Positions 1-64,000 of a DNA stretch of 64,000 bases are shown here, piece by piece (position 1 is the first letter of the stretch; the number at the start of each line of letters is the position of its first letter). The notes under the pieces were generated by a model. It ran no database searches, was not told the DNA's origin, and saw nothing but the letters and a program-made list of their open reading frames with translations. The translations under genes were made by a program, and so were the position numbers. This DNA is from Pantoea sp. CCBC3-3-1 (GTDB lineage: Bacteria > Pseudomonadota > Gammaproteobacteria > Enterobacterales > Enterobacteriaceae), in assembly GCF_007981265.1 (NCBI RefSeq), contig NZ_CP034363.1:124001-188000 (forward strand), given 5' to 3'.

Positions 1-622
1 TCTGCTCAATTAAAGCGAAGCGGCTTTCATTTAATGTGAAACGTAATGCACGATCGGCGAGCATTCCTTCGCCATTCGCCCACCAGTTAATACGGTAATT
101 CCAGCTATCCTGCTGCCAGTCGAGTTGAGCCAGCCCCTCAACGTGGCGATAAAAACGTTGAAGTTGACTGCGTAAATTATTAATCCCTGAACCGAATGTA
201 ATAATCAACAAAGTTATTTGTTTTCCAGTCAGGCTTCGTTGTGTTTTTTTCACCCAGAGTCTTAATTCTTCCTGATTTAATTTTTCCCATAATAAAGAAG
301 GGGCAAAAAATATCGTCAGACGCGGTTTTTCGGGCAGCACTTTCAGCAGATCGTCAGAAAAAGCCAGCAGAGCTTTACGGGTTTCAGGCAATGAAAACAA
401 AGGAATAGATGCGGGTCCGCCTTGCGGGGCAGGCGTTAGCAGCTCTGCCGGAGAATTTCCAGCGCTGATTAAGGCTACCGAACGCTGGGCCGCAATGCAT
501 TGCCGTAGCAAAAGACGTGCGTCCTCCTGGCGCGTAGCCGTCAGCCAGTAGCATCCTGATGGCTGCATCAGCATTAATTCTTCTCTGACCTGGTCGAATC
601 CTAATGTAAATGAAGGTGTCAT
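1..622 (-). CDS. bcsE: BcsE, c-di-GMP-binding cellulose regulator (partial, C-terminus outside window)
   Basis: Reading the minus strand from the ATG at 622 gives an open frame to the window edge that begins MTPSFTLGFDQVREELMLMQ. The N-terminus and the position divergent from bcsR match BcsE of type II enteric cellulose operons. BcsE is a cytosolic protein that binds c-di-GMP through a GGDEF-like (GIL) domain and supports full cellulose output together with BcsF and BcsG. About 207 residues are visible, a degenerate N-terminal domain with no nucleotide-binding motif; the c-di-GMP-binding part lies outside the window. bcsF and bcsG would be expected further left. Identity rests on N-terminal similarity and synteny. 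Confidence 0.88.
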   Translation of the reverse strand, partial: MTPSFTLGFDQVREELMLMQPSGCYWLTATRQEDARLLLRQCIAAQRSVALISAGNSPAELLTPAPQGGPASIPLFSLPETRKALLAFSDDLLKVLPEKPRLTIFFAPSLLWEKLNQEELRLWVKKTQRSLTGKQITLLIITFGSGINNLRSQLQRFYRHVEGLAQLDWQQDSWNYRINWWANGEGMLADRALRFTLNESRFALIEQ

Positions 623-799
623 AAGTTATTTCGCAACCCGGATTATTCCATGGACTGAGTGTAGACCCGTTAAAAAATGGTGTAACAGCATTGTATTCTG
701 GCTAATATACATTACAACTTATAGCAAACCGATTTAAACCAGGCCTAAAAATTTATTTTTTCGGACTCATATTTTTTCTTCCGTCTGGGGCTATCAACG
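623..799. promoter_or_regulatory. Divergent bcsE / bcsRQABC intergenic region
   Basis: This 177-bp AT-rich gap separates the outward-facing starts of bcsE and bcsR and must hold both promoters. I see no unambiguous operator. AT-rich tracts lie at about 690-770. Confidence 0.5.
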
Positions 800-997
800 A
801 TGACAGAACAACCCAACCCGAAACTTCCTGTTGCGCGTGAAGCGCAGGATGATATTCGTGCGCTCGAAAAGGCTTTTTCTTTACAGAACTGGCACTACAT
901 TGATATTGCGCGCCAGGAGAGGCTTGCCGGTATTTTAACCCGTTGGCCGCTGCTGGCGGAATTTGCTACTGCTGTACAGATCAAGAGTCAGCAATGA
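800..997 (+). CDS. bcsR: BcsR, small cellulose biosynthesis protein (YhjR)
   Basis: A 65-residue soluble protein, the usual BcsR size, ending in the conserved LAGILTRWPLLAEF segment. In E. coli BcsR forms a complex with BcsQ that sits under the membrane synthase and is needed for its assembly and activity. It is the first gene of the bcsRQABC operon. Its TGA stop (995-997) overlaps the ATG of bcsQ (994-996) in an ATGA junction, so the two partners are probably translationally coupled. Confidence 0.93.
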   Translation: MTEQPNPKLPVAREAQDDIRALEKAFSLQNWHYIDIARQERLAGILTRWPLLAEFATAVQIKSQQ

Positions 998-1722
998 CGG
1001 TTATTGCACTTCAGGGCGTACGGGGCGGAACAGGTACCAGCTCGTTAACCGCAGCGTTTGCATGGGCGTTAAGCCAGCTGGGTGAAAGCGTGATAGCGGT
1101 GGATTTATCACCTCATAATTTGCTACGAATGCATTTTAATATGCCTTTTGAGCAGCCTCGCGGCTGGTTACGTGCCGCGTTTGACAACGGTCCATGGCAG
1201 CAAAGCGCGCTGCGCTATACGCCCGATTTAGATTTTATCCCGGCGGGTCAGTTAAACGAGTCCGAACGTCTGGCCTTTGCCAGCCAGTCTGCGCGGCATA
1301 GCGAGGCCTGGGCTGAACAGCTTGCCGAACTCAAAGCAAGCTATGCCTGGATCCTGCTGGATTTGCCCGCTGAAGATACACCCTGGACGCGCGCCATGCT
1401 GGCGCTGGCCGATCGGGTTATTAATGTCGTGGTGCCGGATGCGAACTGTCATATCCGACTGCATCAGCAGACTTTTCCTGCGAATACGCTGTTTTTACTG
1501 AATCAATTCTCCTCAGTGAGCAAAGCGCAGCAGGATCTTCATCAGTTATGGTTTAACAGCCTGCACAATTTGATTCCATTGACTATTCATCGTGATGAAG
1601 CCGTAGCCGAAGCGCTGCTAAACAAGCAGCCTTTGGGGGAATATCGTCCGCAGAGTCTGGCGGCTGAAGGGATGGTGACCTTCGCCAACTGGGCGCTGAT
1701 TAACCTGCGAGAGAAAGCGTAA
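994..1722 (+). CDS. bcsQ: BcsQ, MinD/ParA-like ATPase of the cellulose synthase complex
   Basis: A 242-residue SIMIBI-class ATPase beginning MTVIALQGVRGGTGTSSLTA. The deviant Walker A reads GVRGGTGTSS; as in other BcsQ proteins it lacks the signature lysines of MinD/ParA. I chose the ATG at 994 because it overlaps the bcsR stop as ATGA and matches the E. coli N-terminus; the frame is open 17 codons further upstream to 943, but those codons read bcsR sequence out of frame. BcsQ with BcsR forms the cytosolic vestibule of the synthase and helps localise it at the pole. The stop overlaps the bcsA start (TAATG). Confidence 0.93.
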   Translation: MTVIALQGVRGGTGTSSLTAAFAWALSQLGESVIAVDLSPHNLLRMHFNMPFEQPRGWLRAAFDNGPWQQSALRYTPDLDFIPAGQLNESERLAFASQSARHSEAWAEQLAELKASYAWILLDLPAEDTPWTRAMLALADRVINVVVPDANCHIRLHQQTFPANTLFLLNQFSSVSKAQQDLHQLWFNSLHNLIPLTIHRDEAVAEALLNKQPLGEYRPQSLAAEGMVTFANWALINLREKA

Positions 1723-4316
1723 TGGCGCCGTTACGTTGGCTTTTGACCGCGCCCGCAATGACCGCGCTACAACAGCGCTATGCGGGTTATCGTAGCCACG
1801 GCGCTCCGGCGTTCACGGCGGTCATCCAGTGCTTCTGGGTCATACTGGGCTGGACTGTGCTGCGTTTTGAAACGCCCGCCTGGCAACGGGTATTGCATCA
1901 GCGTCGGCGGCTTTATCCACACATTTCCCCGGAGCGCCCACGCCCGGCAGATATTCTGCGCTTTTTGCTGCAAAGCCTCTGGCTGCTGCTGGTGATGCCC
2001 GTTGGCGGTATGACCTTTAACGAGCGTGCCGGACAACTGACGTTAAGAAACCTGCGTCAGCGCATATATAACTGGCTGGGAAAACTGCCGGAACGGGCCG
2101 AAGCTCGTGGCCTGGAAAAAAGCGTCGAAGGGCGGATTCGACGTATCAATCCGCTCCTTCGCAAATGCCTGTTTGGCCTTGCCGTGGTGATAGCCACGGC
2201 GCTGGCGATCCTCTGTATTTCGCAACCGTTCGATCTGTTCACGCAGTTTATCTTTGTGCTGCTGCTGTGGGGCGTGGCAATGGTAGTGCGTCGTATTCCA
2301 GGACGCTTGTCCACCATGATGCTCATCGTGCTGTCACTGACAATTTCCTGTCGCTATTTGTGGTGGCGCTATACCTCAACGCTGAACTGGGACGATCCGG
2401 TGAGCCTGACGTTCGGCGTGCTGCTGATCGCGGCGGAGACCTATTCGTGGGTCGTATTGATTCTGGGTTACTTTCAGACGCTGTGGCCGCTTAATCGTCC
2501 GCCTGTCTCCATGCCTGAAGATGTCAGTAGCTGGCCAACGGTCGATCTGCTGGTGCCTACTTATAACGAGCCGTTGAGCGTAGTAAAGCCGTCGCTCTAT
2601 GCCGCGCTGGGTATTGACTGGCCGAGAGACAAAATCAATATCTATGTGCTGGATGATGGCAATCGTGCGGAATTTCGCGAGTTCGCCGCCGAAATTGGCG
2701 TGCATTATATTGCCCGACCGACGCATGAGCACGCTAAAGCGGGCAATATTAATCATGCCTTGCGTACGGCCTGCCGCAGCGAATTCGTCTCTATTTTTGA
2801 CTGTGACCACGTGCCAACGCGCTCGTTCTTACAGATGGCTTTGGGCTGGTTTGTCAAAGATCCGAAACTGGCAATGTTACAGACGCCGCACCACTTCTTT
2901 TCGCCCGATCCTTTTGAACGTAACCTGGGGCGTTTCCGCCGTACTCCCAATGAAGGCACGCTGTTTTATGGTCTGGTGCAGGACGGGAACGATGTCTGGG
3001 ATGCTGCCTTTTTCTGTGGTTCCTGTGCGGTTATCCGCCGTACGGCGCTGGATGAGATCGGCGGCATTGCCGTTGATACCGTTACTGAAGATGCGCACAC
3101 TTCGCTGCGTCTGCACCGCAAGGGTTACACCTCAGCCTATATCCGTATTCCGCAGGCAGCCGGGCTGGCAACGGAAAGTTTGTCGGCGCATATCGGCCAG
3201 CGTATTCGCTGGGCGCGAGGCATGGTGCAGATCTTCCGCCTTGATAATCCGCTGATGGGAAAAGGACTGAAGCTGGTGCAGCGACTCTGTTATGCCAACG
3301 CCATGCTGCACTTTTTATCCGGTATTCCACGGCTGATATTTTTGCTCGCACCGCTGGCTTACCTGCTGTTTCATGCCTACATCATTTTTGCTCCGGCGTT
3401 GGCGATCGCTATTTTTGTACTGCCGCATATGATGCATACCAGTTTGACTAACTCCCGTATTCAGGGACGCTGGCGACACTCCTTCTGGAGCGAGGTGTAC
3501 GAAACCGTGCTGGCCTGGTATATCGCCAGACCCACGACCGTCGCGTTATTCAATCCACATAAAGGGAAATTTAACGTGACTGCGAAAGGCGGTTTGGTTG
3601 AGCAACAGCATCTCGACTGGGTTATCACCCGGCCCTACATGTTTCTGGTGCTGATCAACGTCGCGGGTATCCTCGCCGCCTTCTGGCGTCTGCATTACGG
3701 CCCGCCGAACGAAGTACTGACGGTTATCGTCAGTGCGGTTTGGGTTATCTACAACATGATTATTCTTGGCGGTGCGGTAGCGGTTTCCGTGGAAGCGCGC
3801 CAGCTACGTGAATCACACAGGGTAGAAATTGCGATGCCTGCGGCGCTGGCTCGTGAAGATGGGCATATGTTGCCCTGCACGCTGCGTGACTATTCCGACG
3901 GCGGGGTTGGGCTTGAGCTGCGTGAAGAAAACCTGCTGAACGAAAACGAAAAGGTCTGGCTGCTGCTGCGTCGGGGCCAGCAGGAGTTCAGTTTCCCTTG
4001 CTATGTGCAGCGCACCTTCGGACGCCGGGCGGGGATCCGTCTGCACAAGTTGACCACGGAACAGCACGTTGAATTTATCCAGTGCACTTTTGCCCGCGCC
4101 GATACCTGGGCGCTGTGGCAGGACAGTTTTCCGGAAGATAAACCGATGCAAAGTTTTGCAGACATCATGGTGCTGGGCTTTAAGGGTTATCTGCGGCTGG
4201 CCGAATACGGGCCGAAGCCGCTGCGCAAATTATTTAGTGCATTAACGAGCCTGACAGGCTGGTTAGTTTCATTTTTCCCTAAGGGTGTCGGCCGTCCTGA
4301 GCCGGCTTCCCTCTGA
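1722..4316 (+). CDS. bcsA: BcsA, cellulose synthase catalytic subunit
   Basis: An 864-residue inner-membrane processive GT2 glycosyltransferase that polymerises UDP-glucose into beta-1,4-glucan and extrudes it through its own channel. N-terminal membrane helices precede the catalytic domain, which has all the expected motifs: LDDG (about residue 309), DCDH as DxD (about 359), TED (about 454) and QRIRW (about 492). More helices follow, then a C-terminal PilZ domain with RQLRESHR (about 693) and DYSDGG (about 723), the c-di-GMP switch. Length is close to the roughly 870 residues of enteric BcsA. The start codon overlaps the bcsQ stop. It looks intact and catalytically competent. Confidence 0.97.
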   Translation: MAPLRWLLTAPAMTALQQRYAGYRSHGAPAFTAVIQCFWVILGWTVLRFETPAWQRVLHQRRRLYPHISPERPRPADILRFLLQSLWLLLVMPVGGMTFNERAGQLTLRNLRQRIYNWLGKLPERAEARGLEKSVEGRIRRINPLLRKCLFGLAVVIATALAILCISQPFDLFTQFIFVLLLWGVAMVVRRIPGRLSTMMLIVLSLTISCRYLWWRYTSTLNWDDPVSLTFGVLLIAAETYSWVVLILGYFQTLWPLNRPPVSMPEDVSSWPTVDLLVPTYNEPLSVVKPSLYAALGIDWPRDKINIYVLDDGNRAEFREFAAEIGVHYIARPTHEHAKAGNINHALRTACRSEFVSIFDCDHVPTRSFLQMALGWFVKDPKLAMLQTPHHFFSPDPFERNLGRFRRTPNEGTLFYGLVQDGNDVWDAAFFCGSCAVIRRTALDEIGGIAVDTVTEDAHTSLRLHRKGYTSAYIRIPQAAGLATESLSAHIGQRIRWARGMVQIFRLDNPLMGKGLKLVQRLCYANAMLHFLSGIPRLIFLLAPLAYLLFHAYIIFAPALAIAIFVLPHMMHTSLTNSRIQGRWRHSFWSEVYETVLAWYIARPTTVALFNPHKGKFNVTAKGGLVEQQHLDWVITRPYMFLVLINVAGILAAFWRLHYGPPNEVLTVIVSAVWVIYNMIILGGAVAVSVEARQLRESHRVEIAMPAALAREDGHMLPCTLRDYSDGGVGLELREENLLNENEKVWLLLRRGQQEFSFPCYVQRTFGRRAGIRLHKLTTEQHVEFIQCTFARADTWALWQDSFPEDKPMQSFADIMVLGFKGYLRLAEYGPKPLRKLFSALTSLTGWLVSFFPKGVGRPEPASL

Positions 4317-4337
4317 CGTAACGTTGATGATGATACG

Positions 4338-6647
4338 ATGACAAGAAAATTAAGCTGGTTCACTGCTTTCCTGATGGGCGTTATGCCGCTGACCCACGCG
4401 GCAACGGAAACGCCCGTGAGTCCAATGGTCAACGCTGACTCGTCCGCCGGTACCGGTTCTGAGCCGGCCAGTCTCGATTCTGCCGCTCCGGTGCGCGATG
4501 TGACGCAAACTTTTGCCCAAATTGCGCCGCCGCCCGGGACGTTTAATTTGCAGGGGACGCGCCCACAGGGACAGATTGAATTTGGCGTGCGCAGTGATGA
4601 AGTGGTGACCAAAGCGCTCCTCACGCTAAGCTATCGCCCTTCGCCTTCTCTGCTGCCCGCCATGTCACATTTGAAGGTGTATCTCAACGATGAAATGGTT
4701 GGACTGGTGCCGCTAAGCCAGGATCAGCTGGGTAAAACCAACCAGATCCAGCTGCCGCTCGATCCGCGCTTTATTGGTGATTTTAACCGCGTCCGTATGG
4801 AGCTGGTTGGCCACTATTCTAATCTTTGCGAAAACCCGGCTAACAGCGCTATCTGGCTGGATATTGGCAAAGAGAGCTCGCTGGCGCTGACGTTGCAAAA
4901 ACTGCCGGTGCAGGACGATCTGTCCCATTTCCCCGAGCCATTTTTCGACTCGCGTGACGGCCGCCCACTGAATTTACCGATGGTATTTGCCGATGCGCCT
5001 GATTTAGGTCAACAGCGCGCTGCTGCGGTGCTGGCTTCCTGGTTTGGGACGAAAGCAGACTGGCGCGGTCAGTCTTTCCCGGTACTTTATAATCAGTTGC
5101 CCAACCAGCAACATGCGGTGGTTTTCGCGACCAATGATAAGCGGCCCGATTTCCTGCAAGGCCTGCCGCCGGTCGACAAACCTACCGTCGCCATCGTTAA
5201 CCAGCCGCAGAATCCTTATGAAAAGATGCTGCTGATTCTGGGCCGTGATGATAACGATCTGCTGCAAGCGGTACAGGGTATTGCTCAGGGTGAGAGGCTG
5301 CTGCGTGGGCAAAGCGCTACCGTCGATGCGGTGAAAGAGCTTGAACCGCGTAAACTTTACGATGCGCCAAACTGGGTGCGAACCGACCGTCCAACGACCT
5401 TTGGTGAGCTAAAGCAGTTCCAGGGGCAGCTGCAAAGCGATGGTATGCAGCCGAACCCAATTGCACTGACGCTGAAGCTGCCGCCGGATCTTTTCCTTGT
5501 GCGTGCTCGCGGCATCGATATGAACCTCAATTATCGCTACACCTCGCCGGTGCAGGATGATGGGTCAAGAATGGCCGTTAATCTGAATAACCAGTTTGTG
5601 CAGGATTACCCGCTACCGCGCAAACAGGACAACAGCAAACAGCTGCTGCGTCTTCCGCTGGTACAGGGACTGCTGGACGGCAGCACTCAGCTTACTATCC
5701 CGGCCTTGCGCCTGGGTGTGGTCAACCAGCTGCGTTTTGATTTCGATTACGCCAGCCTGTTTATCGGCGGCACCTACAACAACGCTACCAATGAAGGGCG
5801 CTGTGAGACGGTCACCACCGTGCCAAATCATGTGGTGATTGAGGATAATTCGACCATCGATTTCTCCGGCTATCGGCATTTTATCGAAATGCCATCGCTG
5901 CGCGCCTTCGCCAACGCGGGCTTCCCATTCAGCCGCAATGCGGATTTAGCCCAAACGCTGGTGCTGGTTAATGACCGTCCTGAAGCGGATAAGGTCAGTG
6001 CCTTGCTGAACACGTTGGGCAATATTTCGGCGCAAACGGGCTTCCCGGCGCTGAAAGTGCAGATGAGCGATGACTGGAGCAAAGCGAAGGATCAGGATAC
6101 CGATCTGTTAATGATCGGTGCTCTCCCACAGGAGCTGAAGGACGACAGCAAGATTAATTTGCTGGTAGATAAGGCGAAAAGCTGGGTAAACAAACCGAAC
6201 CGGCAGAATGATTTCGCCAGCAACCCTACTTCATCTGACGATCTGCGTGCAGAGAGCAATACAACGATCAGCTCGACAGGCCCGATGGCCGCTATCATCA
6301 GTTTCCAGTCGCCTTTCCACGACCAGCGTAGCGTGGTGGCGCTGTTGGCAGATAGTCCAGGAGCGTGGAAGCTGCTCAATAGTGCGCTGATTGACAGCGA
6401 CAAACGGGCCGCCATCTTTGGATCGGCCTCGATTATTCGTGAATCGGGTGTGAACAGCCTGCGCGTTGGCGATACCTGGTGGGTAGGCCATTTGCCATGG
6501 TGGGAGCGGGTGTGGAATGCATTAGCCACCCATCCGGTGATGCTGGCTCTGTTTGCGGCGATAGTGGTGATCCTGTTTGCTCTGCTGGTCTGGCGCTTGA
6601 TGCGCAGCATAAGCCGTCGCCGTCTGGGTGATGAGGATGATTTATAG
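4338..6647 (+). CDS. bcsB: BcsB, periplasmic cellulose synthase subunit
   Basis: A 769-residue partner of BcsA. A signal peptide (cleavage after THA, near residue 21) is followed by a large periplasmic region of alternating carbohydrate-binding-like and flavodoxin-like domains, and a single C-terminal anchor helix at about residues 730-752 ending in basic residues. The anchor completes the BcsA channel, and the periplasmic domes guide the glucan outward. It starts 21 nt after bcsA. Its TAG stop overlaps a GTG start for bcsC directly. In most enteric operons bcsZ (GH8 cellulase) sits at exactly this junction, and here it is absent. Confidence 0.96.
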   Translation: MTRKLSWFTAFLMGVMPLTHAATETPVSPMVNADSSAGTGSEPASLDSAAPVRDVTQTFAQIAPPPGTFNLQGTRPQGQIEFGVRSDEVVTKALLTLSYRPSPSLLPAMSHLKVYLNDEMVGLVPLSQDQLGKTNQIQLPLDPRFIGDFNRVRMELVGHYSNLCENPANSAIWLDIGKESSLALTLQKLPVQDDLSHFPEPFFDSRDGRPLNLPMVFADAPDLGQQRAAAVLASWFGTKADWRGQSFPVLYNQLPNQQHAVVFATNDKRPDFLQGLPPVDKPTVAIVNQPQNPYEKMLLILGRDDNDLLQAVQGIAQGERLLRGQSATVDAVKELEPRKLYDAPNWVRTDRPTTFGELKQFQGQLQSDGMQPNPIALTLKLPPDLFLVRARGIDMNLNYRYTSPVQDDGSRMAVNLNNQFVQDYPLPRKQDNSKQLLRLPLVQGLLDGSTQLTIPALRLGVVNQLRFDFDYASLFIGGTYNNATNEGRCETVTTVPNHVVIEDNSTIDFSGYRHFIEMPSLRAFANAGFPFSRNADLAQTLVLVNDRPEADKVSALLNTLGNISAQTGFPALKVQMSDDWSKAKDQDTDLLMIGALPQELKDDSKINLLVDKAKSWVNKPNRQNDFASNPTSSDDLRAESNTTISSTGPMAAIISFQSPFHDQRSVVALLADSPGAWKLLNSALIDSDKRAAIFGSASIIRESGVNSLRVGDTWWVGHLPWWERVWNALATHPVMLALFAAIVVILFALLVWRLMRSISRRRLGDEDDL

Positions 6648-9600
6648 TGAAGCCGCTGCATAACCTGATCCTGCCCGCGCTGTTGCTGCCGTTAAGCAGT
6701 GCGGCGCTGGCGGCGCCGGCCGAAGTGGCACCGGTTGACTGGTTGCTCCAGCAGGTGCGGGTCGGTGAAGCGACCAATAAAACCGATCTGGTCAGCCAGT
6801 CGCTCTACCGGCTGGAAAAAATTGCGCCCAACAATCCTCAGGTCCTGGCGGCACAAATTCGGCTGTCTCTGCGTCAGGGACAGCAGGCGAAAGCGCAGGA
6901 GCAGCTGAATGCGCTAAAAAAAATCGCGCCGGATGCCGCAGCGACGCATCAGGCTGAGGCCAGTCTGATGCTGGTTTCCGACAGCGGGCGGCAGCAGTTG
7001 CAACAGGCAAGACTGCTGGCAACGGCCGGTCATCTGGTCGAAGCTCGCGCGGCATGGGACACGCTGTTTCATGGCGTTTTTCCTTCCAACGACATCGCGC
7101 TGGAATACTGGCGGCTGGTGGCTCGCCTGCCTGGACAGGAAGGCCCGGCACTGACACAACTTGAAGCACTGGATCGCGATGCGCCAGGTAGCATCAACGT
7201 CAAAATGGCCATTGCGCAAATGCAGCTCAGCCAGAACAATCGGGCCGCCGCACTTAAACAGTTGCAGGCGGTGGCGGCCGATCCGGCTGGCCGTAATCAG
7301 GCTGCCGAGCTATGGCTTAGCGACATCAAATCACAACCGGTCACGCCAGAAACCGTGGCGCAGTTAAAAAATTATCTGGTGACCTTCTCCAGTGATAAAC
7401 CGCAGACGGATGGTCAGGCTGAGCTGGAACGGCAGGAAAAAATGCTGGCGGATCCGGCTTACCAGCAGCGTCTGCGTGGTTTAGCGCTGATCGACAAAGG
7501 GGAAAGTTCCGCAGCGATTCCTGCACTTCGGGCGGCTTTACAGGCCAGTCCGAACGATGCCGATCTGTTGGGGGCGATGGGGCAGGCGCTGGCGCGAGCA
7601 AATAACCGCGAAGCGGCAGCGGGCTATTTCCAGCGCGCGATCGAGGCAGATGCACAAGGCACCGATATCGATAAGTGGCGGAGCCTGCAAAAGTCGAATC
7701 AGTACTGGCTGGCTATTGCGGCAGGCGATAAAGCGCTGGCGGCAGGCGACAGCAAAGGGGCGACCCGCAGCTACCAACAGGCCCGTGAGCTGGATAGCAG
7801 CGACGGCTATGCCCTGATTGGGTTAGGTGATGTGGCGCTGGCACAACAAAATGCCGCCGCCGCAGAGATGATGTTCCGCCAGGCGCTACGCATCGATCCG
7901 GACAATACCACGGCAATCCAGCGGCTGGTGGGCATTTATCAACAGCAGTCGCCGGAAAAAGCGATGGCGTTTATTAACGGTTTGCCCGCTTCGCAGAAAC
8001 GCGCGCTGGGCACTACGTTGTCCAGCCTGCGCAGCAGCACGCTAAGTAGCGAAGGGGATAAGCTGGCTGCGGCGGGCCGCTGGCAGCAGGCTGCGGATCG
8101 GTATCGCGAGGCACAGCAGGGCGCCCCGGATGATGTCTGGCTGAATTATCGCCTGGCCGGTGCCCTGCGTCAGGCGGGCCAGCTTCAGGCCGCCGATCAA
8201 CAGATGGCGGCCATGGCCCGACAGCAGCCTGGGGTGGTAACGCAGGTTTATGCCCAGGCGCTTTATCTCTCCAGCAGCGACCGTGCAGAGGCTGCCCTCC
8301 AGCAGCTTCATGCCTTACCTGCTGAAAAGTGGGACAGCAATATAAAAGATCTTAATGCTCGTCTGGAGACGGATGCCGCTATCGCTAAGGCAAATACGCT
8401 GCGTGCCAGCGGCCAGGAAGATCAGGCCGTAGCGTTGCTCAACCAGCTTCCCCCTTCATCGCGTATTGCGTTGACGGAAGCCGACTGGGCAATGGAGCGC
8501 GGCGACACGGAACAGGCGCTGCAACGTTATCGCGACGTGGGTGCCAAAGACCCGCAGAATAACGACGCCCGGCTGGGCGAAATCGAAGCGCTGATTGCGT
8601 TAAAGGCGCTACCCGAAGCCAAAGAGCGGCTGAAAGCGTTGCCTGCGGCTGTGGCAGATGAGAGCGTGAATAGCGGACGGCGCGTGGCCAATGCCGAACA
8701 GGGCGTTGATGAGCCGGGCCGCGCTGCTGCCATTTTCGCTCTCCTGAAGCCGAAAGCCGTCAAAGAAAGCCCCTCGCAAAGTAGCGCGCTGGTTTTTCGC
8801 GACGCTGCCCGGCTTGAAGCCAGCCAGGGCCAGTCCGCCGCCGCCCAGCTCGATTATCAACAGGCGATGCTTGCCAGCGGGATAACCACCACGCCGCCAA
8901 AAGGTTACATTGATTACACACGCCTGACCCGCAATAACAGCTTTGATGACTGGCTGAAGCGTGGGATCCGCAGTGATGCCGCCGATCTGGCCCGTCAGCA
9001 GGACACCACGCTCACGATGGAAGAAAACTACGGCAGAAATAAAGGTACTGGCGGTATTTCTGATTTTACTGCGCATACCACCATGCTGGAGGCTAAAACC
9101 CCGATCGCGGCGGGCACCGGTATTTTCCGACTGGATAACGTTGATCTTTCCGCAGGGACTTTCGCCCGCAACAGCAGCGGCAACAGCGAAGAGAACTTTG
9201 GCACCTGCGCCAACGACGATGCCGTATGTAACCGGGATTTCCGTCAGCACCAGAACGGCACCAGTATCGGCGTCGGTTATAACAGCGAGAAATGGTCTGC
9301 TGATATAGGCACCACGCCGCTGGGCTTTACCGTCACCAACTGGGTCGGGGGATTCACCTGGAATACGGCAATGAAAGACATTGGCGTATCCCTGACCGCT
9401 TCCCGCCGCCCAATCTCCAGTTCGCTGCTGGCCTATGCCGGCACGCGCGATCCGAATACGGCCAGCGGCAAAACCTTCGGCGGCGTCATTGCGACCGGCG
9501 GCAGCGTGGGTCTTAGCTACGATAAAGGCAATGCCAACGGCGTCTGGGCGGATATCAGCGCCCATCAGATCACCGGCGAAAACGTCAAAGATAACTCCCG

Positions 9601-10123
9601 TGAGCGTTTGATGGCGGGCTATTACTATAAGCTGATTAATGAAGGCAATCGGCGTGCCACTATCGGCCTGAACGGTATGCTTTGGCACTACGAGCGGGAT
9701 CTGAGTGACTATTCGCTTGGCCAGGGCGGTTATTACAGCCCCCAGAGCTATAAGTCACTGTCGGTGCCGTTAACTTACCGCCAGCGCACGGAAAACTGGT
9801 CGTGGGATGTCGGCGGTTCGGTTTCCTGGTCCCATACGAAAACGCGCGGCCAGTCACGTTATCCCCTGAATTTTGGCGCGTTAACCAGCGATAACCCTGC
9901 GGGCAGTGACAGCAGCAGCAGCGGTTTCGGCTATACGCTACAGGCGGCGATCGAACGACGGCTCAGTGCGCACTGGACGCTGGGTTTAGGCGTGGATATT
10001 CAGCAAGCGAAAGATTACACCCCGAGCCACGGGATGCTCTATGTGCGCTATTCGATGGCGGGCTGGGAGGGTGATTTGGATCTGCCACTCCAGCCTTTAA
10101 CGCCATACGCTGACTGGAAATAG
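6647..10123 (+). CDS. bcsC: BcsC, TPR scaffold and outer-membrane cellulose export channel
   Basis: A 1158-residue protein with a signal peptide (MKPLHNLILPALLLPLSSAA, cleavage near ALAA), a long array of TPR-type helical repeats over about residues 30-780, and a C-terminal beta-barrel domain over about residues 810-1158. The periplasmic TPRs bridge the inner-membrane synthase to the barrel that secretes the glucan. The start is GTG at 6647, overlapping the bcsB TAG stop (TAGTG); the signal peptide begins immediately, which supports it. Length matches E. coli BcsC. It is the last structural gene of the operon. Confidence 0.95.
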   Translation: MKPLHNLILPALLLPLSSAALAAPAEVAPVDWLLQQVRVGEATNKTDLVSQSLYRLEKIAPNNPQVLAAQIRLSLRQGQQAKAQEQLNALKKIAPDAAATHQAEASLMLVSDSGRQQLQQARLLATAGHLVEARAAWDTLFHGVFPSNDIALEYWRLVARLPGQEGPALTQLEALDRDAPGSINVKMAIAQMQLSQNNRAAALKQLQAVAADPAGRNQAAELWLSDIKSQPVTPETVAQLKNYLVTFSSDKPQTDGQAELERQEKMLADPAYQQRLRGLALIDKGESSAAIPALRAALQASPNDADLLGAMGQALARANNREAAAGYFQRAIEADAQGTDIDKWRSLQKSNQYWLAIAAGDKALAAGDSKGATRSYQQARELDSSDGYALIGLGDVALAQQNAAAAEMMFRQALRIDPDNTTAIQRLVGIYQQQSPEKAMAFINGLPASQKRALGTTLSSLRSSTLSSEGDKLAAAGRWQQAADRYREAQQGAPDDVWLNYRLAGALRQAGQLQAADQQMAAMARQQPGVVTQVYAQALYLSSSDRAEAALQQLHALPAEKWDSNIKDLNARLETDAAIAKANTLRASGQEDQAVALLNQLPPSSRIALTEADWAMERGDTEQALQRYRDVGAKDPQNNDARLGEIEALIALKALPEAKERLKALPAAVADESVNSGRRVANAEQGVDEPGRAAAIFALLKPKAVKESPSQSSALVFRDAARLEASQGQSAAAQLDYQQAMLASGITTTPPKGYIDYTRLTRNNSFDDWLKRGIRSDAADLARQQDTTLTMEENYGRNKGTGGISDFTAHTTMLEAKTPIAAGTGIFRLDNVDLSAGTFARNSSGNSEENFGTCANDDAVCNRDFRQHQNGTSIGVGYNSEKWSADIGTTPLGFTVTNWVGGFTWNTAMKDIGVSLTASRRPISSSLLAYAGTRDPNTASGKTFGGVIATGGSVGLSYDKGNANGVWADISAHQITGENVKDNSRERLMAGYYYKLINEGNRRATIGLNGMLWHYERDLSDYSLGQGGYYSPQSYKSLSVPLTYRQRTENWSWDVGGSVSWSHTKTRGQSRYPLNFGALTSDNPAGSDSSSSGFGYTLQAAIERRLSAHWTLGLGVDIQQAKDYTPSHGMLYVRYSMAGWEGDLDLPLQPLTPYADWK

Positions 10124-10215
10124 TGTAAATTGCGCCGTTTCGTCGCGAAAAATGGATAATGACCCTCGGAAAAGCCTTAATCCGCAGCATGCAATACGTC
10201 ATAGCTTAACAAGCG

Positions 10216-10246
10216 GCCCTCATACGATATACTCAGGGCTGTTTTT
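10216..10246 (+). terminator. Weak hairpin with T-run after bcsC
   Basis: GCCCT (10216-10220) pairs with AGGGC (10235-10239), followed by TGTTTTT. The stem is short and the loop long, so this is at best a weak terminator between bcsC and pdeK. Confidence 0.3.
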
Positions 10247-10288
10247 GCTGCCCGTCCGTGGCAGCATTCAGTTTTGCGGAGAACAGGC

Positions 10289-12295
10289 TTGCGCGTTAGT
10301 CGTTCGTTAACGATAAAGCAGATGGCGACGGTATCAGGCGTTGCGGTGGTCACCATCTGTATTTTTATCGTGATTCAGCTTTTCCATTTTGTGCAGCAGC
10401 GCAGGATAGACTATGCCCAGCAGATGGAAAATATCGCGCATACCGTGCGCCAGCCGCTGTCGCAGTCGGTGCTGAAAGCCGATATTCGCCAGGCCGGGCG
10501 CATTCTCGACTCGCTGAAGCCAGCGGGTATTCTTGCCCGGGCGGAAGTCGTTCTGCCTAACGGATTACAGGCATTACACAGCGATTTTGAGCCGGAAAGG
10601 CCGGTGCCAAAACTGATCGCCCGGATTTTTGAACTGCCGGTACAAATCTCCGTGCCGCTTTACTCTGTTGAACCTGCGAATCCTAAACCGCTGGCCTGGC
10701 TTGTGTTACAGGCTGATTCGTGGCGGGTGTACCAGTTTATCCTGAGTGCGCTTTCCACCATGGTGACCACCTATTTGCTGCTGGCGCTGATCCTCTCGGT
10801 CGCCATTAGCTGGTGTATTAATAAACTGATCGTGCGTCCGCTGCGCCGCATTGCTAAAGAGCTGCACGATCTGCCGCCGCAGGAAGCGATCGGTCATCAG
10901 CTGGCGCTACCCGACCGGCATCGCGATGACGAACTGGGCATGCTCATTCGCAGCTATAACTACCAGCAGCAGATTGTGGAAACGGTGCATGATGAAATGA
11001 GCCGGTTAACCACGCGTGTTGCGCTGACCAATTTGCCTAACAAAGCTCTGTTCCTGGCGCTGTTAGAACAGCACCTGCAAACGGTGGGGCACGACGATTC
11101 TTTCACGGTGATGGTGCTGCGCATTGAAACCTTGCAGGAAGCCAACGGCGTGGTGACTGATGAGCAGCGCGACGCGCTGTTGTTGACGCTGCTGGATAAA
11201 ATTCGTAATTGCATTGATACCCATACGCTGGTCGGCCAACTGTCCGGCAGCGACCTGGTACTGTTAGTGAAGCGGGCTAACAATCCGTTTCGCGCGATGC
11301 GGCTGGCGCGCTTGCTGATGCTGCGACTGAACCAGCCGGTAGCGCTGCAACAGATGCAGCTGCGACCGAATATCAGCATCGGGCTGGCGCAGCGTAATGA
11401 TGAACATCTGTCTGCGCAGGATTTTCTGAGCCGCGCTGCGTCGGCAATGATGTCGGCACGGCATCAGGGAAAAAATCAGATCCTGTTCTTCGACCCGGCC
11501 ATGATGGAGCGGGCGCATAAACGCCTGACGCAGGAACACGATATTTTACAGGGGCTGGCTGACGAGCAGTTCTCACTGTTCCTTCAGCCGCAGGTCGATA
11601 TGCAAACCGGTGAGCTGGCGGGCGCAGAAGCGTTGCTGCGCATGCGCATGCCCGACGGCAGCTGGAGTCTGCCTGAAGAGCTCATTGTCAATGCAGAAGA
11701 GATTGGCGTAATGGGTTCACTGGGACGCTGGGTGCTGGAAGAATCCTGCCGCGTGCTGGCAGCCTGGCAGAAGCGGGGAATTAAACTGCCGCTGAGCGTT
11801 AATATCTCGGCAACCCAATTACGTGAGCCGGACATGGTGGCGCATGTCCAGGCGTTGATTCAGCGCCATCAAATTTGTCCGGGTAGCCTGATGTTGGAAA
11901 TTACGGAAACGGCGCAGATAGGCGAGCCGGAGCTGGCGCTGCGTTTGTTAAAAGAGTTGCAGCAGGTTGGCGTTTCGATCGCCCTTGACGATTTTGGCAT
12001 GGGCTACGCGAACCTGAACTGGCTCAGCCAGTTTAAATCGTTGCCGGTTAGCAAGCTGAAGATGGATCGCAGCTTTGTGTGCGAATTGCCTGACGACGAT
12101 ACGATGGTACGCATCGTGGCGGCGATTGCCGGCATTATCAAACTGGAAGTGATTGCTGAAGGCGTGGAAACCAGCGAACAGCGCGACTGGCTGCTGGCGC
12201 GCGGCATCCGCATCGGTCAGGGCTATCTTTATTCTGAAGCGCTGTCGGTTGACGCCTTCAACGATCGGTACTTTACGGAAAGCGCTCAGGCATAA
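10289..12295 (+). CDS. pdeK: PdeK (YhjK/HmsP-like) membrane c-di-GMP phosphodiesterase
   Basis: A 668-residue inner-membrane protein with a transmembrane helix, a periplasmic sensor loop, a second helix (about residues 150-175), a HAMP-like linker, a degenerate GGDEF domain (SGSDL at about residue 319 instead of GGDEF) and a complete EAL domain (EALLR at about 447, DDFGMGYAN at about 566, EVIAEGVET). It should hydrolyse c-di-GMP but not make it. I chose the TTG at 10289 because GGAG lies 7 nt upstream and the resulting MRVSRSLTIKQM start matches E. coli YhjK; another TTG at 10274 lacks support. Its position after bcsC suggests local damping of cellulose synthesis. Confidence 0.92.
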   Translation: MRVSRSLTIKQMATVSGVAVVTICIFIVIQLFHFVQQRRIDYAQQMENIAHTVRQPLSQSVLKADIRQAGRILDSLKPAGILARAEVVLPNGLQALHSDFEPERPVPKLIARIFELPVQISVPLYSVEPANPKPLAWLVLQADSWRVYQFILSALSTMVTTYLLLALILSVAISWCINKLIVRPLRRIAKELHDLPPQEAIGHQLALPDRHRDDELGMLIRSYNYQQQIVETVHDEMSRLTTRVALTNLPNKALFLALLEQHLQTVGHDDSFTVMVLRIETLQEANGVVTDEQRDALLLTLLDKIRNCIDTHTLVGQLSGSDLVLLVKRANNPFRAMRLARLLMLRLNQPVALQQMQLRPNISIGLAQRNDEHLSAQDFLSRAASAMMSARHQGKNQILFFDPAMMERAHKRLTQEHDILQGLADEQFSLFLQPQVDMQTGELAGAEALLRMRMPDGSWSLPEELIVNAEEIGVMGSLGRWVLEESCRVLAAWQKRGIKLPLSVNISATQLREPDMVAHVQALIQRHQICPGSLMLEITETAQIGEPELALRLLKELQQVGVSIALDDFGMGYANLNWLSQFKSLPVSKLKMDRSFVCELPDDDTMVRIVAAIAGIIKLEVIAEGVETSEQRDWLLARGIRIGQGYLYSEALSVDAFNDRYFTESAQA

Positions 12296-12499
12296 AACTC
12301 GCCTGCTTTATCCTCCTCTCCTTCAGTTCGTTGCCGTCAGTGCAGCGGCTGAAGTGATTCAGCTCATAAAATCGCATGCTGCCTGTTGGTAATAGATATG
12401 AGGTTATATCAATCCCGTTAATGGGGTGTTATTTTTTGCCCTCATGTTGACTATAACAACAGCAATGTCACCCGCCATCCAGGCCGTAACGGATATTTT

Positions 12500-13786
12500 A
12501 TGAAAACTTCCCTGTTTAAAAGCCTCTATTTTCAGGTATTAACCGCTATCGCTGTCGGCGTCCTGCTGGGTCACTTTTATCCCGAGCTGGGTGCTCAGAT
12601 GAAACCGCTGGGCGACGCTTTCGTTAAGCTAATTAAAATGATTATCGCGCCGGTTATCTTTTGCACCGTCGTGACCGGCATTGCGGGCATGGAAAGCATG
12701 AAGGCCGTTGGCCGGACGGGCGCAGTGGCGCTGCTCTATTTTGAAGTTGTCAGTACGATCGCCCTGATTATTGGGCTGGTGGTGGTCAACGTTCTTCAGC
12801 CTGGCGCAGGGATGAACGTCGATCCTGCCACCCTGGATGCGAAAGCCGTGGCGGTATATGCACAGCAGGCTGAGCAGCAGGGTATTGTCGCTTTTCTGCT
12901 GGATATTATTCCTGGCAGCGTGATCGGCGCCTTCGCCAGCGGCAATATTCTTCAGGTGCTGCTGTTTGCCATTCTGTTTGGCTTTGCGCTGCACCGCATG
13001 GGCGACAAGGGCACGCTGGTCTTTAACTTTATCGACAGCTTCTCCAGAGTCATCTTCGGTATTATCAATATGATCATGCGCCTGGCGCCGATCGGTGCCT
13101 TTGGTGCCATGGCCTTTACCATTGGTAAATATGGCGTCGGCTCGCTGGTCCAGCTGGGTCAGTTGATTATTTGCTTCTACATCACCTGCCTGCTGTTCGT
13201 GGTGGTGGTGCTCGGGCTGATCGCCCGCGTCACCGGCTTTAATATCTTTAAATTTATTGCCTATATCAAAGAAGAACTGCTAATCGTGCTGGGAACGTCC
13301 TCCTCTGAATCCGCGCTGCCACGCATGCTGGATAAGATGGAGAAGCTGGGCTGCAAAAAATCCGTTGTGGGTCTGGTTATCCCAACCGGTTATTCGTTCA
13401 ACCTGGACGGCACCTCAATTTATCTGACGATGGCGGCGGTGTTTATCGCTCAGGCCACCAATGCGCATATGGATATCCTGCATCAGATTACGCTGTTGGT
13501 TGTGCTGTTGCTGTCGTCAAAAGGCGCAGCGGGCGTCACCGGGAGCGGGTTTATCGTGCTGGCCGCGACGCTCTCCGCCGTCGGTCATTTACCGGTGGCG
13601 GGCCTGGCGTTGATTCTCGGCATCGACCGTTTTATGTCCGAGGCGCGTGCGCTCACCAACCTGGTTGGCAACGGCGTCGCGACCATCGTGGTAGCAAAAT
13701 GGGTCGATCAGCTGGATGAGAAACAGCTAAAACAGACGCTGAACGCGGGTAAAAAGCCAAAAAAGCTGTCTGAAAATCAGCTTTAA
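12500..13786 (+). CDS. dctA: DctA, C4-dicarboxylate/H+ symporter
   Basis: A 428-residue member of the dicarboxylate/amino acid:cation symporter (DAACS) family, which imports succinate, fumarate, malate and aspartate. Family signatures are visible: the serine-rich loop [13 protein letters not shown] (about residues 269-281), the motif [19 protein letters not shown] (about 299-317) and the tip region [13 protein letters not shown] (about 340-352). Eight transmembrane helices plus two re-entrant loops are expected. Length equals enteric DctA. It is monocistronic, ending at the strong hairpin at 13813-13849. DctA is usually under DcuSR and CRP control; I could not pick out a confident CRP site in the 204-bp upstream gap. 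Confidence 0.96.
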
Positions 13787-13812
13787 GCCGTTAAATCAGT
13801 AAATATCCCTTC

Positions 13813-13849
13813 AAATGCCCGCCGTGACTTGCCCTCACGGCGGGCATTT
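13813..13849 (+). terminator. Strong hairpin after dctA
   Basis: AAATGCCCGCCGTGA (13813-13827) and TCACGGCGGGCATTT (13835-13849) form a perfect 15-bp stem with a 7-nt loop, 27 nt after the dctA stop. The symmetric AAAT/ATTT ends could make it work in both directions. Confidence 0.8.
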
Positions 13850-14017
13850 GCATAATAACCCCCAACGTTTTTCGTCATTTTTCACTTTCCGGTGGGACAT
13901 CCCCGCCGTCGTGTGGTCTAAGAAGCTGTCCGTCCTAAAATAGCGGCTTCCCTGCGTGTGCAGCAGGCCGTAGATCACCAGTGATTTTTTTTGGTTTGTG
14001 ATTGAGTAGGGGTTCAC

Positions 14018-15508
14018 ATGCAGGGCACCAGAATGGGTTATTTAGTTGGTGGAATTTTGCTGGCGATTGTCAGCAGTACTGTGCAGGCTGAAACACTCCA
14101 ACCCGATCCCGCCTGGCAGCAGGGAAAGCTGGATAATGGCTTTCGCTGGCAGGTGTTGACAACGCCACAGCGTCCCAGCGACCGCGTTGAAGTCCGCCTG
14201 CTGGTTGATGCCGGTTCGCTGGAGGAAAATACCCAGCAGACGGGATACAGCCATTTATTACCGCGTTTAGCTTTGGTGCATAACGCGAAGCTTGATACCG
14301 CCCAGCAGCGCGCGCTGTGGCAGCAAAGCATCAATCCGGATCGCCCGCAGCCGCCGGCCGTCACGTCTTACGATTACACGCTCTATACGCTTAGCCTGCC
14401 CAATAACCGCCCTGAAGTGCTGAAAGAAGCCATGAACTGGCTGGCGGCCACCGTTGGCGACATGGCAATCAACGAACAGACGGTAAATACGGCGCTGAAC
14501 GCGGACGATCCTATCGCGACCTGGCCAGGTAACCCGCACGATCTGTGGTGGCGCTATCGCCTGAAAGGTTCAACGCTGTTGGGGCATGATCCTCTTGCGC
14601 CAGTCAGCGTGCCGGTCGATCTTGAAAAGCTTAATGCGTTTTATAAACAGTGGTATACGCCTGATGCCATGACGCTGTTTGTGGTCGGCAACGTTGAAGG
14701 GCGGGGCCTGGTCGAGCAAATCAATAAAACTTTCTCGCCGCTACAGGGGAAACGAGACGTGCCGTCACCGGTACCTACGCTTTCTCCTCTACCACAACAG
14801 CCGATTAACCTGGCGAGCGACAATCTCAGCCAGGATCGCCTGTCGCTGGTGTGGGATAACCCATGGCAACCCATTCGTGACTCGCAAAACCTGCTGCGCT
14901 ACTGGCAGAGTGACCTGGCCCGTGAGGCGCTGTTCTGGCATGTTCAGCGTGTGTTGAGCGATAACAAAGCGCAGAAAGTGCAGGTCGGTTTTGACTGCCG
15001 GGTACTTTATCAGCGTGCGCAGTGTACGATTAATCTGGATGCGGACAACTCGTCGTTAGCCAGCAACCTTAGCCTGGTGGCGCATGAGATGGCCAATATC
15101 CGTGATAACGGTCTGCCGCAGGAAGAGTTTGATGCGCTGATGGCGCAAAAAACCGCTGAATTAAACAAGCTGTTTGCAACTTATGCGCGCACCAATACCG
15201 ATGTGCTGATGAACCAGCGTTTGCGTTCGCAACAAAATGCCGTAGTGGATATTGCGCCTGAACAGTATCAGAAACTGCGTCAGGGTTTTCTGTCGGCGCT
15301 GACGCTGCAAATGATGAATCAGGAACTGAAGCAGCAGCTGTCGCAGGATCTCACCATGGTACTGATGCAGCCGCAGGGCGAAGCAGAAACCAATGTGCAG
15401 ACCCTGCATGACAGCTGGCAAAAGATCATGGCTCCTGCCGCAGAAACTGTCCCGACGGTGGATGAAATCAAGCCGGAAGTCTCTGATATTCCCGCATCAC
15501 AGAACTGA
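14018..15508 (+). CDS. yhjJ: YhjJ, periplasmic M16-peptidase-like protein
   Basis: A 496-residue protein with a signal peptide (cleavage near VQA, residue 24), followed by two M16 (insulinase/pitrilysin)-fold lobes. In the first lobe the zinc-binding HxxEH motif is replaced: the corresponding segment reads YSHLLPRLALVHN, so metallopeptidase activity is unlikely. E. coli YhjJ has the same type of loss, as I recall it. The phrases DGFRWQVLTTPQRPSDR-like region near residue 45 and WYTPDAMTLFVVGNV (about 209-223) are typical. Function is unknown. It sits between dctA and kdgK as in E. coli. Confidence 0.9.
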   Translation: MQGTRMGYLVGGILLAIVSSTVQAETLQPDPAWQQGKLDNGFRWQVLTTPQRPSDRVEVRLLVDAGSLEENTQQTGYSHLLPRLALVHNAKLDTAQQRALWQQSINPDRPQPPAVTSYDYTLYTLSLPNNRPEVLKEAMNWLAATVGDMAINEQTVNTALNADDPIATWPGNPHDLWWRYRLKGSTLLGHDPLAPVSVPVDLEKLNAFYKQWYTPDAMTLFVVGNVEGRGLVEQINKTFSPLQGKRDVPSPVPTLSPLPQQPINLASDNLSQDRLSLVWDNPWQPIRDSQNLLRYWQSDLAREALFWHVQRVLSDNKAQKVQVGFDCRVLYQRAQCTINLDADNSSLASNLSLVAHEMANIRDNGLPQEEFDALMAQKTAELNKLFATYARTNTDVLMNQRLRSQQNAVVDIAPEQYQKLRQGFLSALTLQMMNQELKQQLSQDLTMVLMQPQGEAETNVQTLHDSWQKIMAPAAETVPTVDEIKPEVSDIPASQN

Positions 15509-15514
15509 CCGCGC

Positions 15515-15550
15515 GCCCCGGTATTCAGCAGGATACCGGGGCCGTTTATT
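15515..15550 (+). terminator. Rho-independent terminator of yhjJ
   Basis: GCCCCGGTAT (15515-15524) pairs with ATACCGGGGC (15533-15542), followed by CGTTTATTT. It lies between the convergent yhjJ and esterase genes and could serve both. Confidence 0.8.
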
Positions 15551-15558
15551 TCGTGCCT

Positions 15559-16440
15559 TCACCACACACGGGCGCGCAGCCACTCATTGACCAACATTGG
15601 CCAGCTTGCCAGGGGCAGATCGGCAACGTTGCGAATGCCAAAGCCGTGCCCGCCTTTCTCATAGAAGTGCAGTTCACTGGGAACACCATGTTCTCTGAGC
15701 GCGCTAAACATCACCATACTGTTGTTAATCGGTACAGATTCATCATTAACTGCATGGATCAATAACGTTTGTGGCGTTTGATCCGTGACGCGGGTTTCCA
15801 TTGAATACCCATCAATTTCTCGTTGGGTGGGATGCTCGCCTAATAAACGCAGCCGCGAGCCTGCATGAGCCAGCCCTTCACGCATGCTGATTACCGGATA
15901 GAGCAGCACCAGCGCATCAGGCCGGGCAGCCAGTGAATCGGCAATGTCCTGCACCGGATAGAGTTTCTCCGCGAAGCGGGTGCCGACGCTGGCCGCGACA
16001 TGTCCACCAGCCGAAAAACCCATCATGACAATACGTTTGCCATTCAACCCACGTGCCGCCCGATGACGTAATACGCGTACTGCCCGTTGCGCATCCGCCA
16101 GCGGCGCATCGGCCGCTTCATGGTGTCCATCCTGCGGGAAACGGTAGGTCATGACCGCCAGCGTGTAGCCCATGGCGGTAAAAAACATCGCCAGCGCGCT
16201 CCCTTCTTTATCGATCATAATGCGTTCAAAGCCGCCGCCTGGTGCCACCAGCAGCGTCACGCCGTTAGACGTCTCGGGATACCAGAAAGCCAGCTCGGGA
16301 CAGCGAACGCCGGAAGCAGCACGGTCAAAAGGCTCATATTCTTTCGCCAGGTCGATAATTTGCGGACGCGCCCGCGAATCACTGGCGCCAGGCGCCTCGC
16401 CTTGTGGCCAGATATTAACAATTTCAGTTTTCATAGGCAT
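15559..16440 (-). CDS. Alpha/beta hydrolase, carbohydrate acetyl-esterase/BD-FAE-like
   Basis: A 293-residue cytosolic alpha/beta hydrolase. Visible catalytic features are an oxyanion-type loop VAPGGGFERI (about residues 64-73), the nucleophile elbow GFSAGGH (about 142-148), an acid in HAVNDESVPIN (about 231-241) and the histidine in GGHGFG (about 266-271). The order and the tripeptide GGG place it with acetyl-xylan-esterase/BD-FAE-type hydrolases. The substrate is unknown, possibly acetylated plant sugars given the other catabolic genes in the window. It is an insertion relative to the E. coli yhjJ-kdgK order. Confidence 0.75.
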   Translation of the reverse strand: MPMKTEIVNIWPQGEAPGASDSRARPQIIDLAKEYEPFDRAASGVRCPELAFWYPETSNGVTLLVAPGGGFERIMIDKEGSALAMFFTAMGYTLAVMTYRFPQDGHHEAADAPLADAQRAVRVLRHRAARGLNGKRIVMMGFSAGGHVAASVGTRFAEKLYPVQDIADSLAARPDALVLLYPVISMREGLAHAGSRLRLLGEHPTQREIDGYSMETRVTDQTPQTLLIHAVNDESVPINNSMVMFSALREHGVPSELHFYEKGGHGFGIRNVADLPLASWPMLVNEWLRARVW

Positions 16441-17072
16441 TCCTGCTTATCATTATTTTAAAGTATAGGCGAGCCCGAAAAATAACCGGTACTATTATTC
16501 TTCCCGCTGTAATAACCGCAGCATTGCCGATTTATAAAGATGGCGTCCAGTATTTAACGTCAATCCAGCGCAGTTTCAGACTTTGTCCAGGGTCCAATTT
16601 TAACATCATTAGTCAGCGTAGCTTTCATTATCAGAAACGCGTTTAAAAATAAGAGTGATTGAAATTTTATTAATTTAATCAACAGGTTGCTTTTCTGTGT
16701 GCGATGAAGGCTGCGTGAGGGGCTAAGGTTAATGGCCCGCCGGTTTTAATTTAATAAGTCAAATATTCTGACTTTTCTCAAATTTGTCATAACAACCCGG
16801 GTTCAGCTGTCCATGCTATTAGCCGTGCCTGTATTGGCTCGCTCTGTAACGATAATAAGGAAGGAAGATGGAGAATTTTCTGCACATATCAGAGTTTAAT
16901 GCAACTCAAGAGGAATAATGCATTAATTGCAGCGAGCTGGCTCGCAAAGCATTATTTACTTTGTTTCATAATACGTTTTTCCACTGTACAGTCCGGCTTC
17001 TGTTCTCCCAGGGATAAGGGAGAAATCCAGAGCATAAGCCCAATCAGGCTGGATTATTATTCTGAGGCAGGG
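16441..17072. other. 632-bp intergenic region before rpn
   Basis: A largely AT-rich stretch with no sizeable gene. It contains the promoter of the leftward esterase and probably that of the rightward Rpn gene. The only coding candidate is a 16-codon ORF at 16868-16918, listed separately. The rpn frame is open from 16899, but without a ribosome site there. Confidence 0.6.
16868..16918 (+). CDS. Possible 16-residue upstream peptide
   Basis: ATG at 16868 opens a 16-residue frame (MENFLHISEFNATQEE) preceded by AAGGAAG, one of the better ribosome sites in this region. It ends about 155 nt before the rpn start. It may be a leader peptide or chance; nothing in its sequence is recognisable. Confidence 0.2.
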   Translation: MENFLHISEFNATQEE

Positions 17073-17993
17073 ATGATGAAGAAAGAAAAAACGTTACCAA
17101 CACCCCACGACGCTACCTTCAGGCTGTTTCTGAGTAATCTGGAGACGGCCAGAGATTTTATGGAACTGCATTTGCCGCAGGAACTACGGACGCTGTGCGA
17201 TCTGAACACGCTTCACCTGGAGTCGGGTAGCTTTGTTGAGGATGATTTACGGCCTTATTACAGCGACGTGCTCTACAGTCTGCAAACGCTGAGCGGCGAA
17301 AGCTACATTCACGTGCTTATTGAACATCAGAGCAGTCCCGACAGGCATATGGCATTCAGGCTGATGCGTTATGCGATTGCGGCCATGCAGCGCCATCTTG
17401 ATGCAGGACATAAACAGCTGCCGCTGGTCATTCCAATGCTTTTCTACACCGGTAAGCGCAGTCCATACCCCTATCCCATGAACTGGCTACAGGCGTTTGA
17501 CAATCCTCAGATGGCGAAACGGCTCTATTGTAGTGGTTTTTCTCTGGTTGATATTACCGTGATCCCTGATGATGAGATCATGCAGCACCGTCGTATGGCT
17601 GCGCTGACGTTGTTGCAAAAACATATTCATCAACGCGATCTGGCGAAGCTTATGGACCGGCTGGTCACGCTTCTGATGGCTGGTCAACTTACCCGCCAGC
17701 AGGTAATATCGCTGGTAAACTATATCGCGCAGGCAGGCGAAACGGCGGATGCGGGTACCTTTGTTCGCGAACTGGCACATCGGGTGCCACCACATGGAGA
17801 TGAACTGATGACCATTGCACAACAGCTGGAACAGAAGGGCATTGAAAAGGGCATTGAAAAGGGCATGGAAAAAGGCCGTAAGGAAGAAGCGCTCAAAATA
17901 GCCTTTACGATGTTAAAAAAAGGTCTCGATCGTAATATGGTTAAAGAAGTTACCGGCTTATCTGAAAAAGAATTAGCACAATTTCAGCACTGA
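17073..17993 (+). CDS. Rpn family recombination-promoting nuclease (RpnL, full-length toxin form)
   Basis: A 306-residue PD-(D/E)XK nuclease of the RpnA-E/transposase_31 family. The N-terminal nuclease domain shows the usual HDATFRLFL start (residues 11-19), a catalytic aspartate in YYSDVLYSL and the ExQ motif in YIHVLIEHQSS (about residues 87-97). The C-terminal quarter is a helical tail with KGIE-type tetrapeptide repeats. ATG at 17073 or 17076 is supported by GAGG 5-8 nt upstream; the frame is open back to 16899 without a ribosome site. Established work on E. coli shows full-length Rpn proteins are toxic DNases in phage defence, held in check by a separately translated C-terminal fragment. 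It is a mobile accessory gene between yhjJ and kdgK. Confidence 0.88.
   Translation: MMKKEKTLPTPHDATFRLFLSNLETARDFMELHLPQELRTLCDLNTLHLESGSFVEDDLRPYYSDVLYSLQTLSGESYIHVLIEHQSSPDRHMAFRLMRYAIAAMQRHLDAGHKQLPLVIPMLFYTGKRSPYPYPMNWLQAFDNPQMAKRLYCSGFSLVDITVIPDDEIMQHRRMAALTLLQKHIHQRDLAKLMDRLVTLLMAGQLTRQQVISLVNYIAQAGETADAGTFVRELAHRVPPHGDELMTIAQQLEQKGIEKGIEKGMEKGRKEEALKIAFTMLKKGLDRNMVKEVTGLSEKELAQFQH
17808..17993 (+). CDS. Internal in-frame start encoding an RpnS-type antitoxin
   Basis: Inside the rpn gene an in-frame ATG at 17808 is preceded by GGAG (17796-17799) with an ideal 8-nt spacing. Translation from it gives a 61-residue protein starting MTIAQQLEQKGIEK, containing the tetrapeptide repeats and the whole C-terminal helical domain. 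This is the arrangement described for RpnA/RpnS pairs, where the short product binds and blocks the full-length nuclease. What I see is the start and ribosome site; the antitoxin role is inferred from the family. Confidence 0.7.
   Translation: MTIAQQLEQKGIEKGIEKGMEKGRKEEALKIAFTMLKKGLDRNMVKEVTGLSEKELAQFQH
17835..17870 (+). repeat. 12-bp coding tandem repeat (KGIE x3) in rpn
   Basis: Three in-frame 12-bp units AAGGGCATTGAA, AAGGGCATTGAA and AAGGGCATGGAA encode KGIE-KGIE-KGME, followed by a partial AAAGGC. Repeat number here varies between strains in known Rpn proteins and lies in the dimerising helix of RpnS. Confidence 0.85.
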
Positions 17994-18014
17994 TTTAGCT
18001 GCGGGCGTGGAAAA

Positions 18015-18059
18015 CCATGACAGCGCCACACCTTTGCAGCGCTGTGGATCGCTTCATGG
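18015..18059. terminator. Palindromic convergent terminator between rpn and kdgK
   Basis: CCATGA, AGCG and CCACA (18015-18030) pair with TGTGG, CGCT and TCATGG (18043-18059) with small bulges. It lies in the 69-bp gap between two converging genes. No long T-run follows. Confidence 0.55.
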
Positions 18060-18062
18060 CAG

Positions 18063-18992
18063 CTACTGCGGCATTGCCGTCAGCGGAATGATAGCGCCGC
18101 GATGCTGAATAACCGTACTGGCCGTCAGATGACCGCGCTGCGCCGCCTCTGAAGCGCTGCCGCCGCTGAGGCGTACTGCCAGATAGCCCGCGCTAAACGA
18201 ATCCCCGGCGGCGGTTGTATCGACCACGCTGGCGGCGGGTAATGTTATGGCAGGCACCTCGACGACCGCTTCCCCGACTAAAGATATCAGACAAGATTCA
18301 GCGCCCCGTTTAATCACCACCTCACTAACGCCAGCGGCATGCGTGCGGCCGATAACCTGACTCAACTTCGCTTCGCCCCAGAGCAAGGTTTCATCATCCA
18401 GCGTCAAAAAAGCGATATCCGTATGCGCCAGCATCCGTTGGTAAGCGTCCTGACTCTCTTTTACCGAAGCCCACAGCCGTGGACGGTAATTATTGTCGAA
18501 AATGATTTTCCCGCCACGCTGTCGACAGTCAGCCAGCAACGCCAGCAGTTTTTCTCTGCTTTGCGGACTAAGAATGGCAAGGCTGATACCGCTCAGGTAG
18601 AGATAATCAAAGCTGGCCAGCTGCTGACAGATTTCTTTAGCACCTTCGCTTTCCAGCCAGAAACGCGCAGCGGCATCGTTTCGCCAGTAGTAAAACGTCC
18701 GCTCACCGCGTGCATCGGTTTCGATGACGTATAAACCTGGCAGCTTATCCTCCATGCGTTGAATGAGCGCGGTTTGCACCTTTTCCTGCTGCCAGGCGGC
18801 AAGCATTTCACTGCTGAAACTGTCTGTCCCTAACGCGGTGACATAATGGACGCTAAGCTGGTCAGCGACCTGTCGGGCAATATAAACGGCGGTATTCAAC
18901 GTATCACCACCAAAGCCGCGGCTCAGGCCGGTTTCTCTCTGGGAAAGTTCGATCATACATTCGCCAATAACGGCGATATTTTTCGTTGTCAT
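18063..18992 (-). CDS. kdgK: KdgK, 2-dehydro-3-deoxygluconate kinase
   Basis: A 309-residue PfkB/ribokinase-family sugar kinase that phosphorylates 2-keto-3-deoxygluconate to KDPG, feeding the Entner-Doudoroff aldolase. Visible motifs are the N-terminal IAVIGECMIELSQ, the substrate loop RGFGGDTLNTAVYIAR (about residues 23-38) and the C-terminal anion-hole motif VDTTAAGDSFSAGYL (about residues 255-269) with the catalytic aspartate. I start at 18992 (MTTKNIAVIG), matching E. coli KdgK; the in-frame ATG at 18998 is also possible. A KdgR-like box lies upstream at 19053-19071. It completes the uronate pathway begun by the operon at 42-46.6 kb. Confidence 0.95.
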   Translation of the reverse strand: MTTKNIAVIGECMIELSQRETGLSRGFGGDTLNTAVYIARQVADQLSVHYVTALGTDSFSSEMLAAWQQEKVQTALIQRMEDKLPGLYVIETDARGERTFYYWRNDAAARFWLESEGAKEICQQLASFDYLYLSGISLAILSPQSREKLLALLADCRQRGGKIIFDNNYRPRLWASVKESQDAYQRMLAHTDIAFLTLDDETLLWGEAKLSQVIGRTHAAGVSEVVIKRGAESCLISLVGEAVVEVPAITLPAASVVDTTAAGDSFSAGYLAVRLSGGSASEAAQRGHLTASTVIQHRGAIIPLTAMPQ

Positions 18993-19052
18993 GGTCATCA
19001 ACCCGTTACATTTTTGCTCTAGTCTCGCTGTGCAGAGGGTTTGAGTCAATAT

Positions 19053-19071
19053 TTTAAAACGCTGTTTTATT
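19053..19071 (-). promoter_or_regulatory. KdgR-like operator upstream of kdgK
   Basis: TTTAAAACGCTGTTTTATT matches 17 of 19 positions of the palindromic KdgR consensus AATRAAAYRNYRTTTYATT. It lies about 61 bp upstream of the kdgK start, where the pectin/KDG repressor KdgR is known to act in plant-pathogenic enterics. Confidence 0.65.
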
Positions 19072-19162
19072 TTTATAAAGCGCAGCTTTTTTAGCTGCAA
19101 AAAACGTTTTCAGCTGAAATAAAGCTTAATGATGCCACCGCTATTGTGATGAATTTTCGCCA

Positions 19163-19189
19163 TAAAGTTATGCAACAGAATGCCGATAC
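19163..19189 (+). promoter_or_regulatory. Sigma-28 (FliA) promoter of pdeH
   Basis: TAAAGTTA (19163-19170), an 11-nt spacer and GCCGATAC (19182-19189) match the flagellar FliA consensus TAAAGTTT-N11-GCCGATAA with one mismatch in each half. It lies 47 bp upstream of the pdeH ATG, in line with the known flagellar class III control of E. coli pdeH (yhjH). Confidence 0.85.
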
Positions 19190-19236
19190 TGAGTGCACGG
19201 GAGCCCCGATTGGAACATCTAACAAAGGAACACACC

Positions 19237-20010
19237 ATGGTGCTGAAGAATGTCAGTCACCGGCTTCCTCCCTCAATTGTTGTTCATGAACAGCAAGAAG
19301 AACGCCTGTACTGGCAGCAATGTCAGCGCATTTATACGTTCCAGCCTATCTACCGGGTAACCGGCAGCCTGATGGCAATTGAGTTGCTCACCGCGGTTCA
19401 TCACCCGTCCGCACCGAGTCAGAGGTTATCGCCGGAAGCCTATTTTGCTGCGCTGGAGCCGGTAGAACGGCTAAAAATCATTTACGAACAGCTTGAACTG
19501 TTAGAGACGTGGCAGCCAAAATTGACCGCGGCGAACGTGGTGGCCTCCGTCAATATTGATGGTCCAACGCTACAGGCAGTGGAGCACGATCCGACTATTC
19601 GCCAGTTAATCGCCCGTTGCCCGTGGGTTCGCTTTGAACTTGTGGAGCATCAAAGCCTGCCGCAGGAAGCGCTAATTGCGAGGGTTCCGGAACTGGGCCC
19701 GCTGTGGCTGGATGACTTTGGCTCAGGCATGGCCAATTTTTCAGCGCTGTCGGAATTAAAGTACGACTACATTAAGCTGGCGCGCGAACTGTTTATTCTG
19801 CTGAGAAAATCAGAAGAAGGCCGCAACCTGTTTAACATGCTGCTGGCGCTGATCAATCGTTATTGTAAAGGCGTTATTGTCGAAGGCGTTGAAACCCTCG
19901 AAGAGTGGAATCAGGTGCAGAACTCTTACGCTTGTGCCGCTCAGGGATACTATTTCGCCCGGCCCATGCCTTTTGATCAGTTAGAGTCGCTGCCGCTCAC
20001 TCTGGCGTGA
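19237..20010 (+). CDS. pdeH: PdeH (YhjH), cytosolic EAL c-di-GMP phosphodiesterase
   Basis: A 257-residue stand-alone EAL domain. The signature is MAIELLTAV (ELL in place of EAL, with the metal-binding glutamate kept), followed by LWLDDFGSGMANF (about residues 166-178) and VIVEGVETLEE. In E. coli PdeH keeps c-di-GMP low in motile cells so that YcgR does not brake the flagellum, and it opposes cellulose production. I use the ATG at 19237 because AAGGAA precedes it by 7 nt; the frame opens earlier at 19180 without a ribosome site, inside the sigma-28 promoter. It is followed 62 bp later by yhjG. Confidence 0.93.
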   Translation: MVLKNVSHRLPPSIVVHEQQEERLYWQQCQRIYTFQPIYRVTGSLMAIELLTAVHHPSAPSQRLSPEAYFAALEPVERLKIIYEQLELLETWQPKLTAANVVASVNIDGPTLQAVEHDPTIRQLIARCPWVRFELVEHQSLPQEALIARVPELGPLWLDDFGSGMANFSALSELKYDYIKLARELFILLRKSEEGRNLFNMLLALINRYCKGVIVEGVETLEEWNQVQNSYACAAQGYYFARPMPFDQLESLPLTLA

Positions 20011-20072
20011 TGCCGTTTCCTGTTCTCTCGACTATCTTTAACAGAAAGCCGAAGCGAGCAAGGAGATGAGGA

Positions 20073-22136
20073 ATGTCGCGTACGGGAAAAGTAATTAGCT
20101 GGATTGTCGGGATTTTTTTGTTGTTGGTTGTGATAGTGGTCATTGTGATCGCCACGTTTGACTGGAACCGCCTTAAGCCAACCATCAACCAGAAAGTCTC
20201 AACTGAGCTGAATCGTCCATTCGCCATTCGTGGCGATTTAGGCGTCGCCTGGGAGCGCAATCGTGATGAACCCGGCTGGCGCAGCTGGGTGCCATGGCCG
20301 CACGTCCATGCTCAAGATATTATGCTGGGCAATCCGCCTGCAATTGATGATATCACGATGGTTCATTTGCAGCGCGTGGATGCCACACTGGCGCCGCTGG
20401 CACTGCTGCATAAAGAAGTCTTTATTCCCTGGATCAAACTACAGCAGCCAGATGCCAGGCTTATTCAAACCGCGGATGCTAAAAACAACTGGACCTTTGA
20501 TCTGGCGGCCAGCGACGCGGCTCAGCCTGAACAGGCGCCATCAGCCTGGTCTTTCCGTCTGGATAACATCCTGTTCGACCGTGGGCTAATAGCGTACCGC
20601 GATGCAATTAACAAAGCGGATGTTAAGGTTACCGTCGATCCGCTGGGCAAGCCTGTCCCTTATGCGCAGGTGGCGGGCAGTAAAGATGACGCGAGCCAGA
20701 AGGGCGCTTCGGACTTTGTTTTTGGCTGGAAGGCGAGCGGGACCTATAACGATGAGAAGCTGACCGGCGACGGTAAAATTGGCGGCATGCTCTCATTACG
20801 CAGCAAAACCAATCCTTTTCCAATACAAGCAGATGTGCGCAACGGCACAACACGCGTGCAGGTTGCGGGCAGTCTTCAGGATCCGATGAATCTGGGCGGG
20901 CTGGATATTCGCCTGCGCTTTTCCGGTGATACGCTCGCTAACCTGTACGGTTTGACCGGTATTCTGCTGCCGGATACGCCACCTTACGAAACCGATGGGC
21001 ATCTGATTGCTCGCTTCCAGCAGAAAGGCGGCCCGGAATTCCGCTATAACAACTTTAACGGGCACATCGGCGATAGCGATATCCATGGCTCAATGACCTA
21101 TACCCAAAGCAAACCACGTCCTAAATTAACCGGCTCGCTGGAATCGCGTCAGCTGCGCATGGCGGATTTAGGCCCGCTGATTGGGGTGAAGTCAGGTAAA
21201 GGCAGTGAAAAAACCGAGCAGGCCAAAGCCAAACGCGGCGATGCGGCCAGCCAGCCTTCCGATCGCGTACTGCCTCATGACAAGTTTGATACTAAAAACT
21301 GGGACGTGATGGATGCCGACGTTAAATTCAGCGGCAAACGCATTGAGCACAGTAATTCTCTGCCGCTTAGCGATCTCTACACGCATCTGATCCTGAAAAA
21401 TGGCGACTTGCTACTCGATCCGCTGCGCTTTGGCGTGGCAGGCGGTAATCTTAACTCAACGATTCATATGGAAGGCGACCGGACGCCGATGCGCGCTCGC
21501 GCCGATCTCCATGCCAGAAATCTAAAACTGAAACAGCTGTTTAGCGGCGTAAGTGCAATGCAAAACAGCATGGGACAAATCAACGGCGATGCCACGCTAA
21601 AGGGAACCGGTAACTCGGTGGCGGATATTCTGGCAACCAGCGATGGTCAGGTAAAAATGCTGATGAACGATGGCGTGATCAGCCGCAGCCTGATGGAAAT
21701 CGTCGGGTTGAACGTGGGTAATTACGTAGTTGGGAAATTGTTTGGTGATGATGAAGTGCGTATCAACTGTGCGGCTGCGGATCTGAATGTGGCTAACGGC
21801 GTCGCCTCCAGCAAGCTGTTTGTTTTTGATACTGAAAACGCGGTAATCAACATCAGCGGCACGACGAATTTTGCCAACGAACGGATGGACCTCTCGATCA
21901 ATCCCGAAAGCAAGGGCGTGCGCATTATTACGCTGCGCTCGCCGCTGTACGTGCGCGGCACCTTCAAAAATCCAGACGCGGGTGTCAAAGCCGGGCCGTT
22001 ACTTGCACGTGGTGCAGCAGCGGTGGCGCTGGGGGCCGTCGTTGCGCCTGCTGCTGCGCTACTGGCGCTGATTTCGCCAAGCGATAACGAGCAGAATCAG
22101 TGCGTAAACGTGCTTCAGGATATGAAGAAAAAGTGA
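20073..22136 (+). CDS. yhjG: YhjG, AsmA-family inner-membrane-anchored protein
   Basis: A 687-residue AsmA-like protein. One N-terminal transmembrane helix (about residues 7-27) anchors a large periplasmic region made of beta-rich repeats; the C-terminal AsmA domain includes GQINGDATLKGTGNSVADIL (about residues 502-521), the usual signature. AsmA-family members are repeat-beta-groove bridge proteins thought to move phospholipid to the outer membrane; YhjG itself has no settled specific role. AAGGAG precedes the ATG. Length matches E. coli YhjG, and the gene keeps its place after pdeH. Confidence 0.92.
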   Translation: MSRTGKVISWIVGIFLLLVVIVVIVIATFDWNRLKPTINQKVSTELNRPFAIRGDLGVAWERNRDEPGWRSWVPWPHVHAQDIMLGNPPAIDDITMVHLQRVDATLAPLALLHKEVFIPWIKLQQPDARLIQTADAKNNWTFDLAASDAAQPEQAPSAWSFRLDNILFDRGLIAYRDAINKADVKVTVDPLGKPVPYAQVAGSKDDASQKGASDFVFGWKASGTYNDEKLTGDGKIGGMLSLRSKTNPFPIQADVRNGTTRVQVAGSLQDPMNLGGLDIRLRFSGDTLANLYGLTGILLPDTPPYETDGHLIARFQQKGGPEFRYNNFNGHIGDSDIHGSMTYTQSKPRPKLTGSLESRQLRMADLGPLIGVKSGKGSEKTEQAKAKRGDAASQPSDRVLPHDKFDTKNWDVMDADVKFSGKRIEHSNSLPLSDLYTHLILKNGDLLLDPLRFGVAGGNLNSTIHMEGDRTPMRARADLHARNLKLKQLFSGVSAMQNSMGQINGDATLKGTGNSVADILATSDGQVKMLMNDGVISRSLMEIVGLNVGNYVVGKLFGDDEVRINCAAADLNVANGVASSKLFVFDTENAVINISGTTNFANERMDLSINPESKGVRIITLRSPLYVRGTFKNPDAGVKAGPLLARGAAAVALGAVVAPAAALLALISPSDNEQNQCVNVLQDMKKK

Positions 22137-22192
22137 TCGTAAGGCGTCGCTATCGGACGTTTTATGCGGCGTTTGAGGCAAAAGCAAAATAG

Positions 22193-22219
22193 AAAACCGG
22201 CTTTTCAGCCGGTTTTTTT
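22193..22219. terminator. Bidirectional rho-independent terminator, yhjG/yhjE
   Basis: AAAACCGGC (22193-22201), loop TTTTCA, GCCGGTTTT (22208-22216) and a T-run to 22219, with A-residues on the other side. It serves the converging yhjG and yhjE genes. Confidence 0.92.
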
Positions 22220-22234
22220 ACTGCTAAAGCCGGC

Positions 22235-23563
22235 TTAATCGAAAAGCGACTCGTGGCGTGTTTCTTTGCTGGCCAGCAGCGCGAACAGCGTCAGACAGGC
22301 CATGGCTGCCAGATAAATACCGACGTAGAACAGGCCATACGTATGGGCCAGCCAGGTAGCGATATAAGGCGCGACGGAAGCGCCCAGAATCGACGACAGG
22401 TTGTAAGAGAACGATGCGCCGGTATAACGCACTTCCGTTGGGAATAGCTCCGGCAACAGCGCACCCATCGGGCCAAACGTCAAACCCATCACGCTCAAAC
22501 CGCAGACCAGAAACGCCATCACCAGCAGCGGATTGCCGGAACCCAGCATAAACGGAAACACCAGAGCAAAAGCGATAATCATCAGCGTGATCGCAATCAT
22601 CGTTTTGCGACGACCAAAGCGGTCGGCCAGCAGGCCGGCGATCGGCACCATTACGCCAAAACCAATGACCGCCATCATCAGCATCCACAGCATGGTATTA
22701 CGTGGGAAGCCAAGGCCATTTGGTGCAGGCGTTGTGCCATAAGTCATGGAGTAAACGGTCATAATATAAAACAGCGTGTAGGTTGCCAGCATAATAAAGG
22801 TGCCGAGAATGGTCGCTTTCATATGCTTCGACAGCAGCGTGCCAATCGGCACTTTTACCTGTTTCTTCTCCTTTTTCGCTTTGGCGAACACCGGCGATTC
22901 ATTCAGCGAAACGCGAACATACAGGCCGATCAGTACCAGGACCGCAGAGAGAATAAAGGGAACGCGCCAGCCCCACTGCATAAACTGCTCGTCAGTGAGT
23001 AACCAGGAGAGCAGCAGGAAAGTCCCGTTGGCAAAGAAGAAGCCGATTGGCGCGCCGAGCTGCGGGAAAGAACCGTACAGCGCACGCTTTTTCGCAGGGG
23101 CGTTCTCAGTAGCCAGCAGCGCCGCGCCGCCCCACTCACCCCCAAGCCCCAGCCCCTGACCAAAACGCGCCAGTGCCAGCAGCAGCGGTGCGAATACGCC
23201 AATGGTTTCATAGCCCGGTAGCAAGCCGATTAGGACCGTGGAAATGCCCATGGTAAGCAATGACGCCACCAGCGTCGCTTTACGGCCTACCCGGTCGCCA
23301 AAGTGGCCAAACAGCGCCGAGCCGATAGGGCGCGCGATAAAGGCAATAGCAAAGGTTGCCAGTGACTGTAGCGTGGCAACGGTAGCATCGCCCTGGGGAA
23401 AGAAAATATGCGGGAAAACAATGACCGCAGCGGTAGCATAAATATAGAAATCGAAAAATTCGATAGCGGTACCGACCAGCGAAGCGACCAACACTTTTCC
23501 GCGTGAATTAACGGGCGTGGTGTCCTTTTCGGCGTCGAGAGATGGAGCAATGGAGGCAGGCAT
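22235..23563 (-). CDS. yhjE: YhjE, MFS metabolite:H+ symporter
   Basis: A 442-residue, 12-helix major facilitator of the metabolite:H+ symporter (MHS) branch, related to KgtP, ProP and ShiA. The loop 2-3 signature GHFGDRVGRKATLVASLLTM (about residues 82-101) and the RFGQGLGLGGEWGGAALL segment (about 137-154) are typical. Substrate is not established for YhjE; organic acids are likely. It is the last gene of the conserved bcs-yhj block; what follows to the right is accessory. Confidence 0.9.
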   Translation of the reverse strand: MPASIAPSLDAEKDTTPVNSRGKVLVASLVGTAIEFFDFYIYATAAVIVFPHIFFPQGDATVATLQSLATFAIAFIARPIGSALFGHFGDRVGRKATLVASLLTMGISTVLIGLLPGYETIGVFAPLLLALARFGQGLGLGGEWGGAALLATENAPAKKRALYGSFPQLGAPIGFFFANGTFLLLSWLLTDEQFMQWGWRVPFILSAVLVLIGLYVRVSLNESPVFAKAKKEKKQVKVPIGTLLSKHMKATILGTFIMLATYTLFYIMTVYSMTYGTTPAPNGLGFPRNTMLWMLMMAVIGFGVMVPIAGLLADRFGRRKTMIAITLMIIAFALVFPFMLGSGNPLLVMAFLVCGLSVMGLTFGPMGALLPELFPTEVRYTGASFSYNLSSILGASVAPYIATWLAHTYGLFYVGIYLAAMACLTLFALLASKETRHESLFD

Positions 23564-24027
23564 AATTGTTTCTTATTTGTAATACGTGAAAAGGAATCTT
23601 ACGCACAGGATCTTTCTCATTCAATGGTGAAAAGCCCGGGCTATCGCGCATAAAAGAGGATCGTTCGTGAGAGGGGGTAATCACTGGCTGATACCCGCAC
23701 GAATGATCTGATTCGTAGTGAGAATCACTAAAAAAGGGCCAATAAAAAGTGAACTGACAAGAGGAATAATGCTTTTTTGCGTCATATTTGTGCGCGCTAC
23801 CGGATTTTAAGCTGATTACGCCATGCGTAGAGCAATATCCGTTATGCCTGCGCCCTGTTACAAAGCATGTCAGTAGAAAATCTTGCGTCCGCCTAAATCA
23901 ATCCTCAATCAACGCGAGTTTAGTCTCTTCATTCGGGATTTCTCTGATCGAAAACAGGTCGCGTTCTCCGGCAGTAAATAGACTCTCAGGCAACTTTCCC
24001 CAGAGATTCCCAAAAGGTTCTGCCGAG
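23564..24027. other. 464-bp intergenic region, yhjE to RND operon
   Basis: This gap holds the divergent promoters for yhjE and the efflux operon. No regulator gene, repeat or RNA gene was recognised. The adaptor frame is open upstream of its ATG from 23788 but without signal-peptide or ribosome-site support. Confidence 0.5.
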
Positions 24028-25128
24028 ATGCCATGCAAAAATTTCTCCCCTCTTTTTCCTCTTTTCACGTTACTCCTGGCGTTCAGCACGTCGCTACCAG
24101 CGGCAAATATCCCCGTGGTTAACGTCGTCAGGCTGACGCGGGAGAATGTCGCACAGCCCGCTGTTTATCTGGGGAGAATTGAAGCCTCAGAAGCGATAGA
24201 GGTGATGGCAAGGACGGAAGGCTATGTCTCTCAGCGTTTTTTTCGGGATGGGGAAAATGTTCGTGCCGGGCAGCGGCTGTTTGAAATTGAAGCGGCGCAG
24301 CAGCGTGCGGAATTGGCGCGCTGCCAGGCTCTGCTTAACAGCGCGAGCGCACAGTTAAAAAATGCCCGGCAACACCTCAATCGCCTGCGACAGCTTGGGG
24401 TCGGCACTGCCGTTAGCCAGGCCGATTTGGACAACGCGGTGGCAAATCGCGATATGGCGCAGGCGACGCTAAAAGAAGCGGAGGCTCGTTTACAGGCTGA
24501 ACGGCTTAACCTCGATTTTACGCAAATCGTCGCGCCCATCAGCGGGCGAATTGGGCACAGCACCGTGCATAAAGGCACGTTAATTAATCCGGCATACGGC
24601 AAGCTGGTCACGTTGAAAAAGCTCGATCCTATCCGCGTAGTGATTGCCGTCAACGAACGTGATTACCTGACGGCGCAAAAGTCGCTGGAGAACAATCTGC
24701 ATAAGGCTAACGACGCGCTGACGCCAACGTTACTGCTGGCTAACGGCGAAATCTATCCTTATAGCGGTCATTTTGTTTCGCTTGATAATTTTATCGACAG
24801 CAATACCGGAACGGTGGCGATGAAGCTGGAGTTTGCGAATCCTCAACAACGGCTGCTGCCCGGCGGGGTAGTCAGCGTGCAGCTTATGCCCCAGCAAAAG
24901 AATCGGCTGATGCTACCGGCAAGCGCGCTACAGCAGGATGCTGACGGCTACTTTATCCTGAAAGTTAACAAAGATCGGCGGGTGGAAAGCAGTCGCATTA
25001 CGCTTGGCGGCCAGATTGGGCAACACTATGTGGCGACTTCCGGTGCTGAGGCAGGCGACCAGGTAATCGTTGCTGGCATGCAGCGTGTCAGGCCAGGTAT
25101 GCAAGTCGTTATCGGCGAAGCGCCATAA
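24028..25128 (+). CDS. RND efflux periplasmic adaptor (membrane fusion protein)
   Basis: A 366-residue AcrA/MexA-type adaptor. A signal peptide (residues 1-25, cleavage near LPA-A) is followed by a lipoyl half-motif, an alpha-hairpin rich in Ala, Gln and Arg (about residues 95-160), the second lipoyl half with IVAPISGRIGHSTVHKGTL, and beta-barrel and membrane-proximal domains ending QVVIGEAP. There is no lipobox cysteine, so unlike AcrA it is probably soluble. The ATG at 24028 begins the signal peptide. It lies 12 bp upstream of the pump gene; no outer-membrane channel gene is present, so TolC is the likely partner. Confidence 0.9.
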   Translation: MPCKNFSPLFPLFTLLLAFSTSLPAANIPVVNVVRLTRENVAQPAVYLGRIEASEAIEVMARTEGYVSQRFFRDGENVRAGQRLFEIEAAQQRAELARCQALLNSASAQLKNARQHLNRLRQLGVGTAVSQADLDNAVANRDMAQATLKEAEARLQAERLNLDFTQIVAPISGRIGHSTVHKGTLINPAYGKLVTLKKLDPIRVVIAVNERDYLTAQKSLENNLHKANDALTPTLLLANGEIYPYSGHFVSLDNFIDSNTGTVAMKLEFANPQQRLLPGGVVSVQLMPQQKNRLMLPASALQQDADGYFILKVNKDRRVESSRITLGGQIGQHYVATSGAEAGDQVIVAGMQRVRPGMQVVIGEAP

Positions 25129-25140
25129 GGAGCCGGATGT

Positions 25141-28100
25141 ATGCTGAATTTCTTCGTCAGACGACCTAAATTCGCCATCGTTGTCGCACTGATGACGGCG
25201 CTTATTGGTGCGGCAGCGCTAAAAATTATCCCCGTTGAGCAATTTCCAGACATCACTCCACCAGTGGTCAGCGTGACGGCACTCTATCCCGGTGCCAGCG
25301 CACGCGACGTCGCCGAAGCTGTGGGTGCGCCGATCGAAGCGCAAATCAACGGCGTCAGCAATATGCTGTATATGGAATCGACCAGCAGCAATAACGGTAG
25401 CTACCAGCTGAGTATTACCTTTGCCAATGGCACCCAACCGGATATGGCGGCGGTGGAAGTACAGAATCGATTGTCCCAGATTAGCGCCCAGCTGCCCGCG
25501 GATGTTAACAATAATGGTCTGTCGGTACGTAAACGCGCCAGCAATACGTTGATGGGGATCAGCGTATTATCACCCGGGAAAACGCACGATCTTCTCTATC
25601 TGAGTCACTACACTTCTGTCCGCCTGCGCGATGCTTTGGCGCGAATACACGGGGTCGGTGATGTACAGGTATTCGGTGCACGTGATTACAGCATGCGTAT
25701 CTGGCTCGATCCGCAGCGAATGGAAGCGTTGCACATCACTACCGATGAAGTGATTCAGGCGCTTCGTCAGCAGAATGTGCAGGCGGCGGCCGGCCAGATT
25801 GGCGCAACGCCTTCGCCCGCATTGCAGCAAAATACCCTGACGATTAATGGTCATGGCCGCCTGATGACGCCAGAGGCGTTCGCAAAAGTTGTGCTGCGTA
25901 GCAATCCGCACGGCGGCATGGTGCGCATTAACGATATAGCCAATACCGAGCTTGGCGCTCAAAATTATCAGGTCAATGCTGCGCTGAATAACAGCGAAGG
26001 GGCATTTCTGATGATCTATCCCTCCCCGGACGCCAATGCCCTTAGCGTAGCGAAAGCGGTACGAGCCGAAATGGCCAGCCAGGCGCGGGCGTTTCCTGAC
26101 GATATGGTTTATCAGATCAAATTTGATGCAACAGATCCGATTACCGCCACGCTGAAGGAGATTGTCATATCTCTGGTGCTAACCCTGCTGGTCGTGCTGG
26201 CGGTGGTCTGGCTGTTTTTGCAGAGCCTGCGTGCCACCTTTATCGTCGCGTTGACCATCCCCGTATCGTTGCTGGGCACCTTTGCCCTGCTGCTGATGGC
26301 GGGATATTCGGCGAACACGCTTAGCCTGTTTGCCATCATCCTGGCGCTGACTATTGTGGTTGATGATGCGATTGTCGTGGTTGAAAACGTAGAGCGGTTG
26401 CTGGCGGAAGAAGCGGACTTAACGCCTGCCGGGGCGACCCGTAAAGCGTTAAAACAGATCGCAGGTCCGGTCATTGCCACTACGCTGGTGCTGCTGGCTG
26501 TGTTTGTGCCCATCGCGGTGGTGCCGGGTATTGTCGGCGAGCTGTATCGGCAGTTTGCCGTCACGCTGTCGGCCGCAATGGTGCTTTCCAGCATCAACGC
26601 GTTAACGCTGACGCCCGCGCTTTGTGCCTGTCTGCTGAAAAGACTCACCACGCCTGTAAACGGATTTTTTGCGCTGTTTAATCGTGGCGTTGACCGTACG
26701 CGCGATGCTTACGTGAGTCTGTGCCGCAAGATAAACCGTTACGCAATCACCACCGTTGTCGTGATGCTGGCGGCGGGTGGCGTCACGTGGCTGGCTTATC
26801 AGCAGTTGCCTGGCGGCTTTTTGCCGGAAGAAGATGAAGGCTATCTCTTTGTAAACGTCCAGCTGCCCGAAGGCGCTTCGCTACAGCGAACTCAGGCAGT
26901 CATGGAGCAAATGTATCAGCAGGTCAGCCAGGATCCGGCGGTCAGGGATGTGATTAAAATTACGGGCTTCAGCCTGCTTGGTGGCGGTAACTCAGCGGCC
27001 AGCGGTTTTGCTATCGTACTGCTGAAAGACTGGCACGAGCGTGAGAGCGTGGCGAAAATTTTGCCAAAAATTCAGCATAAGCTGGCGTCGATTCCTTCGG
27101 CCACGATGATGGTTTTTGTTCCTCCGGCCATCAGCGGGCTGGGCAATGCAGCAGGCTTTGATCTGAGGATTCAGGCGCTGGCAGGCCAGTCACCGCAGGA
27201 ACTTTCACACACTGTTCAGCGCATCATCATGGCCGCTAACCAGCAACCGCATCTCAGCCGGGTGTTCACGACGTTCAGCGCCGCCGTGCCTGAAATAAGC
27301 CTGACGATTGATCGCGATCGGGCAGCGCTGCTCCAGGTCCCGGTCAGCCGCATTTTTGCCGTACTGCAAGCCTCGCTTGGCGGGAGCAACGTTGGGGACT
27401 TCACGCATCAGTCACGCCAGTTTCGGGTGCAAGTGCAGAATGACATGCAGTTTCGTCAGCGCAGCGATCAACTCTCACATCTGACGGTGCGCAGCGAGAC
27501 AGGCGCGCAAATTCGGCTGAATCAATTGGTGACCATGACACCGTCGTTGGGCGCGCCCTACATCATGCAGTACAACCAGTTTCCCGCGGTAGCGGTGAGT
27601 GGTTCTGGTGCGGCGGGCGTCAGTTCAGGTCAGGCGATGTCTGCTATGGAAACGCTGCTGGCGCAGCATTTGCCTGAAGGATATGGCTATAGCTGGACCG
27701 GCATGTCGCTTCAGGAGCAGCAAACGGGCAATCAGGCCCTGTGGATTTTCCTGGCGGCTATCGTTTTCGCCTGGCTTTTTTTGGTGGCGCAGTATGAGAG
27801 CTGGAGCATCCCGCTGGCGGTGCTGCTTTCAGTGATCTTCGCGGCGGCGGGTGCGGTTACTGGCCTGCATCTGATGGGCTTTACTAACGATGTCTATGTG
27901 CAGATTGGCCTGGTGCTGTTGATGGGGCTGGTGGCGAAAAACGCCATTTTGATGGTGGAATTTGCCCGCGATCGCCGGGATCAGGGCATGGACATTGCCG
28001 AAGCGGCTGAACAGGCGGCTAAGCAGCGTTTCCGCGCGGTAATGATGACGGCGATTTCCTTTATCCTTGGGGTATTACCGCTGGTAATGGCCACCGGCGC

Positions 28101-28251
28101 TGGCGCGGCCAGCCGACAAATTATTGGTGTGACTGTTTTCAGCGGCATGTTGTCCGCGACGCTAGTCGGCGTGCTGTTTATCCCGGCGCTTTATCTGCAT
28201 ATTCAACGTCTGCGTGAAAGGATCAAGCGTCCTCGCCAGGCTCGAAGATGA
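25141..28251 (+). CDS. RND multidrug efflux pump (AcrB/HAE1 family)
   Basis: A 1036-residue inner-membrane proton/drug antiporter with the 12-helix, two-large-loop RND layout. The N-terminus [17 protein letters not shown], the proton-relay pair in [18 protein letters not shown] (about residues 399-416) and the second-half motif [20 protein letters not shown] are typical of AcrB/MexB proteins. AAGGAG precedes the ATG. It should form a tripartite pump with the adaptor encoded just upstream. Its TGA stop overlaps the next ATG (ATGA at 28248), coupling it to an AI-2E family permease. Substrates cannot be told from sequence. Confidence 0.93.
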
Positions 28252-29294
28252 TAACGACCCGGGAAAAAGCGCAGACGTTGGTGGTAACGCTCGGCATGCT
28301 GGTGATCATTTTCGCCGGTATTCGGGCGAGCGCGGATATCGTGGTGCCGTTTATCCTCGCCCTGTTTTTAGCCGTGATCCTGCATCCGCTGGTAAAATTT
28401 TTGCAGCGCAGAGGCATACCGCAGGTACTGGCCGTTTTGCTGCTCACCAGCGTTATCGTGCTGACCGGCGTGCTGCTGCTGACATCGCTGGTCGGTATGC
28501 TGAATGATTTTGCCCGTACGCTGCCTCAGTATCGGCTGATACTGACCGAAAGGCTGCGGGATTTTCAGCATCTGGCGCGACAAACAGGGATACCTTTCTC
28601 CTCAGAACAGGGAATGGCGTTGGCCGATCCGAATGCGGTGATCAACCTGGTGAGCCGCTTGCTGACGCAGCTTTCCGGCACGGTATCTAATCTGTTCCTG
28701 CTGTTGATGACCGTGGTATTCATGCTGCTTGAAGTGCCTTTACTGGCGAAAAAGCTGCCGCAGATCCTGAGTTCACCTTTAGCCAGCAACGCTGCGATTC
28801 AGCGGGCGCTCGACAGCGTAAGCCGCTACCTGATCCTGAAAACAGCAATCAGCCTGCTGACCGGCGGCATCGTCTGGCTGATGCTGTGGCTGCTGGACGT
28901 GCGTTTTGCGCTGCTGTGGGGCGTACTGGCTTTCGCGCTTAACTATATTCCCAATATCGGATCGGTCATCGCCGCCGTTCCGCCCATCTTGCAGGTGCTG
29001 ATTTTTAACGGCAGCGGGGAGGGGGCCGTCGTTATCTGCGGTTATTTGCTGATCAACCTGCTGATTGGCAACATGCTGGAGCCGCGGCTAATGGGGCGTG
29101 GGCTGGGGCTTTCGACGCTGGTGGTATTCCTGTCACTGATTTTCTGGGGATGGCTGCTGGGCATCGTAGGCATGCTGCTTTCCGTACCGCTCACCATCGT
29201 TGTGAAAATCGCGCTGGAGCAGACGCAGGGCGGTCGGCCCCTTGCGCTACTCCTTGGCGACAGCAGTACGCTGGTTAATTCAGCGTCTGATTAA
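28248..29294 (+). CDS. AI-2E family transporter (YhhT/PerM-like)
   Basis: A 348-residue membrane protein with about seven to eight hydrophobic helices and the family's C-terminal signature: [20 protein letters not shown] (about residues 230-249) and [20 protein letters not shown] (about 273-292). Members export autoinducer-2 or other small solutes (TqsA, YdiK, PerM, YhhT); the substrate of this one is unknown. The start overlaps the RND pump stop by 4 nt, so the two are made from one transcript. Its 3' end overlaps the converging hydrolase gene by 20 nt. Confidence 0.87.
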
Positions 29295-30723
29295 CGCGCT
29301 GCACCATCCACGGCCAGAACGGATTTGACGTCTGGCGCATCAGCATGTCCAGACTGACCATCAGTACCGAGCGTTCGCCACGCGGCGTCAGAGAGCCAAA
29401 GCTGACGCCAAATTCATTCGGCGGCGCAGGCGTGCGGCCATACAGCGAATCGCTGAGCGGAAAAGGCAGTGCGACATGAGAGAGCGAATAGACATCGGCA
29501 GGAAAACTGAGTCCAAGCGGTAGCTGGGTTATCTCCGTGCTGCCCGCTGCGGTAATCTGAGCGACGGCGGCGCTGTTATGGGGTGAAACGTTAGTGACTA
29601 TAGTCGTCGTGTAAGTGCGGGGAGCGGGCGGCAGCAGATGCTCTACCGCATGAAGGGCGGTGCTGCGCATCAGTGGGGACAGTTTTACCGATCGGTTGAT
29701 ATCAAACAGCACCAGTTCACTGCCGTTGGCAGGCAACAGGTTGTACAGCCCGCGCACGACGGCGGGCGTGCTGACCGTTGCGTCTGCGACTGACTGAAAG
29801 GTCAGTATTGGCGGCAGTTTACTCAACGTATTGTTGGTACTGTCGCGATGCAGCTGGCTTTGCAGCGCGCTGGTCAGTAGCCAGGATTGTCGGGCCGCCT
29901 TAACCGGAAATGAATTGTATTTAAAGGGATTGAACTCCGGCAGGATGCTGAGCCACGCCGAACGCGCAAACGCGGGCAGCAGGGAAGGCAGGCCAGCCAG
30001 TCCGGCATAACGAGCATAGCTGCTAACGCCAATCATCGGTGAGATCAGGATGAGCCTGTTCGGTGCAGGTAATGACGCATCGTCGAGCGCATCCAGCGCA
30101 TATTTCATCGCCAGCGCACCGCCGTTGGAAAAGCCCATAATTTGCAGCGGCGCACCCGCAGGAATACTGCGGTGAGCCTCGCGCATCGCCAGCCTGGTCG
30201 CTGCCATCCAGTCTTCCCATTCAACCTGCGTTAGCGCGGCGGGTACAGTCCCGTGTCCCGGCAGGCGAATCGCGACCACCACATACCCTTTTTGCTGATA
30301 GTTAGCTGCGAAGTGACGCAGGCTGTAAGGCGAATCCGTCAGTCCGTGTAACAACACGACCGCACCGCGAGGCTTACCCGCTGGCAGTAGCTTGTAAGAA
30401 CGGTTCCAGTTGGTGGCAAAATGGGCGGGATAAACAGGGCTTTTTTCAGCGTAGCGATTAAACGTCTCGGGATTATCGTCCGGAAGTTTATCGGTAACGT
30501 TGAGCTTCATGTCAGCAAAGATTTTCTGCTCATTAGCCAGATAATCACTCCAGCTATCCTGATCCATCTGGCTGTCGCTCAGTTCGTCCGGTAGCCAAGT
30601 GTGCCACAGTTGCAAATCCGGCCCACGTTCGGTCATGGCGATACGCAGCGCCAGCAGGACTATCAGCATTGTCACCAGCAGCACGGTTAACCGTCGCAAC
30701 CAGAGGCGTGTGCGTTGTAGCAT
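29275..30723 (-). CDS. Membrane-anchored alpha/beta hydrolase
   Basis: A 482-residue protein with an N-terminal hydrophobic anchor (about residues 10-28) and a large, probably periplasmic alpha/beta hydrolase domain. Visible features are the oxyanion motif [13 protein letters not shown] (about 122-134), GHGT (about 157-160) and the nucleophile elbow [10 protein letters not shown] (about 193-202). A candidate acid is in SVADATVS and the histidine may be in the [10 protein letters not shown] region or in [10 protein letters not shown]. About 100 extra C-terminal residues follow the core fold. The ATG at 30723 has AGGA 7 nt upstream. The substrate is unknown; it could be a lipase or esterase. 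Confidence 0.75.
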
Positions 30724-30867
30724 TATGTCATCCTTACCGGCGAATAATTCGCAGGAAGTATAGTGTGAATCAGCAAGCTGGCGTTGATCGACGTCATTCT
30801 GACAGGACAATGCCTCGCCGCGTTGTTTCTGATAAGCTGGCCAGAAAACAGGCTTCAGTCCGGACCT

Positions 30868-31626
30868 ATGAATTCAAGACATCAGCATATCATTCAGTTA
30901 GTTAATGAGCGCGGCCACGTAAGCGTAAGCGAGCTGGCACAGGTGACAGGCGTTTCAGAAGTGACGGTACGCCAGGATCTTAACGTTTTGGAGCGTGAAC
31001 ATTTTCTGCGTCGTGTGCATGGTTCTGCCGTTGCGCTGGAGAGCGATGACGTCAGTGCCAGGATGCGTACCCGTTATCCGGTCAAAAAAAAGCTGGCAGA
31101 GTTTGCCGCTACGCTGGTCAACGAAGGCGAGGCGGTCTTTATCGAAGGCGGCAGCACCAACGCCCTGCTGGCGCGTGAACTGGCTGGACGCAACAACATC
31201 ACCATTATCACCGTCAGCCACTATATCGCTCACCTGCTGCGCGATACCGATTGTGAAGTCATTATCCTCGGCGGCCTGTATCAAAAAAGCAGTGAGTCCG
31301 TGGTGGGGCCACTCACGCGCTACTGCATTCAGCACCTTAACTTCCATAAAGCGTTTATTGGGGTTGACGGCTGGCATCCTGATGCCGGATTTACCGGGCG
31401 TGATATGTTGCGCTGCGACGTTGTTGATGCCGTAATAGCTAAAAATACCCACACCATTGCCCTGACCGATTCTTCCAAGTTTGGTCAGCTTCATCCTTAT
31501 TCGCTTGCGCCAGGAAATACGTTCAACCAAATCGTCACCGACAGCGGGCTTGCTGTGCACTATCGCGAACGACTGGCTGAACAGCCCACACGTTTGGATA
31601 TTGTTGAGATCCCTGAATCTGATTAA
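30868..31626 (+). CDS. yciT: YciT-like DeoR-family transcriptional regulator
   Basis: A 252-residue DeoR/GlpR regulator. The N-terminal winged helix-turn-helix (HVSVSELAQVTGVSEVTVRQ, residues 16-35) is followed by a DeoR sensor domain with IEGGSTNALLARELAG and FIGVDGWHPDAGFTGRD. It aligns closely along its length with my recollection of E. coli YciT. The sensor domain binds phosphorylated sugars or polyols in characterised members; the YciT ligand is not settled. The ATG at 30868 gives MNSRHQHI, matching YciT; the frame is open to 30784. It may not control its neighbours. Confidence 0.83.
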   Translation: MNSRHQHIIQLVNERGHVSVSELAQVTGVSEVTVRQDLNVLEREHFLRRVHGSAVALESDDVSARMRTRYPVKKKLAEFAATLVNEGEAVFIEGGSTNALLARELAGRNNITIITVSHYIAHLLRDTDCEVIILGGLYQKSSESVVGPLTRYCIQHLNFHKAFIGVDGWHPDAGFTGRDMLRCDVVDAVIAKNTHTIALTDSSKFGQLHPYSLAPGNTFNQIVTDSGLAVHYRERLAEQPTRLDIVEIPESD

Positions 31627-31634
31627 TTGCACAT

Positions 31635-31672
31635 TGTTGTAATACGGTTGAGGGTGAAAAGCAGATTATAGT
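31635..31672 (+). promoter_or_regulatory. Candidate promoter with PhoP-box-like repeats for the Mg2+ ATPase
   Basis: TGTTGT-N5-GGTTGA (31635-31651) is a weak match to the PhoP direct repeat (T/G)GTTTA-N5-(T/G)GTTTA, followed by a -10-like TATAGT (31667-31672). This would give a leader of about 360 nt. The match is imperfect. Confidence 0.35.
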
Positions 31673-31683
31673 GGCGATATTTT

Positions 31684-31777
31684 CCTCAGAGGAGCCAGCA
31701 TTGGACAGTCACCCCTTACGTTTTACGCTCTGAGGTAAGCTCACGTCACCGTTTGCTTGCCGAAAACCGGTGGGCAA
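31684..31777 (+). promoter_or_regulatory. Structured leader with mutually exclusive hairpins
   Basis: CCTCAGAG (31684-31691) pairs perfectly with CTCTGAGG (31728-31735). Downstream, GGTAAGC (31734-31740) can pair with GCTTGCC (31755-31761), while TTGCC (31757-31761) can instead pair with GGCAA (31773-31777). The shared segment makes the last two alternatives exclusive, as in Mg2+-responsive mgtA leaders. Confidence 0.45.
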
Positions 31778-31860
31778 TGTTTCACTCTTTCTCTGCGTGT
31801 CACATCCCCGTATTTCATTCATTTTTTTCCCGCGATATGCCGGACAAGGATTACCAATGA
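31777..31860 (+). CDS. Upstream ORF 1 of the Mg2+ ATPase leader
   Basis: A 27-codon frame (MFHSFSACHIPVFHSFFSRD...) whose ATG follows GGTGGGCA, a usable ribosome site that lies inside the second alternative hairpin. Its TGA stop overlaps the ATG of upstream ORF 2 (ATGA), so the two would be translationally coupled. Its function as a sensing peptide is inferred from position only. Confidence 0.4.
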   Translation: MFHSFSACHIPVFHSFFSRDMPDKDYQ

Positions 31861-31925
31861 AAGAACCTCCGACCAGCGGCGGGCGATGGCAGACAGGCAG
31901 AATAAGGCGTAGACCCTTACTGTAA
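31857..31925 (+). CDS. Upstream ORF 2 (MgtL-like leader peptide candidate)
   Basis: A 22-codon frame, MKEPPTSGGRWQTGRIRRRP..., preceded by AAGGA at good spacing. It has a proline pair near the start and an RRRP cluster near the end, reminiscent of the proline- and arginine-rich MgtL leader peptide (which has PLPRRR) that controls mgtA through ribosome stalling and Rho. It is not a sequence homologue; the analogy is in composition and place. Confidence 0.5.
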   Translation: MKEPPTSGGRWQTGRIRRRPLL

Positions 31926-31975
31926 ACGCCCCCCTGTTTCTTCCTTCTTGCTTCGTCCCTCCCGATCCCAAAAAA
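31926..31975 (+). promoter_or_regulatory. C-rich, G-poor leader segment, candidate Rho utilisation (rut) site
   Basis: Directly after upstream ORF 2, about 45 nt are almost only C and T with very few G (from CGCCCCCCTGTTTCTTCC through CCCTCCCGATCCC). Such C-over-G bubbles are typical of Rho loading sites, and Rho controls mgtA leaders in Salmonella. Confidence 0.45.
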
Positions 31976-32039
31976 CGCTAAATAATCCTCACGCGCAGGA
32001 GCGCTTTCGTGCGCCTGAAAAAAATTAAGGATCCGGCAA

Positions 32040-34718
32040 ATGAAAATGAATAATGCCAGTTTAAGCCATGCTCGCGAGCTGGCTATCGCCAGCGAAATGA
32101 CGCAAAACCTGGACAGTACGCTGGCCCGGCTAAACACCCAACAAGACGGCCTCACCATGGAAGATGCCGCAGAACGGCTGCTGGAATATGGCAAAAATCA
32201 GGTCGCCAGTGAAAAAGCGCCTGGCGCGCTGGTCCAACTGGCGCAGGCGTTTAATAACCCTTTTATCTGGGTACTGATGGCGCTTGCCGTTGTCACCTTT
32301 TTCACTGATTACCTGCTGCCGCTTCGTCAGGGCGAGGAAACCGATCTGACCGGTGTGACAATCATGCTGGTGATGATCTCACTCAGCGGTATGCTGCGTT
32401 TCTGGCAGGAATATCGCACCAATAAAGCAGCGGAAGCACTGAAATCGTTAGTTCGCACTACCGCTACGGTAATGCGTCGCGACAGCAATACGGCGAAGCC
32501 GGTAAAAATGGAAATCGCCTTGCAGGACGTCGTACCCGGCGACATTATTTTTCTCTCCGCAGGCGATATGATCCCGGCTGATGTGCGGCTAATTTCTTCC
32601 CGCGATCTGTTTGTCAGTCAGTCTGCGCTAAGTGGCGAAGCTATCCCAATTGAGAAGTACGATGCACTGTCTGGCATAACGGCGGAAGCGGGGCTGGATA
32701 CGGATGAAGCGGATTTGCTGGCAATGCCGGGAATTTGCCTGCTTGGTACCAACGTCGCCAGCGGAACCGCCACGGCGGTGGTGGTTGCTACCGGCAACCG
32801 TACCTGGTTTGGCTCGCTGGCTAAATCCGTGACGGGCAAACGTCCACAAACCGCGTTTGACCGCGGCGTAAACAGCGTCAGCTGGCTGCTGATCCGTTTT
32901 ATGCTGGTCATGGTACCCATTGTTTTATTTATCAACGGCTTTACTAAAGGTGACTGGACGGAAGCCCTGATGTTTTCGCTGGCTGTAGCGGTTGGGCTGA
33001 CGCCGGAAATGCTGCCGATGATTGTCAGCTCGAACCTGGCGAAGGGCGCGATTGCAATGTCTCGCCGTAAGGTTGTGGTGAAACGTCTGAACGCCATTCA
33101 GAATTTTGGCGCGATGGACGTATTGTGCACTGACAAGACCGGCACGCTGACGCAGGACCGGATAATTCTCGCTCACCATCTGGATGCTCATGGGCTGAGC
33201 AGCGAAACCGTGTTGCAGCTTGCCTGGCTGAACAGTTATCACCAAAGTAGTGTTAAGAATCTGATGGATAACGCTATTCTCAGCTTCGGGCAGGAAAAGA
33301 TAGCGAGCGGTTTGGCCCGCTACCGCAAAATTGACGAGCTGCCATTTGATTTTGAACGTCGTCGGCTGTCGGTGGTGATAGCCGATGAGCAAAACCAGCA
33401 GAAGCTGATTTGCAAAGGCGCAGTCGAAGAAATGCTGGCCGTGGCCAGTCACTGGCTGGATGCGGGGGAGCGGCAGTTACTTGATGACGATGCTCGTCAG
33501 CAATGGCGAGACCGGGTGGAGAAGTTAAACCAGCAGGGCTTCCGCGTGTTGCTTGTAGGGGTTCGGGAGCTGGGCGAGATGCCACTGAACCGGCCTTTAC
33601 ACAAAGGCGATGAAAGAGCGCTGACGCTTTGTGGGCTGCTGACCTTCCTCGATCCGCCAAAAGAGAGCGCCGTTGCAGCGATTGCTGCGTTGCATGAACA
33701 CGGCGTCACGGTGAAAGTGCTGACGGGGGATAATCCGATTATCACCCGTAAAATCTGTCGTGATGTTGGGTTGGAGCCTGGTAAACCCTTGTGCGGCAGT
33801 GACATTGAGCGGCTGGATGATGACGAGTTGTGCCGTGAGGCAGAAGCCAGAACCTTGTTCTGTCGGCTGGCGCCGCAACAAAAATCACGCGTGCTGAAAG
33901 CGTTGCAGAAAAACGGCCATACCGTGGGCTTTCTTGGCGACGGCATTAACGATGCGCCTGCATTGCGCGCTGCCGATATTGGCATCTCTGTCGATACCGC
34001 TACCGATATCGCAAAAGAGTCCGCTGACATCATTCTGCTGGAAAAAAATCTGCTGGTGCTGGAAGCGGGTGTCATTAAAGGACGGGAAACCTTTGGCAAT
34101 ATCATCAAGTACCTGAACATGACCGCCAGCGCTAACTTCGGCAATGTCTTTTCCGTGCTGGTGGCCAGCGCTTTTATTCCGTTCTTGCCCATGCTGGCAA
34201 TCCATTTATTAATCCAGAACCTGATGTATGACCTGTCTCAGCTGGCGTTGCCCTGGGACAAAATGGATAAAGAGTTTTTGCGTAAGCCACGCAAATGGGA
34301 CGCAAAAAATATTGGCCGCTTTATGTTGTGGGTTGGGCCAACGTCGTCGCTTTTTGATATCACCACTTTTTACGTTATGTGGCATGTATTTGCTGCCAAC
34401 AGCGTTGAACATCAAGCGTTGTTTCAGTCCGGCTGGTTCATTGAAGGACTGCTGTCGCAAACGCTGGTAGTACATATGCTGCGTACAAAGAAAGTTCCCT
34501 TTATTCAAAGCCGCGCAGCGCTGCCGGTCATGTTGATGACCGCACTGGTGATGATAGGGGGGATCTGCATTCCGTTTTCACCGCTGGGCCATGCGGTCGG
34601 GCTGGTGCCGTTACCCTGGGCTTATTTCCCGTGGCTGGCGGCGATCTTGTGTGGCTACTGCCTGGTGGCTCAGGGCATGAAACACTTCTATATACGTCGT
34701 TTTGGCCAGTGGTTCTGA
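32040..34718 (+). CDS. mgtA: MgtA-type Mg2+-importing P-type ATPase
   Basis: An 892-residue P3B-type ATPase in the inner membrane that brings Mg2+ into the cell at low external Mg2+. Motifs in order: the actuator SALSGEAIPIEK (about residues 197-208, TGES-like), the phosphorylation site DVLCTDKTGTLT (about 360-371, aspartate at 365), KVLTGDN (about 558-564) and FLGDGINDAPALRAADIGIS (about 632-651). About ten membrane helices are expected. AGGA precedes the first ATG by 8 nt. The long leader with coupled short ORFs fits Mg2+-responsive control. MgtA and MgtB are hard to separate; MgtA is favoured since no mgtC adjoins. Confidence 0.92.
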   Translation: MKMNNASLSHARELAIASEMTQNLDSTLARLNTQQDGLTMEDAAERLLEYGKNQVASEKAPGALVQLAQAFNNPFIWVLMALAVVTFFTDYLLPLRQGEETDLTGVTIMLVMISLSGMLRFWQEYRTNKAAEALKSLVRTTATVMRRDSNTAKPVKMEIALQDVVPGDIIFLSAGDMIPADVRLISSRDLFVSQSALSGEAIPIEKYDALSGITAEAGLDTDEADLLAMPGICLLGTNVASGTATAVVVATGNRTWFGSLAKSVTGKRPQTAFDRGVNSVSWLLIRFMLVMVPIVLFINGFTKGDWTEALMFSLAVAVGLTPEMLPMIVSSNLAKGAIAMSRRKVVVKRLNAIQNFGAMDVLCTDKTGTLTQDRIILAHHLDAHGLSSETVLQLAWLNSYHQSSVKNLMDNAILSFGQEKIASGLARYRKIDELPFDFERRRLSVVIADEQNQQKLICKGAVEEMLAVASHWLDAGERQLLDDDARQQWRDRVEKLNQQGFRVLLVGVRELGEMPLNRPLHKGDERALTLCGLLTFLDPPKESAVAAIAALHEHGVTVKVLTGDNPIITRKICRDVGLEPGKPLCGSDIERLDDDELCREAEARTLFCRLAPQQKSRVLKALQKNGHTVGFLGDGINDAPALRAADIGISVDTATDIAKESADIILLEKNLLVLEAGVIKGRETFGNIIKYLNMTASANFGNVFSVLVASAFIPFLPMLAIHLLIQNLMYDLSQLALPWDKMDKEFLRKPRKWDAKNIGRFMLWVGPTSSLFDITTFYVMWHVFAANSVEHQALFQSGWFIEGLLSQTLVVHMLRTKKVPFIQSRAALPVMLMTALVMIGGICIPFSPLGHAVGLVPLPWAYFPWLAAILCGYCLVAQGMKHFYIRRFGQWF

Positions 34719-34731
34719 GGAGCAAAAACAG

Positions 34732-34756
34732 GGCGAACCGCCGGTTCGCCTTTTTT
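34732..34756 (+). terminator. Rho-independent terminator of mgtA
   Basis: GGCGAACC (34732-34739), loop GCC, GGTTCGCC (34743-34750), then six T. It lies 14 nt after the stop codon. Confidence 0.93.
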
Positions 34757-34998
34757 CACACTTTGACGAAGCGCAGCCAGAGAAAACGAATTACAAAATA
34801 TTCCAGCGCGCCCAGCAGTAAAAACCACAAACAAAAAACCAGCGTATAAAGTTGACCCACATCGCTCAGATGAAATATGTCCACCAGTCTGTGCGTCAGG
34901 CTCAGGCCAAACCAGGGCGCGGGCAGCAGCAGCGCGGAAAGAAAGCCCAGCATAAGCGTGCTCATTGGCATTAAAAAAGTCAGAAAAGGGTTTTTCAT
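34756..34998 (-). CDS. Small inner-membrane protein, unknown
   Basis: An 80-residue protein with two hydrophobic segments (about residues 4-25 and 49-70) and a basic C-terminus (RFLWLRFVKV). I start at the ATG at 34998 (MKNPFLTFLMPMSTL), which has GGA 6 nt upstream; the frame continues upstream to a TTG at 35055 that touches the LysR stop. I do not recognise the family. It could be co-transcribed with the LysR gene or lie under its own start near the convergent mgtA terminator. Confidence 0.55.
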   Translation of the reverse strand: MKNPFLTFLMPMSTLMLGFLSALLLPAPWFGLSLTHRLVDIFHLSDVGQLYTLVFCLWFLLLGALEYFVIRFLWLRFVKV

Positions 34999-35051
34999 TA
35001 GCATTCCATTTCGATCGGTGGCGGCCATTTTGCGATAATCACTCTGTGGGT

Positions 35052-35990
35052 TCAATGCCCGGTTGACTCAGCAGAAAGCGGGCCATAACGCGCCATATCA
35101 ATATTCACCTTTGTCAGCTCGTCCATAAGCCAGCGCAAAGCGGGTTGATGATCAAACAAGCTGTGGGTGAGCAATACCAGTTCATAAGCGGGAAGGCCCT
35201 GAGGAAGTTCAACTATTTTCAGGGGAAGCATGCCTGCCAGCTCGCGCGCAATGCGGAAGGGCACGCACATTAAATAACCGGAAGCCACAGCGATCCTTCC
35301 TCCGACGGCATAGCTCTGTACTACGGTTGCTAGCGGTCGGTAAAGGTGCTGCTCTGCCAGCCAGCGATCGATATGGTCAGCCCCCGAGCTCACTGCGGGC
35401 AAATGAATCTGTGCTTCCGTCACGAGGTGACTGATGTTCAGCTGAGCGGGTAAATCTGAACGCGTTTTTGCCGCAATCGCCACAAAACGATCGGTAATAA
35501 GTGGATGTTTATGAAAGTAATGAGGAATATGCTGCAAAGTATCGACGCCAATAAATGCATCCAGCTGGCCTCTTTCCATACGCTCAAGTTTTATCGTTTC
35601 CGATAATATATCCACTGAAAGCCGGACATTGGGTGCCGTCGTTTTAAATCGGGCGGTCAACACCGGCATAAACATAAATTCAAAATAATCCACCGCCCCC
35701 AAGTAAAAAGTATGTGCATCCAGTGCAGGATTAAAGGGATGCGCGCCCCGTGTAGCGGCATCCAACCTGTCCAGCGTATTGCTAATAACCGGAATAATGG
35801 ACGCCGCGTACGGTGTTGGCTCCATACCATTTCGGGTGCGGATAAAAACCTCATCGTTTAACTGTGCCCGCAAACGATTCAGGGCGTGGCTGAAGGCGGA
35901 CTGGGTAATATTTGCTTTGTGGGCTGCCCGGGTGACGTTCTTTTCCTTTGCCAGGATCAGCATAAGACGCAACAGGTTTAGATCTAACAT
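35052..35990 (-). CDS. LysR-family transcriptional regulator
   Basis: A 312-residue LysR regulator. The N-terminal winged HTH (KNVTRAAHKANITQSAFSHA, residues 17-36, then LNRLRAQLNDEVFIRTRNGM) is followed by a two-lobed effector domain (about residues 90-300) of the NodD/PcpR-like type. It is transcribed divergently from the APC permease-aguB-aguA genes, the usual layout for a LysR regulator and its target operon, so it likely senses agmatine or a related amine. That target is an inference. No clear T-N11-A palindrome was settled on in the 103-bp gap. Confidence 0.87.
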   Translation of the reverse strand: MLDLNLLRLMLILAKEKNVTRAAHKANITQSAFSHALNRLRAQLNDEVFIRTRNGMEPTPYAASIIPVISNTLDRLDAATRGAHPFNPALDAHTFYLGAVDYFEFMFMPVLTARFKTTAPNVRLSVDILSETIKLERMERGQLDAFIGVDTLQHIPHYFHKHPLITDRFVAIAAKTRSDLPAQLNISHLVTEAQIHLPAVSSGADHIDRWLAEQHLYRPLATVVQSYAVGGRIAVASGYLMCVPFRIARELAGMLPLKIVELPQGLPAYELVLLTHSLFDHQPALRWLMDELTKVNIDMARYGPLSAESTGH

Positions 35991-36093
35991 GACTATGCAT
36001 TCCCTTCATTAGCCAATGTTAACAATACATTTTATTCATGACTTTTGTCACTGATATATTTCCGCTGAACCCACAAAAATGCAGAGGTCAGGG

Positions 36094-37482
36094 ATGAAGG
36101 GAAATAATAACCAGCGAATGGGTGCCGGCAGTCTGACAATGTTTACGCTGTGTGCCGTCGTCATTCTGGATACGCTTGCTGCGTCCGCCGCTATTGGGCC
36201 TTCGGCTTTTGCATGGTGGGGAATTATGCTGATTGGTTTCGTCCTGCCTTATTCACTGGTGGTAACGGAATTAGGAACGACCTGGCCCGCAGAAGGGGGA
36301 ATATATGACTGGATAAAGAGAGCGTTTGGTCAACGAATGGCGGCCAGAACCTCCTTTTTATACTGGATAAATGTCGGCTTATGGATGCCTTCGGTTTATA
36401 TTCTTTTTGCCGGAACATTCGCTTCATTATACTGGCCAAAAATGAGCCTTTTCTGGCAAATCACGTTATGCCTGGCGCTGACATGGTTAACGGTAGGTTT
36501 TTGTAATGTCTCGGCGACGGTTTGCCTGAAAATAGCCCGCTGGGGAGCCTGGGCAAAAATAGCCGTCATTATTGTCCTCGGTTTGGCAGGTCTTCACTAT
36601 CTTGCAAAAAATGGGCTGGCAAATCATTTTCAACCTGCGTCTCTGATTCCACACCTCGATGAAAGCAGCCGCTTCCTGCCCGCTATTATCTATAGCCTTC
36701 TGGGTTTGGAGCTGGTAGCCAGCATGGGGAAAATGATAAAAAAACCGGAGAGAACCCTGCCGCTGGCAATGTTAACGTCTGCGTTATGTATTTCACTGCT
36801 TTATCTGTTTGGAACATTTGGGTTGCTTGCTGCGCTGCCGATCAAGGAAATCAATTTAGTTTCCGGCATTATCGATGCAATGAAAATCATCTTCTCCGAA
36901 AGCGAATTCTCGCGGGGTATTTTGCATGTTTTATGTGCACTAACGTTATTCAGTTTTATTAGCAATATGGTGACATGGACTTCGGGATCCAGTCGGACTG
37001 CCGCTGAAGCCGCGCTAAGTGGCGAACTTCCTGCCTGTCTGGGGATAATCAGTTATCGATATCAAACACCCGTAGGCGCGAATATGGCGACAGGAATTAT
37101 CGCCACGCTGATAATTGTTTGCTACAGCCAGCTCGCCAGCGATAACAGTGACTTATTCTGGATAATTTTTTCATTCTCCAGCTGTATTTTTCTTCTTCCT
37201 TATTTGTTTCTGTTCAGTGGATGGTTTTGGTTACGCTATAAATCCCCGCATGTTCACCGTCCTTACCGTGTTCCCGGCGGCGTGGTGGGGCAATGGTTGG
37301 TTGCGGGGGTTTGTTTGTTATTTATTGTTCAGGGCATCGTTCTTTTTATTTTCCCCGATTTGTTTAAAGGGGAAATTGATGGTGGCTACAGCACCCCAAT
37401 CATTGCCGGGGTAATCGCTACGCTGGTCGCTGGAGAAGTCATTATGTTGCAATACGATCGAAGATCACAGAGTAATATTTAA
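36094..37482 (+). CDS. APC-family amino acid/polyamine permease
   Basis: A 462-residue transporter with about 12 hydrophobic helices of the APC superfamily, close to the GadC/AdiC-like glutamate:GABA antiporter branch. The ATG at 36094 has AGAGG 6 nt upstream; the earlier ATG at 36079 lacks a ribosome site. Conserved hydrophobic and Gly/Pro features include VVTELGTTWPAEGGIYDWIK (about residues 51-70). It is first in the cluster with aguB and aguA, so agmatine uptake, or agmatine/putrescine exchange, is the likely role. The operon continues 52 bp downstream. Confidence 0.82.
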   Translation: MKGNNNQRMGAGSLTMFTLCAVVILDTLAASAAIGPSAFAWWGIMLIGFVLPYSLVVTELGTTWPAEGGIYDWIKRAFGQRMAARTSFLYWINVGLWMPSVYILFAGTFASLYWPKMSLFWQITLCLALTWLTVGFCNVSATVCLKIARWGAWAKIAVIIVLGLAGLHYLAKNGLANHFQPASLIPHLDESSRFLPAIIYSLLGLELVASMGKMIKKPERTLPLAMLTSALCISLLYLFGTFGLLAALPIKEINLVSGIIDAMKIIFSESEFSRGILHVLCALTLFSFISNMVTWTSGSSRTAAEAALSGELPACLGIISYRYQTPVGANMATGIIATLIIVCYSQLASDNSDLFWIIFSFSSCIFLLPYLFLFSGWFWLRYKSPHVHRPYRVPGGVVGQWLVAGVCLLFIVQGIVLFIFPDLFKGEIDGGYSTPIIAGVIATLVAGEVIMLQYDRRSQSNI

Positions 37483-37534
37483 AAAATTTTCACCTGAGAA
37501 AACTGACTTCCGTATTTATTTTTGAGGACTGTCT

Positions 37535-38419
37535 ATGAGAAACGTAACGGTATCTGCAACACAGATGCGCTGCTGCTGGGATCTGGAGAATAATATCTTC
37601 AATGCGGAAAAACTGGTGCGTGAAGCTCACGCTCAGGGCGCGCAAATAATTTTGATTCAGGAGCTTTTTGCGACGCCCTATTTTTGTATTGACCAAAGCC
37701 CGGAACATTATTCTCTGGCACAGGAAAGGGAGCGTAGTCCGCTTATTAAACATTTTTCAGCGCTTGCCAAAGAATTGCAGGTAGTGCTGCCGATAAGCTT
37801 CTTTGAAAAATGTCATAACGCTTATTATAACTCCCTGGTGATGATTGATGCGGACGGTGCCGTGCTGGATACCTACCGTAAAACCCATATTCCAAATGGT
37901 CCGGCTTATCAGGAAAAACAATTTTTTATTCCTGGCGACACCGGTTTCAAAGTGTGGGAAACGCATTATGCAAAAATTGGTGTGGGGATCTGCTGGGACC
38001 AATGGTTCCCGGAAACCGCACGCTGCCTGGCGCTTCAGGGGGCCGAGCTGCTCTTTTACCCTACGGCAATAGGGTCAGAGCCGGCTTATCCCGATATCGA
38101 CAGCCAGCCGCACTGGACCAGAGTTCAGCAGGGACATGCGGCTGCTAACATCCTGCCGGTTATTGCGTCTAACCGCATCGGAACGGAACGGAGTCGCTCT
38201 ATTCCCGGCCTTGAAATGACTTTTTACGGCTCCTCATTTATCGCCAATCAGACAGGAGAACTGGTTAAGCAGGCAGGTAAAACAGAAGAGTGCGTTCTGG
38301 TACAGACTTTCGATCTGGACGCGATCGCCGCACAGCGTGCTGCCTGGGGAGTGTTCCGCGATCGGCGGCCGGAGATGTATAGCGCAATAGCCACCTCTGA
38401 CGGTCGGGTAAGGAGATAA
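37535..38419 (+). CDS. aguB: AguB, N-carbamoylputrescine amidohydrolase
   Basis: A 294-residue nitrilase-superfamily enzyme converting N-carbamoylputrescine to putrescine, CO2 and ammonia. The catalytic triad is complete: Glu43 (LIQELFATPYF), Lys116 (YRKTHIPNGPAYQEKQFF) and Cys153 (IGVGICWDQWFPE). Length and sequence match bacterial and plant AguB. It follows the permease and lies 3 bp upstream of aguA, whose product would supply its substrate. Since aguA is interrupted here, AguB may be idle unless carbamoylputrescine comes from elsewhere. Confidence 0.93.
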   Translation: MRNVTVSATQMRCCWDLENNIFNAEKLVREAHAQGAQIILIQELFATPYFCIDQSPEHYSLAQERERSPLIKHFSALAKELQVVLPISFFEKCHNAYYNSLVMIDADGAVLDTYRKTHIPNGPAYQEKQFFIPGDTGFKVWETHYAKIGVGICWDQWFPETARCLALQGAELLFYPTAIGSEPAYPDIDSQPHWTRVQQGHAAANILPVIASNRIGTERSRSIPGLEMTFYGSSFIANQTGELVKQAGKTEECVLVQTFDLDAIAAQRAAWGVFRDRRPEMYSAIATSDGRVRR

Positions 38420-38422
38420 CCG

Positions 38423-39505
38423 ATGTCCTCTTTTACTCGCCCTTATCGTGATGGATTTGCCATGCCTGCGGAATGGGCTCCACAGCAGGCGGTTTGGATG
38501 ATCTGGCCTTATCGTCAGGATAACTGGCGGTCATCTGCACGGCCCGCACAGCAGGCATTTGCCTCTGTCGCCGCTGCTATTGCCCGAACAACATCGGTTT
38601 TTATGGCCGTTCCGGCTTCTGAAATGGTTCGTGCGCGCCAGGCTGTCTCTCCTTTGGTAACGCTTGTTGAAATGGAAAGTGATGATGCCTGGATGCGGGA
38701 TACCGGCCCAACAATTGTCGTGAACCAGCAGGGTGAACGCCGAGCGGTGAGCTGGACGTTTAATGCCTGGGGTGGGAAGCAGGGGGGATTATACGCCAGC
38801 TGGGAGCGCGATCAGGCCATTGCCGGGCAGGTTGCGGGTTATCACATGCTCCCCTGCTATAACGCCGATCTGGTGCTTGAAGGGGGATCGGTCCATACCG
38901 ATGGAGAGGGAACGTTACTTACCACGGCTGAGTGTCTGCTTCATCGGAATCGTAATCCGCAGCTGACGCAGTCTGAGATTGAGCAGGCACTGCGGGATTA
39001 TTTGGGAGTAGAAGCGATTATCTGGCTGCCGGAAGGGGTGTTCAACGACGAGACGAATGGCCATATTGATAATATATGCTGTTTTATTCGACCGGGAGAA
39101 GTGGCTTTGCACTGGACTGAGGATCGGCATGACCCACAATATACCCGCTCAGTTGCGGCTTTAAAGGTGCTGGAAGCGGCAACGGATGCCCGGGGACGTT
39201 CGCTGAAAATATGGAAAATACCCGCACCAGATCCGCTTTAAGCTACCGATGAGGAAACCCGCGGGTTGGTGCAAGGAACGGCAGCAAAACGTCAGGCGGG
39301 TGACCGGCTGGCCGGTTCTTATGTCAATTATCTGATCAGCAACGGGCAAATCATCTTTCCGTTACTGGACCCACAGACAGATCAGAAAGTTGAGGCGCTG
39401 TTCAGGGAGATCTATCCGGATCATCTTGTCACTGGCGTGCCTGCACGGGAAATTCTTCTCGGCGGAGGGAACATTCACTGTATTACACAACAGATACCGG
39501 CATAA
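38423..39505 (+). pseudogene. aguA: aguA, agmatine deiminase, interrupted by an in-frame TAA
   Basis: The frame from ATG 38423 encodes a typical agmatine deiminase (MRDTGP near residue 94, [17 protein letters not shown]) up to a TAA at 39239-39241, codon 273. The same frame continues without a shift through [20 protein letters not shown] and on to the conserved C-terminus [11 protein letters not shown], ending at 39505. The stop sits where the family has an aromatic residue after PDPL, so one base change (TAT or TAC to TAA) would explain it. The catalytic cysteine lies beyond the stop, so the 272-residue product should be inactive. Everything else looks fresh, suggesting a recent mutation. 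Confidence 0.9.
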
Positions 39506-39677
39506 CATTTGAGTTACAGCGAAGCTGCCTGACTTGTTACAGTGGCAATGTCAGGCACAGCGCAGCCTTCTTTACCTGTTATAAACCCCCACTCCCTTCA
39601 GGGATGAGCCGTCTAACGTAGTAATTCTTTTAGCCTTTTTGATCTTTTTTTATGCTGGAATTTAGCATTCGTTAAAA

Positions 39678-39697
39678 AGTATAGCCAAGGCTATACT
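39678..39697. promoter_or_regulatory. MntR-type operator upstream of mntP
   Basis: AGTATAGCC-AA-GGCTATACT is a perfect 9-bp-arm inverted repeat. It closely resembles the enteric MntR box (ATAGC-N-AAGGCTAT core) known at mntH and mntP. Its place 147 bp before a Mn2+ efflux gene supports Mn2+-MntR control. Confidence 0.85.
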
Positions 39698-39803
39698 CAA
39701 ATCCCTGATTTTACTGTCTTTTTTTATCAATGATCCCATGCTAGGATGCGTTCCTTATTAAGCCTCTTGCGCTTATTTTTTGTGCGAGAACTGTTCTTTT
39801 AAC

Positions 39804-39830
39804 GTTTGAGCGGTGTGTTCACCGTCAAAC
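39804..39830 (+). promoter_or_regulatory. Hairpin just upstream of the mntP start
   Basis: GTTTGA-g-CGGTG (39804-39815) pairs with CACCG-TCAAAC (39820-39830): 11 bp with one bulged G and a TGTT loop, ending 13 nt before the ATG, where no good Shine-Dalgarno is seen. It may affect mntP translation. Confidence 0.4.
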
Positions 39831-39843
39831 CGGTATAACTACA

Positions 39844-40413
39844 ATGAACCTATACGCAACCCTTATTCTGGCTTTTGGCATGTCGATGGACGCGTTCGCA
39901 GCAGCGATTGGCAAAGGTGCCTGCCTGCATCGTCCCAGCGTCAAAGAAGCACTTCGCACCGGATTAATTTTCGGCGTAATCGAAGCGCTGACGCCACTGA
40001 TTGGTTGGGCTGTAGGGATTGCTGCCAGTCGGTATGTGATGGCATGGGATCATTGGGTCGCTTTTACACTGCTGTTTGTGCTTGGCGCACGGATGATTGT
40101 GGAAGGTTTTCGAAAAAAAGAGGCTATTGAAGAGGCGCCAAATCGCCACGGCTTTTGGCTGTTAGCGACAACGGCGGTAGCAACCAGCCTGGACGCGATG
40201 GCGGTGGGTGTTGGTCTGGCATTCCTGCAGGTCAATATCATCACGACAGCATTGGCTATCGGCGCGTCCACTATGGTAATGGCGTCGGTGGGTATTTTGC
40301 TCGGTCGCTTCCTTGGGCCGGTGATGGGCAAGTGGGCGGAAATTTTCGGTGGCGTGGTGCTGATTGGCATTGGCACCAGCATCCTCGTCGATCATCTGGG
40401 CCTGCTCTCCTGA
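39844..40413 (+). CDS. mntP: MntP (YebN), manganese efflux pump
   Basis: A 189-residue inner-membrane protein with six hydrophobic helices in two repeats, each carrying the conserved acidic SLDA/SMDA motif: [15 protein letters not shown] (about residues 12-26) and [17 protein letters not shown] (about 113-129). It exports Mn2+ and protects against Mn2+ excess. The length equals enteric MntP. It is monocistronic and preceded by a strong MntR-type operator. Confidence 0.96.
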
Positions 40414-40434
40414 CGGATCCAGCAGAACATCACC

Positions 40435-40475
40435 GCTGATTTTCTGCTGCAAATCAGCAGACTGGCATTTTTTTT
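40435..40475 (+). terminator. Terminator of mntP
   Basis: GCTGATTT (40435-40442) pairs with AAATCAGC (40451-40458), and a run of eight T follows at 40468-40475. The 9-nt gap between stem and T-run makes it suboptimal; CTGCTG/CAGCAG offers an alternative stem. Confidence 0.55.
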
Positions 40476-40605
40476 GCTATTTCACCTCTCAGCCTTATTC
40501 CTTCATTTTCTTTTACAAATCGCGCAAATTTGCATTTCTGTTTAACATTCGTTTAGGTTTTTCTTTGCATACTTATGCTGATTTTGTGATCCACTTCAAA
40601 TTTTG

Positions 40606-40634
40606 TTGCCTGAAAAACGGTCGTGTTGTATAAT
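40606..40634 (+). promoter_or_regulatory. Sigma-70 promoter of the AzuC-like gene
   Basis: TTGCCT (40606-40611), a 17-bp spacer and a perfect TATAAT (40629-40634). Transcription would begin near 40641, about 35 nt before the small ORF. Confidence 0.7.
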
Positions 40635-40675
40635 TTTTTTGCTATTTATTAACAGAATTTGAACTGGGATCCACA

Positions 40676-40753
40676 ATGAAAAGATTTTTTAACTACGTGT
40701 TTAGTTGTTACGTCGAAACGTTTAAACATGTACCGCCAGGCGCTATGTATTAA
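40676..40753 (+). CDS. azuC: AzuC-like 25-residue small protein
   Basis: ATG 40676 with GGGA 8 nt upstream encodes the 25-residue peptide beginning MKRFFNYVFSCYVETFKHVP and ending PGAMY. The segment TFKHVPPGAM matches the C-terminal half of E. coli AzuC (TFKDVPPGNM, as I recall it), a 28-residue amphipathic peptide that binds the membrane and GlpD, encoded on the dual-function RNA AzuCR. A strong promoter at 40606-40634 drives it, and about 215 bp of non-coding sequence follows, so a dual-function RNA is possible here too. Identity depends on a short match, but the motif is distinctive. Confidence 0.7.
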   Translation: MKRFFNYVFSCYVETFKHVPPGAMY

Positions 40754-40928
40754 TGGCGCTGGCCAGAAACCCTCGATAGCCGCGGTCAGGGACAGACCGA
40801 TGGTTATCACTTTTCCCGCCCTTATTTCCTGATTATTTTTATAAACTTCCGAAAAACCGCCGCCGTATCAACGGGGGGCAGCCTTTTCTCTCACTGTCGA
40901 AAAATCTGCGCTAAAACGAATAAAGTGG

Positions 40929-40961
40929 GTGGCCGGAACTGCCTGCCTGACGCCCGGCCAC
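40929..40961 (-). terminator. Hairpin after the minus-strand exported protein gene
   Basis: GTGGCCGG (40929-40936) and CCGGCCAC (40954-40961) form a perfect 8-bp stem, 8 nt beyond the stop of the gene at 40969-41316. Downstream on the minus strand is moderately T-rich. Confidence 0.5.
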
Positions 40962-40968
40962 GCAAAAA

Positions 40969-41316
40969 TTAATCCTGGCTTTGATACTCATCCAGCGTAG
41001 CGCTCTGGCACGCTTCCGGGTTTTGCCGTGCCTGCTGTTTCTGTTCCGCCCCAAGATTCATCCATGCCGCAACGACGGTTCTGGCTTCATCTTCATCGAA
41101 TTCTGATTTTTCTTGAGCAGAAGGTGACTGCCCTCGAGCGGCAAGCGCTTTCAGTTTAGCGATATAGCTGTCAGCCGACTCGGCGGATTTTTCCTGAGTG
41201 ACGAGCGTGCAGAGATTGGCAATATAGCCCTGTGCCGGATCGTCCGCATCAGACTCCGCGGCATGAGTCGCGCCAGTTACCGTCAGTGCAGCGAGCAGCA
41301 GCATAACTTTCTTCAT
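40969..41316 (-). CDS. Small exported protein, unknown
   Basis: A 115-residue protein with a clear signal peptide (MKKVMLLLAALTVTGATHA, cleavage after THA) and a mature part that is acidic, Ala/Gln-rich and helical with two cysteines (NLCTLV and PEACQS) that may form a disulfide. A strong AAGGAG ribosome site precedes the ATG. I do not recognise the family. It appears monocistronic. Confidence 0.7.
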   Translation of the reverse strand: MKKVMLLLAALTVTGATHAAESDADDPAQGYIANLCTLVTQEKSAESADSYIAKLKALAARGQSPSAQEKSEFDEDEARTVVAAWMNLGAEQKQQARQNPEACQSATLDEYQSQD

Positions 41317-41631
41317 GTTTGCTCCTTATTGAAAAATTTCATTGGGTACTGCGTAAGGATAGCGGATAACGATCTGTCGGCACCAGCAACAATGATTAAC
41401 GTCGTGCAGGAAACCCGCCGGGCATGGCTGAATGGATTGCAGGACAACATTTTACGGACTTTAACAACAGGGATAGTGACTTATAGCGGGGCGCTGTCCA
41501 AAAATTATTCGGGCCGAATAACCTAATCCTTGCCGGCCCGAATTTCCTCAAAATGAGGCAGATAGCGATTACTGGGATAGCGAATAATCAGCGCTTTCAA
41601 AGCGTAAATCGTAACGGTATTAAATGGTGAC
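41317..41631. other. 315-bp intergenic region
   Basis: This gap separates two leftward genes for exported proteins. It must hold the promoter of the gene ending at 40969. No gene, repeat or operator was recognised. Confidence 0.5.
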
Positions 41632-42084
41632 TTACTGCGGCAGCGCCGAAGAGTGGTGGGTAGAAATCAGCCATTTTTCACCGTTCCAGCTATAAGTGAA
41701 GGTATAGCGGGCGGCTGCCTGGCTGCCATCACCAAAGGTGAAGGTATAATGACCCGTATCAATCGCCTTATTGCATCCAAGACGAATAGTGCGGCTGTCG
41801 ATTTTACCAACAGGTTTTTTTGCCAGAAACTTTTCAAAGTAATCAATACGTTCTGCGTCCGTCAGGCGAGCTTTATCTGACAGTGTGGGTAATAAAACAG
41901 CATCACTTAAATAATTTTCAGAAACGGTTTTGGCATCGCCAGTTTGCAAGGAGTCGTTCCAGCGATCAAACATTGCGGCAACTTCTGATTCGTTCATTTT
42001 AACGCATGATGTGCTGTCCTGAGCAAAAGCAACGGTGCTGCTAAGCACGCCCGCAATCATCAAACCAATTAGCCCTGCTTTCAT
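41632..42084 (-). CDS. Exported SnoaL/DUF4440-like (NTF2-fold) protein
   Basis: A 150-residue protein with a signal peptide (cleavage after AFA, residue 21) and a cone-shaped NTF2-like fold predicted from the pattern AAMFDRWNDSLQTGDAKTVS, then YLSDAVLLPTLSDKARLT, and the C-terminal strands YTFTYSWNGEKWLISTHHSS. This matches the SgcJ/EcaC or CaMKII-association-like domain family. The ligand is unknown. GGAG precedes the ATG. Two cysteines (residues about 27 and 104) could pair in the periplasm. Confidence 0.75.
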   Translation of the reverse strand: MKAGLIGLMIAGVLSSTVAFAQDSTSCVKMNESEVAAMFDRWNDSLQTGDAKTVSENYLSDAVLLPTLSDKARLTDAERIDYFEKFLAKKPVGKIDSRTIRLGCNKAIDTGHYTFTFGDGSQAAARYTFTYSWNGEKWLISTHHSSALPQ

Positions 42085-42320
42085 TTTTTTCTCCGTTTAT
42101 TCATATCCGTAATGGTGATTAAGATAACAAATATAATTAAATGGGCATTAAATATTGGGCTTAGCCAGCCTGTTTTTACATTAATAAATATTATTGGCGT
42201 TATTGATTTGTTTTTTTGGGGAGGGCCGTAATTTAAATTTAGACTGGATGTTTTATTTATATTAAAAATAAATATGAGTTGTTGGTTTTTTTAGGAGGTT
42301 TTCTACAAGGGTTTTTTCTG

Positions 42321-42358
42321 AAAAAATGCCGTAATCGGTTATGCGACCGAAAACGGCA
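42321..42358 (-). terminator. Terminator of the rhamnogalacturonide operon
   Basis: On the minus strand TGCCGT and TCGGT pair with ACCGA and ACGGCA, followed by six T (A-run 42321-42326 on the plus strand). It begins about 10 nt after the stop of the last operon gene. Confidence 0.85.
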
Positions 42359-42367
42359 CAGGATTTA

Positions 42368-43009
42368 TCAGTGCTGAAGGAGCTGTTTTACCCAGGCAAT
42401 GATTTCGGCATCTTTACCCTGTTCAAACAAACACTGCTGGAAGCGTTTACCACCAACGGCCGTTTTGACCAGTTCCGGATCGATAGCGCGCAGCGTATCC
42501 AAATAATTATCTTTTATTACCGCGCTTTTCACCTGGTTCAGGATGCCAGCGTTGCGAACCTGAGGCTCTTTGCGCTCGACGGGATAACCTTCGCCTTTGC
42601 GCCCGGTAAACGCCTTCTCAAATATATAGCGGACGTTCAGTTCGGCACCCCAGCCAAAGCCTTTGGCGAAGGGCAGTGAAAGCGCGTTGCCGTTATTGAT
42701 CTGTGCGAACAGAAAAGCGTCTGCCGGATCGATGCAATAGCCGCAAACTACGCCAGGGTGAATATTCAGTGACATTAACGCTCCCTGACCGGTTCCGCAG
42801 CCAGTAACAACAAAATCAACGGCTTTTGCATTTAATAGAATGCTGGCCATGATCCCAAGATGAATGTAGGTCAGGTGATGATCCTGTTCATCGCTCATGC
42901 CAACGTTGTATACGGCATCTTTGTTTTCGCTCGCTACTGCCTGTAGCTGCTGTAATACCAGCGCATTTTTGCCCGCCTGGCTATTTTCCATCATCAGTGC
43001 AATATTCAT
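42368..43009 (-). CDS. RpiB/LacA/LacB-family sugar isomerase (DhuI-like, candidate KduI substitute)
   Basis: A 213-residue isomerase of the RpiB/LacAB fold. The family core is visible: VDFVVTGCGTGQGALMSLN (about residues 64-82) with the catalytic cysteine region, and CGYCIDPADAFLFAQINNGNALSL (read as about residues 88-111). The C-terminal extension (about residues 110-213) is longer than in RpiB. Proteins of this size and type are known in streptococci (DhuI) to isomerise the unsaturated-uronate product DKI to DKII, the step done by KduI elsewhere. Last gene of the operon with KduD, directly downstream. No kduI is in the window, so a replacement role is likely but inferred. Confidence 0.75.
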   Translation of the reverse strand: MNIALMMENSQAGKNALVLQQLQAVASENKDAVYNVGMSDEQDHHLTYIHLGIMASILLNAKAVDFVVTGCGTGQGALMSLNIHPGVVCGYCIDPADAFLFAQINNGNALSLPFAKGFGWGAELNVRYIFEKAFTGRKGEGYPVERKEPQVRNAGILNQVKSAVIKDNYLDTLRAIDPELVKTAVGGKRFQQCLFEQGKDAEIIAWVKQLLQH

Positions 43010-43054
43010 GTTTTCTCCTGCATTCAGCCTGTTTTGTTAATGAGAAGCGCGCTA

Positions 43055-43816
43055 TTAACGCGCGAGCCAGCCGCCGTCTACGGCGAGGGTATAACCGTTG
43101 ATATAATCGGAAGCCGGTGAAGCAAGAAAAACGACCGGCCCCATTAAATCTTCAGGGCGTCCCCAGCGCCCGGCAGGGATACGCGCCAGGATCTCCGCAC
43201 TGCGGTCTTCATCCTGACGCAGCTGCTCGGTGTTGTTAGTGGTCATATAGCCAGGAGCCAATGCATTGACGTTAATACGGTGTTTGGCCCATTCGTTTGC
43301 CAGCTGGCGAGTCAGCCCCATTACCGCACTTTTGGAGGCGGTATAAGAGGGTACGCGGACACCGCCCTGGAAAGAGAGCATTGAGGCAATATTGATAATT
43401 TTGCCGCCGCGCCCCTGTTTAATAAACTGGCGCGCCGCCAGCTGCGATAAAAAGAACAGCGTTTTGACGTTAACGTTCATTACGTCATCCCAATCCTGCT
43501 CGCTGAAGCTTAACGCCTCATCACGTCTGATAAGGCCGGCATTGTTGACCAGGATATCAATGCTTCCCATCTCCTCAACCGCACGTTCCACTAGCGATGG
43601 CAATTCGTCCTGCCGCGTGAGGTCGGCTTTCAGACTGAGAAAGCGTCGCCCCATCGCGGTGACTTGAGCAGCAGTATCGTGCGGCTCGCTGCGATTAATC
43701 GCCACAATGTCGCAGCCAGCCTGTGCCAGGCCGGTTGCCATGCTTTTCCCTAAGCCGGTATTACATCCGGTGACGATCGCCACCTTTCCATGTAGAGAAA
43801 AATCATTCAGGATCAT
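43055..43816 (-). CDS. kduD: KduD, 2-dehydro-3-deoxy-D-gluconate 5-dehydrogenase
   Basis: A 253-residue short-chain dehydrogenase reducing 2,5-diketo-3-deoxygluconate to 2-keto-3-deoxygluconate with NAD(P)H. The cofactor motif TGCNTGLGKSMATGL (residues 16-30), NNAG (about 90-93) and the catalytic YTASKSAVMGL (tyrosine about 157) are present, with the KduD-typical C-terminus GYTLAVDGGWLAR. GAGG precedes the start. It is third in the four-gene operon and supplies KDG for KdgK at 18 kb. Confidence 0.92.
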   Translation of the reverse strand: MILNDFSLHGKVAIVTGCNTGLGKSMATGLAQAGCDIVAINRSEPHDTAAQVTAMGRRFLSLKADLTRQDELPSLVERAVEEMGSIDILVNNAGLIRRDEALSFSEQDWDDVMNVNVKTLFFLSQLAARQFIKQGRGGKIINIASMLSFQGGVRVPSYTASKSAVMGLTRQLANEWAKHRINVNALAPGYMTTNNTEQLRQDEDRSAEILARIPAGRWGRPEDLMGPVVFLASPASDYINGYTLAVDGGWLAR

Positions 43817-43829
43817 GCGGTTTCCTCAT

Positions 43830-44969
43830 TTACAGATAGACGTGCAGGTATTCCACCAGACACAGGATCGCCATCGCCTGGCCATAAGGCATTGAGGTGA
43901 GTGGAATCTGGCGGTAGAAATCGAGGTCTTTACCCATGCCTGTCCCAAAGGAAACCTGGGTCAGTTCACCTTCAGAATTAATCTTGGAAATCAGTCCTTT
44001 AATCGCCTTTTCCGCTACGGCGATATAGCGGGGATCGGCGCAGTGACGTCGTGCGGCTTTTAACATGCCGAAGGCAAAGCCAGCCGTCGCAGAGGCTTCA
44101 AGATAGGAGTTCGGGTCATCAAGCAGCGTGTGCCACAGACCGCTTTCATCCTGGCATTTTTCCAGTGCGGCCAGCTGGCGAGACAGTACCTGTTGTAAAA
44201 AGCGTCGGGTTGCATCCTTTTCAGGCAGTTCAAGCAGCTCGACGAATTCCGGAATAACAATGGTCAGCCAGCTGTTGCCTCGCGCCCAGCGAGCATTGGC
44301 AAAATTATGGTGGCCATCGAACGTCCAACCGTGGAACCACAGCCCGGTTTCCTTATCCATCAGATGCTGAATATGCAGCAGGAACTGATACTTGGCCTCT
44401 TCTATATAATCCTGGCGGTTTAACAGCTTGCCGATCTTCGCTAACGGCAGTACGGTCATCATTAGCGTGTCGTCCCACAGCTGCTGATGATTCTCTTCCG
44501 CCAGCGTGATGTGCTGCAAACCCGCCATATCGGTACGCGGCATGGCATGCATGATCCAGTCTGCCCAGCTTTCCAGATAGGGCAGCCAGCGCGGATCGCG
44601 GGTTTCTTCATAACGGTAGGCCAGCGTCAAAAAAGGGCAAACCGTGTTGACGTTGCGGGTCGTTGACCCTTCAGCAAAACGGTCGCGGAACCAGTTATCA
44701 ATAATGGCGCGCAGTCTGTCGTCACCCGTTTGTTGGTAGTAGTGGTGAATGCCGTACAGGCCAATACCGTGCGTCCATTCCCATCCTGCCCAACCTTTCG
44801 TATCAATGACTCTGCCATCATCCAGCCGCAGCAAAAACTCGCCGGTTTCGTCGGTTATATTCACCAGATTATCCACCAGCTTGTTAATCAGCTGATGGAG
44901 CTCATTGCTGGAGATAAACCGTTCTGGCTGGCACAGAAGCGGGCTATGTTTTACTGGGTATACGACCAT
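43830..44969 (-). CDS. rhiN: GH105 unsaturated rhamnogalacturonyl hydrolase
   Basis: A 379-residue cytosolic (alpha/alpha)6-barrel enzyme of family GH88/GH105, which releases the unsaturated galacturonyl unit from rhamnogalacturonan disaccharides. Features include GWAGWEWTHGIGLYGIHHYY (about residues 59-78), RGNSWLTIVIPEFVEL (about 229-244) and a C-terminal YGQAMAILCLVEYL. There is no signal peptide, so it acts after import. It lies between the transporter gene (30 bp upstream) and kduD (13 bp downstream). It corresponds to RhiN/YteR-type enzymes; the products are rhamnose and DKI. Confidence 0.9.
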   Translation of the reverse strand: MVVYPVKHSPLLCQPERFISSNELHQLINKLVDNLVNITDETGEFLLRLDDGRVIDTKGWAGWEWTHGIGLYGIHHYYQQTGDDRLRAIIDNWFRDRFAEGSTTRNVNTVCPFLTLAYRYEETRDPRWLPYLESWADWIMHAMPRTDMAGLQHITLAEENHQQLWDDTLMMTVLPLAKIGKLLNRQDYIEEAKYQFLLHIQHLMDKETGLWFHGWTFDGHHNFANARWARGNSWLTIVIPEFVELLELPEKDATRRFLQQVLSRQLAALEKCQDESGLWHTLLDDPNSYLEASATAGFAFGMLKAARRHCADPRYIAVAEKAIKGLISKINSEGELTQVSFGTGMGKDLDFYRQIPLTSMPYGQAMAILCLVEYLHVYL

Positions 44970-44999
44970 AATTACCTGTCCTCGTGGATCTGAAGTTGA

Positions 45000-46595
45000 C
45001 TATAAATGTGTTAAGCGATCGTCTGGGTTATCCATTCCCGCTTCGACGGCCCGGCTGGAAAGCGGACTTACCGCGGGCTTATTACGGTTCAGATAACCAA
45101 TATTGTTATTTCCCCACAGCGATTCATAAGGCATGCCCGATAGCATTTCGACGGTGGCTCTTGCCTGAGGAGTGATGTTGTCCGGCACGACATTACCTGC
45201 CGCACGCATTTTTTCCGTTTCTTCTCGCAGAATCTGATGCGTTTTGAGGTTCAGCCGGAAGCGAAGGGAGATTAAAAAGCCCATCAGCAGCATGACCAGC
45301 GTACCGCCGCAGAGAATCAGCAGAATGGCGTGGCTGACGCCTGGAGCCTGCTCGGTTTTACCTGCGACAAAGCCGGAGAGCTGCATCAGAATCCCAACCA
45401 GCATGACCGCTCCCGCCTGTGAGGCTTTACGTGTCAGCGTCATGATCCCGGCAAAAATACCTTCACGGCGCTGGCCGGTAATAACTTCATCAACGTCAGC
45501 GATGTAGGTATAGATATTCCATGGGACATAATTAATACCGCCACGGCCCAGACCTGCAACGGCTGAAATCAGCAGCAGCAGTGAGAAAACATCGCTCATC
45601 CCGCTGTAATAAAGTACGCCGTAAGACAGTGTGCTCAGGCCAAACAACACGACGACGATGCGATAAGAAGGGGCAGGCCCGATACGAATACAGAGCGGGA
45701 TCATGCCAATAACGGCAACAAATTGCAGAATGGCCATCGTGCCCATCAGGTTTGAGGCTACGGTCGCCTCCTGCATCAGCACAAACACCACGTAATAAGT
45801 GAAGACCGCGTTAAAGACATCCTGTGCGATATATCCACCCAGATACATACCGATATGCTGACGGAAAATACGGATACGCAGTGTTGAAGTGAGCTCAACT
45901 CCCAGTCGTCTCAGACTTTGTCCCAACGTCAGCTTCTGCTGCTCGGCTTCCAGTGCAGCGGCAGATTTTTTCTCGGCAGGACGTTCCCAGGTAAAGAAAT
46001 AGACCAACGTCAGGACTATTGCGCACAGGACCGAGAAGACGAGGCTGGAATAAAAGAAAGAGAGCGGATTATTTTTGCCAAAGTAACTTAATAAAATGCC
46101 GGGTAAGAAGGCCGCAAGGATGGCAGAAAGCTGGGCCAGCGCGATGCGAGCACCGGAGAATTTGGTTTTCTCTTTGAAGTCATCGGTCATTTCCGGCACC
46201 AGCGTTTCGTAAGGTACCAGAATGGAGGTATAGACCACCTCAAACACCAGATATGTCAGCAGGTAGTAGATGTAGGTCATATCGCCCAGCCACATCAGGC
46301 TGTAAGTAAAGACCAACGGAATACCGGTAAGGATAAAGAATTTACGTCGGCCAAAGCGTTTACCCAGCCAGGTGGAGCCAAAATGGTCGGTCAGATAGCC
46401 CATCAGCGGGCTGGCGACGCCGTCGACCACGCGGGCCAGAGCAAAAATTGATGTGGCTTCTATCGGGCTAAGGCCGCAAAAAGTCGTATAAAAATAGAGA
46501 AGCCAGGCCGAAGTCAGGGCCATTGTGCCCGCACCAAGAAAATCCCCTGATCCATAGGCGAGATAATTAAGCGTTCCTGGTTTACGTATCGTCAT
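45000..46595 (-). CDS. rhiT: RhiT-like rhamnogalacturonide transporter (GPH/MFS family)
   Basis: A 531-residue, 12-helix sugar:cation symporter of the glycoside-pentoside-hexuronide type. The N-terminal MTIRKPGTLNYLAYGSGDFL and the loop GKRFGRRKFFILTGIPLVFT (about residues 70-89) are typical. A long hydrophilic C-terminal tail (about residues 465-531) follows the last helix. I choose the ATG at 46595 because AGGA lies 9 nt upstream; the ATG at 46604 would overlap that site, and the frame is open to 46823. First gene of the operon, 160 bp downstream of a KdgR-like box. Confidence 0.87.
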   Translation of the reverse strand: MTIRKPGTLNYLAYGSGDFLGAGTMALTSAWLLYFYTTFCGLSPIEATSIFALARVVDGVASPLMGYLTDHFGSTWLGKRFGRRKFFILTGIPLVFTYSLMWLGDMTYIYYLLTYLVFEVVYTSILVPYETLVPEMTDDFKEKTKFSGARIALAQLSAILAAFLPGILLSYFGKNNPLSFFYSSLVFSVLCAIVLTLVYFFTWERPAEKKSAAALEAEQQKLTLGQSLRRLGVELTSTLRIRIFRQHIGMYLGGYIAQDVFNAVFTYYVVFVLMQEATVASNLMGTMAILQFVAVIGMIPLCIRIGPAPSYRIVVVLFGLSTLSYGVLYYSGMSDVFSLLLLISAVAGLGRGGINYVPWNIYTYIADVDEVITGQRREGIFAGIMTLTRKASQAGAVMLVGILMQLSGFVAGKTEQAPGVSHAILLILCGGTLVMLLMGFLISLRFRLNLKTHQILREETEKMRAAGNVVPDNITPQARATVEMLSGMPYESLWGNNNIGYLNRNKPAVSPLSSRAVEAGMDNPDDRLTHL

Positions 46596-46754
46596 AGTGT
46601 CCATTCCTGATAAGCCAATATGCAAAGCCCGGCTGTATGTCGGGAGATGGGTGTACGTTAGATTCATGGCGACCAGAAAACCTTTGCGATTTTGCCAACC
46701 GGATCTGAGAAATGGCGATAAGTAGAAGATAAAGAGTGCTGAGTTCACCAATTT

Positions 46755-46773
46755 AATAAAATGCTGTTTCATT
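46755..46773 (-). promoter_or_regulatory. KdgR-like operator of the rhiT-rhiN-kduD operon
   Basis: AATAAAATGCTGTTTCATT fits the palindromic KdgR consensus AATRAAAYRNYRTTTYATT at all but one position. It lies in the divergent region between rhiT and adhP, 160 bp before the rhiT start. Confidence 0.78.
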
Positions 46774-46909
46774 TTTATTGAATCAGTTCTGGCTCGCTTT
46801 TCTGCGAGTGAGGTAGCGCACAAAAGTGGGTAACCGCGAGCTAAATCAAAACTACAAATGAGAATGCTTCTATAGTAAGTAAGCCATCAACCTCCAGAAG
46901 GAAAGGACT

Positions 46910-47923
46910 ATGAAAGCTGCAGTGGTTAATAAAGATCATTCCGTAGATGTAGTAGAAAAGAACCTGCGTGCGTTGGAACACGGCGAAGCATTGCTAAAAA
47001 TGGATTGCTGTGGGGTGTGTCATACCGACCTGCATGTTAAAAACGGTGATTTTGGCGATCGAACCGGTGTGATACTGGGCCATGAAGGTGTCGGTGTTGT
47101 AAAACAAGTGGGACCTGGTGTGACGTCGCTTAAAGTGGGCGATCGTGCCAGCGTGGCGTGGTTTTATAAAGGCTGTGGGCACTGCGAATATTGCACTACA
47201 GGGAATGAGACGCTGTGCCGTGACGTGCTCAATGCCGGGTTTACCGCCGATGGCGGCATGGCTGAAGAATGCATTGTGGTGGCTGATTATGCGGTGAAGG
47301 TGCCGGATGGGCTGGATTCCGCCGCCGCCAGTAGCGTAACCTGCGCCGGCGTCACCACTTATAAAGCGGTCAAGGTGTCGGGTATACAGCCTGGAAAATG
47401 GATTGCGATTTATGGGCTGGGCGGCTTAGGTAATCTGGCGTTGCAGTATGCTAAAAACGTGTTTAACGCCAAGGTGATCGCCATCGATGTTAACGACGCT
47501 CAGCTACAGTTTGCGAAAGAAATGGGTGCCGATTTAGTGGTGAATTCTGCGAAAGAAGACGCCGCAAAGGTTATTCAGGAAAAAACCGGTGGGGCGCATG
47601 CCGCGGTTGTCACGGCGGTAGCCAAAGCAGCCTTTAACTCTGCGGTTGACGCGATGCGTGCTGGCGGTCGTATTGTTGCTGTAGGTTTACCGCCTGAATC
47701 TATGAGTCTGAATATTCCTCGTCTGGTGCTGGACGGTATTCAGGTTGTGGGATCGCTGGTGGGGACACGTGAAGATCTGGCCGAAGCGTTCCAGTTCGCC
47801 GCAGAGGGAAAAGTCGTTCCTAAAGTGACGAAACGCCCTCTTGAAGATATCAATACGATTTTTACCGAGATGATTGAAGGGAAAATCAAAGGCCGTATGG
47901 TGATTGATTTTACGAAGAATTAA
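46910..47923 (+). CDS. adhP: AdhP, zinc-dependent alcohol dehydrogenase
   Basis: A 337-residue medium-chain dehydrogenase (ethanol-active, NAD-linked). Catalytic zinc ligands are in CGVCHTDLH (residues about 34-42) and GHEGVG (about 58-63); the structural zinc is held by [15 protein letters not shown] (four cysteines, about 88-102). The cofactor site is [15 protein letters not shown] (about 163-177). A -10-like TATAGT lies at 46871-46876 and AAGGA precedes the ATG. It is oriented away from the rhi operon; a shared regulator is possible but not shown. Confidence 0.95.
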
Positions 47924-47966
47924 GCGTTAATCGCCGCTCTTTTGTCACCCTGGGGAACCGGTGAGT

Positions 47967-48010
47967 GCTTGCCTGTAGCTGCAACAGTCTTTTGCATCCT
48001 ACAGGCAAGC
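47967..48010. terminator. Large inverted repeat between adhP and a small minus-strand ORF
   Basis: GCTTGCCTGTAG (47967-47978) and CTACAGGCAAGC (47999-48010) form a perfect 12-bp stem; inside it TGCAA can pair with TTGCA. It begins 44 nt after the adhP stop and ends 1 nt before the stop of the small ORF, so it could end both transcripts. No T-run follows on either side. Confidence 0.6.
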
Positions 48011-48011
48011 T

Positions 48012-48116
48012 TCAGGCCTGCATAAAAAAGCTGGATCGTGCCGGTGCCTCAGGCTCCAGAAGGCAACAAAGGCTTAACCACAACAACGAAACCAACCAAC
48101 CTGTATTTCCTCGCAT
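48012..48116 (-). CDS. Candidate 34-residue hydrophobic small protein
   Basis: A minus-strand ATG at 48116 with AGGA 7 nt upstream (in AAAAGGAAATGATC) opens a 34-residue frame, MRGNTGWLVSLLWLSLCCLL and then a polar tail ending FFMQA. The hydrophobic stretch at residues 7-20 is long enough for a short membrane segment, and a large inverted repeat directly follows the stop. I know of no homologue. The strong ribosome site and terminator-like end are the only support. Confidence 0.4.
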   Translation of the reverse strand: MRGNTGWLVSLLWLSLCCLLEPEAPARSSFFMQA

Positions 48117-48317
48117 GATCATTTCCTTTTAACACGCAGTAACAAATTAACTTTACTCTGAAAGCGGCAGTTCGCCACACGGCAAAGCTCTTTTTGTTAA
48201 CAAAAGACAGGGCCTGTTATTTTTGACGCCGCCAGAAACGGTCATTTAGCGTTTTTTCCGCTAAGGTTAAAGGCTGTTTAAGCTCACTTTCTTTTTTCTG
48301 AACGGTTCAGAATCCTG
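48117..48317. other. Intergenic region before the exported hydrolase
   Basis: AT-rich, with a small hairpin TTAGCG-TTTTTTC-CGCTAA near 48246-48264 and the palindrome TTTTTGTTAACAAAA near 48190. It must carry the promoters of the small minus-strand ORF and the hydrolase. Confidence 0.4.
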
Positions 48318-48332
48318 ATGAGGATTAATCGT

Positions 48333-49343
48333 GTGTTAAAGACTTTTCGTTTGCTGTTATCAACAGGCGCGCTGGCTTTGTGCAGTGCGGTTGCAGTTGG
48401 CGCTACGCCGCAATATGGCCCGGAGTTGCAAGGTTTCAGCTTTCCCTATCCTGTTGAAAAATATAGTTTCAAGTCGCAAAGTGAAGCGTTGTCGATGGGG
48501 TATATTGATGTAAAACCGCAGGGGAAAGCCAATGGCCGCACCGTGGTGATGATGCACGGTAAAAATTTCTGCGGCGTCACCTGGCAGGATTCGATCGAGG
48601 TTTTAAGTCATCAGGGATATCGGGTTATTGCGCCGGACCAAATCGGCTTTTGCACGTCAACCAAGCCCACGCACTATCAGTATAGTTTCCAGCAGTTGGC
48701 GTTGAATACGCACCAGCTGTTGAACAGCCTGCATCTTGATAAGATTACGCTGGTGGGCCACTCGACGGGCGGTATGCTGGCAACGCGTTATGCGCTGATG
48801 TATCCGCAGCAGGTGGAACAACTGGTGTTAGTGAACCCGATAGGTCTCGAAGACTGGAAAGCAAAAGGTGTTCCATGGCGCAGCGTGGATGACTGGTATC
48901 AGCGGGAGCTAAAAACCTCCGCAGAGAGCATCAAAAAGTATGAGCAAAAAACTTACTATGCCGGACAGTGGAAGCCAGAATACGATCGCTGGGTAAATAT
49001 GCTGGCCGGGCTGAACAACGGCCCGGGCAAAAAGGTGGTGGCGTGGAACTCGGCGCTGCTTTACGACATGATTTTTACCCAGCCGGTCTGGTACGAGTTT
49101 AAAGATCTGACCATGCCGACAACGCTGATGATCGGCTCGGCGGATACCACGGCTATCGGTAGCGATATTGCTCCGCCCGAGGTTAAAGCCCAAATTGGTC
49201 ATTACAACGCGTTAGGTAAACAGGTCGCCAAAATGATCCCTCACTCAACGCTCATTGAGTTCGCAGGGATGGGCCATGCCCCACAAATGGAAGATCCGGT
49301 AAGGTTCAACCAGGCGCTGGTTGATGCGCTAAGTCAGCACTGA
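48333..49343 (+). CDS. Exported alpha/beta hydrolase
   Basis: A 336-residue secreted alpha/beta hydrolase. A signal peptide (MLKTFRLLLSTGALALCSAV, cleavage near VGA) precedes the catalytic domain: oxyanion loop VVMMHGKNFCG (about residues 71-81), nucleophile elbow LVGHSTGGMLATR (about 139-151), a probable acid in MIGSADTTAIG and the histidine in GMGHAPQMEDP. I prefer the GTG at 48333 since AGGA precedes it by 8 nt; the ATG at 48318 has no ribosome site. Substrate unknown. It converges with a Cys-rich exported protein gene, leaving only 2 bp between them. Confidence 0.83.
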   Translation: MLKTFRLLLSTGALALCSAVAVGATPQYGPELQGFSFPYPVEKYSFKSQSEALSMGYIDVKPQGKANGRTVVMMHGKNFCGVTWQDSIEVLSHQGYRVIAPDQIGFCTSTKPTHYQYSFQQLALNTHQLLNSLHLDKITLVGHSTGGMLATRYALMYPQQVEQLVLVNPIGLEDWKAKGVPWRSVDDWYQRELKTSAESIKKYEQKTYYAGQWKPEYDRWVNMLAGLNNGPGKKVVAWNSALLYDMIFTQPVWYEFKDLTMPTTLMIGSADTTAIGSDIAPPEVKAQIGHYNALGKQVAKMIPHSTLIEFAGMGHAPQMEDPVRFNQALVDALSQH

Positions 49344-49345
49344 AA

Positions 49346-49591
49346 CTACTGGCACTGTGCCGTGCAGGCCTGGAGACAGGCCTGCGTCTTCGCACTACAG
49401 CCACTGTTATCGTTGCGGTCACACTGGCTTTTTTGCACATAGCAGTTTTGCTGACACTGACTGCTATTGCACTGTGCAACAACAGGCGTGACCAAACCCA
49501 GCGCCGGTTTCGCGGTGGGCTCCCACGACTGGGCAAATAATGCGCCGGGAAAGCTCAGTAAGGACAGGAAGAACAAGACAAGAAGTTTCAT
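49346..49591 (-). CDS. Small Cys-rich exported protein, unknown
   Basis: An 81-residue protein with a signal peptide (MKLLVLFFLSLLSFPGALFA, cleavage after LFA) and a mature part whose last 42 residues carry eight cysteines with spacing C-x4-C-x3-C-x6-C-x7-C-x6-C-x3-C-x3-C. The near-symmetric pattern suggests a disulfide-stabilised helical hairpin. I start at the ATG at 49591, the beginning of the signal peptide; the frame is open to 49633. I recognise no family. Confidence 0.65.
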   Translation of the reverse strand: MKLLVLFFLSLLSFPGALFAQSWEPTAKPALGLVTPVVAQCNSSQCQQNCYVQKSQCDRNDNSGCSAKTQACLQACTAQCQ

Positions 49592-49659
49592 TTTTTTCTC
49601 ACTTTCCTGAGAACAAGAGTTTCTGTGAGACACAGGTTATTAATGAAGTATAGCAACAG

Positions 49660-50676
49660 TTATTGCGGGCCTTTTGCCTGTAATATTCGCTCCGCGTCAT
49701 CCCTGGTTAATGAATAATTAAAAAAGCGCTGATAAAAATCCTGCGTGGTTTGCACCATGTTCAGCGTTGGAAAAAGTTCAGGATGCAGTTTTTTTGCCGC
49801 CCACTGAATTTGCAGCGCAGCCTCTGTGCCATAACGATCCCAGGGAAACACCCCGGCTGGGTTCTGCCATACCTGATGGGTTTTAACGGCTTTCAGGCTG
49901 CTGAACAGCGTAGCGTAGTCGGAGCTGGCAAGCGTTCCGGCACCGGCGCCAATAATGATAATATCCGGCTGCCAGTACAACACGTTTTCTGGCGACGTTT
50001 CCTTCATATTTCCGTCAACTTCTGCGGCAGCATTCCGGCCACCTGCCAGCTTAATCCAGGTATCGATCAACGTATTGCGGCCGTCAACTTTGAGCGGATG
50101 CAGCGACTCAATATGCAGTACGCGTGGGCGTTGACTGTCACTCAGCGTGGCCGTTTTTGCTGCTATGGCCGCAATTTTTTGGTCAAGGTAAGCATTATAG
50201 TCACTTGCCCGCTGACGAGCCCGATCGGTTCCGACGACTTCAGCGGTGGTCAACAATGAACGTTTCATGGAAGGAAAATCATCAAAGCGCATGACGAGCG
50301 TAGGTAATCCGGCGCGACGGTAGGCGGCTGCGTCGCCATCTTCTGCCGCGACAAAAACCGTATCCACCTTCTGTGCCAGCAGCGCTTCGCTGTTGAAGCT
50401 GCGACCATGGACGCTCAGCGCCTGATTGAGCGAAGGCTGGATCTTAAACATCCAGGGCCGATCGCTGGCATGGTTCACGGTTGCAACAATGCGGTCGCCT
50501 GCGCCAAGCGTCATTAACAAGGAATGATGGGCGTACCAGCCGTCGGCGATACGTTTGGCTTCCTGCGGCACCTTGACCTGATTGCCCGCATCGTCAGTGA
50601 CGACGCGGGCGGAGGCAGTCAGGCTGATACCGAAACTCAATGCTGCCAGTAACGGCAGCATCAGACATGTCTTCAT
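49660..50676 (-). CDS. Periplasmic iron-siderophore-type ABC substrate-binding protein
   Basis: A 338-residue class III (FhuD/BtuF/FepB-like) binding protein. A signal peptide (MKTCLMLPLLAALSFGISLT, cleavage near SARA) leads to two alpha/beta lobes joined by a long helix; typical phrases are VVTDDAGNQVKVPQEAKRIA and PENVLYWQPDIIIIGAGAG. I use the ATG at 50676 because GAGG lies 6 nt upstream; the ATG at 50688 overlaps the receptor stop. It is coupled closely behind the TonB receptor gene. No permease or ATPase gene is nearby, so it must share another ABC importer. Confidence 0.87.
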   Translation of the reverse strand: MKTCLMLPLLAALSFGISLTASARVVTDDAGNQVKVPQEAKRIADGWYAHHSLLMTLGAGDRIVATVNHASDRPWMFKIQPSLNQALSVHGRSFNSEALLAQKVDTVFVAAEDGDAAAYRRAGLPTLVMRFDDFPSMKRSLLTTAEVVGTDRARQRASDYNAYLDQKIAAIAAKTATLSDSQRPRVLHIESLHPLKVDGRNTLIDTWIKLAGGRNAAAEVDGNMKETSPENVLYWQPDIIIIGAGAGTLASSDYATLFSSLKAVKTHQVWQNPAGVFPWDRYGTEAALQIQWAAKKLHPELFPTLNMVQTTQDFYQRFFNYSLTRDDAERILQAKGPQ

Positions 50677-50687
50677 GGTTAACCTCA

Positions 50688-52790
50688 TCAAAAATTCAGC
50701 TGCATAGAGACTTGCACCATGCGAGGTTCGCCCAGCTGTGCGCTGGCATAGCCGGCGCCGCTGTAACCATTCAGGCCGCCAGGCACAATATTGGTCCAGT
50801 AATGGCGATTGGTCAGGTTGGTCATATCCACGCGGAAGGTGGTGTCAGTATTAAACAGCCGGGTCTGATAACTGCTGCCGAGATCAAAAGTAGCATAGCT
50901 GCCTGTCCAGCTGTCGTTGGCGTTATCCGTACTGCGACGGCCAACATAGTGCATACCGCCATGCACGTCTGTCCCACTCATAAACGGCAGATCGTAAGCG
51001 GCAAACAGACTGGCGGTATAGCGGGCCAGGCCAACGATTTGCTTGTCCTGAGTGCTGGCGCTGGCGGTATCGCGCAGACGGGGATCGAGCCAGGTCATGC
51101 CGCCATACAGATGCAAATTAGCCGTGACGTCGCCATCCGCCATCAGCTCCAGCCCGCGGTTGCGCTGGTTGCCGTCGACGGCATAGTCGCCGCTGGCTGT
51201 GGTGTAGGCGAAAGGCCGGTCAATTTGAAATAGCGCAGCGGTCAGCAGGACTTTATCTACCGCCAGCTTGCTGCCCACTTCCACCTGCTTGCTGCGATAA
51301 GGCGACAGAATCGCACCTGCGTTGTTGGCGCCGGTGGGTGCGGTATCACCCTGTTGCAGGCTGTCGGCATAAGTGACATACAGCGTGAGCGGGTCAACGG
51401 GCTTATACATCAGGCTGGCAGAACCGCTAAAGCCCTGGTCGCTGGAGTCACTGGTACGGCTGCCTGTTTTTGCATAATTAGCGGACGTCAGAAAGCTTTC
51501 ACTTCCAGCCAGCAGCAGGCTCCATTGCGGCGAAAAGGTGAGCGTATCGCTGAGCAACAGGGCCTGTTGGGTGGCGCTTGCCGAATGATAGCGATGGGTG
51601 AAATCCGGATAATCCGGCTCGGCATAAGATTGAGGATTGTCGAGCGAAGCGCTGCCCAGCGTCGACGTTGCGCCATTTAACGGATTGTAATTTTTCCAGA
51701 CGAAGCCGCGGATCCCGGTAGAAACCTGATGATGCAGCCAGCCGGTATCGACTTCTCCGTTCAGATTCGCCATATAGCTGTTAATGGTAAAACGGCTGGC
51801 AGTTGCGGAAGAGGTGGTCGTTTTATACTGTCCGTCACGGTCGGTGAAGGTGTTGGTGACCGCGGTCGATTCCCGATCTGCAATCTGGCGTAGTACACCT
51901 ATTTCGCCCTGCCAGTTGCCGTCAAAATCATGTTTCAGATGTAAGCCTGCGGTCAGCGTATGGTTATCATCACCGGCATAGGCCTGACCGAGGTGCGCGG
52001 TTTTTGGATTTGGCGCTGCCGGGAAAGAGAGTCCACTGCCCAACGCAAATTTTCCGGGCAGGCCTTTATCATAAAAATGGTAATAGCTAAAATTGGTTTC
52101 CAGCACGGTTTTATCCGTGAGGGTGATATCCAGCGCCAGGCTTGCCAGCTGACGACGCTTTTTACTGCCGCTGACATAGCCGCTACCTTCATCATCAAGG
52201 AAATTGGCGCGATAACGCAGGCGATCGTTATCATCTAACGGGCCACTGAAGTCCCCGGCAACCAGATGGCTAAGGCCGGTACCTGCGCCAAACGTCAGGC
52301 TGTGTTGAGCAATATCCGTTGGCCGTTTGGCGACAAAGTTAAACAGGCCTGCCGGATTGGCCGGGCCGTACAGCGAGCCGCCCAGGCCATTGAGGACTTC
52401 GATATGGTCGAACTGTTCGGCGGCATAATCGGTGGTGGAAACGACGTTAAGCCCATCGATCATTGAGTTTTGGACAACGCTGCCTTGCATACCCCGCGTC
52501 TGAGGTCGGGCGCCATCACCCTGTACCGAGGGCATATAGCGGTAAATGTCGCTGATGCTTTTAAGCTGTTGACGCTTCATCAGGCTGGGTGAAACCACCT
52601 GTACGGACCAGGGCGTGTTGCGGATTTCCTGCTTGCCCAGATTGCCGAGCGTCGCCTGTTTATCCACCGCGGCTGCCTCGGCATTCGCAGAGGGAGCCTC
52701 CACGGTTAATGTTTTTTCCTGGCCTGCTGAAACTTGCTGTGCCATGACCAGCACTACGCCAGGCAAAAAGGTTTTATATGCCACTGTCAT
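50688..52790 (-). CDS. TonB-dependent siderophore receptor
   Basis: A 700-residue outer-membrane receptor. A signal peptide is followed by a TonB-box-like EKTLTVEAPS (about residues 25-34), a plug domain (NTPWSVQVVSPSLMKRQQLK, about 58-77; ARPQTRGMQGSVVQNSMIDG; IEVLNGLGGSLYGPANPAGL) and a 22-strand barrel ending in VQVSMQLNF with the terminal phenylalanine. This is the FhuE/FoxA-like hydroxamate-receptor type, but the ligand is not certain. It is followed directly by its probable binding protein. I found no Fur box in the upstream 476 bp, which is unusual. Confidence 0.9.
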   Translation of the reverse strand: MTVAYKTFLPGVVLVMAQQVSAGQEKTLTVEAPSANAEAAAVDKQATLGNLGKQEIRNTPWSVQVVSPSLMKRQQLKSISDIYRYMPSVQGDGARPQTRGMQGSVVQNSMIDGLNVVSTTDYAAEQFDHIEVLNGLGGSLYGPANPAGLFNFVAKRPTDIAQHSLTFGAGTGLSHLVAGDFSGPLDDNDRLRYRANFLDDEGSGYVSGSKKRRQLASLALDITLTDKTVLETNFSYYHFYDKGLPGKFALGSGLSFPAAPNPKTAHLGQAYAGDDNHTLTAGLHLKHDFDGNWQGEIGVLRQIADRESTAVTNTFTDRDGQYKTTTSSATASRFTINSYMANLNGEVDTGWLHHQVSTGIRGFVWKNYNPLNGATSTLGSASLDNPQSYAEPDYPDFTHRYHSASATQQALLLSDTLTFSPQWSLLLAGSESFLTSANYAKTGSRTSDSSDQGFSGSASLMYKPVDPLTLYVTYADSLQQGDTAPTGANNAGAILSPYRSKQVEVGSKLAVDKVLLTAALFQIDRPFAYTTASGDYAVDGNQRNRGLELMADGDVTANLHLYGGMTWLDPRLRDTASASTQDKQIVGLARYTASLFAAYDLPFMSGTDVHGGMHYVGRRSTDNANDSWTGSYATFDLGSSYQTRLFNTDTTFRVDMTNLTNRHYWTNIVPGGLNGYSGAGYASAQLGEPRMVQVSMQLNF

Positions 52791-53266
52791 TTTTTGTTAT
52801 GCCTTGCAGAAACGGGGAATGAAAGCGCCACCGCGATGATGATTGCCGTACAGCGCGCGCAAAGGTTAGCACATCGTTATAAATTTTGGTATATAGCGCA
52901 AAACTGAAGTTGATGAATAAATGACTCGCGTTTTTTCGCCTTTCCTCAGGCGAAATGAAATATTTTGAGGCAATTTTAATTTCTGACAAAGCAGGTATAC
53001 TCTTTGTCATAGTTGAAGGGTTTTATACAGGGGGGATGTTACATTATTAACACCAACTTTTTTCTTATTAATTACTTTATGACTCTTCCAATGACTGCCG
53101 GAGAAAGCTTTCCGTAAGCATAAGTCTGTATTGCCAGCGGAGTGATTCAATGGATGGTTTTATTTATGCTTAATCTAATTTTTTTGGTTAATTAAAAAAG
53201 ATTATTGAAATAGGTGTTTCTTAAAAAACTCTACTTCACCAGTCTTTTATGTCAAGGATGACGTGT
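52791..53266. other. 476-bp AT-rich intergenic region
   Basis: It separates the leftward receptor gene and the rightward LuxR-type gene. It carries both promoters. I looked for the 19-bp Fur palindrome and found no acceptable match. The right half is strongly AT-rich. No gene or repeat recognised. Confidence 0.5.
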
Positions 53267-53863
53267 ATGCTTAAAATTCTTATTGTTAGCGATGATGTTT
53301 ATTTTATGAAGGGGCTTGAATCGCTCATTTTTGAAGTCAATGGCGGTTTAATAAAAAAACGCATTAATTTTGTTATGTCGAGAAAATATGTTGCGTCAAA
53401 TGATGCGAATATTATTTTCAGAGGCTGTCTGGCTAGTGTCCGGATGAAGAAAAAAGAATGCCTGTGGCCATCTGAAATGTCCGCCAGCAATAATATGACA
53501 TTGCATATTCCTTTTTCCTGCCATGATGATAATTTACAGGGGATTATGGGTAAAATAAAAAAGCTCCTGCTTATCGCCAGCATGGACCACTCAGGCAGTG
53601 CCGCGCGAGAGAAATATAAGAGTATTGGGCTGAAGGATTTTATGCAGCTTTCAACAACTGAAAGTAAAGTTATGCTGTTAATCGGGGAAGGCCACAATAC
53701 AGAACTTATCTCAAAAATGCTTAATCGTTCGGAAAAAACAATTAACACGCATTACCGTAATGCCAGCAGGAAACTGGGTATGGTCAACCGCATCGAATTC
53801 TATCGCTGCGCCTCTTTCATTGCCAACAGCGGAAGTAAAAACTGGAGTATTATTTGCCTGTAG
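53267..53863 (+). CDS. LuxR/FixJ-type (GerE-domain) transcriptional regulator
   Basis: A 198-residue regulator whose C-terminal 60 residues form a LuxR HTH: LSTTESKVMLLIGEGHNTEL, then ISKMLNRSEKTINTHYRNAS and RKLGMVNRIEF. The N-terminal part resembles a shortened receiver (MLKILIVSDDVYFMKGLESL) without the complete phosphoacceptor pocket, as in RcsA/BglJ/CsgD-like orphans. I use the ATG at 53267 with AAGGA 8 nt upstream. The gene and its upstream are AT-rich relative to the surroundings, suggesting acquired DNA. It lies at the edge of the T6SS cluster and may control it. Confidence 0.8.
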   Translation: MLKILIVSDDVYFMKGLESLIFEVNGGLIKKRINFVMSRKYVASNDANIIFRGCLASVRMKKKECLWPSEMSASNNMTLHIPFSCHDDNLQGIMGKIKKLLLIASMDHSGSAAREKYKSIGLKDFMQLSTTESKVMLLIGEGHNTELISKMLNRSEKTINTHYRNASRKLGMVNRIEFYRCASFIANSGSKNWSIICL

Positions 53864-53869
53864 CGGCAA

Positions 53870-53902
53870 AAGGCCCGTAAATGTAGCCGATGCGCGGGCC
53901 TT
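53870..53902. terminator. Convergent terminator, luxR-type gene / T6SS operon
   Basis: AAGGCCCG (53870-53877) pairs with CGGGCCTT (53895-53902) around a 17-nt loop, between two converging genes. There is no clean T-run. Confidence 0.6.
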
Positions 53903-53922
53903 ATCTGTAAAAATAACCGATG

Positions 53923-54414
53923 CTACATTTTTTCGTCGGCTGGAAGCGTTTCCGGGTTAAAACTATTGATTACCTGTACATAATGCTTGCGTTGAAACTC
54001 ATTAAATTCGTCCTGCACCGCAAGCGTGAATATAATGAGGTTTACTCTTGCGGGATTGATAACAGGATGATAAGGGAGCGCAACAAAAGATTGCACCTGC
54101 TTAACAAGATGCCCACCCTGGTAGAAACGATTTGCTATTTGTATCACAGGCAATTTGGCCGGTCCCAAGGTGTTTTTTAACATTTCTCCTTCGTTATGGT
54201 AGCCCGGTAGCGTATTTTCCAGGAAATTCATCTGGGCTTTACCAAACTCTTCCAGCGTTTGTCCTGCGGTCATAAACGCGCGGTTAACCAAAATAGAGTA
54301 TTCTTTTTCATCCGGATCGCGGAAACGCAGGATATTGATGCTTTGATCGTAAGCGGGATCGGGAGTCAAAAAACTCCCTTCGTAAATAAGATAGGTTTTT
54401 TTATCGTTGCTCAT
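53923..54414 (-). CDS. Eag-type (DcrB/DUF1795) T6SS effector chaperone
   Basis: A 163-residue soluble protein of the DcrB-like DUF1795 fold, recognised from YLIYEGSFLTP-type N-terminus, RFRDPDEKEYSILVNRAFM (about residues 31-49) and GQTLEEFGKAQMNFLE. Eag chaperones bind and shield transmembrane segments of PAAR-containing T6SS effectors before loading on VgrG. Such genes normally sit next to the effector gene; here it is the last gene of the tssF operon, starting by a 4-nt ATGA overlap with the OmpA-domain gene, and no effector is in view. Confidence 0.72.
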   Translation of the reverse strand: MSNDKKTYLIYEGSFLTPDPAYDQSINILRFRDPDEKEYSILVNRAFMTAGQTLEEFGKAQMNFLENTLPGYHNEGEMLKNTLGPAKLPVIQIANRFYQGGHLVKQVQSFVALPYHPVINPARVNLIIFTLAVQDEFNEFQRKHYVQVINSFNPETLPADEKM

Positions 54415-56135
54415 AGTCCCTTACTCGTTTCGATGAAATGATGGTCAGCCAGCGGAATCAGTTCCACTCGCCTGTTTTGCCGTTGTCCTTCGGCGGTGTC
54501 ATTGCTGGCAACAGGATTGGTGTCGCCTTCACCTTTAATAATAAATCGGCTGGCGGGAAGGTGCGTATGATTTACCAGCCAGTCGCGTACCGCCTCTGCT
54601 CTTTTCTCTGAAATTGTCTGATTTAATCGGTAGCTGCCAGTGTTATCGGAATGGCCCACGATCAAAAAGCGACTTTGTCCCTTCATCACCACCGGCAATA
54701 GTTCGCTTAACGCTTTATCATTTTCTGGCAAGAGCACTGCGCTACCCTGAGTAAATACGGTTACGGTGCCACGAGCCTGATGTGGGGGCACCTGCCCGGC
54801 CGTCATCTCCAGTCTGTACCTGAACTCCCTGTGCTGGCTTAAAAACCAGCCCGCTACGACTATTGCGACAGTTAACAACCAGACCAGGGCCAGGCAACCT
54901 CGTGGCCTCTTTTTTTCTGCCGCCTGGGGGCTGGATACAGGAATGAAGGGAGGTGCAGGCAAACGTGTCAGTGCGGGGAGCGGCGTTGGCAGGGGTACTG
55001 GCACCGCAGGAGAGGGCTGCGCCTGAAAAGCAGGTAACGGAGGCATTGTTAACGTACGTGAAAGGCCCGGATAGAGGTGAAATTTATCGCCTATCCAGTT
55101 TGCCCAGGCACCGTGACGCGTAAACCCATCGCTGTAATCGGCAAGCAATACTATATCCAGCGTTAATGAGGAGGTGGAAAAAAGCGATTCCAGCGAGCGC
55201 ACGATCCCCGACTCCCAAAGCCAGCAGAGCAACATATCTGTCATAACATAGCGATGCAGCGCGTGAACATTTTGATGGCATTGCTGCCCAAGTATGGACG
55301 TTAAACGGCTAAAAGCTTTTTCCGGATCGGCTCCACGGGCCTGCGTCCATCTGCTTTGTTCGGTGTGGCCATCAGCACGATCCTGGCTCAGACGAGCATA
55401 TAAGCCGAGGATACAGGGCAGTTTCTCACCTTTTTGCGCAATGAAGCGCCACCTGGCTATCTGCGACAGGATCAGCGCCTCGTTTTCTTCGCCATCCGGC
55501 AAGATGGGGAAAAAGGTAACGATTTCTGCGGCATTATCACTACTGCGCAACTGCTCCAGACATTTCGCCAGTTCGTCTTTTTCCGCTGCTACTTTCCAGC
55601 AGATCTTCTCCGCTGTTTGTGGATTCGGAAACCATTTTTTCGCCCAGGGGCCAATAATAATGACATTAGTGACGGCCGGCAGCATCTGCTTCGCAGCCGG
55701 TGCGACGGCATAGCGTATGCGTAGCTTTTCTATTTTTATGTCATCGATCAGGCCGTGAGGAATGAGAATAAGTAAGCGATGAGCATAATTGAAAATCTTG
55801 CCCTTGCTGCTGGTGAGCAGGTTTTCAAATTGTTCGCTTAGCGGTGCTGTCGCCCGATCGTAACCGTAAAAATGGCGATCAAGAAGATAGCGCTGCCAGT
55901 CAGTTTCGTGAACGGCAAGGCAGTGACTGATATGCTGGTCAAGATAACAGCAGAGAATTTGACATAATTCGTCAATCTGCGCCTCTTCACCTTCCTCAGC
56001 GAGCAGGGCTTTACTGAACGTTTCAATAAGCTGCACCAGCCTGAGTTGCAACCCCGCGAGGGAAGGGATCACCCCATCAAAAGTGAGTAAAGTGTCGACG
56101 CAAACTATGCGATTAAACAGCGTTTCGCTTTTCAC
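54411..56135 (-). CDS. T6SS composite protein: DotU/TssL-like N-terminus, TM helix, OmpA domain
   Basis: A 574-residue protein. The first about 110 residues resemble the cytosolic DotU/TssL fold (LCCYLDQHISHCLAV, then DWQRYLLDRHFYGYDRATAP). The centre (about residues 120-355) is unassigned. A Pro-rich linker (about 360-400), one hydrophobic helix (CLALVWLLTVAIVVAGWFL, about 415-433) and a periplasmic OmpA peptidoglycan-binding domain follow (VGHSDNTGSYRLNQTISEKR and RQNRRVELIP). The start is most likely GTG at 56135: GGAG lies 8 nt upstream and it overlaps the glycosyltransferase stop as GTGA. An ATG at 56162 is also in frame. The OmpA domain probably anchors the T6SS to the cell wall. Confidence 0.78.
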   Translation of the reverse strand: MKSETLFNRIVCVDTLLTFDGVIPSLAGLQLRLVQLIETFSKALLAEEGEEAQIDELCQILCCYLDQHISHCLAVHETDWQRYLLDRHFYGYDRATAPLSEQFENLLTSSKGKIFNYAHRLLILIPHGLIDDIKIEKLRIRYAVAPAAKQMLPAVTNVIIIGPWAKKWFPNPQTAEKICWKVAAEKDELAKCLEQLRSSDNAAEIVTFFPILPDGEENEALILSQIARWRFIAQKGEKLPCILGLYARLSQDRADGHTEQSRWTQARGADPEKAFSRLTSILGQQCHQNVHALHRYVMTDMLLCWLWESGIVRSLESLFSTSSLTLDIVLLADYSDGFTRHGAWANWIGDKFHLYPGLSRTLTMPPLPAFQAQPSPAVPVPLPTPLPALTRLPAPPFIPVSSPQAAEKKRPRGCLALVWLLTVAIVVAGWFLSQHREFRYRLEMTAGQVPPHQARGTVTVFTQGSAVLLPENDKALSELLPVVMKGQSRFLIVGHSDNTGSYRLNQTISEKRAEAVRDWLVNHTHLPASRFIIKGEGDTNPVASNDTAEGQRQNRRVELIPLADHHFIETSKGL

Positions 56136-57463
56136 CAGCTTCTCTCCACCACGTTGCCCCATCCTGCGCTATGCAGATAAGGACTGATACGGATCACCCA
56201 AGGTTGCAAAGTGAATGAAGTCGTAAAGCTGAGGGTGACACTCATTTCTTCACCACCCTCAAGTGCCAGAGCGCGATCGATTTCCGCCTGAAACAGCGTC
56301 TTTTTCTGCAAAAGATCGTTATTACTGCTGTAAATGCCGACATGCAACCAGGCCAGCTCATCAAAATCGCAGCCCAGTTCCTGTCTCGCAATCGTCACCG
56401 TTTTGTTACTGGTTGCCGTGAGCCTGCTCTGCCAGCCTTCTTTCGGCGGCCCGGGAAACCAGGCTATGCGATCCTTACCCATCACTTCCGGCAGCGCGAT
56501 GCAGTGCTGGAAACTGATACCGGCCGCGTACTCAAATTCGCCGAGGCTTCGCTCATTCCCCAGGCCCCAGTGGCCTGGATCACACGCTTCCTTTTCTATG
56601 CCGAGTAATACCTTCACTCGTTTTTTCGACAGGCGATCTCTTTCCCACCATACGCAGGAGATCGAACCGGCTTTTTCCGCCTCATCGTTATGATCGCTCC
56701 AAATCCGCGCATGGTTTTCCCGACCATAAAAATGCCAGAGCAGAATCTTATGGGGATGCCAGATGTCGTAGCCGTGAGTAAATGCACGCACGGCCATTGC
56801 AATCTCCTCACCCTCAAAGAAAATCAGCGGATCGTTAGGTACCTCACGCAAAAACCGGGCTTCGGCAAAAATAAAGCCGCCCGCCAGATAGCTGCCGCGC
56901 ACGGGTGCGTTACTTTGAAAATCTACCGAGGTGAGTTGCAGGATTTTTTCTGAAGAAAAACCGCGTAATACCAGCCTGCTGACGTATTCTGCTTTCTCGT
57001 CTTCTTTTCCGGGTTGATAGCCCGGTGGATAAGAAGAAATGATCGGCTTTGCGCTGTGCTGCTTCATCTGCTGCAGCAGGGAAATCATTTCAATGTCCCA
57101 GCCATCGATAAAACGGCAGTGAGAATCGATTTGCAGGCAGTAATCTTCCTGCTGGTAAAGCTTTTCACACAGGCTTCTTGCCCAACAGGCACCTTCGCTA
57201 AGAAAATAATCAATGCAGAGTATTTGCAGCCGATTGCCCTGATGCGCAAAGATAAAAAGATCGTGTTCGCCAGATTTTGTCTTTTCACAAAGCGTAAAAC
57301 CTGCCTGCTGAAACAATGAAATATCCCCGTCATCCTGCCAGCAGACCGTGATGTTCAGCGCCGACAGGCCCGATGCTTTTTCCAACATGTTGTGCAGCGT
57401 GGGTAGCAACTCTGCGTCGCGATAGCTGGCAATACTGACGAAGATTCCAGGTTGAGCATTCAT
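56132..57463 (-). CDS. GT60-type (Skp1 GlcNAc-transferase-like) glycosyltransferase in the T6SS operon
   Basis: A 443-residue soluble protein. Residues about 1-320 match the GlcNAc-transferase family PF11397/GT60, known from the Skp1 polypeptide GlcNAc-transferase: IFVSIASYRDAELLPTLHNM (about 7-26), the metal/donor motif LQIDSHCRFIDGWD (about 110-123), ISSYPPGY (about 142-149), and FFEGEEIAMAVRAFTHGYDI (about 217-236) followed by LLWHFYGRE. The C-terminal about 120 residues form a further beta-rich region I cannot assign. There is no signal peptide or membrane helix, so it acts in the cytosol. It lies 3 bp after tssA and overlaps the OmpA-domain gene. A protein target is an inference from the family. 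Confidence 0.82.
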   Translation of the reverse strand: MNAQPGIFVSIASYRDAELLPTLHNMLEKASGLSALNITVCWQDDGDISLFQQAGFTLCEKTKSGEHDLFIFAHQGNRLQILCIDYFLSEGACWARSLCEKLYQQEDYCLQIDSHCRFIDGWDIEMISLLQQMKQHSAKPIISSYPPGYQPGKEDEKAEYVSRLVLRGFSSEKILQLTSVDFQSNAPVRGSYLAGGFIFAEARFLREVPNDPLIFFEGEEIAMAVRAFTHGYDIWHPHKILLWHFYGRENHARIWSDHNDEAEKAGSISCVWWERDRLSKKRVKVLLGIEKEACDPGHWGLGNERSLGEFEYAAGISFQHCIALPEVMGKDRIAWFPGPPKEGWQSRLTATSNKTVTIARQELGCDFDELAWLHVGIYSSNNDLLQKKTLFQAEIDRALALEGGEEMSVTLSFTTSFTLQPWVIRISPYLHSAGWGNVVERSW

Positions 57464-57466
57464 TGC

Positions 57467-58522
57467 TTATTCCTTACCCGGGTCCAGCCTGGCGATAACG
57501 TCTGGTGGTAAGATTTTCAGCAATTCCGGAAAGCTTTTTCCTGTGGCCAACTCGGCGAATTCAAGTAATACACTCACCGGGCTGCTGGGCTCCATGCGCA
57601 TAAACCATTGACGGATTTCCCGCATTTTTACCAGCGCTTCCTGGCGACTGCTGATGCCTTTCTGTATGGAGGATGAGGCTGCGGTGGCCGGTAAATTTTC
57701 GCCGGCGCCTGGTGCTATAAATGACCTGTCCATATCTTCATCCTGTTGTGCAGGGGGAGATGCCGCCTGACCGGGCAAAACCGGCAGAGAAAAAGAGGGA
57801 TCGGGCTTGCGGGTAAATAAGTTAAGGACAGCGCTCAGTCGCGAAAAATCAGGCGCATCATCGCCCAATGATGCCTGTAACAGGTGTTGTAATCCGTTCA
57901 GATGTTGCCCGGCATTTTGCAGAGAGAGAATGGCCTCGTCCTGACGCATTTCCCACTCCTGCCGCAATGCCGCCGCCGTAGCCTCGGGTAGGGCGCCTTC
58001 TTCACGAGGTGAGGCATACGCCTTTTCAAAATCCTTAATCATCAGCTGTAAACCGGCTGCTTTAGGTAACGTTTGGTTTCGCAGATCCTTCAGCAGGCCA
58101 CCGCTATCTTCCAGCTCCAATAAAGCATTAGCGCGCATCAACGGGTCGTATTCGCCATCTTCAACGAGCTGTGGATAGATTTCGGCCGGATAGGCCATAA
58201 GAAGGGAGTGCAGCGCCTGAAGGCCCTCCTCAAGTGCAGCCACGCCAATTTGCCTGATGCGACAACGTATTAAGATGACAACCAGGCGGATGTCTTTACT
58301 TCGTTGCAGCAGCATCAGGCAGTCACGCTCTGTCTCTGTCCAGTTCACCGGTTCGGCAGCTTCAATAAAGCTGCCATATTCCGCGTTCAATCGCGGCTGT
58401 AGCCTTGCCTGGAGCATAAGAAAGCCAGCATCGTATTCCAGATTTTCCCCGCAGAAACAGGGGCCGGGCAGCGGCTGTAGCAGCTGTTGATAGTAGACGT
58501 GAGTCAGCATCCTTACTGTCAT
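57467..58522 (-). CDS. tssA: TssA, T6SS cap/priming protein
   Basis: A 351-residue TssA with an N-terminal ImpA_N domain (PGPCFCGENLEYDAGFL, about residues 19-35, and DPLMRANALLELEDSGGLL, about 125-143) and a C-terminal segment SRQEALVKMREIRQWFMRME followed by PSSPVSVLLEFAELATGKSF, which is the conserved multimerising region. TssA recruits and caps baseplate and sheath during tail assembly. It starts by an ATGA overlap with tssG and is followed by the glycosyltransferase gene. Confidence 0.93.
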   Translation of the reverse strand: MTVRMLTHVYYQQLLQPLPGPCFCGENLEYDAGFLMLQARLQPRLNAEYGSFIEAAEPVNWTETERDCLMLLQRSKDIRLVVILIRCRIRQIGVAALEEGLQALHSLLMAYPAEIYPQLVEDGEYDPLMRANALLELEDSGGLLKDLRNQTLPKAAGLQLMIKDFEKAYASPREEGALPEATAAALRQEWEMRQDEAILSLQNAGQHLNGLQHLLQASLGDDAPDFSRLSAVLNLFTRKPDPSFSLPVLPGQAASPPAQQDEDMDRSFIAPGAGENLPATAASSSIQKGISSRQEALVKMREIRQWFMRMEPSSPVSVLLEFAELATGKSFPELLKILPPDVIARLDPGKE

Positions 58523-59562
58523 AGTGTTGTCCTTAACGGGTGAGGAGGTTTGGCGCCTTGAGCCTGATAGCGTTCTGGTTCAAAACTCATGCCGTACACC
58601 GGTTTTGTGCGTTCTTCTCTTTCCAGCCAGACGGCATAGCCCAGTTGATGATTGCCGCTAAGCGACGCCTGCGGAACCTCGTGAGCGGCCAGTACTAACT
58701 GCGCATCCCAGGCATATTCAAAGCCGATAAAATTGCGAACCCATTCTTTTAATACTGGCAAATCCGATCCCCACGGATTGAAGCGCATATATTGCTCCAG
58801 CGTAAGTGGGCCAAGGATAAGCTTGAATTTATGCTGTCTGTCGCGAACGGTATCGCCGAGGATGGCGCCATCACCCAGCTGTAGAGCGGCGTCTCTCTCG
58901 CCAAGAATCGAACAATCCTGAGCATCAAGAGAAATCCACTGCGTGACATACTCTTCCATCTGCGCATCGACCTGAAAGTAATAGCGAATGGCACCCAGCA
59001 AACCATCGGGGTTACGCGCCTCACGGATGAGATGCGCAGAGGAAGCCAGGCGGGCATGCGCGGGTAAGCATTTGGTGGATAAATCCTGCGGATCCATGCC
59101 GATCAGGCTGGCGATATAAAAGGAGAACCGTTCGTCGCTGGATCTGTCCAGTGATGCCGTATCCTGAGCCACGAACCAGGCACGATAAAAAAGCGACAGC
59201 GCGCGATGATGAAAAATATCCACAAAGTCCGTCAAAGTGGCATCGCGCTGCGCTGAACGGGACCAGGCCAGTTCAGAAAGATGCAGCGGTAAAGCACCCT
59301 GCGGCCCCCAGGAGCCAAGACCAAACAGCCGTAGCTGCAGTCGGCCATCCTGCATGTCCATGTGCGAAATTTCACGGGGAGAAAATGCCATGGAGGCTGC
59401 CTGCCCAAGGCGGAACATCTCCTGCGAAGGCCTTGCCGCCGTACCGGGCAGGGACATCTCAGGGTTTTTGGCGCTAATCGCACGCATAAGACTGATAAAA
59501 CCCGCTTGCCAGGGCCGATCCTCATCAAACCATGCGTCCAGTGCAGGGCGTTGATTTTCCAT
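58519..59562 (-). CDS. tssG: TssG, T6SS baseplate protein (ImpH/VasB)
   Basis: A 347-residue TssG, a wedge component of the T6SS baseplate together with TssF, TssE and TssK. Recognised by RFSFYIASLIGM-type N-terminal half, the conserved FRLGQAASMAFSPREI (about residues 51-66) and the family's C-terminal LGPLTLEQYMRFNPWGSDL. Its start overlaps the tssF stop (TAATG) and its stop overlaps the tssA start, so the three are tightly coupled. Confidence 0.94.
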   Translation of the reverse strand: MENQRPALDAWFDEDRPWQAGFISLMRAISAKNPEMSLPGTAARPSQEMFRLGQAASMAFSPREISHMDMQDGRLQLRLFGLGSWGPQGALPLHLSELAWSRSAQRDATLTDFVDIFHHRALSLFYRAWFVAQDTASLDRSSDERFSFYIASLIGMDPQDLSTKCLPAHARLASSAHLIREARNPDGLLGAIRYYFQVDAQMEEYVTQWISLDAQDCSILGERDAALQLGDGAILGDTVRDRQHKFKLILGPLTLEQYMRFNPWGSDLPVLKEWVRNFIGFEYAWDAQLVLAAHEVPQASLSGNHQLGYAVWLEREERTKPVYGMSFEPERYQAQGAKPPHPLRTTL

Positions 59563-61439
59563 TACAACGCTCCTCGCTTACCGGGACGCCCCGGCCAGCC
59601 GGCCACTTTCCCTCGCTGCATCGAATGCAGTTCTGTTTCGGTAAAAACATTTATGGACGCGTGTCGGGAGAGATAGTTCTCCATGATCAGGCCAAACAGA
59701 TAAGGACTGATGCCGGAAAATCCTTGCTCATCCACCGTCAGCATGCAGCGAATACCTCTGCCGTACACCAACAGACCCTCACCCGGCAAGCGACGCGTAA
59801 CCGGTTCTGTTTTACAACCAATCAGGCTGTCGACTTGCGCATTTGATTGATGATCCGAACCGTTAAGAAACAGGCGCAGCATATTACGTAGGGATTCGCC
59901 GCCAGAATTGTGTTCCATATCAGACAGTGGCAGATAGTTAAAACTGAGCTGGCGGATCAAACGCCACGCCGACTCACCCAGCGCAAAAGGCGCACGTGGC
60001 GCACTGGGCTGGCAGATAAACGATGCGCCAAGAATAGGGACTGCATCTGGCATGGAAAGATCGTAGCCGTCGCTTTTGGCAATGAGTCTGGGTAAATCCC
60101 TGTTGGTCACCATAGCTTCTACCGTCAGATAGCGTATCCGATCGGCATAAGGCGCTTCCTGTTGGTCGACCAGCGAAACGAAAACCTCCGTACCCAGATA
60201 AGGCGTTCTGGTGTCATATTTACGCCTGCCATCCTCCCTGATCCTGGCTTCACGCTGAATGGAAAAATAGCGGCCAAAATTGCCGGAATCACAATGACGG
60301 GTTTGATAAAGCGGATTAAAAACAACTTCTTCATTCTTTTCCGCTTGCTGACCCAATACTTTGTTGACGGAAAATACTTCAAAGTCCAGCGGGCGGCTGC
60401 GATCGGGCACCACGTGAAAAGCGTTAAGCGCCCGGTTAACTTCAATTCTGTCCACGATTTTGGGAAAAAGATTGATCACCGGCGTACAGAACAATAAAAA
60501 TTTTGACGGATCAACATGACCAATCAGCTCCTGCGGGAGCCGGTCCAGCAGAACGATTAATTCCGCTTCGCTGGTATGATTATTTTTCAGGCCAGCAGAT
60601 AACTGCGTCAGTGTAAAAAAGTAAAACCGCTGACGGCAGGTAAAATACTCATGAATGAGATTGTGGCCGTGAAACATGTTCCACGACAGCGGCAACAGCG
60701 TCTGGTCGGGACTCAGGCCTTCGAAAGCGAGAGGATGCTGACTGATAACCACATCCCGGTCTTTTTCATCGCCCGAGCGGATGATCATGGCGACATGGCT
60801 GGTGTGCAAAAGCTCAAAAAGATGGGAAACAATTCTTTCATCGCCATCAATATACAGCGGCAGCCGATCGAGAGACGTTAACTGGGAAAAAACTTTATCG
60901 TCATGCAGCTTAAGCCGGATACGCAGCGCGCCTTTCAGCCTGCTGGACTGAATACGGTGCTTTTCCAGATTGGGCATGTCGGGGGGAATGGATGTCAGGC
61001 GGACTTCGGTGATCTCAATGGGCCAGAGCATTACCTCCTGTCCGTTACGAAACTCGCAACGACTATTTTCTCCTGGCAATATTTTAGTATGAAAAGTACT
61101 GTTTTTAGGAACCAGATAGCCCTGAGTTAAATCACCTTCTTTTGAATTGGGCACCAGTTGTACCACGCCCATTGATGGCGTGGGCGCATTATAATTGGGG
61201 TAAACAATATCCAGCAGGCGTTGAGTAAATTTAGGAAATTCTGCATCCAGTTTTAGTTGCGTACGCGCAGATAAAAAACAAAAAGCTTCTATTAGACGTT
61301 CGACGAAAGGATCGGCTACTTCTACGCCATGCATACCTAAGCGAGAGGCTATTTTAGGGTGTTTTTCGGCAAACTCTCCCGCCATTTCTTTCATGAAGGT
61401 GAGTTCCTGATTGTAATAATCAAGAAATTTATGATCCAT
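59562..61439 (-). CDS. tssF: TssF, T6SS baseplate protein (ImpG/VasA)
   Basis: A 625-residue TssF starting MDHKFLDYYNQELTFMKEMA, followed by FAEKHPKIASRLGM and VERLIEAFCFLSARTQLKLD, the hallmark N-terminus of the family. It forms the main wedge of the baseplate with TssG. It is the first gene of the six-gene minus-strand operon tssF-tssG-tssA-GT60-OmpA-eag, divergent from tssH across 278 bp. Confidence 0.96.
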   Translation of the reverse strand: MDHKFLDYYNQELTFMKEMAGEFAEKHPKIASRLGMHGVEVADPFVERLIEAFCFLSARTQLKLDAEFPKFTQRLLDIVYPNYNAPTPSMGVVQLVPNSKEGDLTQGYLVPKNSTFHTKILPGENSRCEFRNGQEVMLWPIEITEVRLTSIPPDMPNLEKHRIQSSRLKGALRIRLKLHDDKVFSQLTSLDRLPLYIDGDERIVSHLFELLHTSHVAMIIRSGDEKDRDVVISQHPLAFEGLSPDQTLLPLSWNMFHGHNLIHEYFTCRQRFYFFTLTQLSAGLKNNHTSEAELIVLLDRLPQELIGHVDPSKFLLFCTPVINLFPKIVDRIEVNRALNAFHVVPDRSRPLDFEVFSVNKVLGQQAEKNEEVVFNPLYQTRHCDSGNFGRYFSIQREARIREDGRRKYDTRTPYLGTEVFVSLVDQQEAPYADRIRYLTVEAMVTNRDLPRLIAKSDGYDLSMPDAVPILGASFICQPSAPRAPFALGESAWRLIRQLSFNYLPLSDMEHNSGGESLRNMLRLFLNGSDHQSNAQVDSLIGCKTEPVTRRLPGEGLLVYGRGIRCMLTVDEQGFSGISPYLFGLIMENYLSRHASINVFTETELHSMQRGKVAGWPGRPGKRGAL

Positions 61440-61717
61440 GCCCTGTTCCGTTCATTCCATTGTTTAACCCGCAAGGGTTATAGCATGGTGAATCATATAT
61501 GCTCAATATTAAGTTCGAGAGGCTAATAAGTATTTTATAAAAAATCCTTTTGTTAATAATGGTTTATGGTTTTACAGTGGGGATAATCAGGAATAAGTTT
61601 CGGGCTGAATTCTTAAATTTTTATATTCCTAAATTAAGGGCTTTTTGTTTGCGATTTTCTTGATTAGGATAAATTCACTGTGAACCACATTATAAAGCGC
61701 TATTAAGGAATGATAAC
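61440..61717. promoter_or_regulatory. Divergent tssF / tssH promoter region
   Basis: A 278-bp AT-rich region separating the two T6SS transcripts, likely carrying both promoters. No sigma-54 or known operator motif was seen with confidence. Confidence 0.5.
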
Positions 61718-64000
61718 GTGGCGATTACCAGATCGAATTTATTTGGCAAGCTGGATGAGACTCTGTTCAAAAGTATCGAGAGTGCAACCACGCTTTGTAA
61801 GCTGCGTGGCAACCCTTATGTCGAACTGGTTCACTGGTTAAATCAGCTTTGGGGCCAGGGCGAAAATGACTTCCGCCTGATTGCCCGGCATTTTGAAGTA
61901 GATGCTGAGGTTATGGAAAGCGGATTTACTCAGTCACTGGCTCGTTTGCCTGCGGGTGCCAGTACCTTATCTGATTTCTCTTATCATATTGAGCTGGCCA
62001 TTGAACGCGCATGGATTTATGCCAGTCTGGAATGCTACGACAGCCGTATTCGTAGCGGGCATTTATTGATCGCCATGCTGACGACTATGGAGTTGCGCCG
62101 CGCTTTATTCGCTATTTCTCCCGCTTTTGAACGTATTTCGCTGGAACATTTAACCCATGATTTTGGCTACATCACGCAAAACTCACCGGAAGTTAGCGAA
62201 TCAGCCCAGGACGGTGCCGTCCCGGGCGAAGCCAGCAATGCCCTCAGCGTGGAAAAACGCGAGGGTGGGCTAAATCAATACGCCACCGATCTCACCGCAC
62301 TTGCCCGTGAAGGTAAAATCGATCCGGTCACGGGACGCGATCGTGAAATTAGTACCATGACGGATATTCTGCTGCGCCGCCGTCAAAACAATCCCCTGTT
62401 AACCGGCGAAGCGGGCGTTGGTAAAACGGCAGTGGTTGAAGGACTGGCGCTGGAAATCGTGGCGGGTAATGTGCCGCCGGCACTTGCCAAAGTTCGTTTG
62501 CTTGCGCTGGATGTCGTTGCGCTTTCCGCCGGGGCAAGCATGAAAGGCGAATTCGAGGCGCGACTGAAATCGGTATTAGAAGAGGCTATCGCTTCGCCAC
62601 AGCCGGTGATCCTTTTTATTGATGAAGTCCATACGCTGGTGGGCGCGGGTGGTACTGCCGGAACCGGTGATGCTGCCAACCTGTTAAAACCGGCGCTGGC
62701 GAGAGGCCAGCTGCGGACAATTGGCGCGACTACATGGCGTGAATTCAAACGTCATATCGAGAAAGATCCGGCGCTAACCCGGCGATTTCAGGTGTTGCAG
62801 GTAACGGAGCCGGATGAGGAAACCGCAGCCTGTATGCTGCGTAGCCTGCTGCCGGTTCTCGAAAAACATCATCAGGTCTGGATTACGGATGAGGCGTTAC
62901 AGGCTGCGGTTCGCCTTTCACATCGTTACATTCCAGCCCGTCAGCTGCCGGATAAAGCCATTAGCTTGCTGGATACCGCCTGCGCTCGTGTCGCAGTTGC
63001 GCAACACACGCCGCCTGCGGAGTTACAAATCCTCAAATTTCAGATGGAAACGGCACAAACAGAATTAGCCTTAACGGAAAAGGCGCTGCATCTGGGTAAA
63101 GGTAAGAAAGGCGATGCGGATTCTCTGATTGAGCGAATTGCTCAGCAAACAGCAAAATTTCAGCAGCTCGACGGACGCTGGCAAAGTGAAAAAACGCAGG
63201 TCGCGGCCATTATGGCAGTGCGTGAAGAATTACAGTCGCTGGCTCAACAGGGATCGCCAGAAGAAAAGAGCGTCTTGCAGTTGCAAAATAAGCTGGCCGG
63301 GCTTGAAGCCGATCTGCAAACGCTTCGTGGCGAGCAGCCGCTGGTTCACGCGGAAGTTAATGCTGAGGTGATCGGCAGCATTGTCGCAGACTGGACCGGC
63401 ATTCCTGTGGGACAGATGCTGAAAGATGATATTCGGGCCGTTCTTGAGCTTCCGCAGCGGTTGGCGGAACGGGTAATTGGTCAGGATCATGCGCTCCGTC
63501 AGGTCAGCGAAAGTATTCAGACCGCCCGAGCAGGACTGGCCGATCCGTGTAAACCCATCGGCGTATTTATGCTGGCGGGCCCTTCTGGCGTCGGCAAAAC
63601 CGAAACCGCGTTGGCCATAGCTGAACAGCTTTACGGTGGTGAGCACAATCTCATCACCCTTAATATGAGTGAATATCAGGAGGCGCATACTGTCTCTTCA
63701 CTAAAAGGTTCACCGCCGGGCTACGTCGGTTATGGTGAAGGTGGCGTATTAACCGAAGCCGTGCGCCGTAAGCCTTACAGCGTGGTATTGCTGGACGAGA
63801 TTGAGAAAGCGCATCCGGATGTGCATGAGCTTTTTTTCCAGGTTTTCGATAAGGGGCGCATGGAAGATGGCGAAGGACGACAGATTGATTTTAAAAATAC
63901 CATATTGCTCCTGACCAGCAATGCGGGTAGCGAGCTGATTGCCACGCTCTGTGCTGATGCGGATACTGCACCTGAAGCGGACGGGCTGAAAAAGATGCTT
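61718..64000 (+). CDS. tssH: TssH/ClpV, T6SS sheath-disassembly AAA+ ATPase (partial, 3' end outside window)
   Basis: A GTG start at 61718 with AAGGAA 8 nt upstream opens 761 codons to the window edge. Residues about 1-160 are the ClpV N-domain that binds the sheath (TssB/TssC). D1 has Walker A GEAGVGKT (230-237) and Walker B ILFIDEVHTL (about 300). A middle coiled-coil domain spans about 440-530. D2 has Walker A GPSGVGKT (621-628) and VVLLDEIEKAHPD. ClpV unfolds and recycles the contracted T6SS sheath. About 100-130 residues are missing to the right, where the remaining tss genes are expected. Confidence 0.95.
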   Translation, partial: MAITRSNLFGKLDETLFKSIESATTLCKLRGNPYVELVHWLNQLWGQGENDFRLIARHFEVDAEVMESGFTQSLARLPAGASTLSDFSYHIELAIERAWIYASLECYDSRIRSGHLLIAMLTTMELRRALFAISPAFERISLEHLTHDFGYITQNSPEVSESAQDGAVPGEASNALSVEKREGGLNQYATDLTALAREGKIDPVTGRDREISTMTDILLRRRQNNPLLTGEAGVGKTAVVEGLALEIVAGNVPPALAKVRLLALDVVALSAGASMKGEFEARLKSVLEEAIASPQPVILFIDEVHTLVGAGGTAGTGDAANLLKPALARGQLRTIGATTWREFKRHIEKDPALTRRFQVLQVTEPDEETAACMLRSLLPVLEKHHQVWITDEALQAAVRLSHRYIPARQLPDKAISLLDTACARVAVAQHTPPAELQILKFQMETAQTELALTEKALHLGKGKKGDADSLIERIAQQTAKFQQLDGRWQSEKTQVAAIMAVREELQSLAQQGSPEEKSVLQLQNKLAGLEADLQTLRGEQPLVHAEVNAEVIGSIVADWTGIPVGQMLKDDIRAVLELPQRLAERVIGQDHALRQVSESIQTARAGLADPCKPIGVFMLAGPSGVGKTETALAIAEQLYGGEHNLITLNMSEYQEAHTVSSLKGSPPGYVGYGEGGVLTEAVRRKPYSVVLLDEIEKAHPDVHELFFQVFDKGRMEDGEGRQIDFKNTILLLTSNAGSELIATLCADADTAPEADGLKKML

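Follow-up and report, generated by a model that had tools for sequence, protein, structure and literature searches.

The window, i.e., the whole stretch of 64,000 nucleotides that was analysed, ends inside a T6SS gene cluster in which a gene for a putative glycosyltransferase (hereafter GT) sits between tssA and a gene for an OmpA-domain protein (hereafter OmpAx). The features are:

53249..53863, forward strand, divergent gene of a LuxR-family (GerE) regulator
53923..54414, reverse strand, DcrB/DUF1795 (EagR-type chaperone) gene, 163 aa; PF08786, 7.4e-18
54411..56162, reverse strand, OmpAx, a DotU-like and OmpA anchor protein, 583 aa as called
56132..57463, reverse strand, GT, putative GT60-type (PF11397) glycosyltransferase, 443 aa; ATG start, no internal stop
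57464..57466, reverse strand, junction between tssA and GT, 3 bp
57467..58522, reverse strand, tssA (ImpA_N), 351 aa; PF06812, 2e-27
58519..59562, reverse strand, tssG, 347 aa; PF06996, 2.2e-89
59562..61439, reverse strand, tssF, 625 aa; PF05947, 1.9e-214
61718..64000, forward strand, tssH, continuing beyond the window end

Pfam identified TssF, TssG, TssA and an OmpA domain in the neighbouring proteins, which places GT inside a T6SS structural operon, as an earlier sequence-only reading had claimed; TssA scored 153.6 against NCBIfam TIGR03363, slightly below the cut-off of 160.85. The tight spacing described in that reading was also borne out: besides the 3-bp tssA-GT gap, tssF and tssG overlap by 1 bp, tssG and tssA by 4 bp, and GT and OmpAx, as called, by 31 bp. 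An in-frame GTG at 56135 matches the start residue of several OmpAx relatives, and with OmpAx starting there its overlap with GT would become a 4-bp GTGA. OmpAx, which as called corresponds to two ORFs in 15 of the 27 loci having it, combines an OmpA domain (PF00691, 8.3e-19) with a weak DotU match (7.2e-5; 22.9 bits, below the cut-off of 27) and looks like a second TssL/OmpA-type anchor. Beyond tssH the genome (L005) carries tssB, tssC, hcp, tssJ, tssK, tssL, tssM, vgrG, tagJ (ImpE) and tssE (gp25 family).

The profile search confirmed the assignment of GT to the GT60-type GlcNAc-transferase family: PF11397, which we take to be CAZy family GT60, matched residues 7-319 with an E-value of 1.2e-67 and covered positions 2-351 of the 352 in the profile, and at 229.4 bits against a Pfam cut-off of 21 this match is far above chance. 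All the sequence blocks originally quoted for the family are present in the translation, and its motifs lie at residues 113-115 (DSH, presumably the metal site), 215-220 (FFEGEE) and 243-248 (WHFYGR). Seven residues (D16, D113, S114, H115, E219, E220 and R226) are invariant across 15 diverse PF11397 members and are kept in 50 closer relatives, where S114 stands at at least 90%. By eye GT has neither a signal peptide nor a membrane helix, PF11397 was its sole match in the Pfam scan, with no PAAR, Rhs or lectin part, and the best match of its profile (A1) in the PDB had an E-value of 0.47. GT is predicted to be a GT60-type enzyme that glycosylates polypeptides in the cytosol, with UDP-GlcNAc as its probable donor. 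GT60 is familiar from protist Skp1 oxygen sensing, and its polypeptide alpha-GlcNAc-transferases, Skp1 GnT1 of Dictyostelium and Toxoplasma as well as Golgi enzymes of protists, share PF11397 with GT over nearly the whole profile. Unlike Skp1 GnT1, the enzyme described here is bacterial and linked to a T6SS.

Among the Enterobacteriaceae GT loci examined, 29 of 30 carry GT with the same T6SS, the window's own locus being one of the 29 and three loci (L087, L088 and L090) having been excluded as duplicates of L034-L036. The sole exception is a GT60 of 348 aa on a Klebsiella plasmid (L002), with no T6SS gene in the 31 kb seen around it. It had been asked whether GT always lies next to tssA and an OmpA-domain gene; the association with one fixed T6SS stood, whereas the strict order tssA-GT-OmpA did not, since a fimbrial adhesin gene (hereafter Fim) intervenes between tssA and GT in 26/29 T6SS loci and OmpAx is missing from two (L093 and L094). 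GT is retained in 29/29 T6SS loci, some of which lack Fim or OmpAx. A relative of the EagR-type chaperone gene is likewise present in 29/29, with LuxR-regulator relatives behind it in 18/29. GT60 is carried by 17 of 198 genomes of the family, and of the 19 TssF copies closest to the window's, 17 have GT alongside; G140 and G183 carry a related T6SS (TssF 56-57% identical; tssA-G-F, tagJ, tssH, tssB and tssC present in the 20 kb seen) with neither GT nor Fim. The GT and TssF trees agree broadly, and GT distances follow those of TssF/G/A with r about 0.80 (28 loci). The order tssF-G-A-Fim-GT recurs in all three T6SS-bearing Burkholderiaceae replicons (8 PLSDB records matched overall), in whose stretches no OmpAx was found; a DNA-level search of E. 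coli genomes gave no match. Within one clade of TagJ-bearing T6SS, GT is a stable accessory, and in this it resembles the T6SS Tag genes, which are clade-specific additions to the operon.

This link does not extend to GT60 overall. PF11397 was found in 4/369 genomes of the class and 28/398 of the phylum, the window's genome being counted in both; the remaining three class-level genomes had no T6SS gene by tblastn, and the phylum-level loci (17 stretches from 15 genomes, several ending at contig ends) had no T6SS set, the lone matches being a ClpB-like ATPase (L070, L074), a weak VgrG edge match (L068) and an OmpA domain (L072). It therefore applies to the sampled Enterobacteriaceae and Burkholderiaceae. 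For the non-T6SS GT60s, 104 neighbours were picked from 22 of 25 loci (the other three gave no GT ORF) and 83 were scanned after 21 short or doubtful ORFs were removed by hand; in at least three of the 22 loci (L058, L062 and L073) the GT60 adjoins RTX/LapA-type proteins or type I secretion genes. One GT60 adjoins an eCIS-like cluster.

The intervening Fim gene (~1 kb) encodes a MrkD-type fimbrial adhesin of ~330 aa with a MrkD-like receptor domain and a pilin domain, and with 26/29 loci carrying it the 3-bp tssA-GT junction of the window is an exception. Both domains were matched in BaFim (PF22003, 7e-13; PF00419, 1e-25); L034 Fim matched PF00419 at 8.2e-15 and PF22003 at 9.2e-5, below its cut-off, L042 Fim matched them at 4.8e-11 and merely 0.049, respectively, and a Fim profile search matched the Abp2D receptor domain (1.4e-10) and pilins. 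Among the candidates scored in the 198 genomes (10 per genome in many), Fim and GT occurred together in 16, GT only in one, the window's genome, Fim only in none and neither in 181 (Fisher p 1e-22, the genomes not being independent). No Fim ortholog was found across the window's genome, nor in G930, while GT is intact in both; on the GT tree the absence of Fim requires either that it was lost twice or that a single loss was followed by regain in L092.

Our best reading, which we hold tentatively and at somewhat less than even confidence, is that GT belongs to this T6SS clade as a specific accessory and glycosylates Fim in the cytosol prior to export. The ancestral role of GT would be to glycosylate Fim ahead of its Sec export, so that a sugar-decorated adhesin would be produced together with the injection weapon of the cell. 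Its support consists of the PF11397 family, the kept catalytic-type residues, the fixed locus, the inheritance shared with the T6SS and the near-perfect co-occurrence with Fim. In G068, Fim is missing from the T6SS locus and is present elsewhere, adjoining an usher gene, yet it still groups within the T6SS-Fim clade, and the RTX/LapA-type or type I secretion neighbours of other GT60s point the same way, although they occur at a minority of non-T6SS loci. Against this reading, the Fim-GT link falls to p 0.018 inside the 19 TssF-clade genomes, no gene for an usher or a chaperone was mapped from tssF to the EagR gene (L041 has pilin and chaperone genes behind the locus), the Klebsiella plasmid GT60 has no T6SS gene nearby, and GT is intact in two genomes without Fim. 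Coevolution of GT and Fim was also sought by partial distance correlation and rejected as unspecific, the GT-Fim value of 0.47 being no higher than TssA-Fim (0.49) or TssG-Fim (0.50).

Cytosolic glycosyltransferases that act on adhesins before export are known in HMW1C and in GtfA/GtfB of serine-rich adhesins. The proposed logic would be analogous, with a gene adjoining that of an exported adhesin and sugar transfer in the cytosol; unlike these systems, GT belongs to PF11397 and is associated with a T6SS and with an adhesin of the chaperone-usher type. A further precedent is Fap1, whose biogenesis couples glycosylation with secretion according to PMC5063993. The Citrobacter rodentium T6SS locus, cited in PMC5813230 as embedding a chaperone-usher cluster, likewise has fimbrial genes adjoining T6SS genes; in contrast, the operon type studied here has a single tip-type adhesin, paired with a glycosyltransferase, and its maps from tssF to the EagR gene contain neither usher nor chaperone.

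Since Fim is absent from the window's genome, GT must have another acceptor there, and its intact state in this genome and in G930 makes a T6SS part or another adhesin possible. In the window's genome GT may act on the OmpA anchor or some other protein of the T6SS, or on a fimbrial adhesin other than Fim. A hydroxyproline acceptor, as in Skp1, is unlikely there because no PF13640 prolyl-hydroxylase-type protein was found in this genome, one of 7/8 searched genomes without PF13640. OmpAx of the window has a Pro-rich linker in the cytosol, which was considered as an acceptor and rejected, as it is unconserved in the compared sequences.

That the acceptor is a component of the T6SS apparatus itself (TssA, Hcp, VgrG, the DotU/OmpA anchor or similar), and that the sugar controls how the apparatus is assembled or fired, comparable to threonine phosphorylation in other T6SS, is somewhat unlikely but the strongest rival. 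The constancy of GT where Fim or OmpAx is lost, its tight packing with tssF/G/A, its distances following theirs and its survival without Fim would all fit such a role. However, the related T6SS of G140 and G183 lacks GT together with Fim, and OmpAx, the nearest partner, is missing from two Enterobacteriaceae loci and the three Burkholderiaceae stretches, its linker in the window being unconserved. A broader proposal is speculative and unlikely as it stands: a class of T6SS with built-in cytosolic protein glycosylation of the eukaryote-like GT60 type, in which its own contact adhesin and also, as lineages lacking that adhesin would suggest, a machine part would be decorated and the sugar would control contact or firing, GT60s beside T6SS, by an eCIS-like cluster and in phages forming a general kit for exported and tail-like machines.

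We regard as doubtful, and less probable again, that GT serves several or other exported adhesins, the T6SS operon merely timing its production; in the window's genome its substrate would then be a different chaperone-usher adhesin. The window's genome does have a MrkD-like two-domain adhesin (L098:8432-9589) which adjoins pilin-, chaperone- and usher-sized ORFs (Pfam covered the adhesin itself and a regulator behind it), the Klebsiella plasmid GT60 lies ~7 kb from a fimbrial operon, and RTX-type proteins adjoin GT60s elsewhere. Nevertheless, the L098 adhesin is an outgroup to T6SS-Fim, and fimbrial adhesins are common, GT60 being restricted to 17/198 genomes of the family.

It is improbable that GT is an injected effector modifying proteins of the target cell, although Afp18 and YeGT are glycosyltransferases reported to be injected by other bacteria. 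EagR-type chaperones serve effectors bearing membrane helices; such a chaperone gene is constant at the locus, but GT shows no helix by eye. Rhs, PAAR and vgrG genes directly follow GT, on the opposite strand, in 2/3 Burkholderiaceae loci, but in the 29 Enterobacteriaceae loci GT keeps a constant position in the tssF-G-A operon, away from vgrG, with no constant immunity-like partner gene on the maps and no PAAR or Rhs part of its own. Random cargo or a decaying relic is very improbable: viral contigs are rich in GT60, from which it could be acquired, and the copy on the Klebsiella plasmid has no T6SS in the stretch around it, but the survey spoke against random cargo for this T6SS clade (29/30 loci), with an intact frame, invariant motif residues and agreeing trees.

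To our knowledge, a protein glycosyltransferase built into a T6SS has not been described before, and a search of the open-access literature listed none. If the adhesin reading is true, contact-dependent killing would be joined to adhesin glycosylation, GT60 would gain a bacterial role, and an operon slot annotated as 'GlcNAc-transferase family protein' and 'fimbrial protein' would be accounted for.

In other bacteria GT60 can be fused to a hydroxylase, as in 15 of 120 listed homologues (query included, counted by eye). For the phage GT60s, 118 neighbours were selected and 114 scanned, four overlying the GT itself being removed. PHROG 24687 (phages XacN1, RAS14 and CM1; 320-385 kb) matches GT residues 6-438 with 246 bits, a match that includes the C-terminal part of GT, although in a different, phage setting.

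The predicted glycosyltransferase gene and its neighbours lie at these window positions:

49660-52790: TonB-dependent siderophore receptor gene and periplasmic binding protein gene
53249-53863: LuxR-family regulator gene
53923-54414, minus strand: DcrB/EagR-type gene (EagR)
54411-56162, minus strand: DotU-like/OmpA anchor gene (OmpAx)
56132-57463, minus strand: PF11397/GT60-type glycosyltransferase gene (GT)

The GT reading frame is intact (443 aa), and its match to the Pfam profile PF11397 ('GlcNAc'; residues 7-319, E 1.2e-67) confirms the GT60 assignment made in the sequence-only reading. The minus-strand order is tssF, tssG, tssA, GT, OmpAx, EagR, packed as tightly as had been proposed, with 3 bp between tssA and GT and possibly a GTG start for OmpAx, which would give a 4-bp overlap with the GT stop. 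Since tssH is divergent and tssB, tssC, hcp, tssJ, tssK, tssL, tssM, vgrG, tagJ and a gp25-family tssE follow downstream in the genome, the T6SS core set looks complete. The genome has one GT copy, and its second TssF is distant (42% identity).

A scan of 198 Enterobacteriaceae (GTDB) genomes found PF11397 in 17, this one included, and none of 14 control genomes had it. Adding 4 loci from further contigs and 8 genomes of the genus (12 of 37 sampled carried PF11397, own included; 3 duplicates were left out) gave 29 distinct loci, and GT sits inside the T6SS operon in 28. In the 29th (genome G050) a short contig carries GT together with OmpAx and EagR, and tssF-G-A and an adhesin gene are found at the end of another. 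A 348-aa GT60 gene on a Klebsiella aerogenes plasmid has no T6SS genes within the 31 kb seen, so that the T6SS-linked count is 29/30 Enterobacteriaceae loci. TssF itself is present in 105 of the 198 genomes; among its 19 closest copies (at least 56% identity, the window's own included) 17 come from GT genomes, and the next group reaches at most 44%. In the other two, G140 and G183, PF11397 was not found, and their 20-kb stretches gave no match to GT, OmpAx, EagR or the adhesin. The GT and TssF trees share the same main groups, and across 28 loci GT distances correlate with those of TssF, TssG and TssA (r about 0.80). Random cargo, which a survey had been proposed to reveal, is rejected for this T6SS clade on these counts and on the shared tree groups. 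The proposed tssA-GT-OmpA neighbourhood held for the operon setting (28/29) and failed for strict adjacency, as an adhesin gene intervenes in 26/29 loci and OmpAx is absent at two. Stretches fetched from class and phylum draws showed no T6SS set.

The intervening gene (Fim, ~330 aa; 26/29 T6SS loci, G050 among them) has a signal-peptide-like N-terminus by eye. Pfam scans of three examples identify a fimbrial tip adhesin of two domains, a pilin domain and a MrkD-like receptor domain, the latter below its cut-off in both Enterobacteriaceae examples. Among solved structures its profile matches the Abp2D receptor domain and pilins. Of eight PLSDB records matching GT60, three have T6SS core genes next to the match (replicons of Burkholderia ambifaria, Cupriavidus campinensis and Paraburkholderia sprentiae), and in all three the order is again tssF-G-A-Fim-GT. 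Strong Fim matches (at least 307 bits; next best 70) were obtained in 16 of the 198 genomes; for many of the 198 only 10 candidates were scored, the window's genome being scored in full separately. All 16 carry GT, and within this set of 198 GT without Fim occurs only in the window's genome (Fisher p 1e-22 over the 198 genomes and 0.018 within the 19-genome TssF clade, the genomes being related). A partial correlation of GT with Fim did not single Fim out.

The best supported reading, which we hold tentatively, is that GT would add sugar to the co-encoded Fim in the cytosol, prior to export. The main evidence against it is the window itself, where GT is present without Fim. Fim is also missing from the T6SS loci L051 and L089. 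G068, the genome of L051, has a Fim elsewhere, adjoining an usher gene (pilin domain weak, E 0.00096); this copy clusters with T6SS Fims from the same part of the tree. No Fim ortholog was found in the window's genome or in G930, which hold only outgroup adhesins. In the GT tree L089 is sister to the Fim-bearing L092, which calls for either two losses or one loss followed by a regain. Residues D16, DSH (113-115), E219, E220 and R226 are invariant across 15 diverse members, drawn from T6SS loci, phages and further bacteria, and likewise in 50 close GT members save S114 (at least 90%); this suggests a working enzyme even where Fim is absent.

Modification of a T6SS part instead is somewhat unlikely; OmpAx is weak as sole acceptor, since the loci L093 and L094 lack it, the Burkholderiaceae stretches gave no match to it, and conservation does not extend to its Pro-rich linker. 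Another adhesin as acceptor seems less probable again. That GT is itself an effector is improbable; in favour of it, convergent Rhs/PAAR/vgrG genes follow GT in two of the three Burkholderiaceae loci.

GT60 comprises polypeptide alpha-GlcNAc-transferases, treated under Ser/Thr-linked sugars, and a related cytosolic enzyme modifies hydroxyproline of Skp1 (PMC8724618). Bacterial 2OG-Fe(II) hydroxylase-GT60 fusions (15 among 120 listed homologues of the L082 protein, itself included) support a polypeptide acceptor in the family. The L082 protein (L082:8045-10672, minus strand; 875 aa, Kordiimonas sediminis) also has a tubulin-tyrosine-ligase-like domain. A PF13640 search of the window's genome found nothing, so attachment there would more probably be to Ser/Thr or another side chain.

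Among the matches listed, largely from open-access literature, titles and abstract openings contained no report of a GT60-type gene in a T6SS; 'PF11397' was named in one paper of that literature, on a brown alga. The main text of De Maayer 2011 on Pantoea/Erwinia T6SS (PMC3235180; figures excluded) has no words starting 'glycos', 'fimbr', 'OmpA' or 'GlcNAc', and the portions covered of PMC13129497, PMC10587679, PMC10946231 and PMC5813230 report no such gene. A single glycosyltransferase does appear among the predicted Morganella effectors tabulated in PMC13129497, where a figure legend also mentions a fimbrial-like protein. The Citrobacter rodentium T6SS locus contains a fimbrial cluster according to a citation in PMC5813230.

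Of 22 loci scanned outside T6SS, at least 3 (L058, L062, L073) have the GT60 gene near type I secretion genes or genes for RTX/LapA-type proteins. At L062:3-15212 it is flanked on one side by a LapA-domain adhesin (at least 3.1 kaa, a lower bound as the fetched stretch may cut it short) and on the other by a 1513-aa protein matching RTX and Calx-beta. On an Azospirillum thermophilum plasmid (L057:7995-16888) it directly precedes an eCIS-like DUF4255/tail sheath/tail protein/VgrG cluster. GT60 also occurs in three phages of 320-385 kb (L084 and L085 among the viral stretches), and at least 592 viral stretches have relatives (592 of 600 pattern matches listed; L101-L180 among them). Among the 114 phage neighbours scanned are further sugar transferases and proteins of lectin or virion type, and no named family is frequent (commonest HtrL_YibB, 9/114). 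Sugaring of exported or surface proteins may, from these settings, be a theme of the family, and is offered as a lead.

OmpAx (compare L099:7924-10293) resembles a second DotU/OmpA anchor besides the canonical tssL, and is called as two ORFs in 15 of the 27 loci having it, resembling the DotU and OmpA pair of another T6SS (G950). In a 764-aa relative (P0005) GT runs into the C-terminal part of OmpAx, apparently via a deletion, as a fusion or decay. The LuxR-family regulator follows EagR in 18/29 loci; as the window's copy is weakly similar to a regulator behind a fimbrial adhesin gene in its own genome (L098:9647-10297), regulator and adhesin may share a fimbrial-operon origin. At L041:17529-18898 (genome G154) fimbrial pilin and PapD-type chaperone genes lie ~1.6 kb behind EagR of the T6SS/GT locus. 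The siderophore receptor and binding protein genes adjoin the T6SS end in the window, and ORFs of similar length follow it in L089 and L092. Window positions 943-10123 hold cellulose synthesis genes of bcsQ, bcsA, bcsB and bcsC type.
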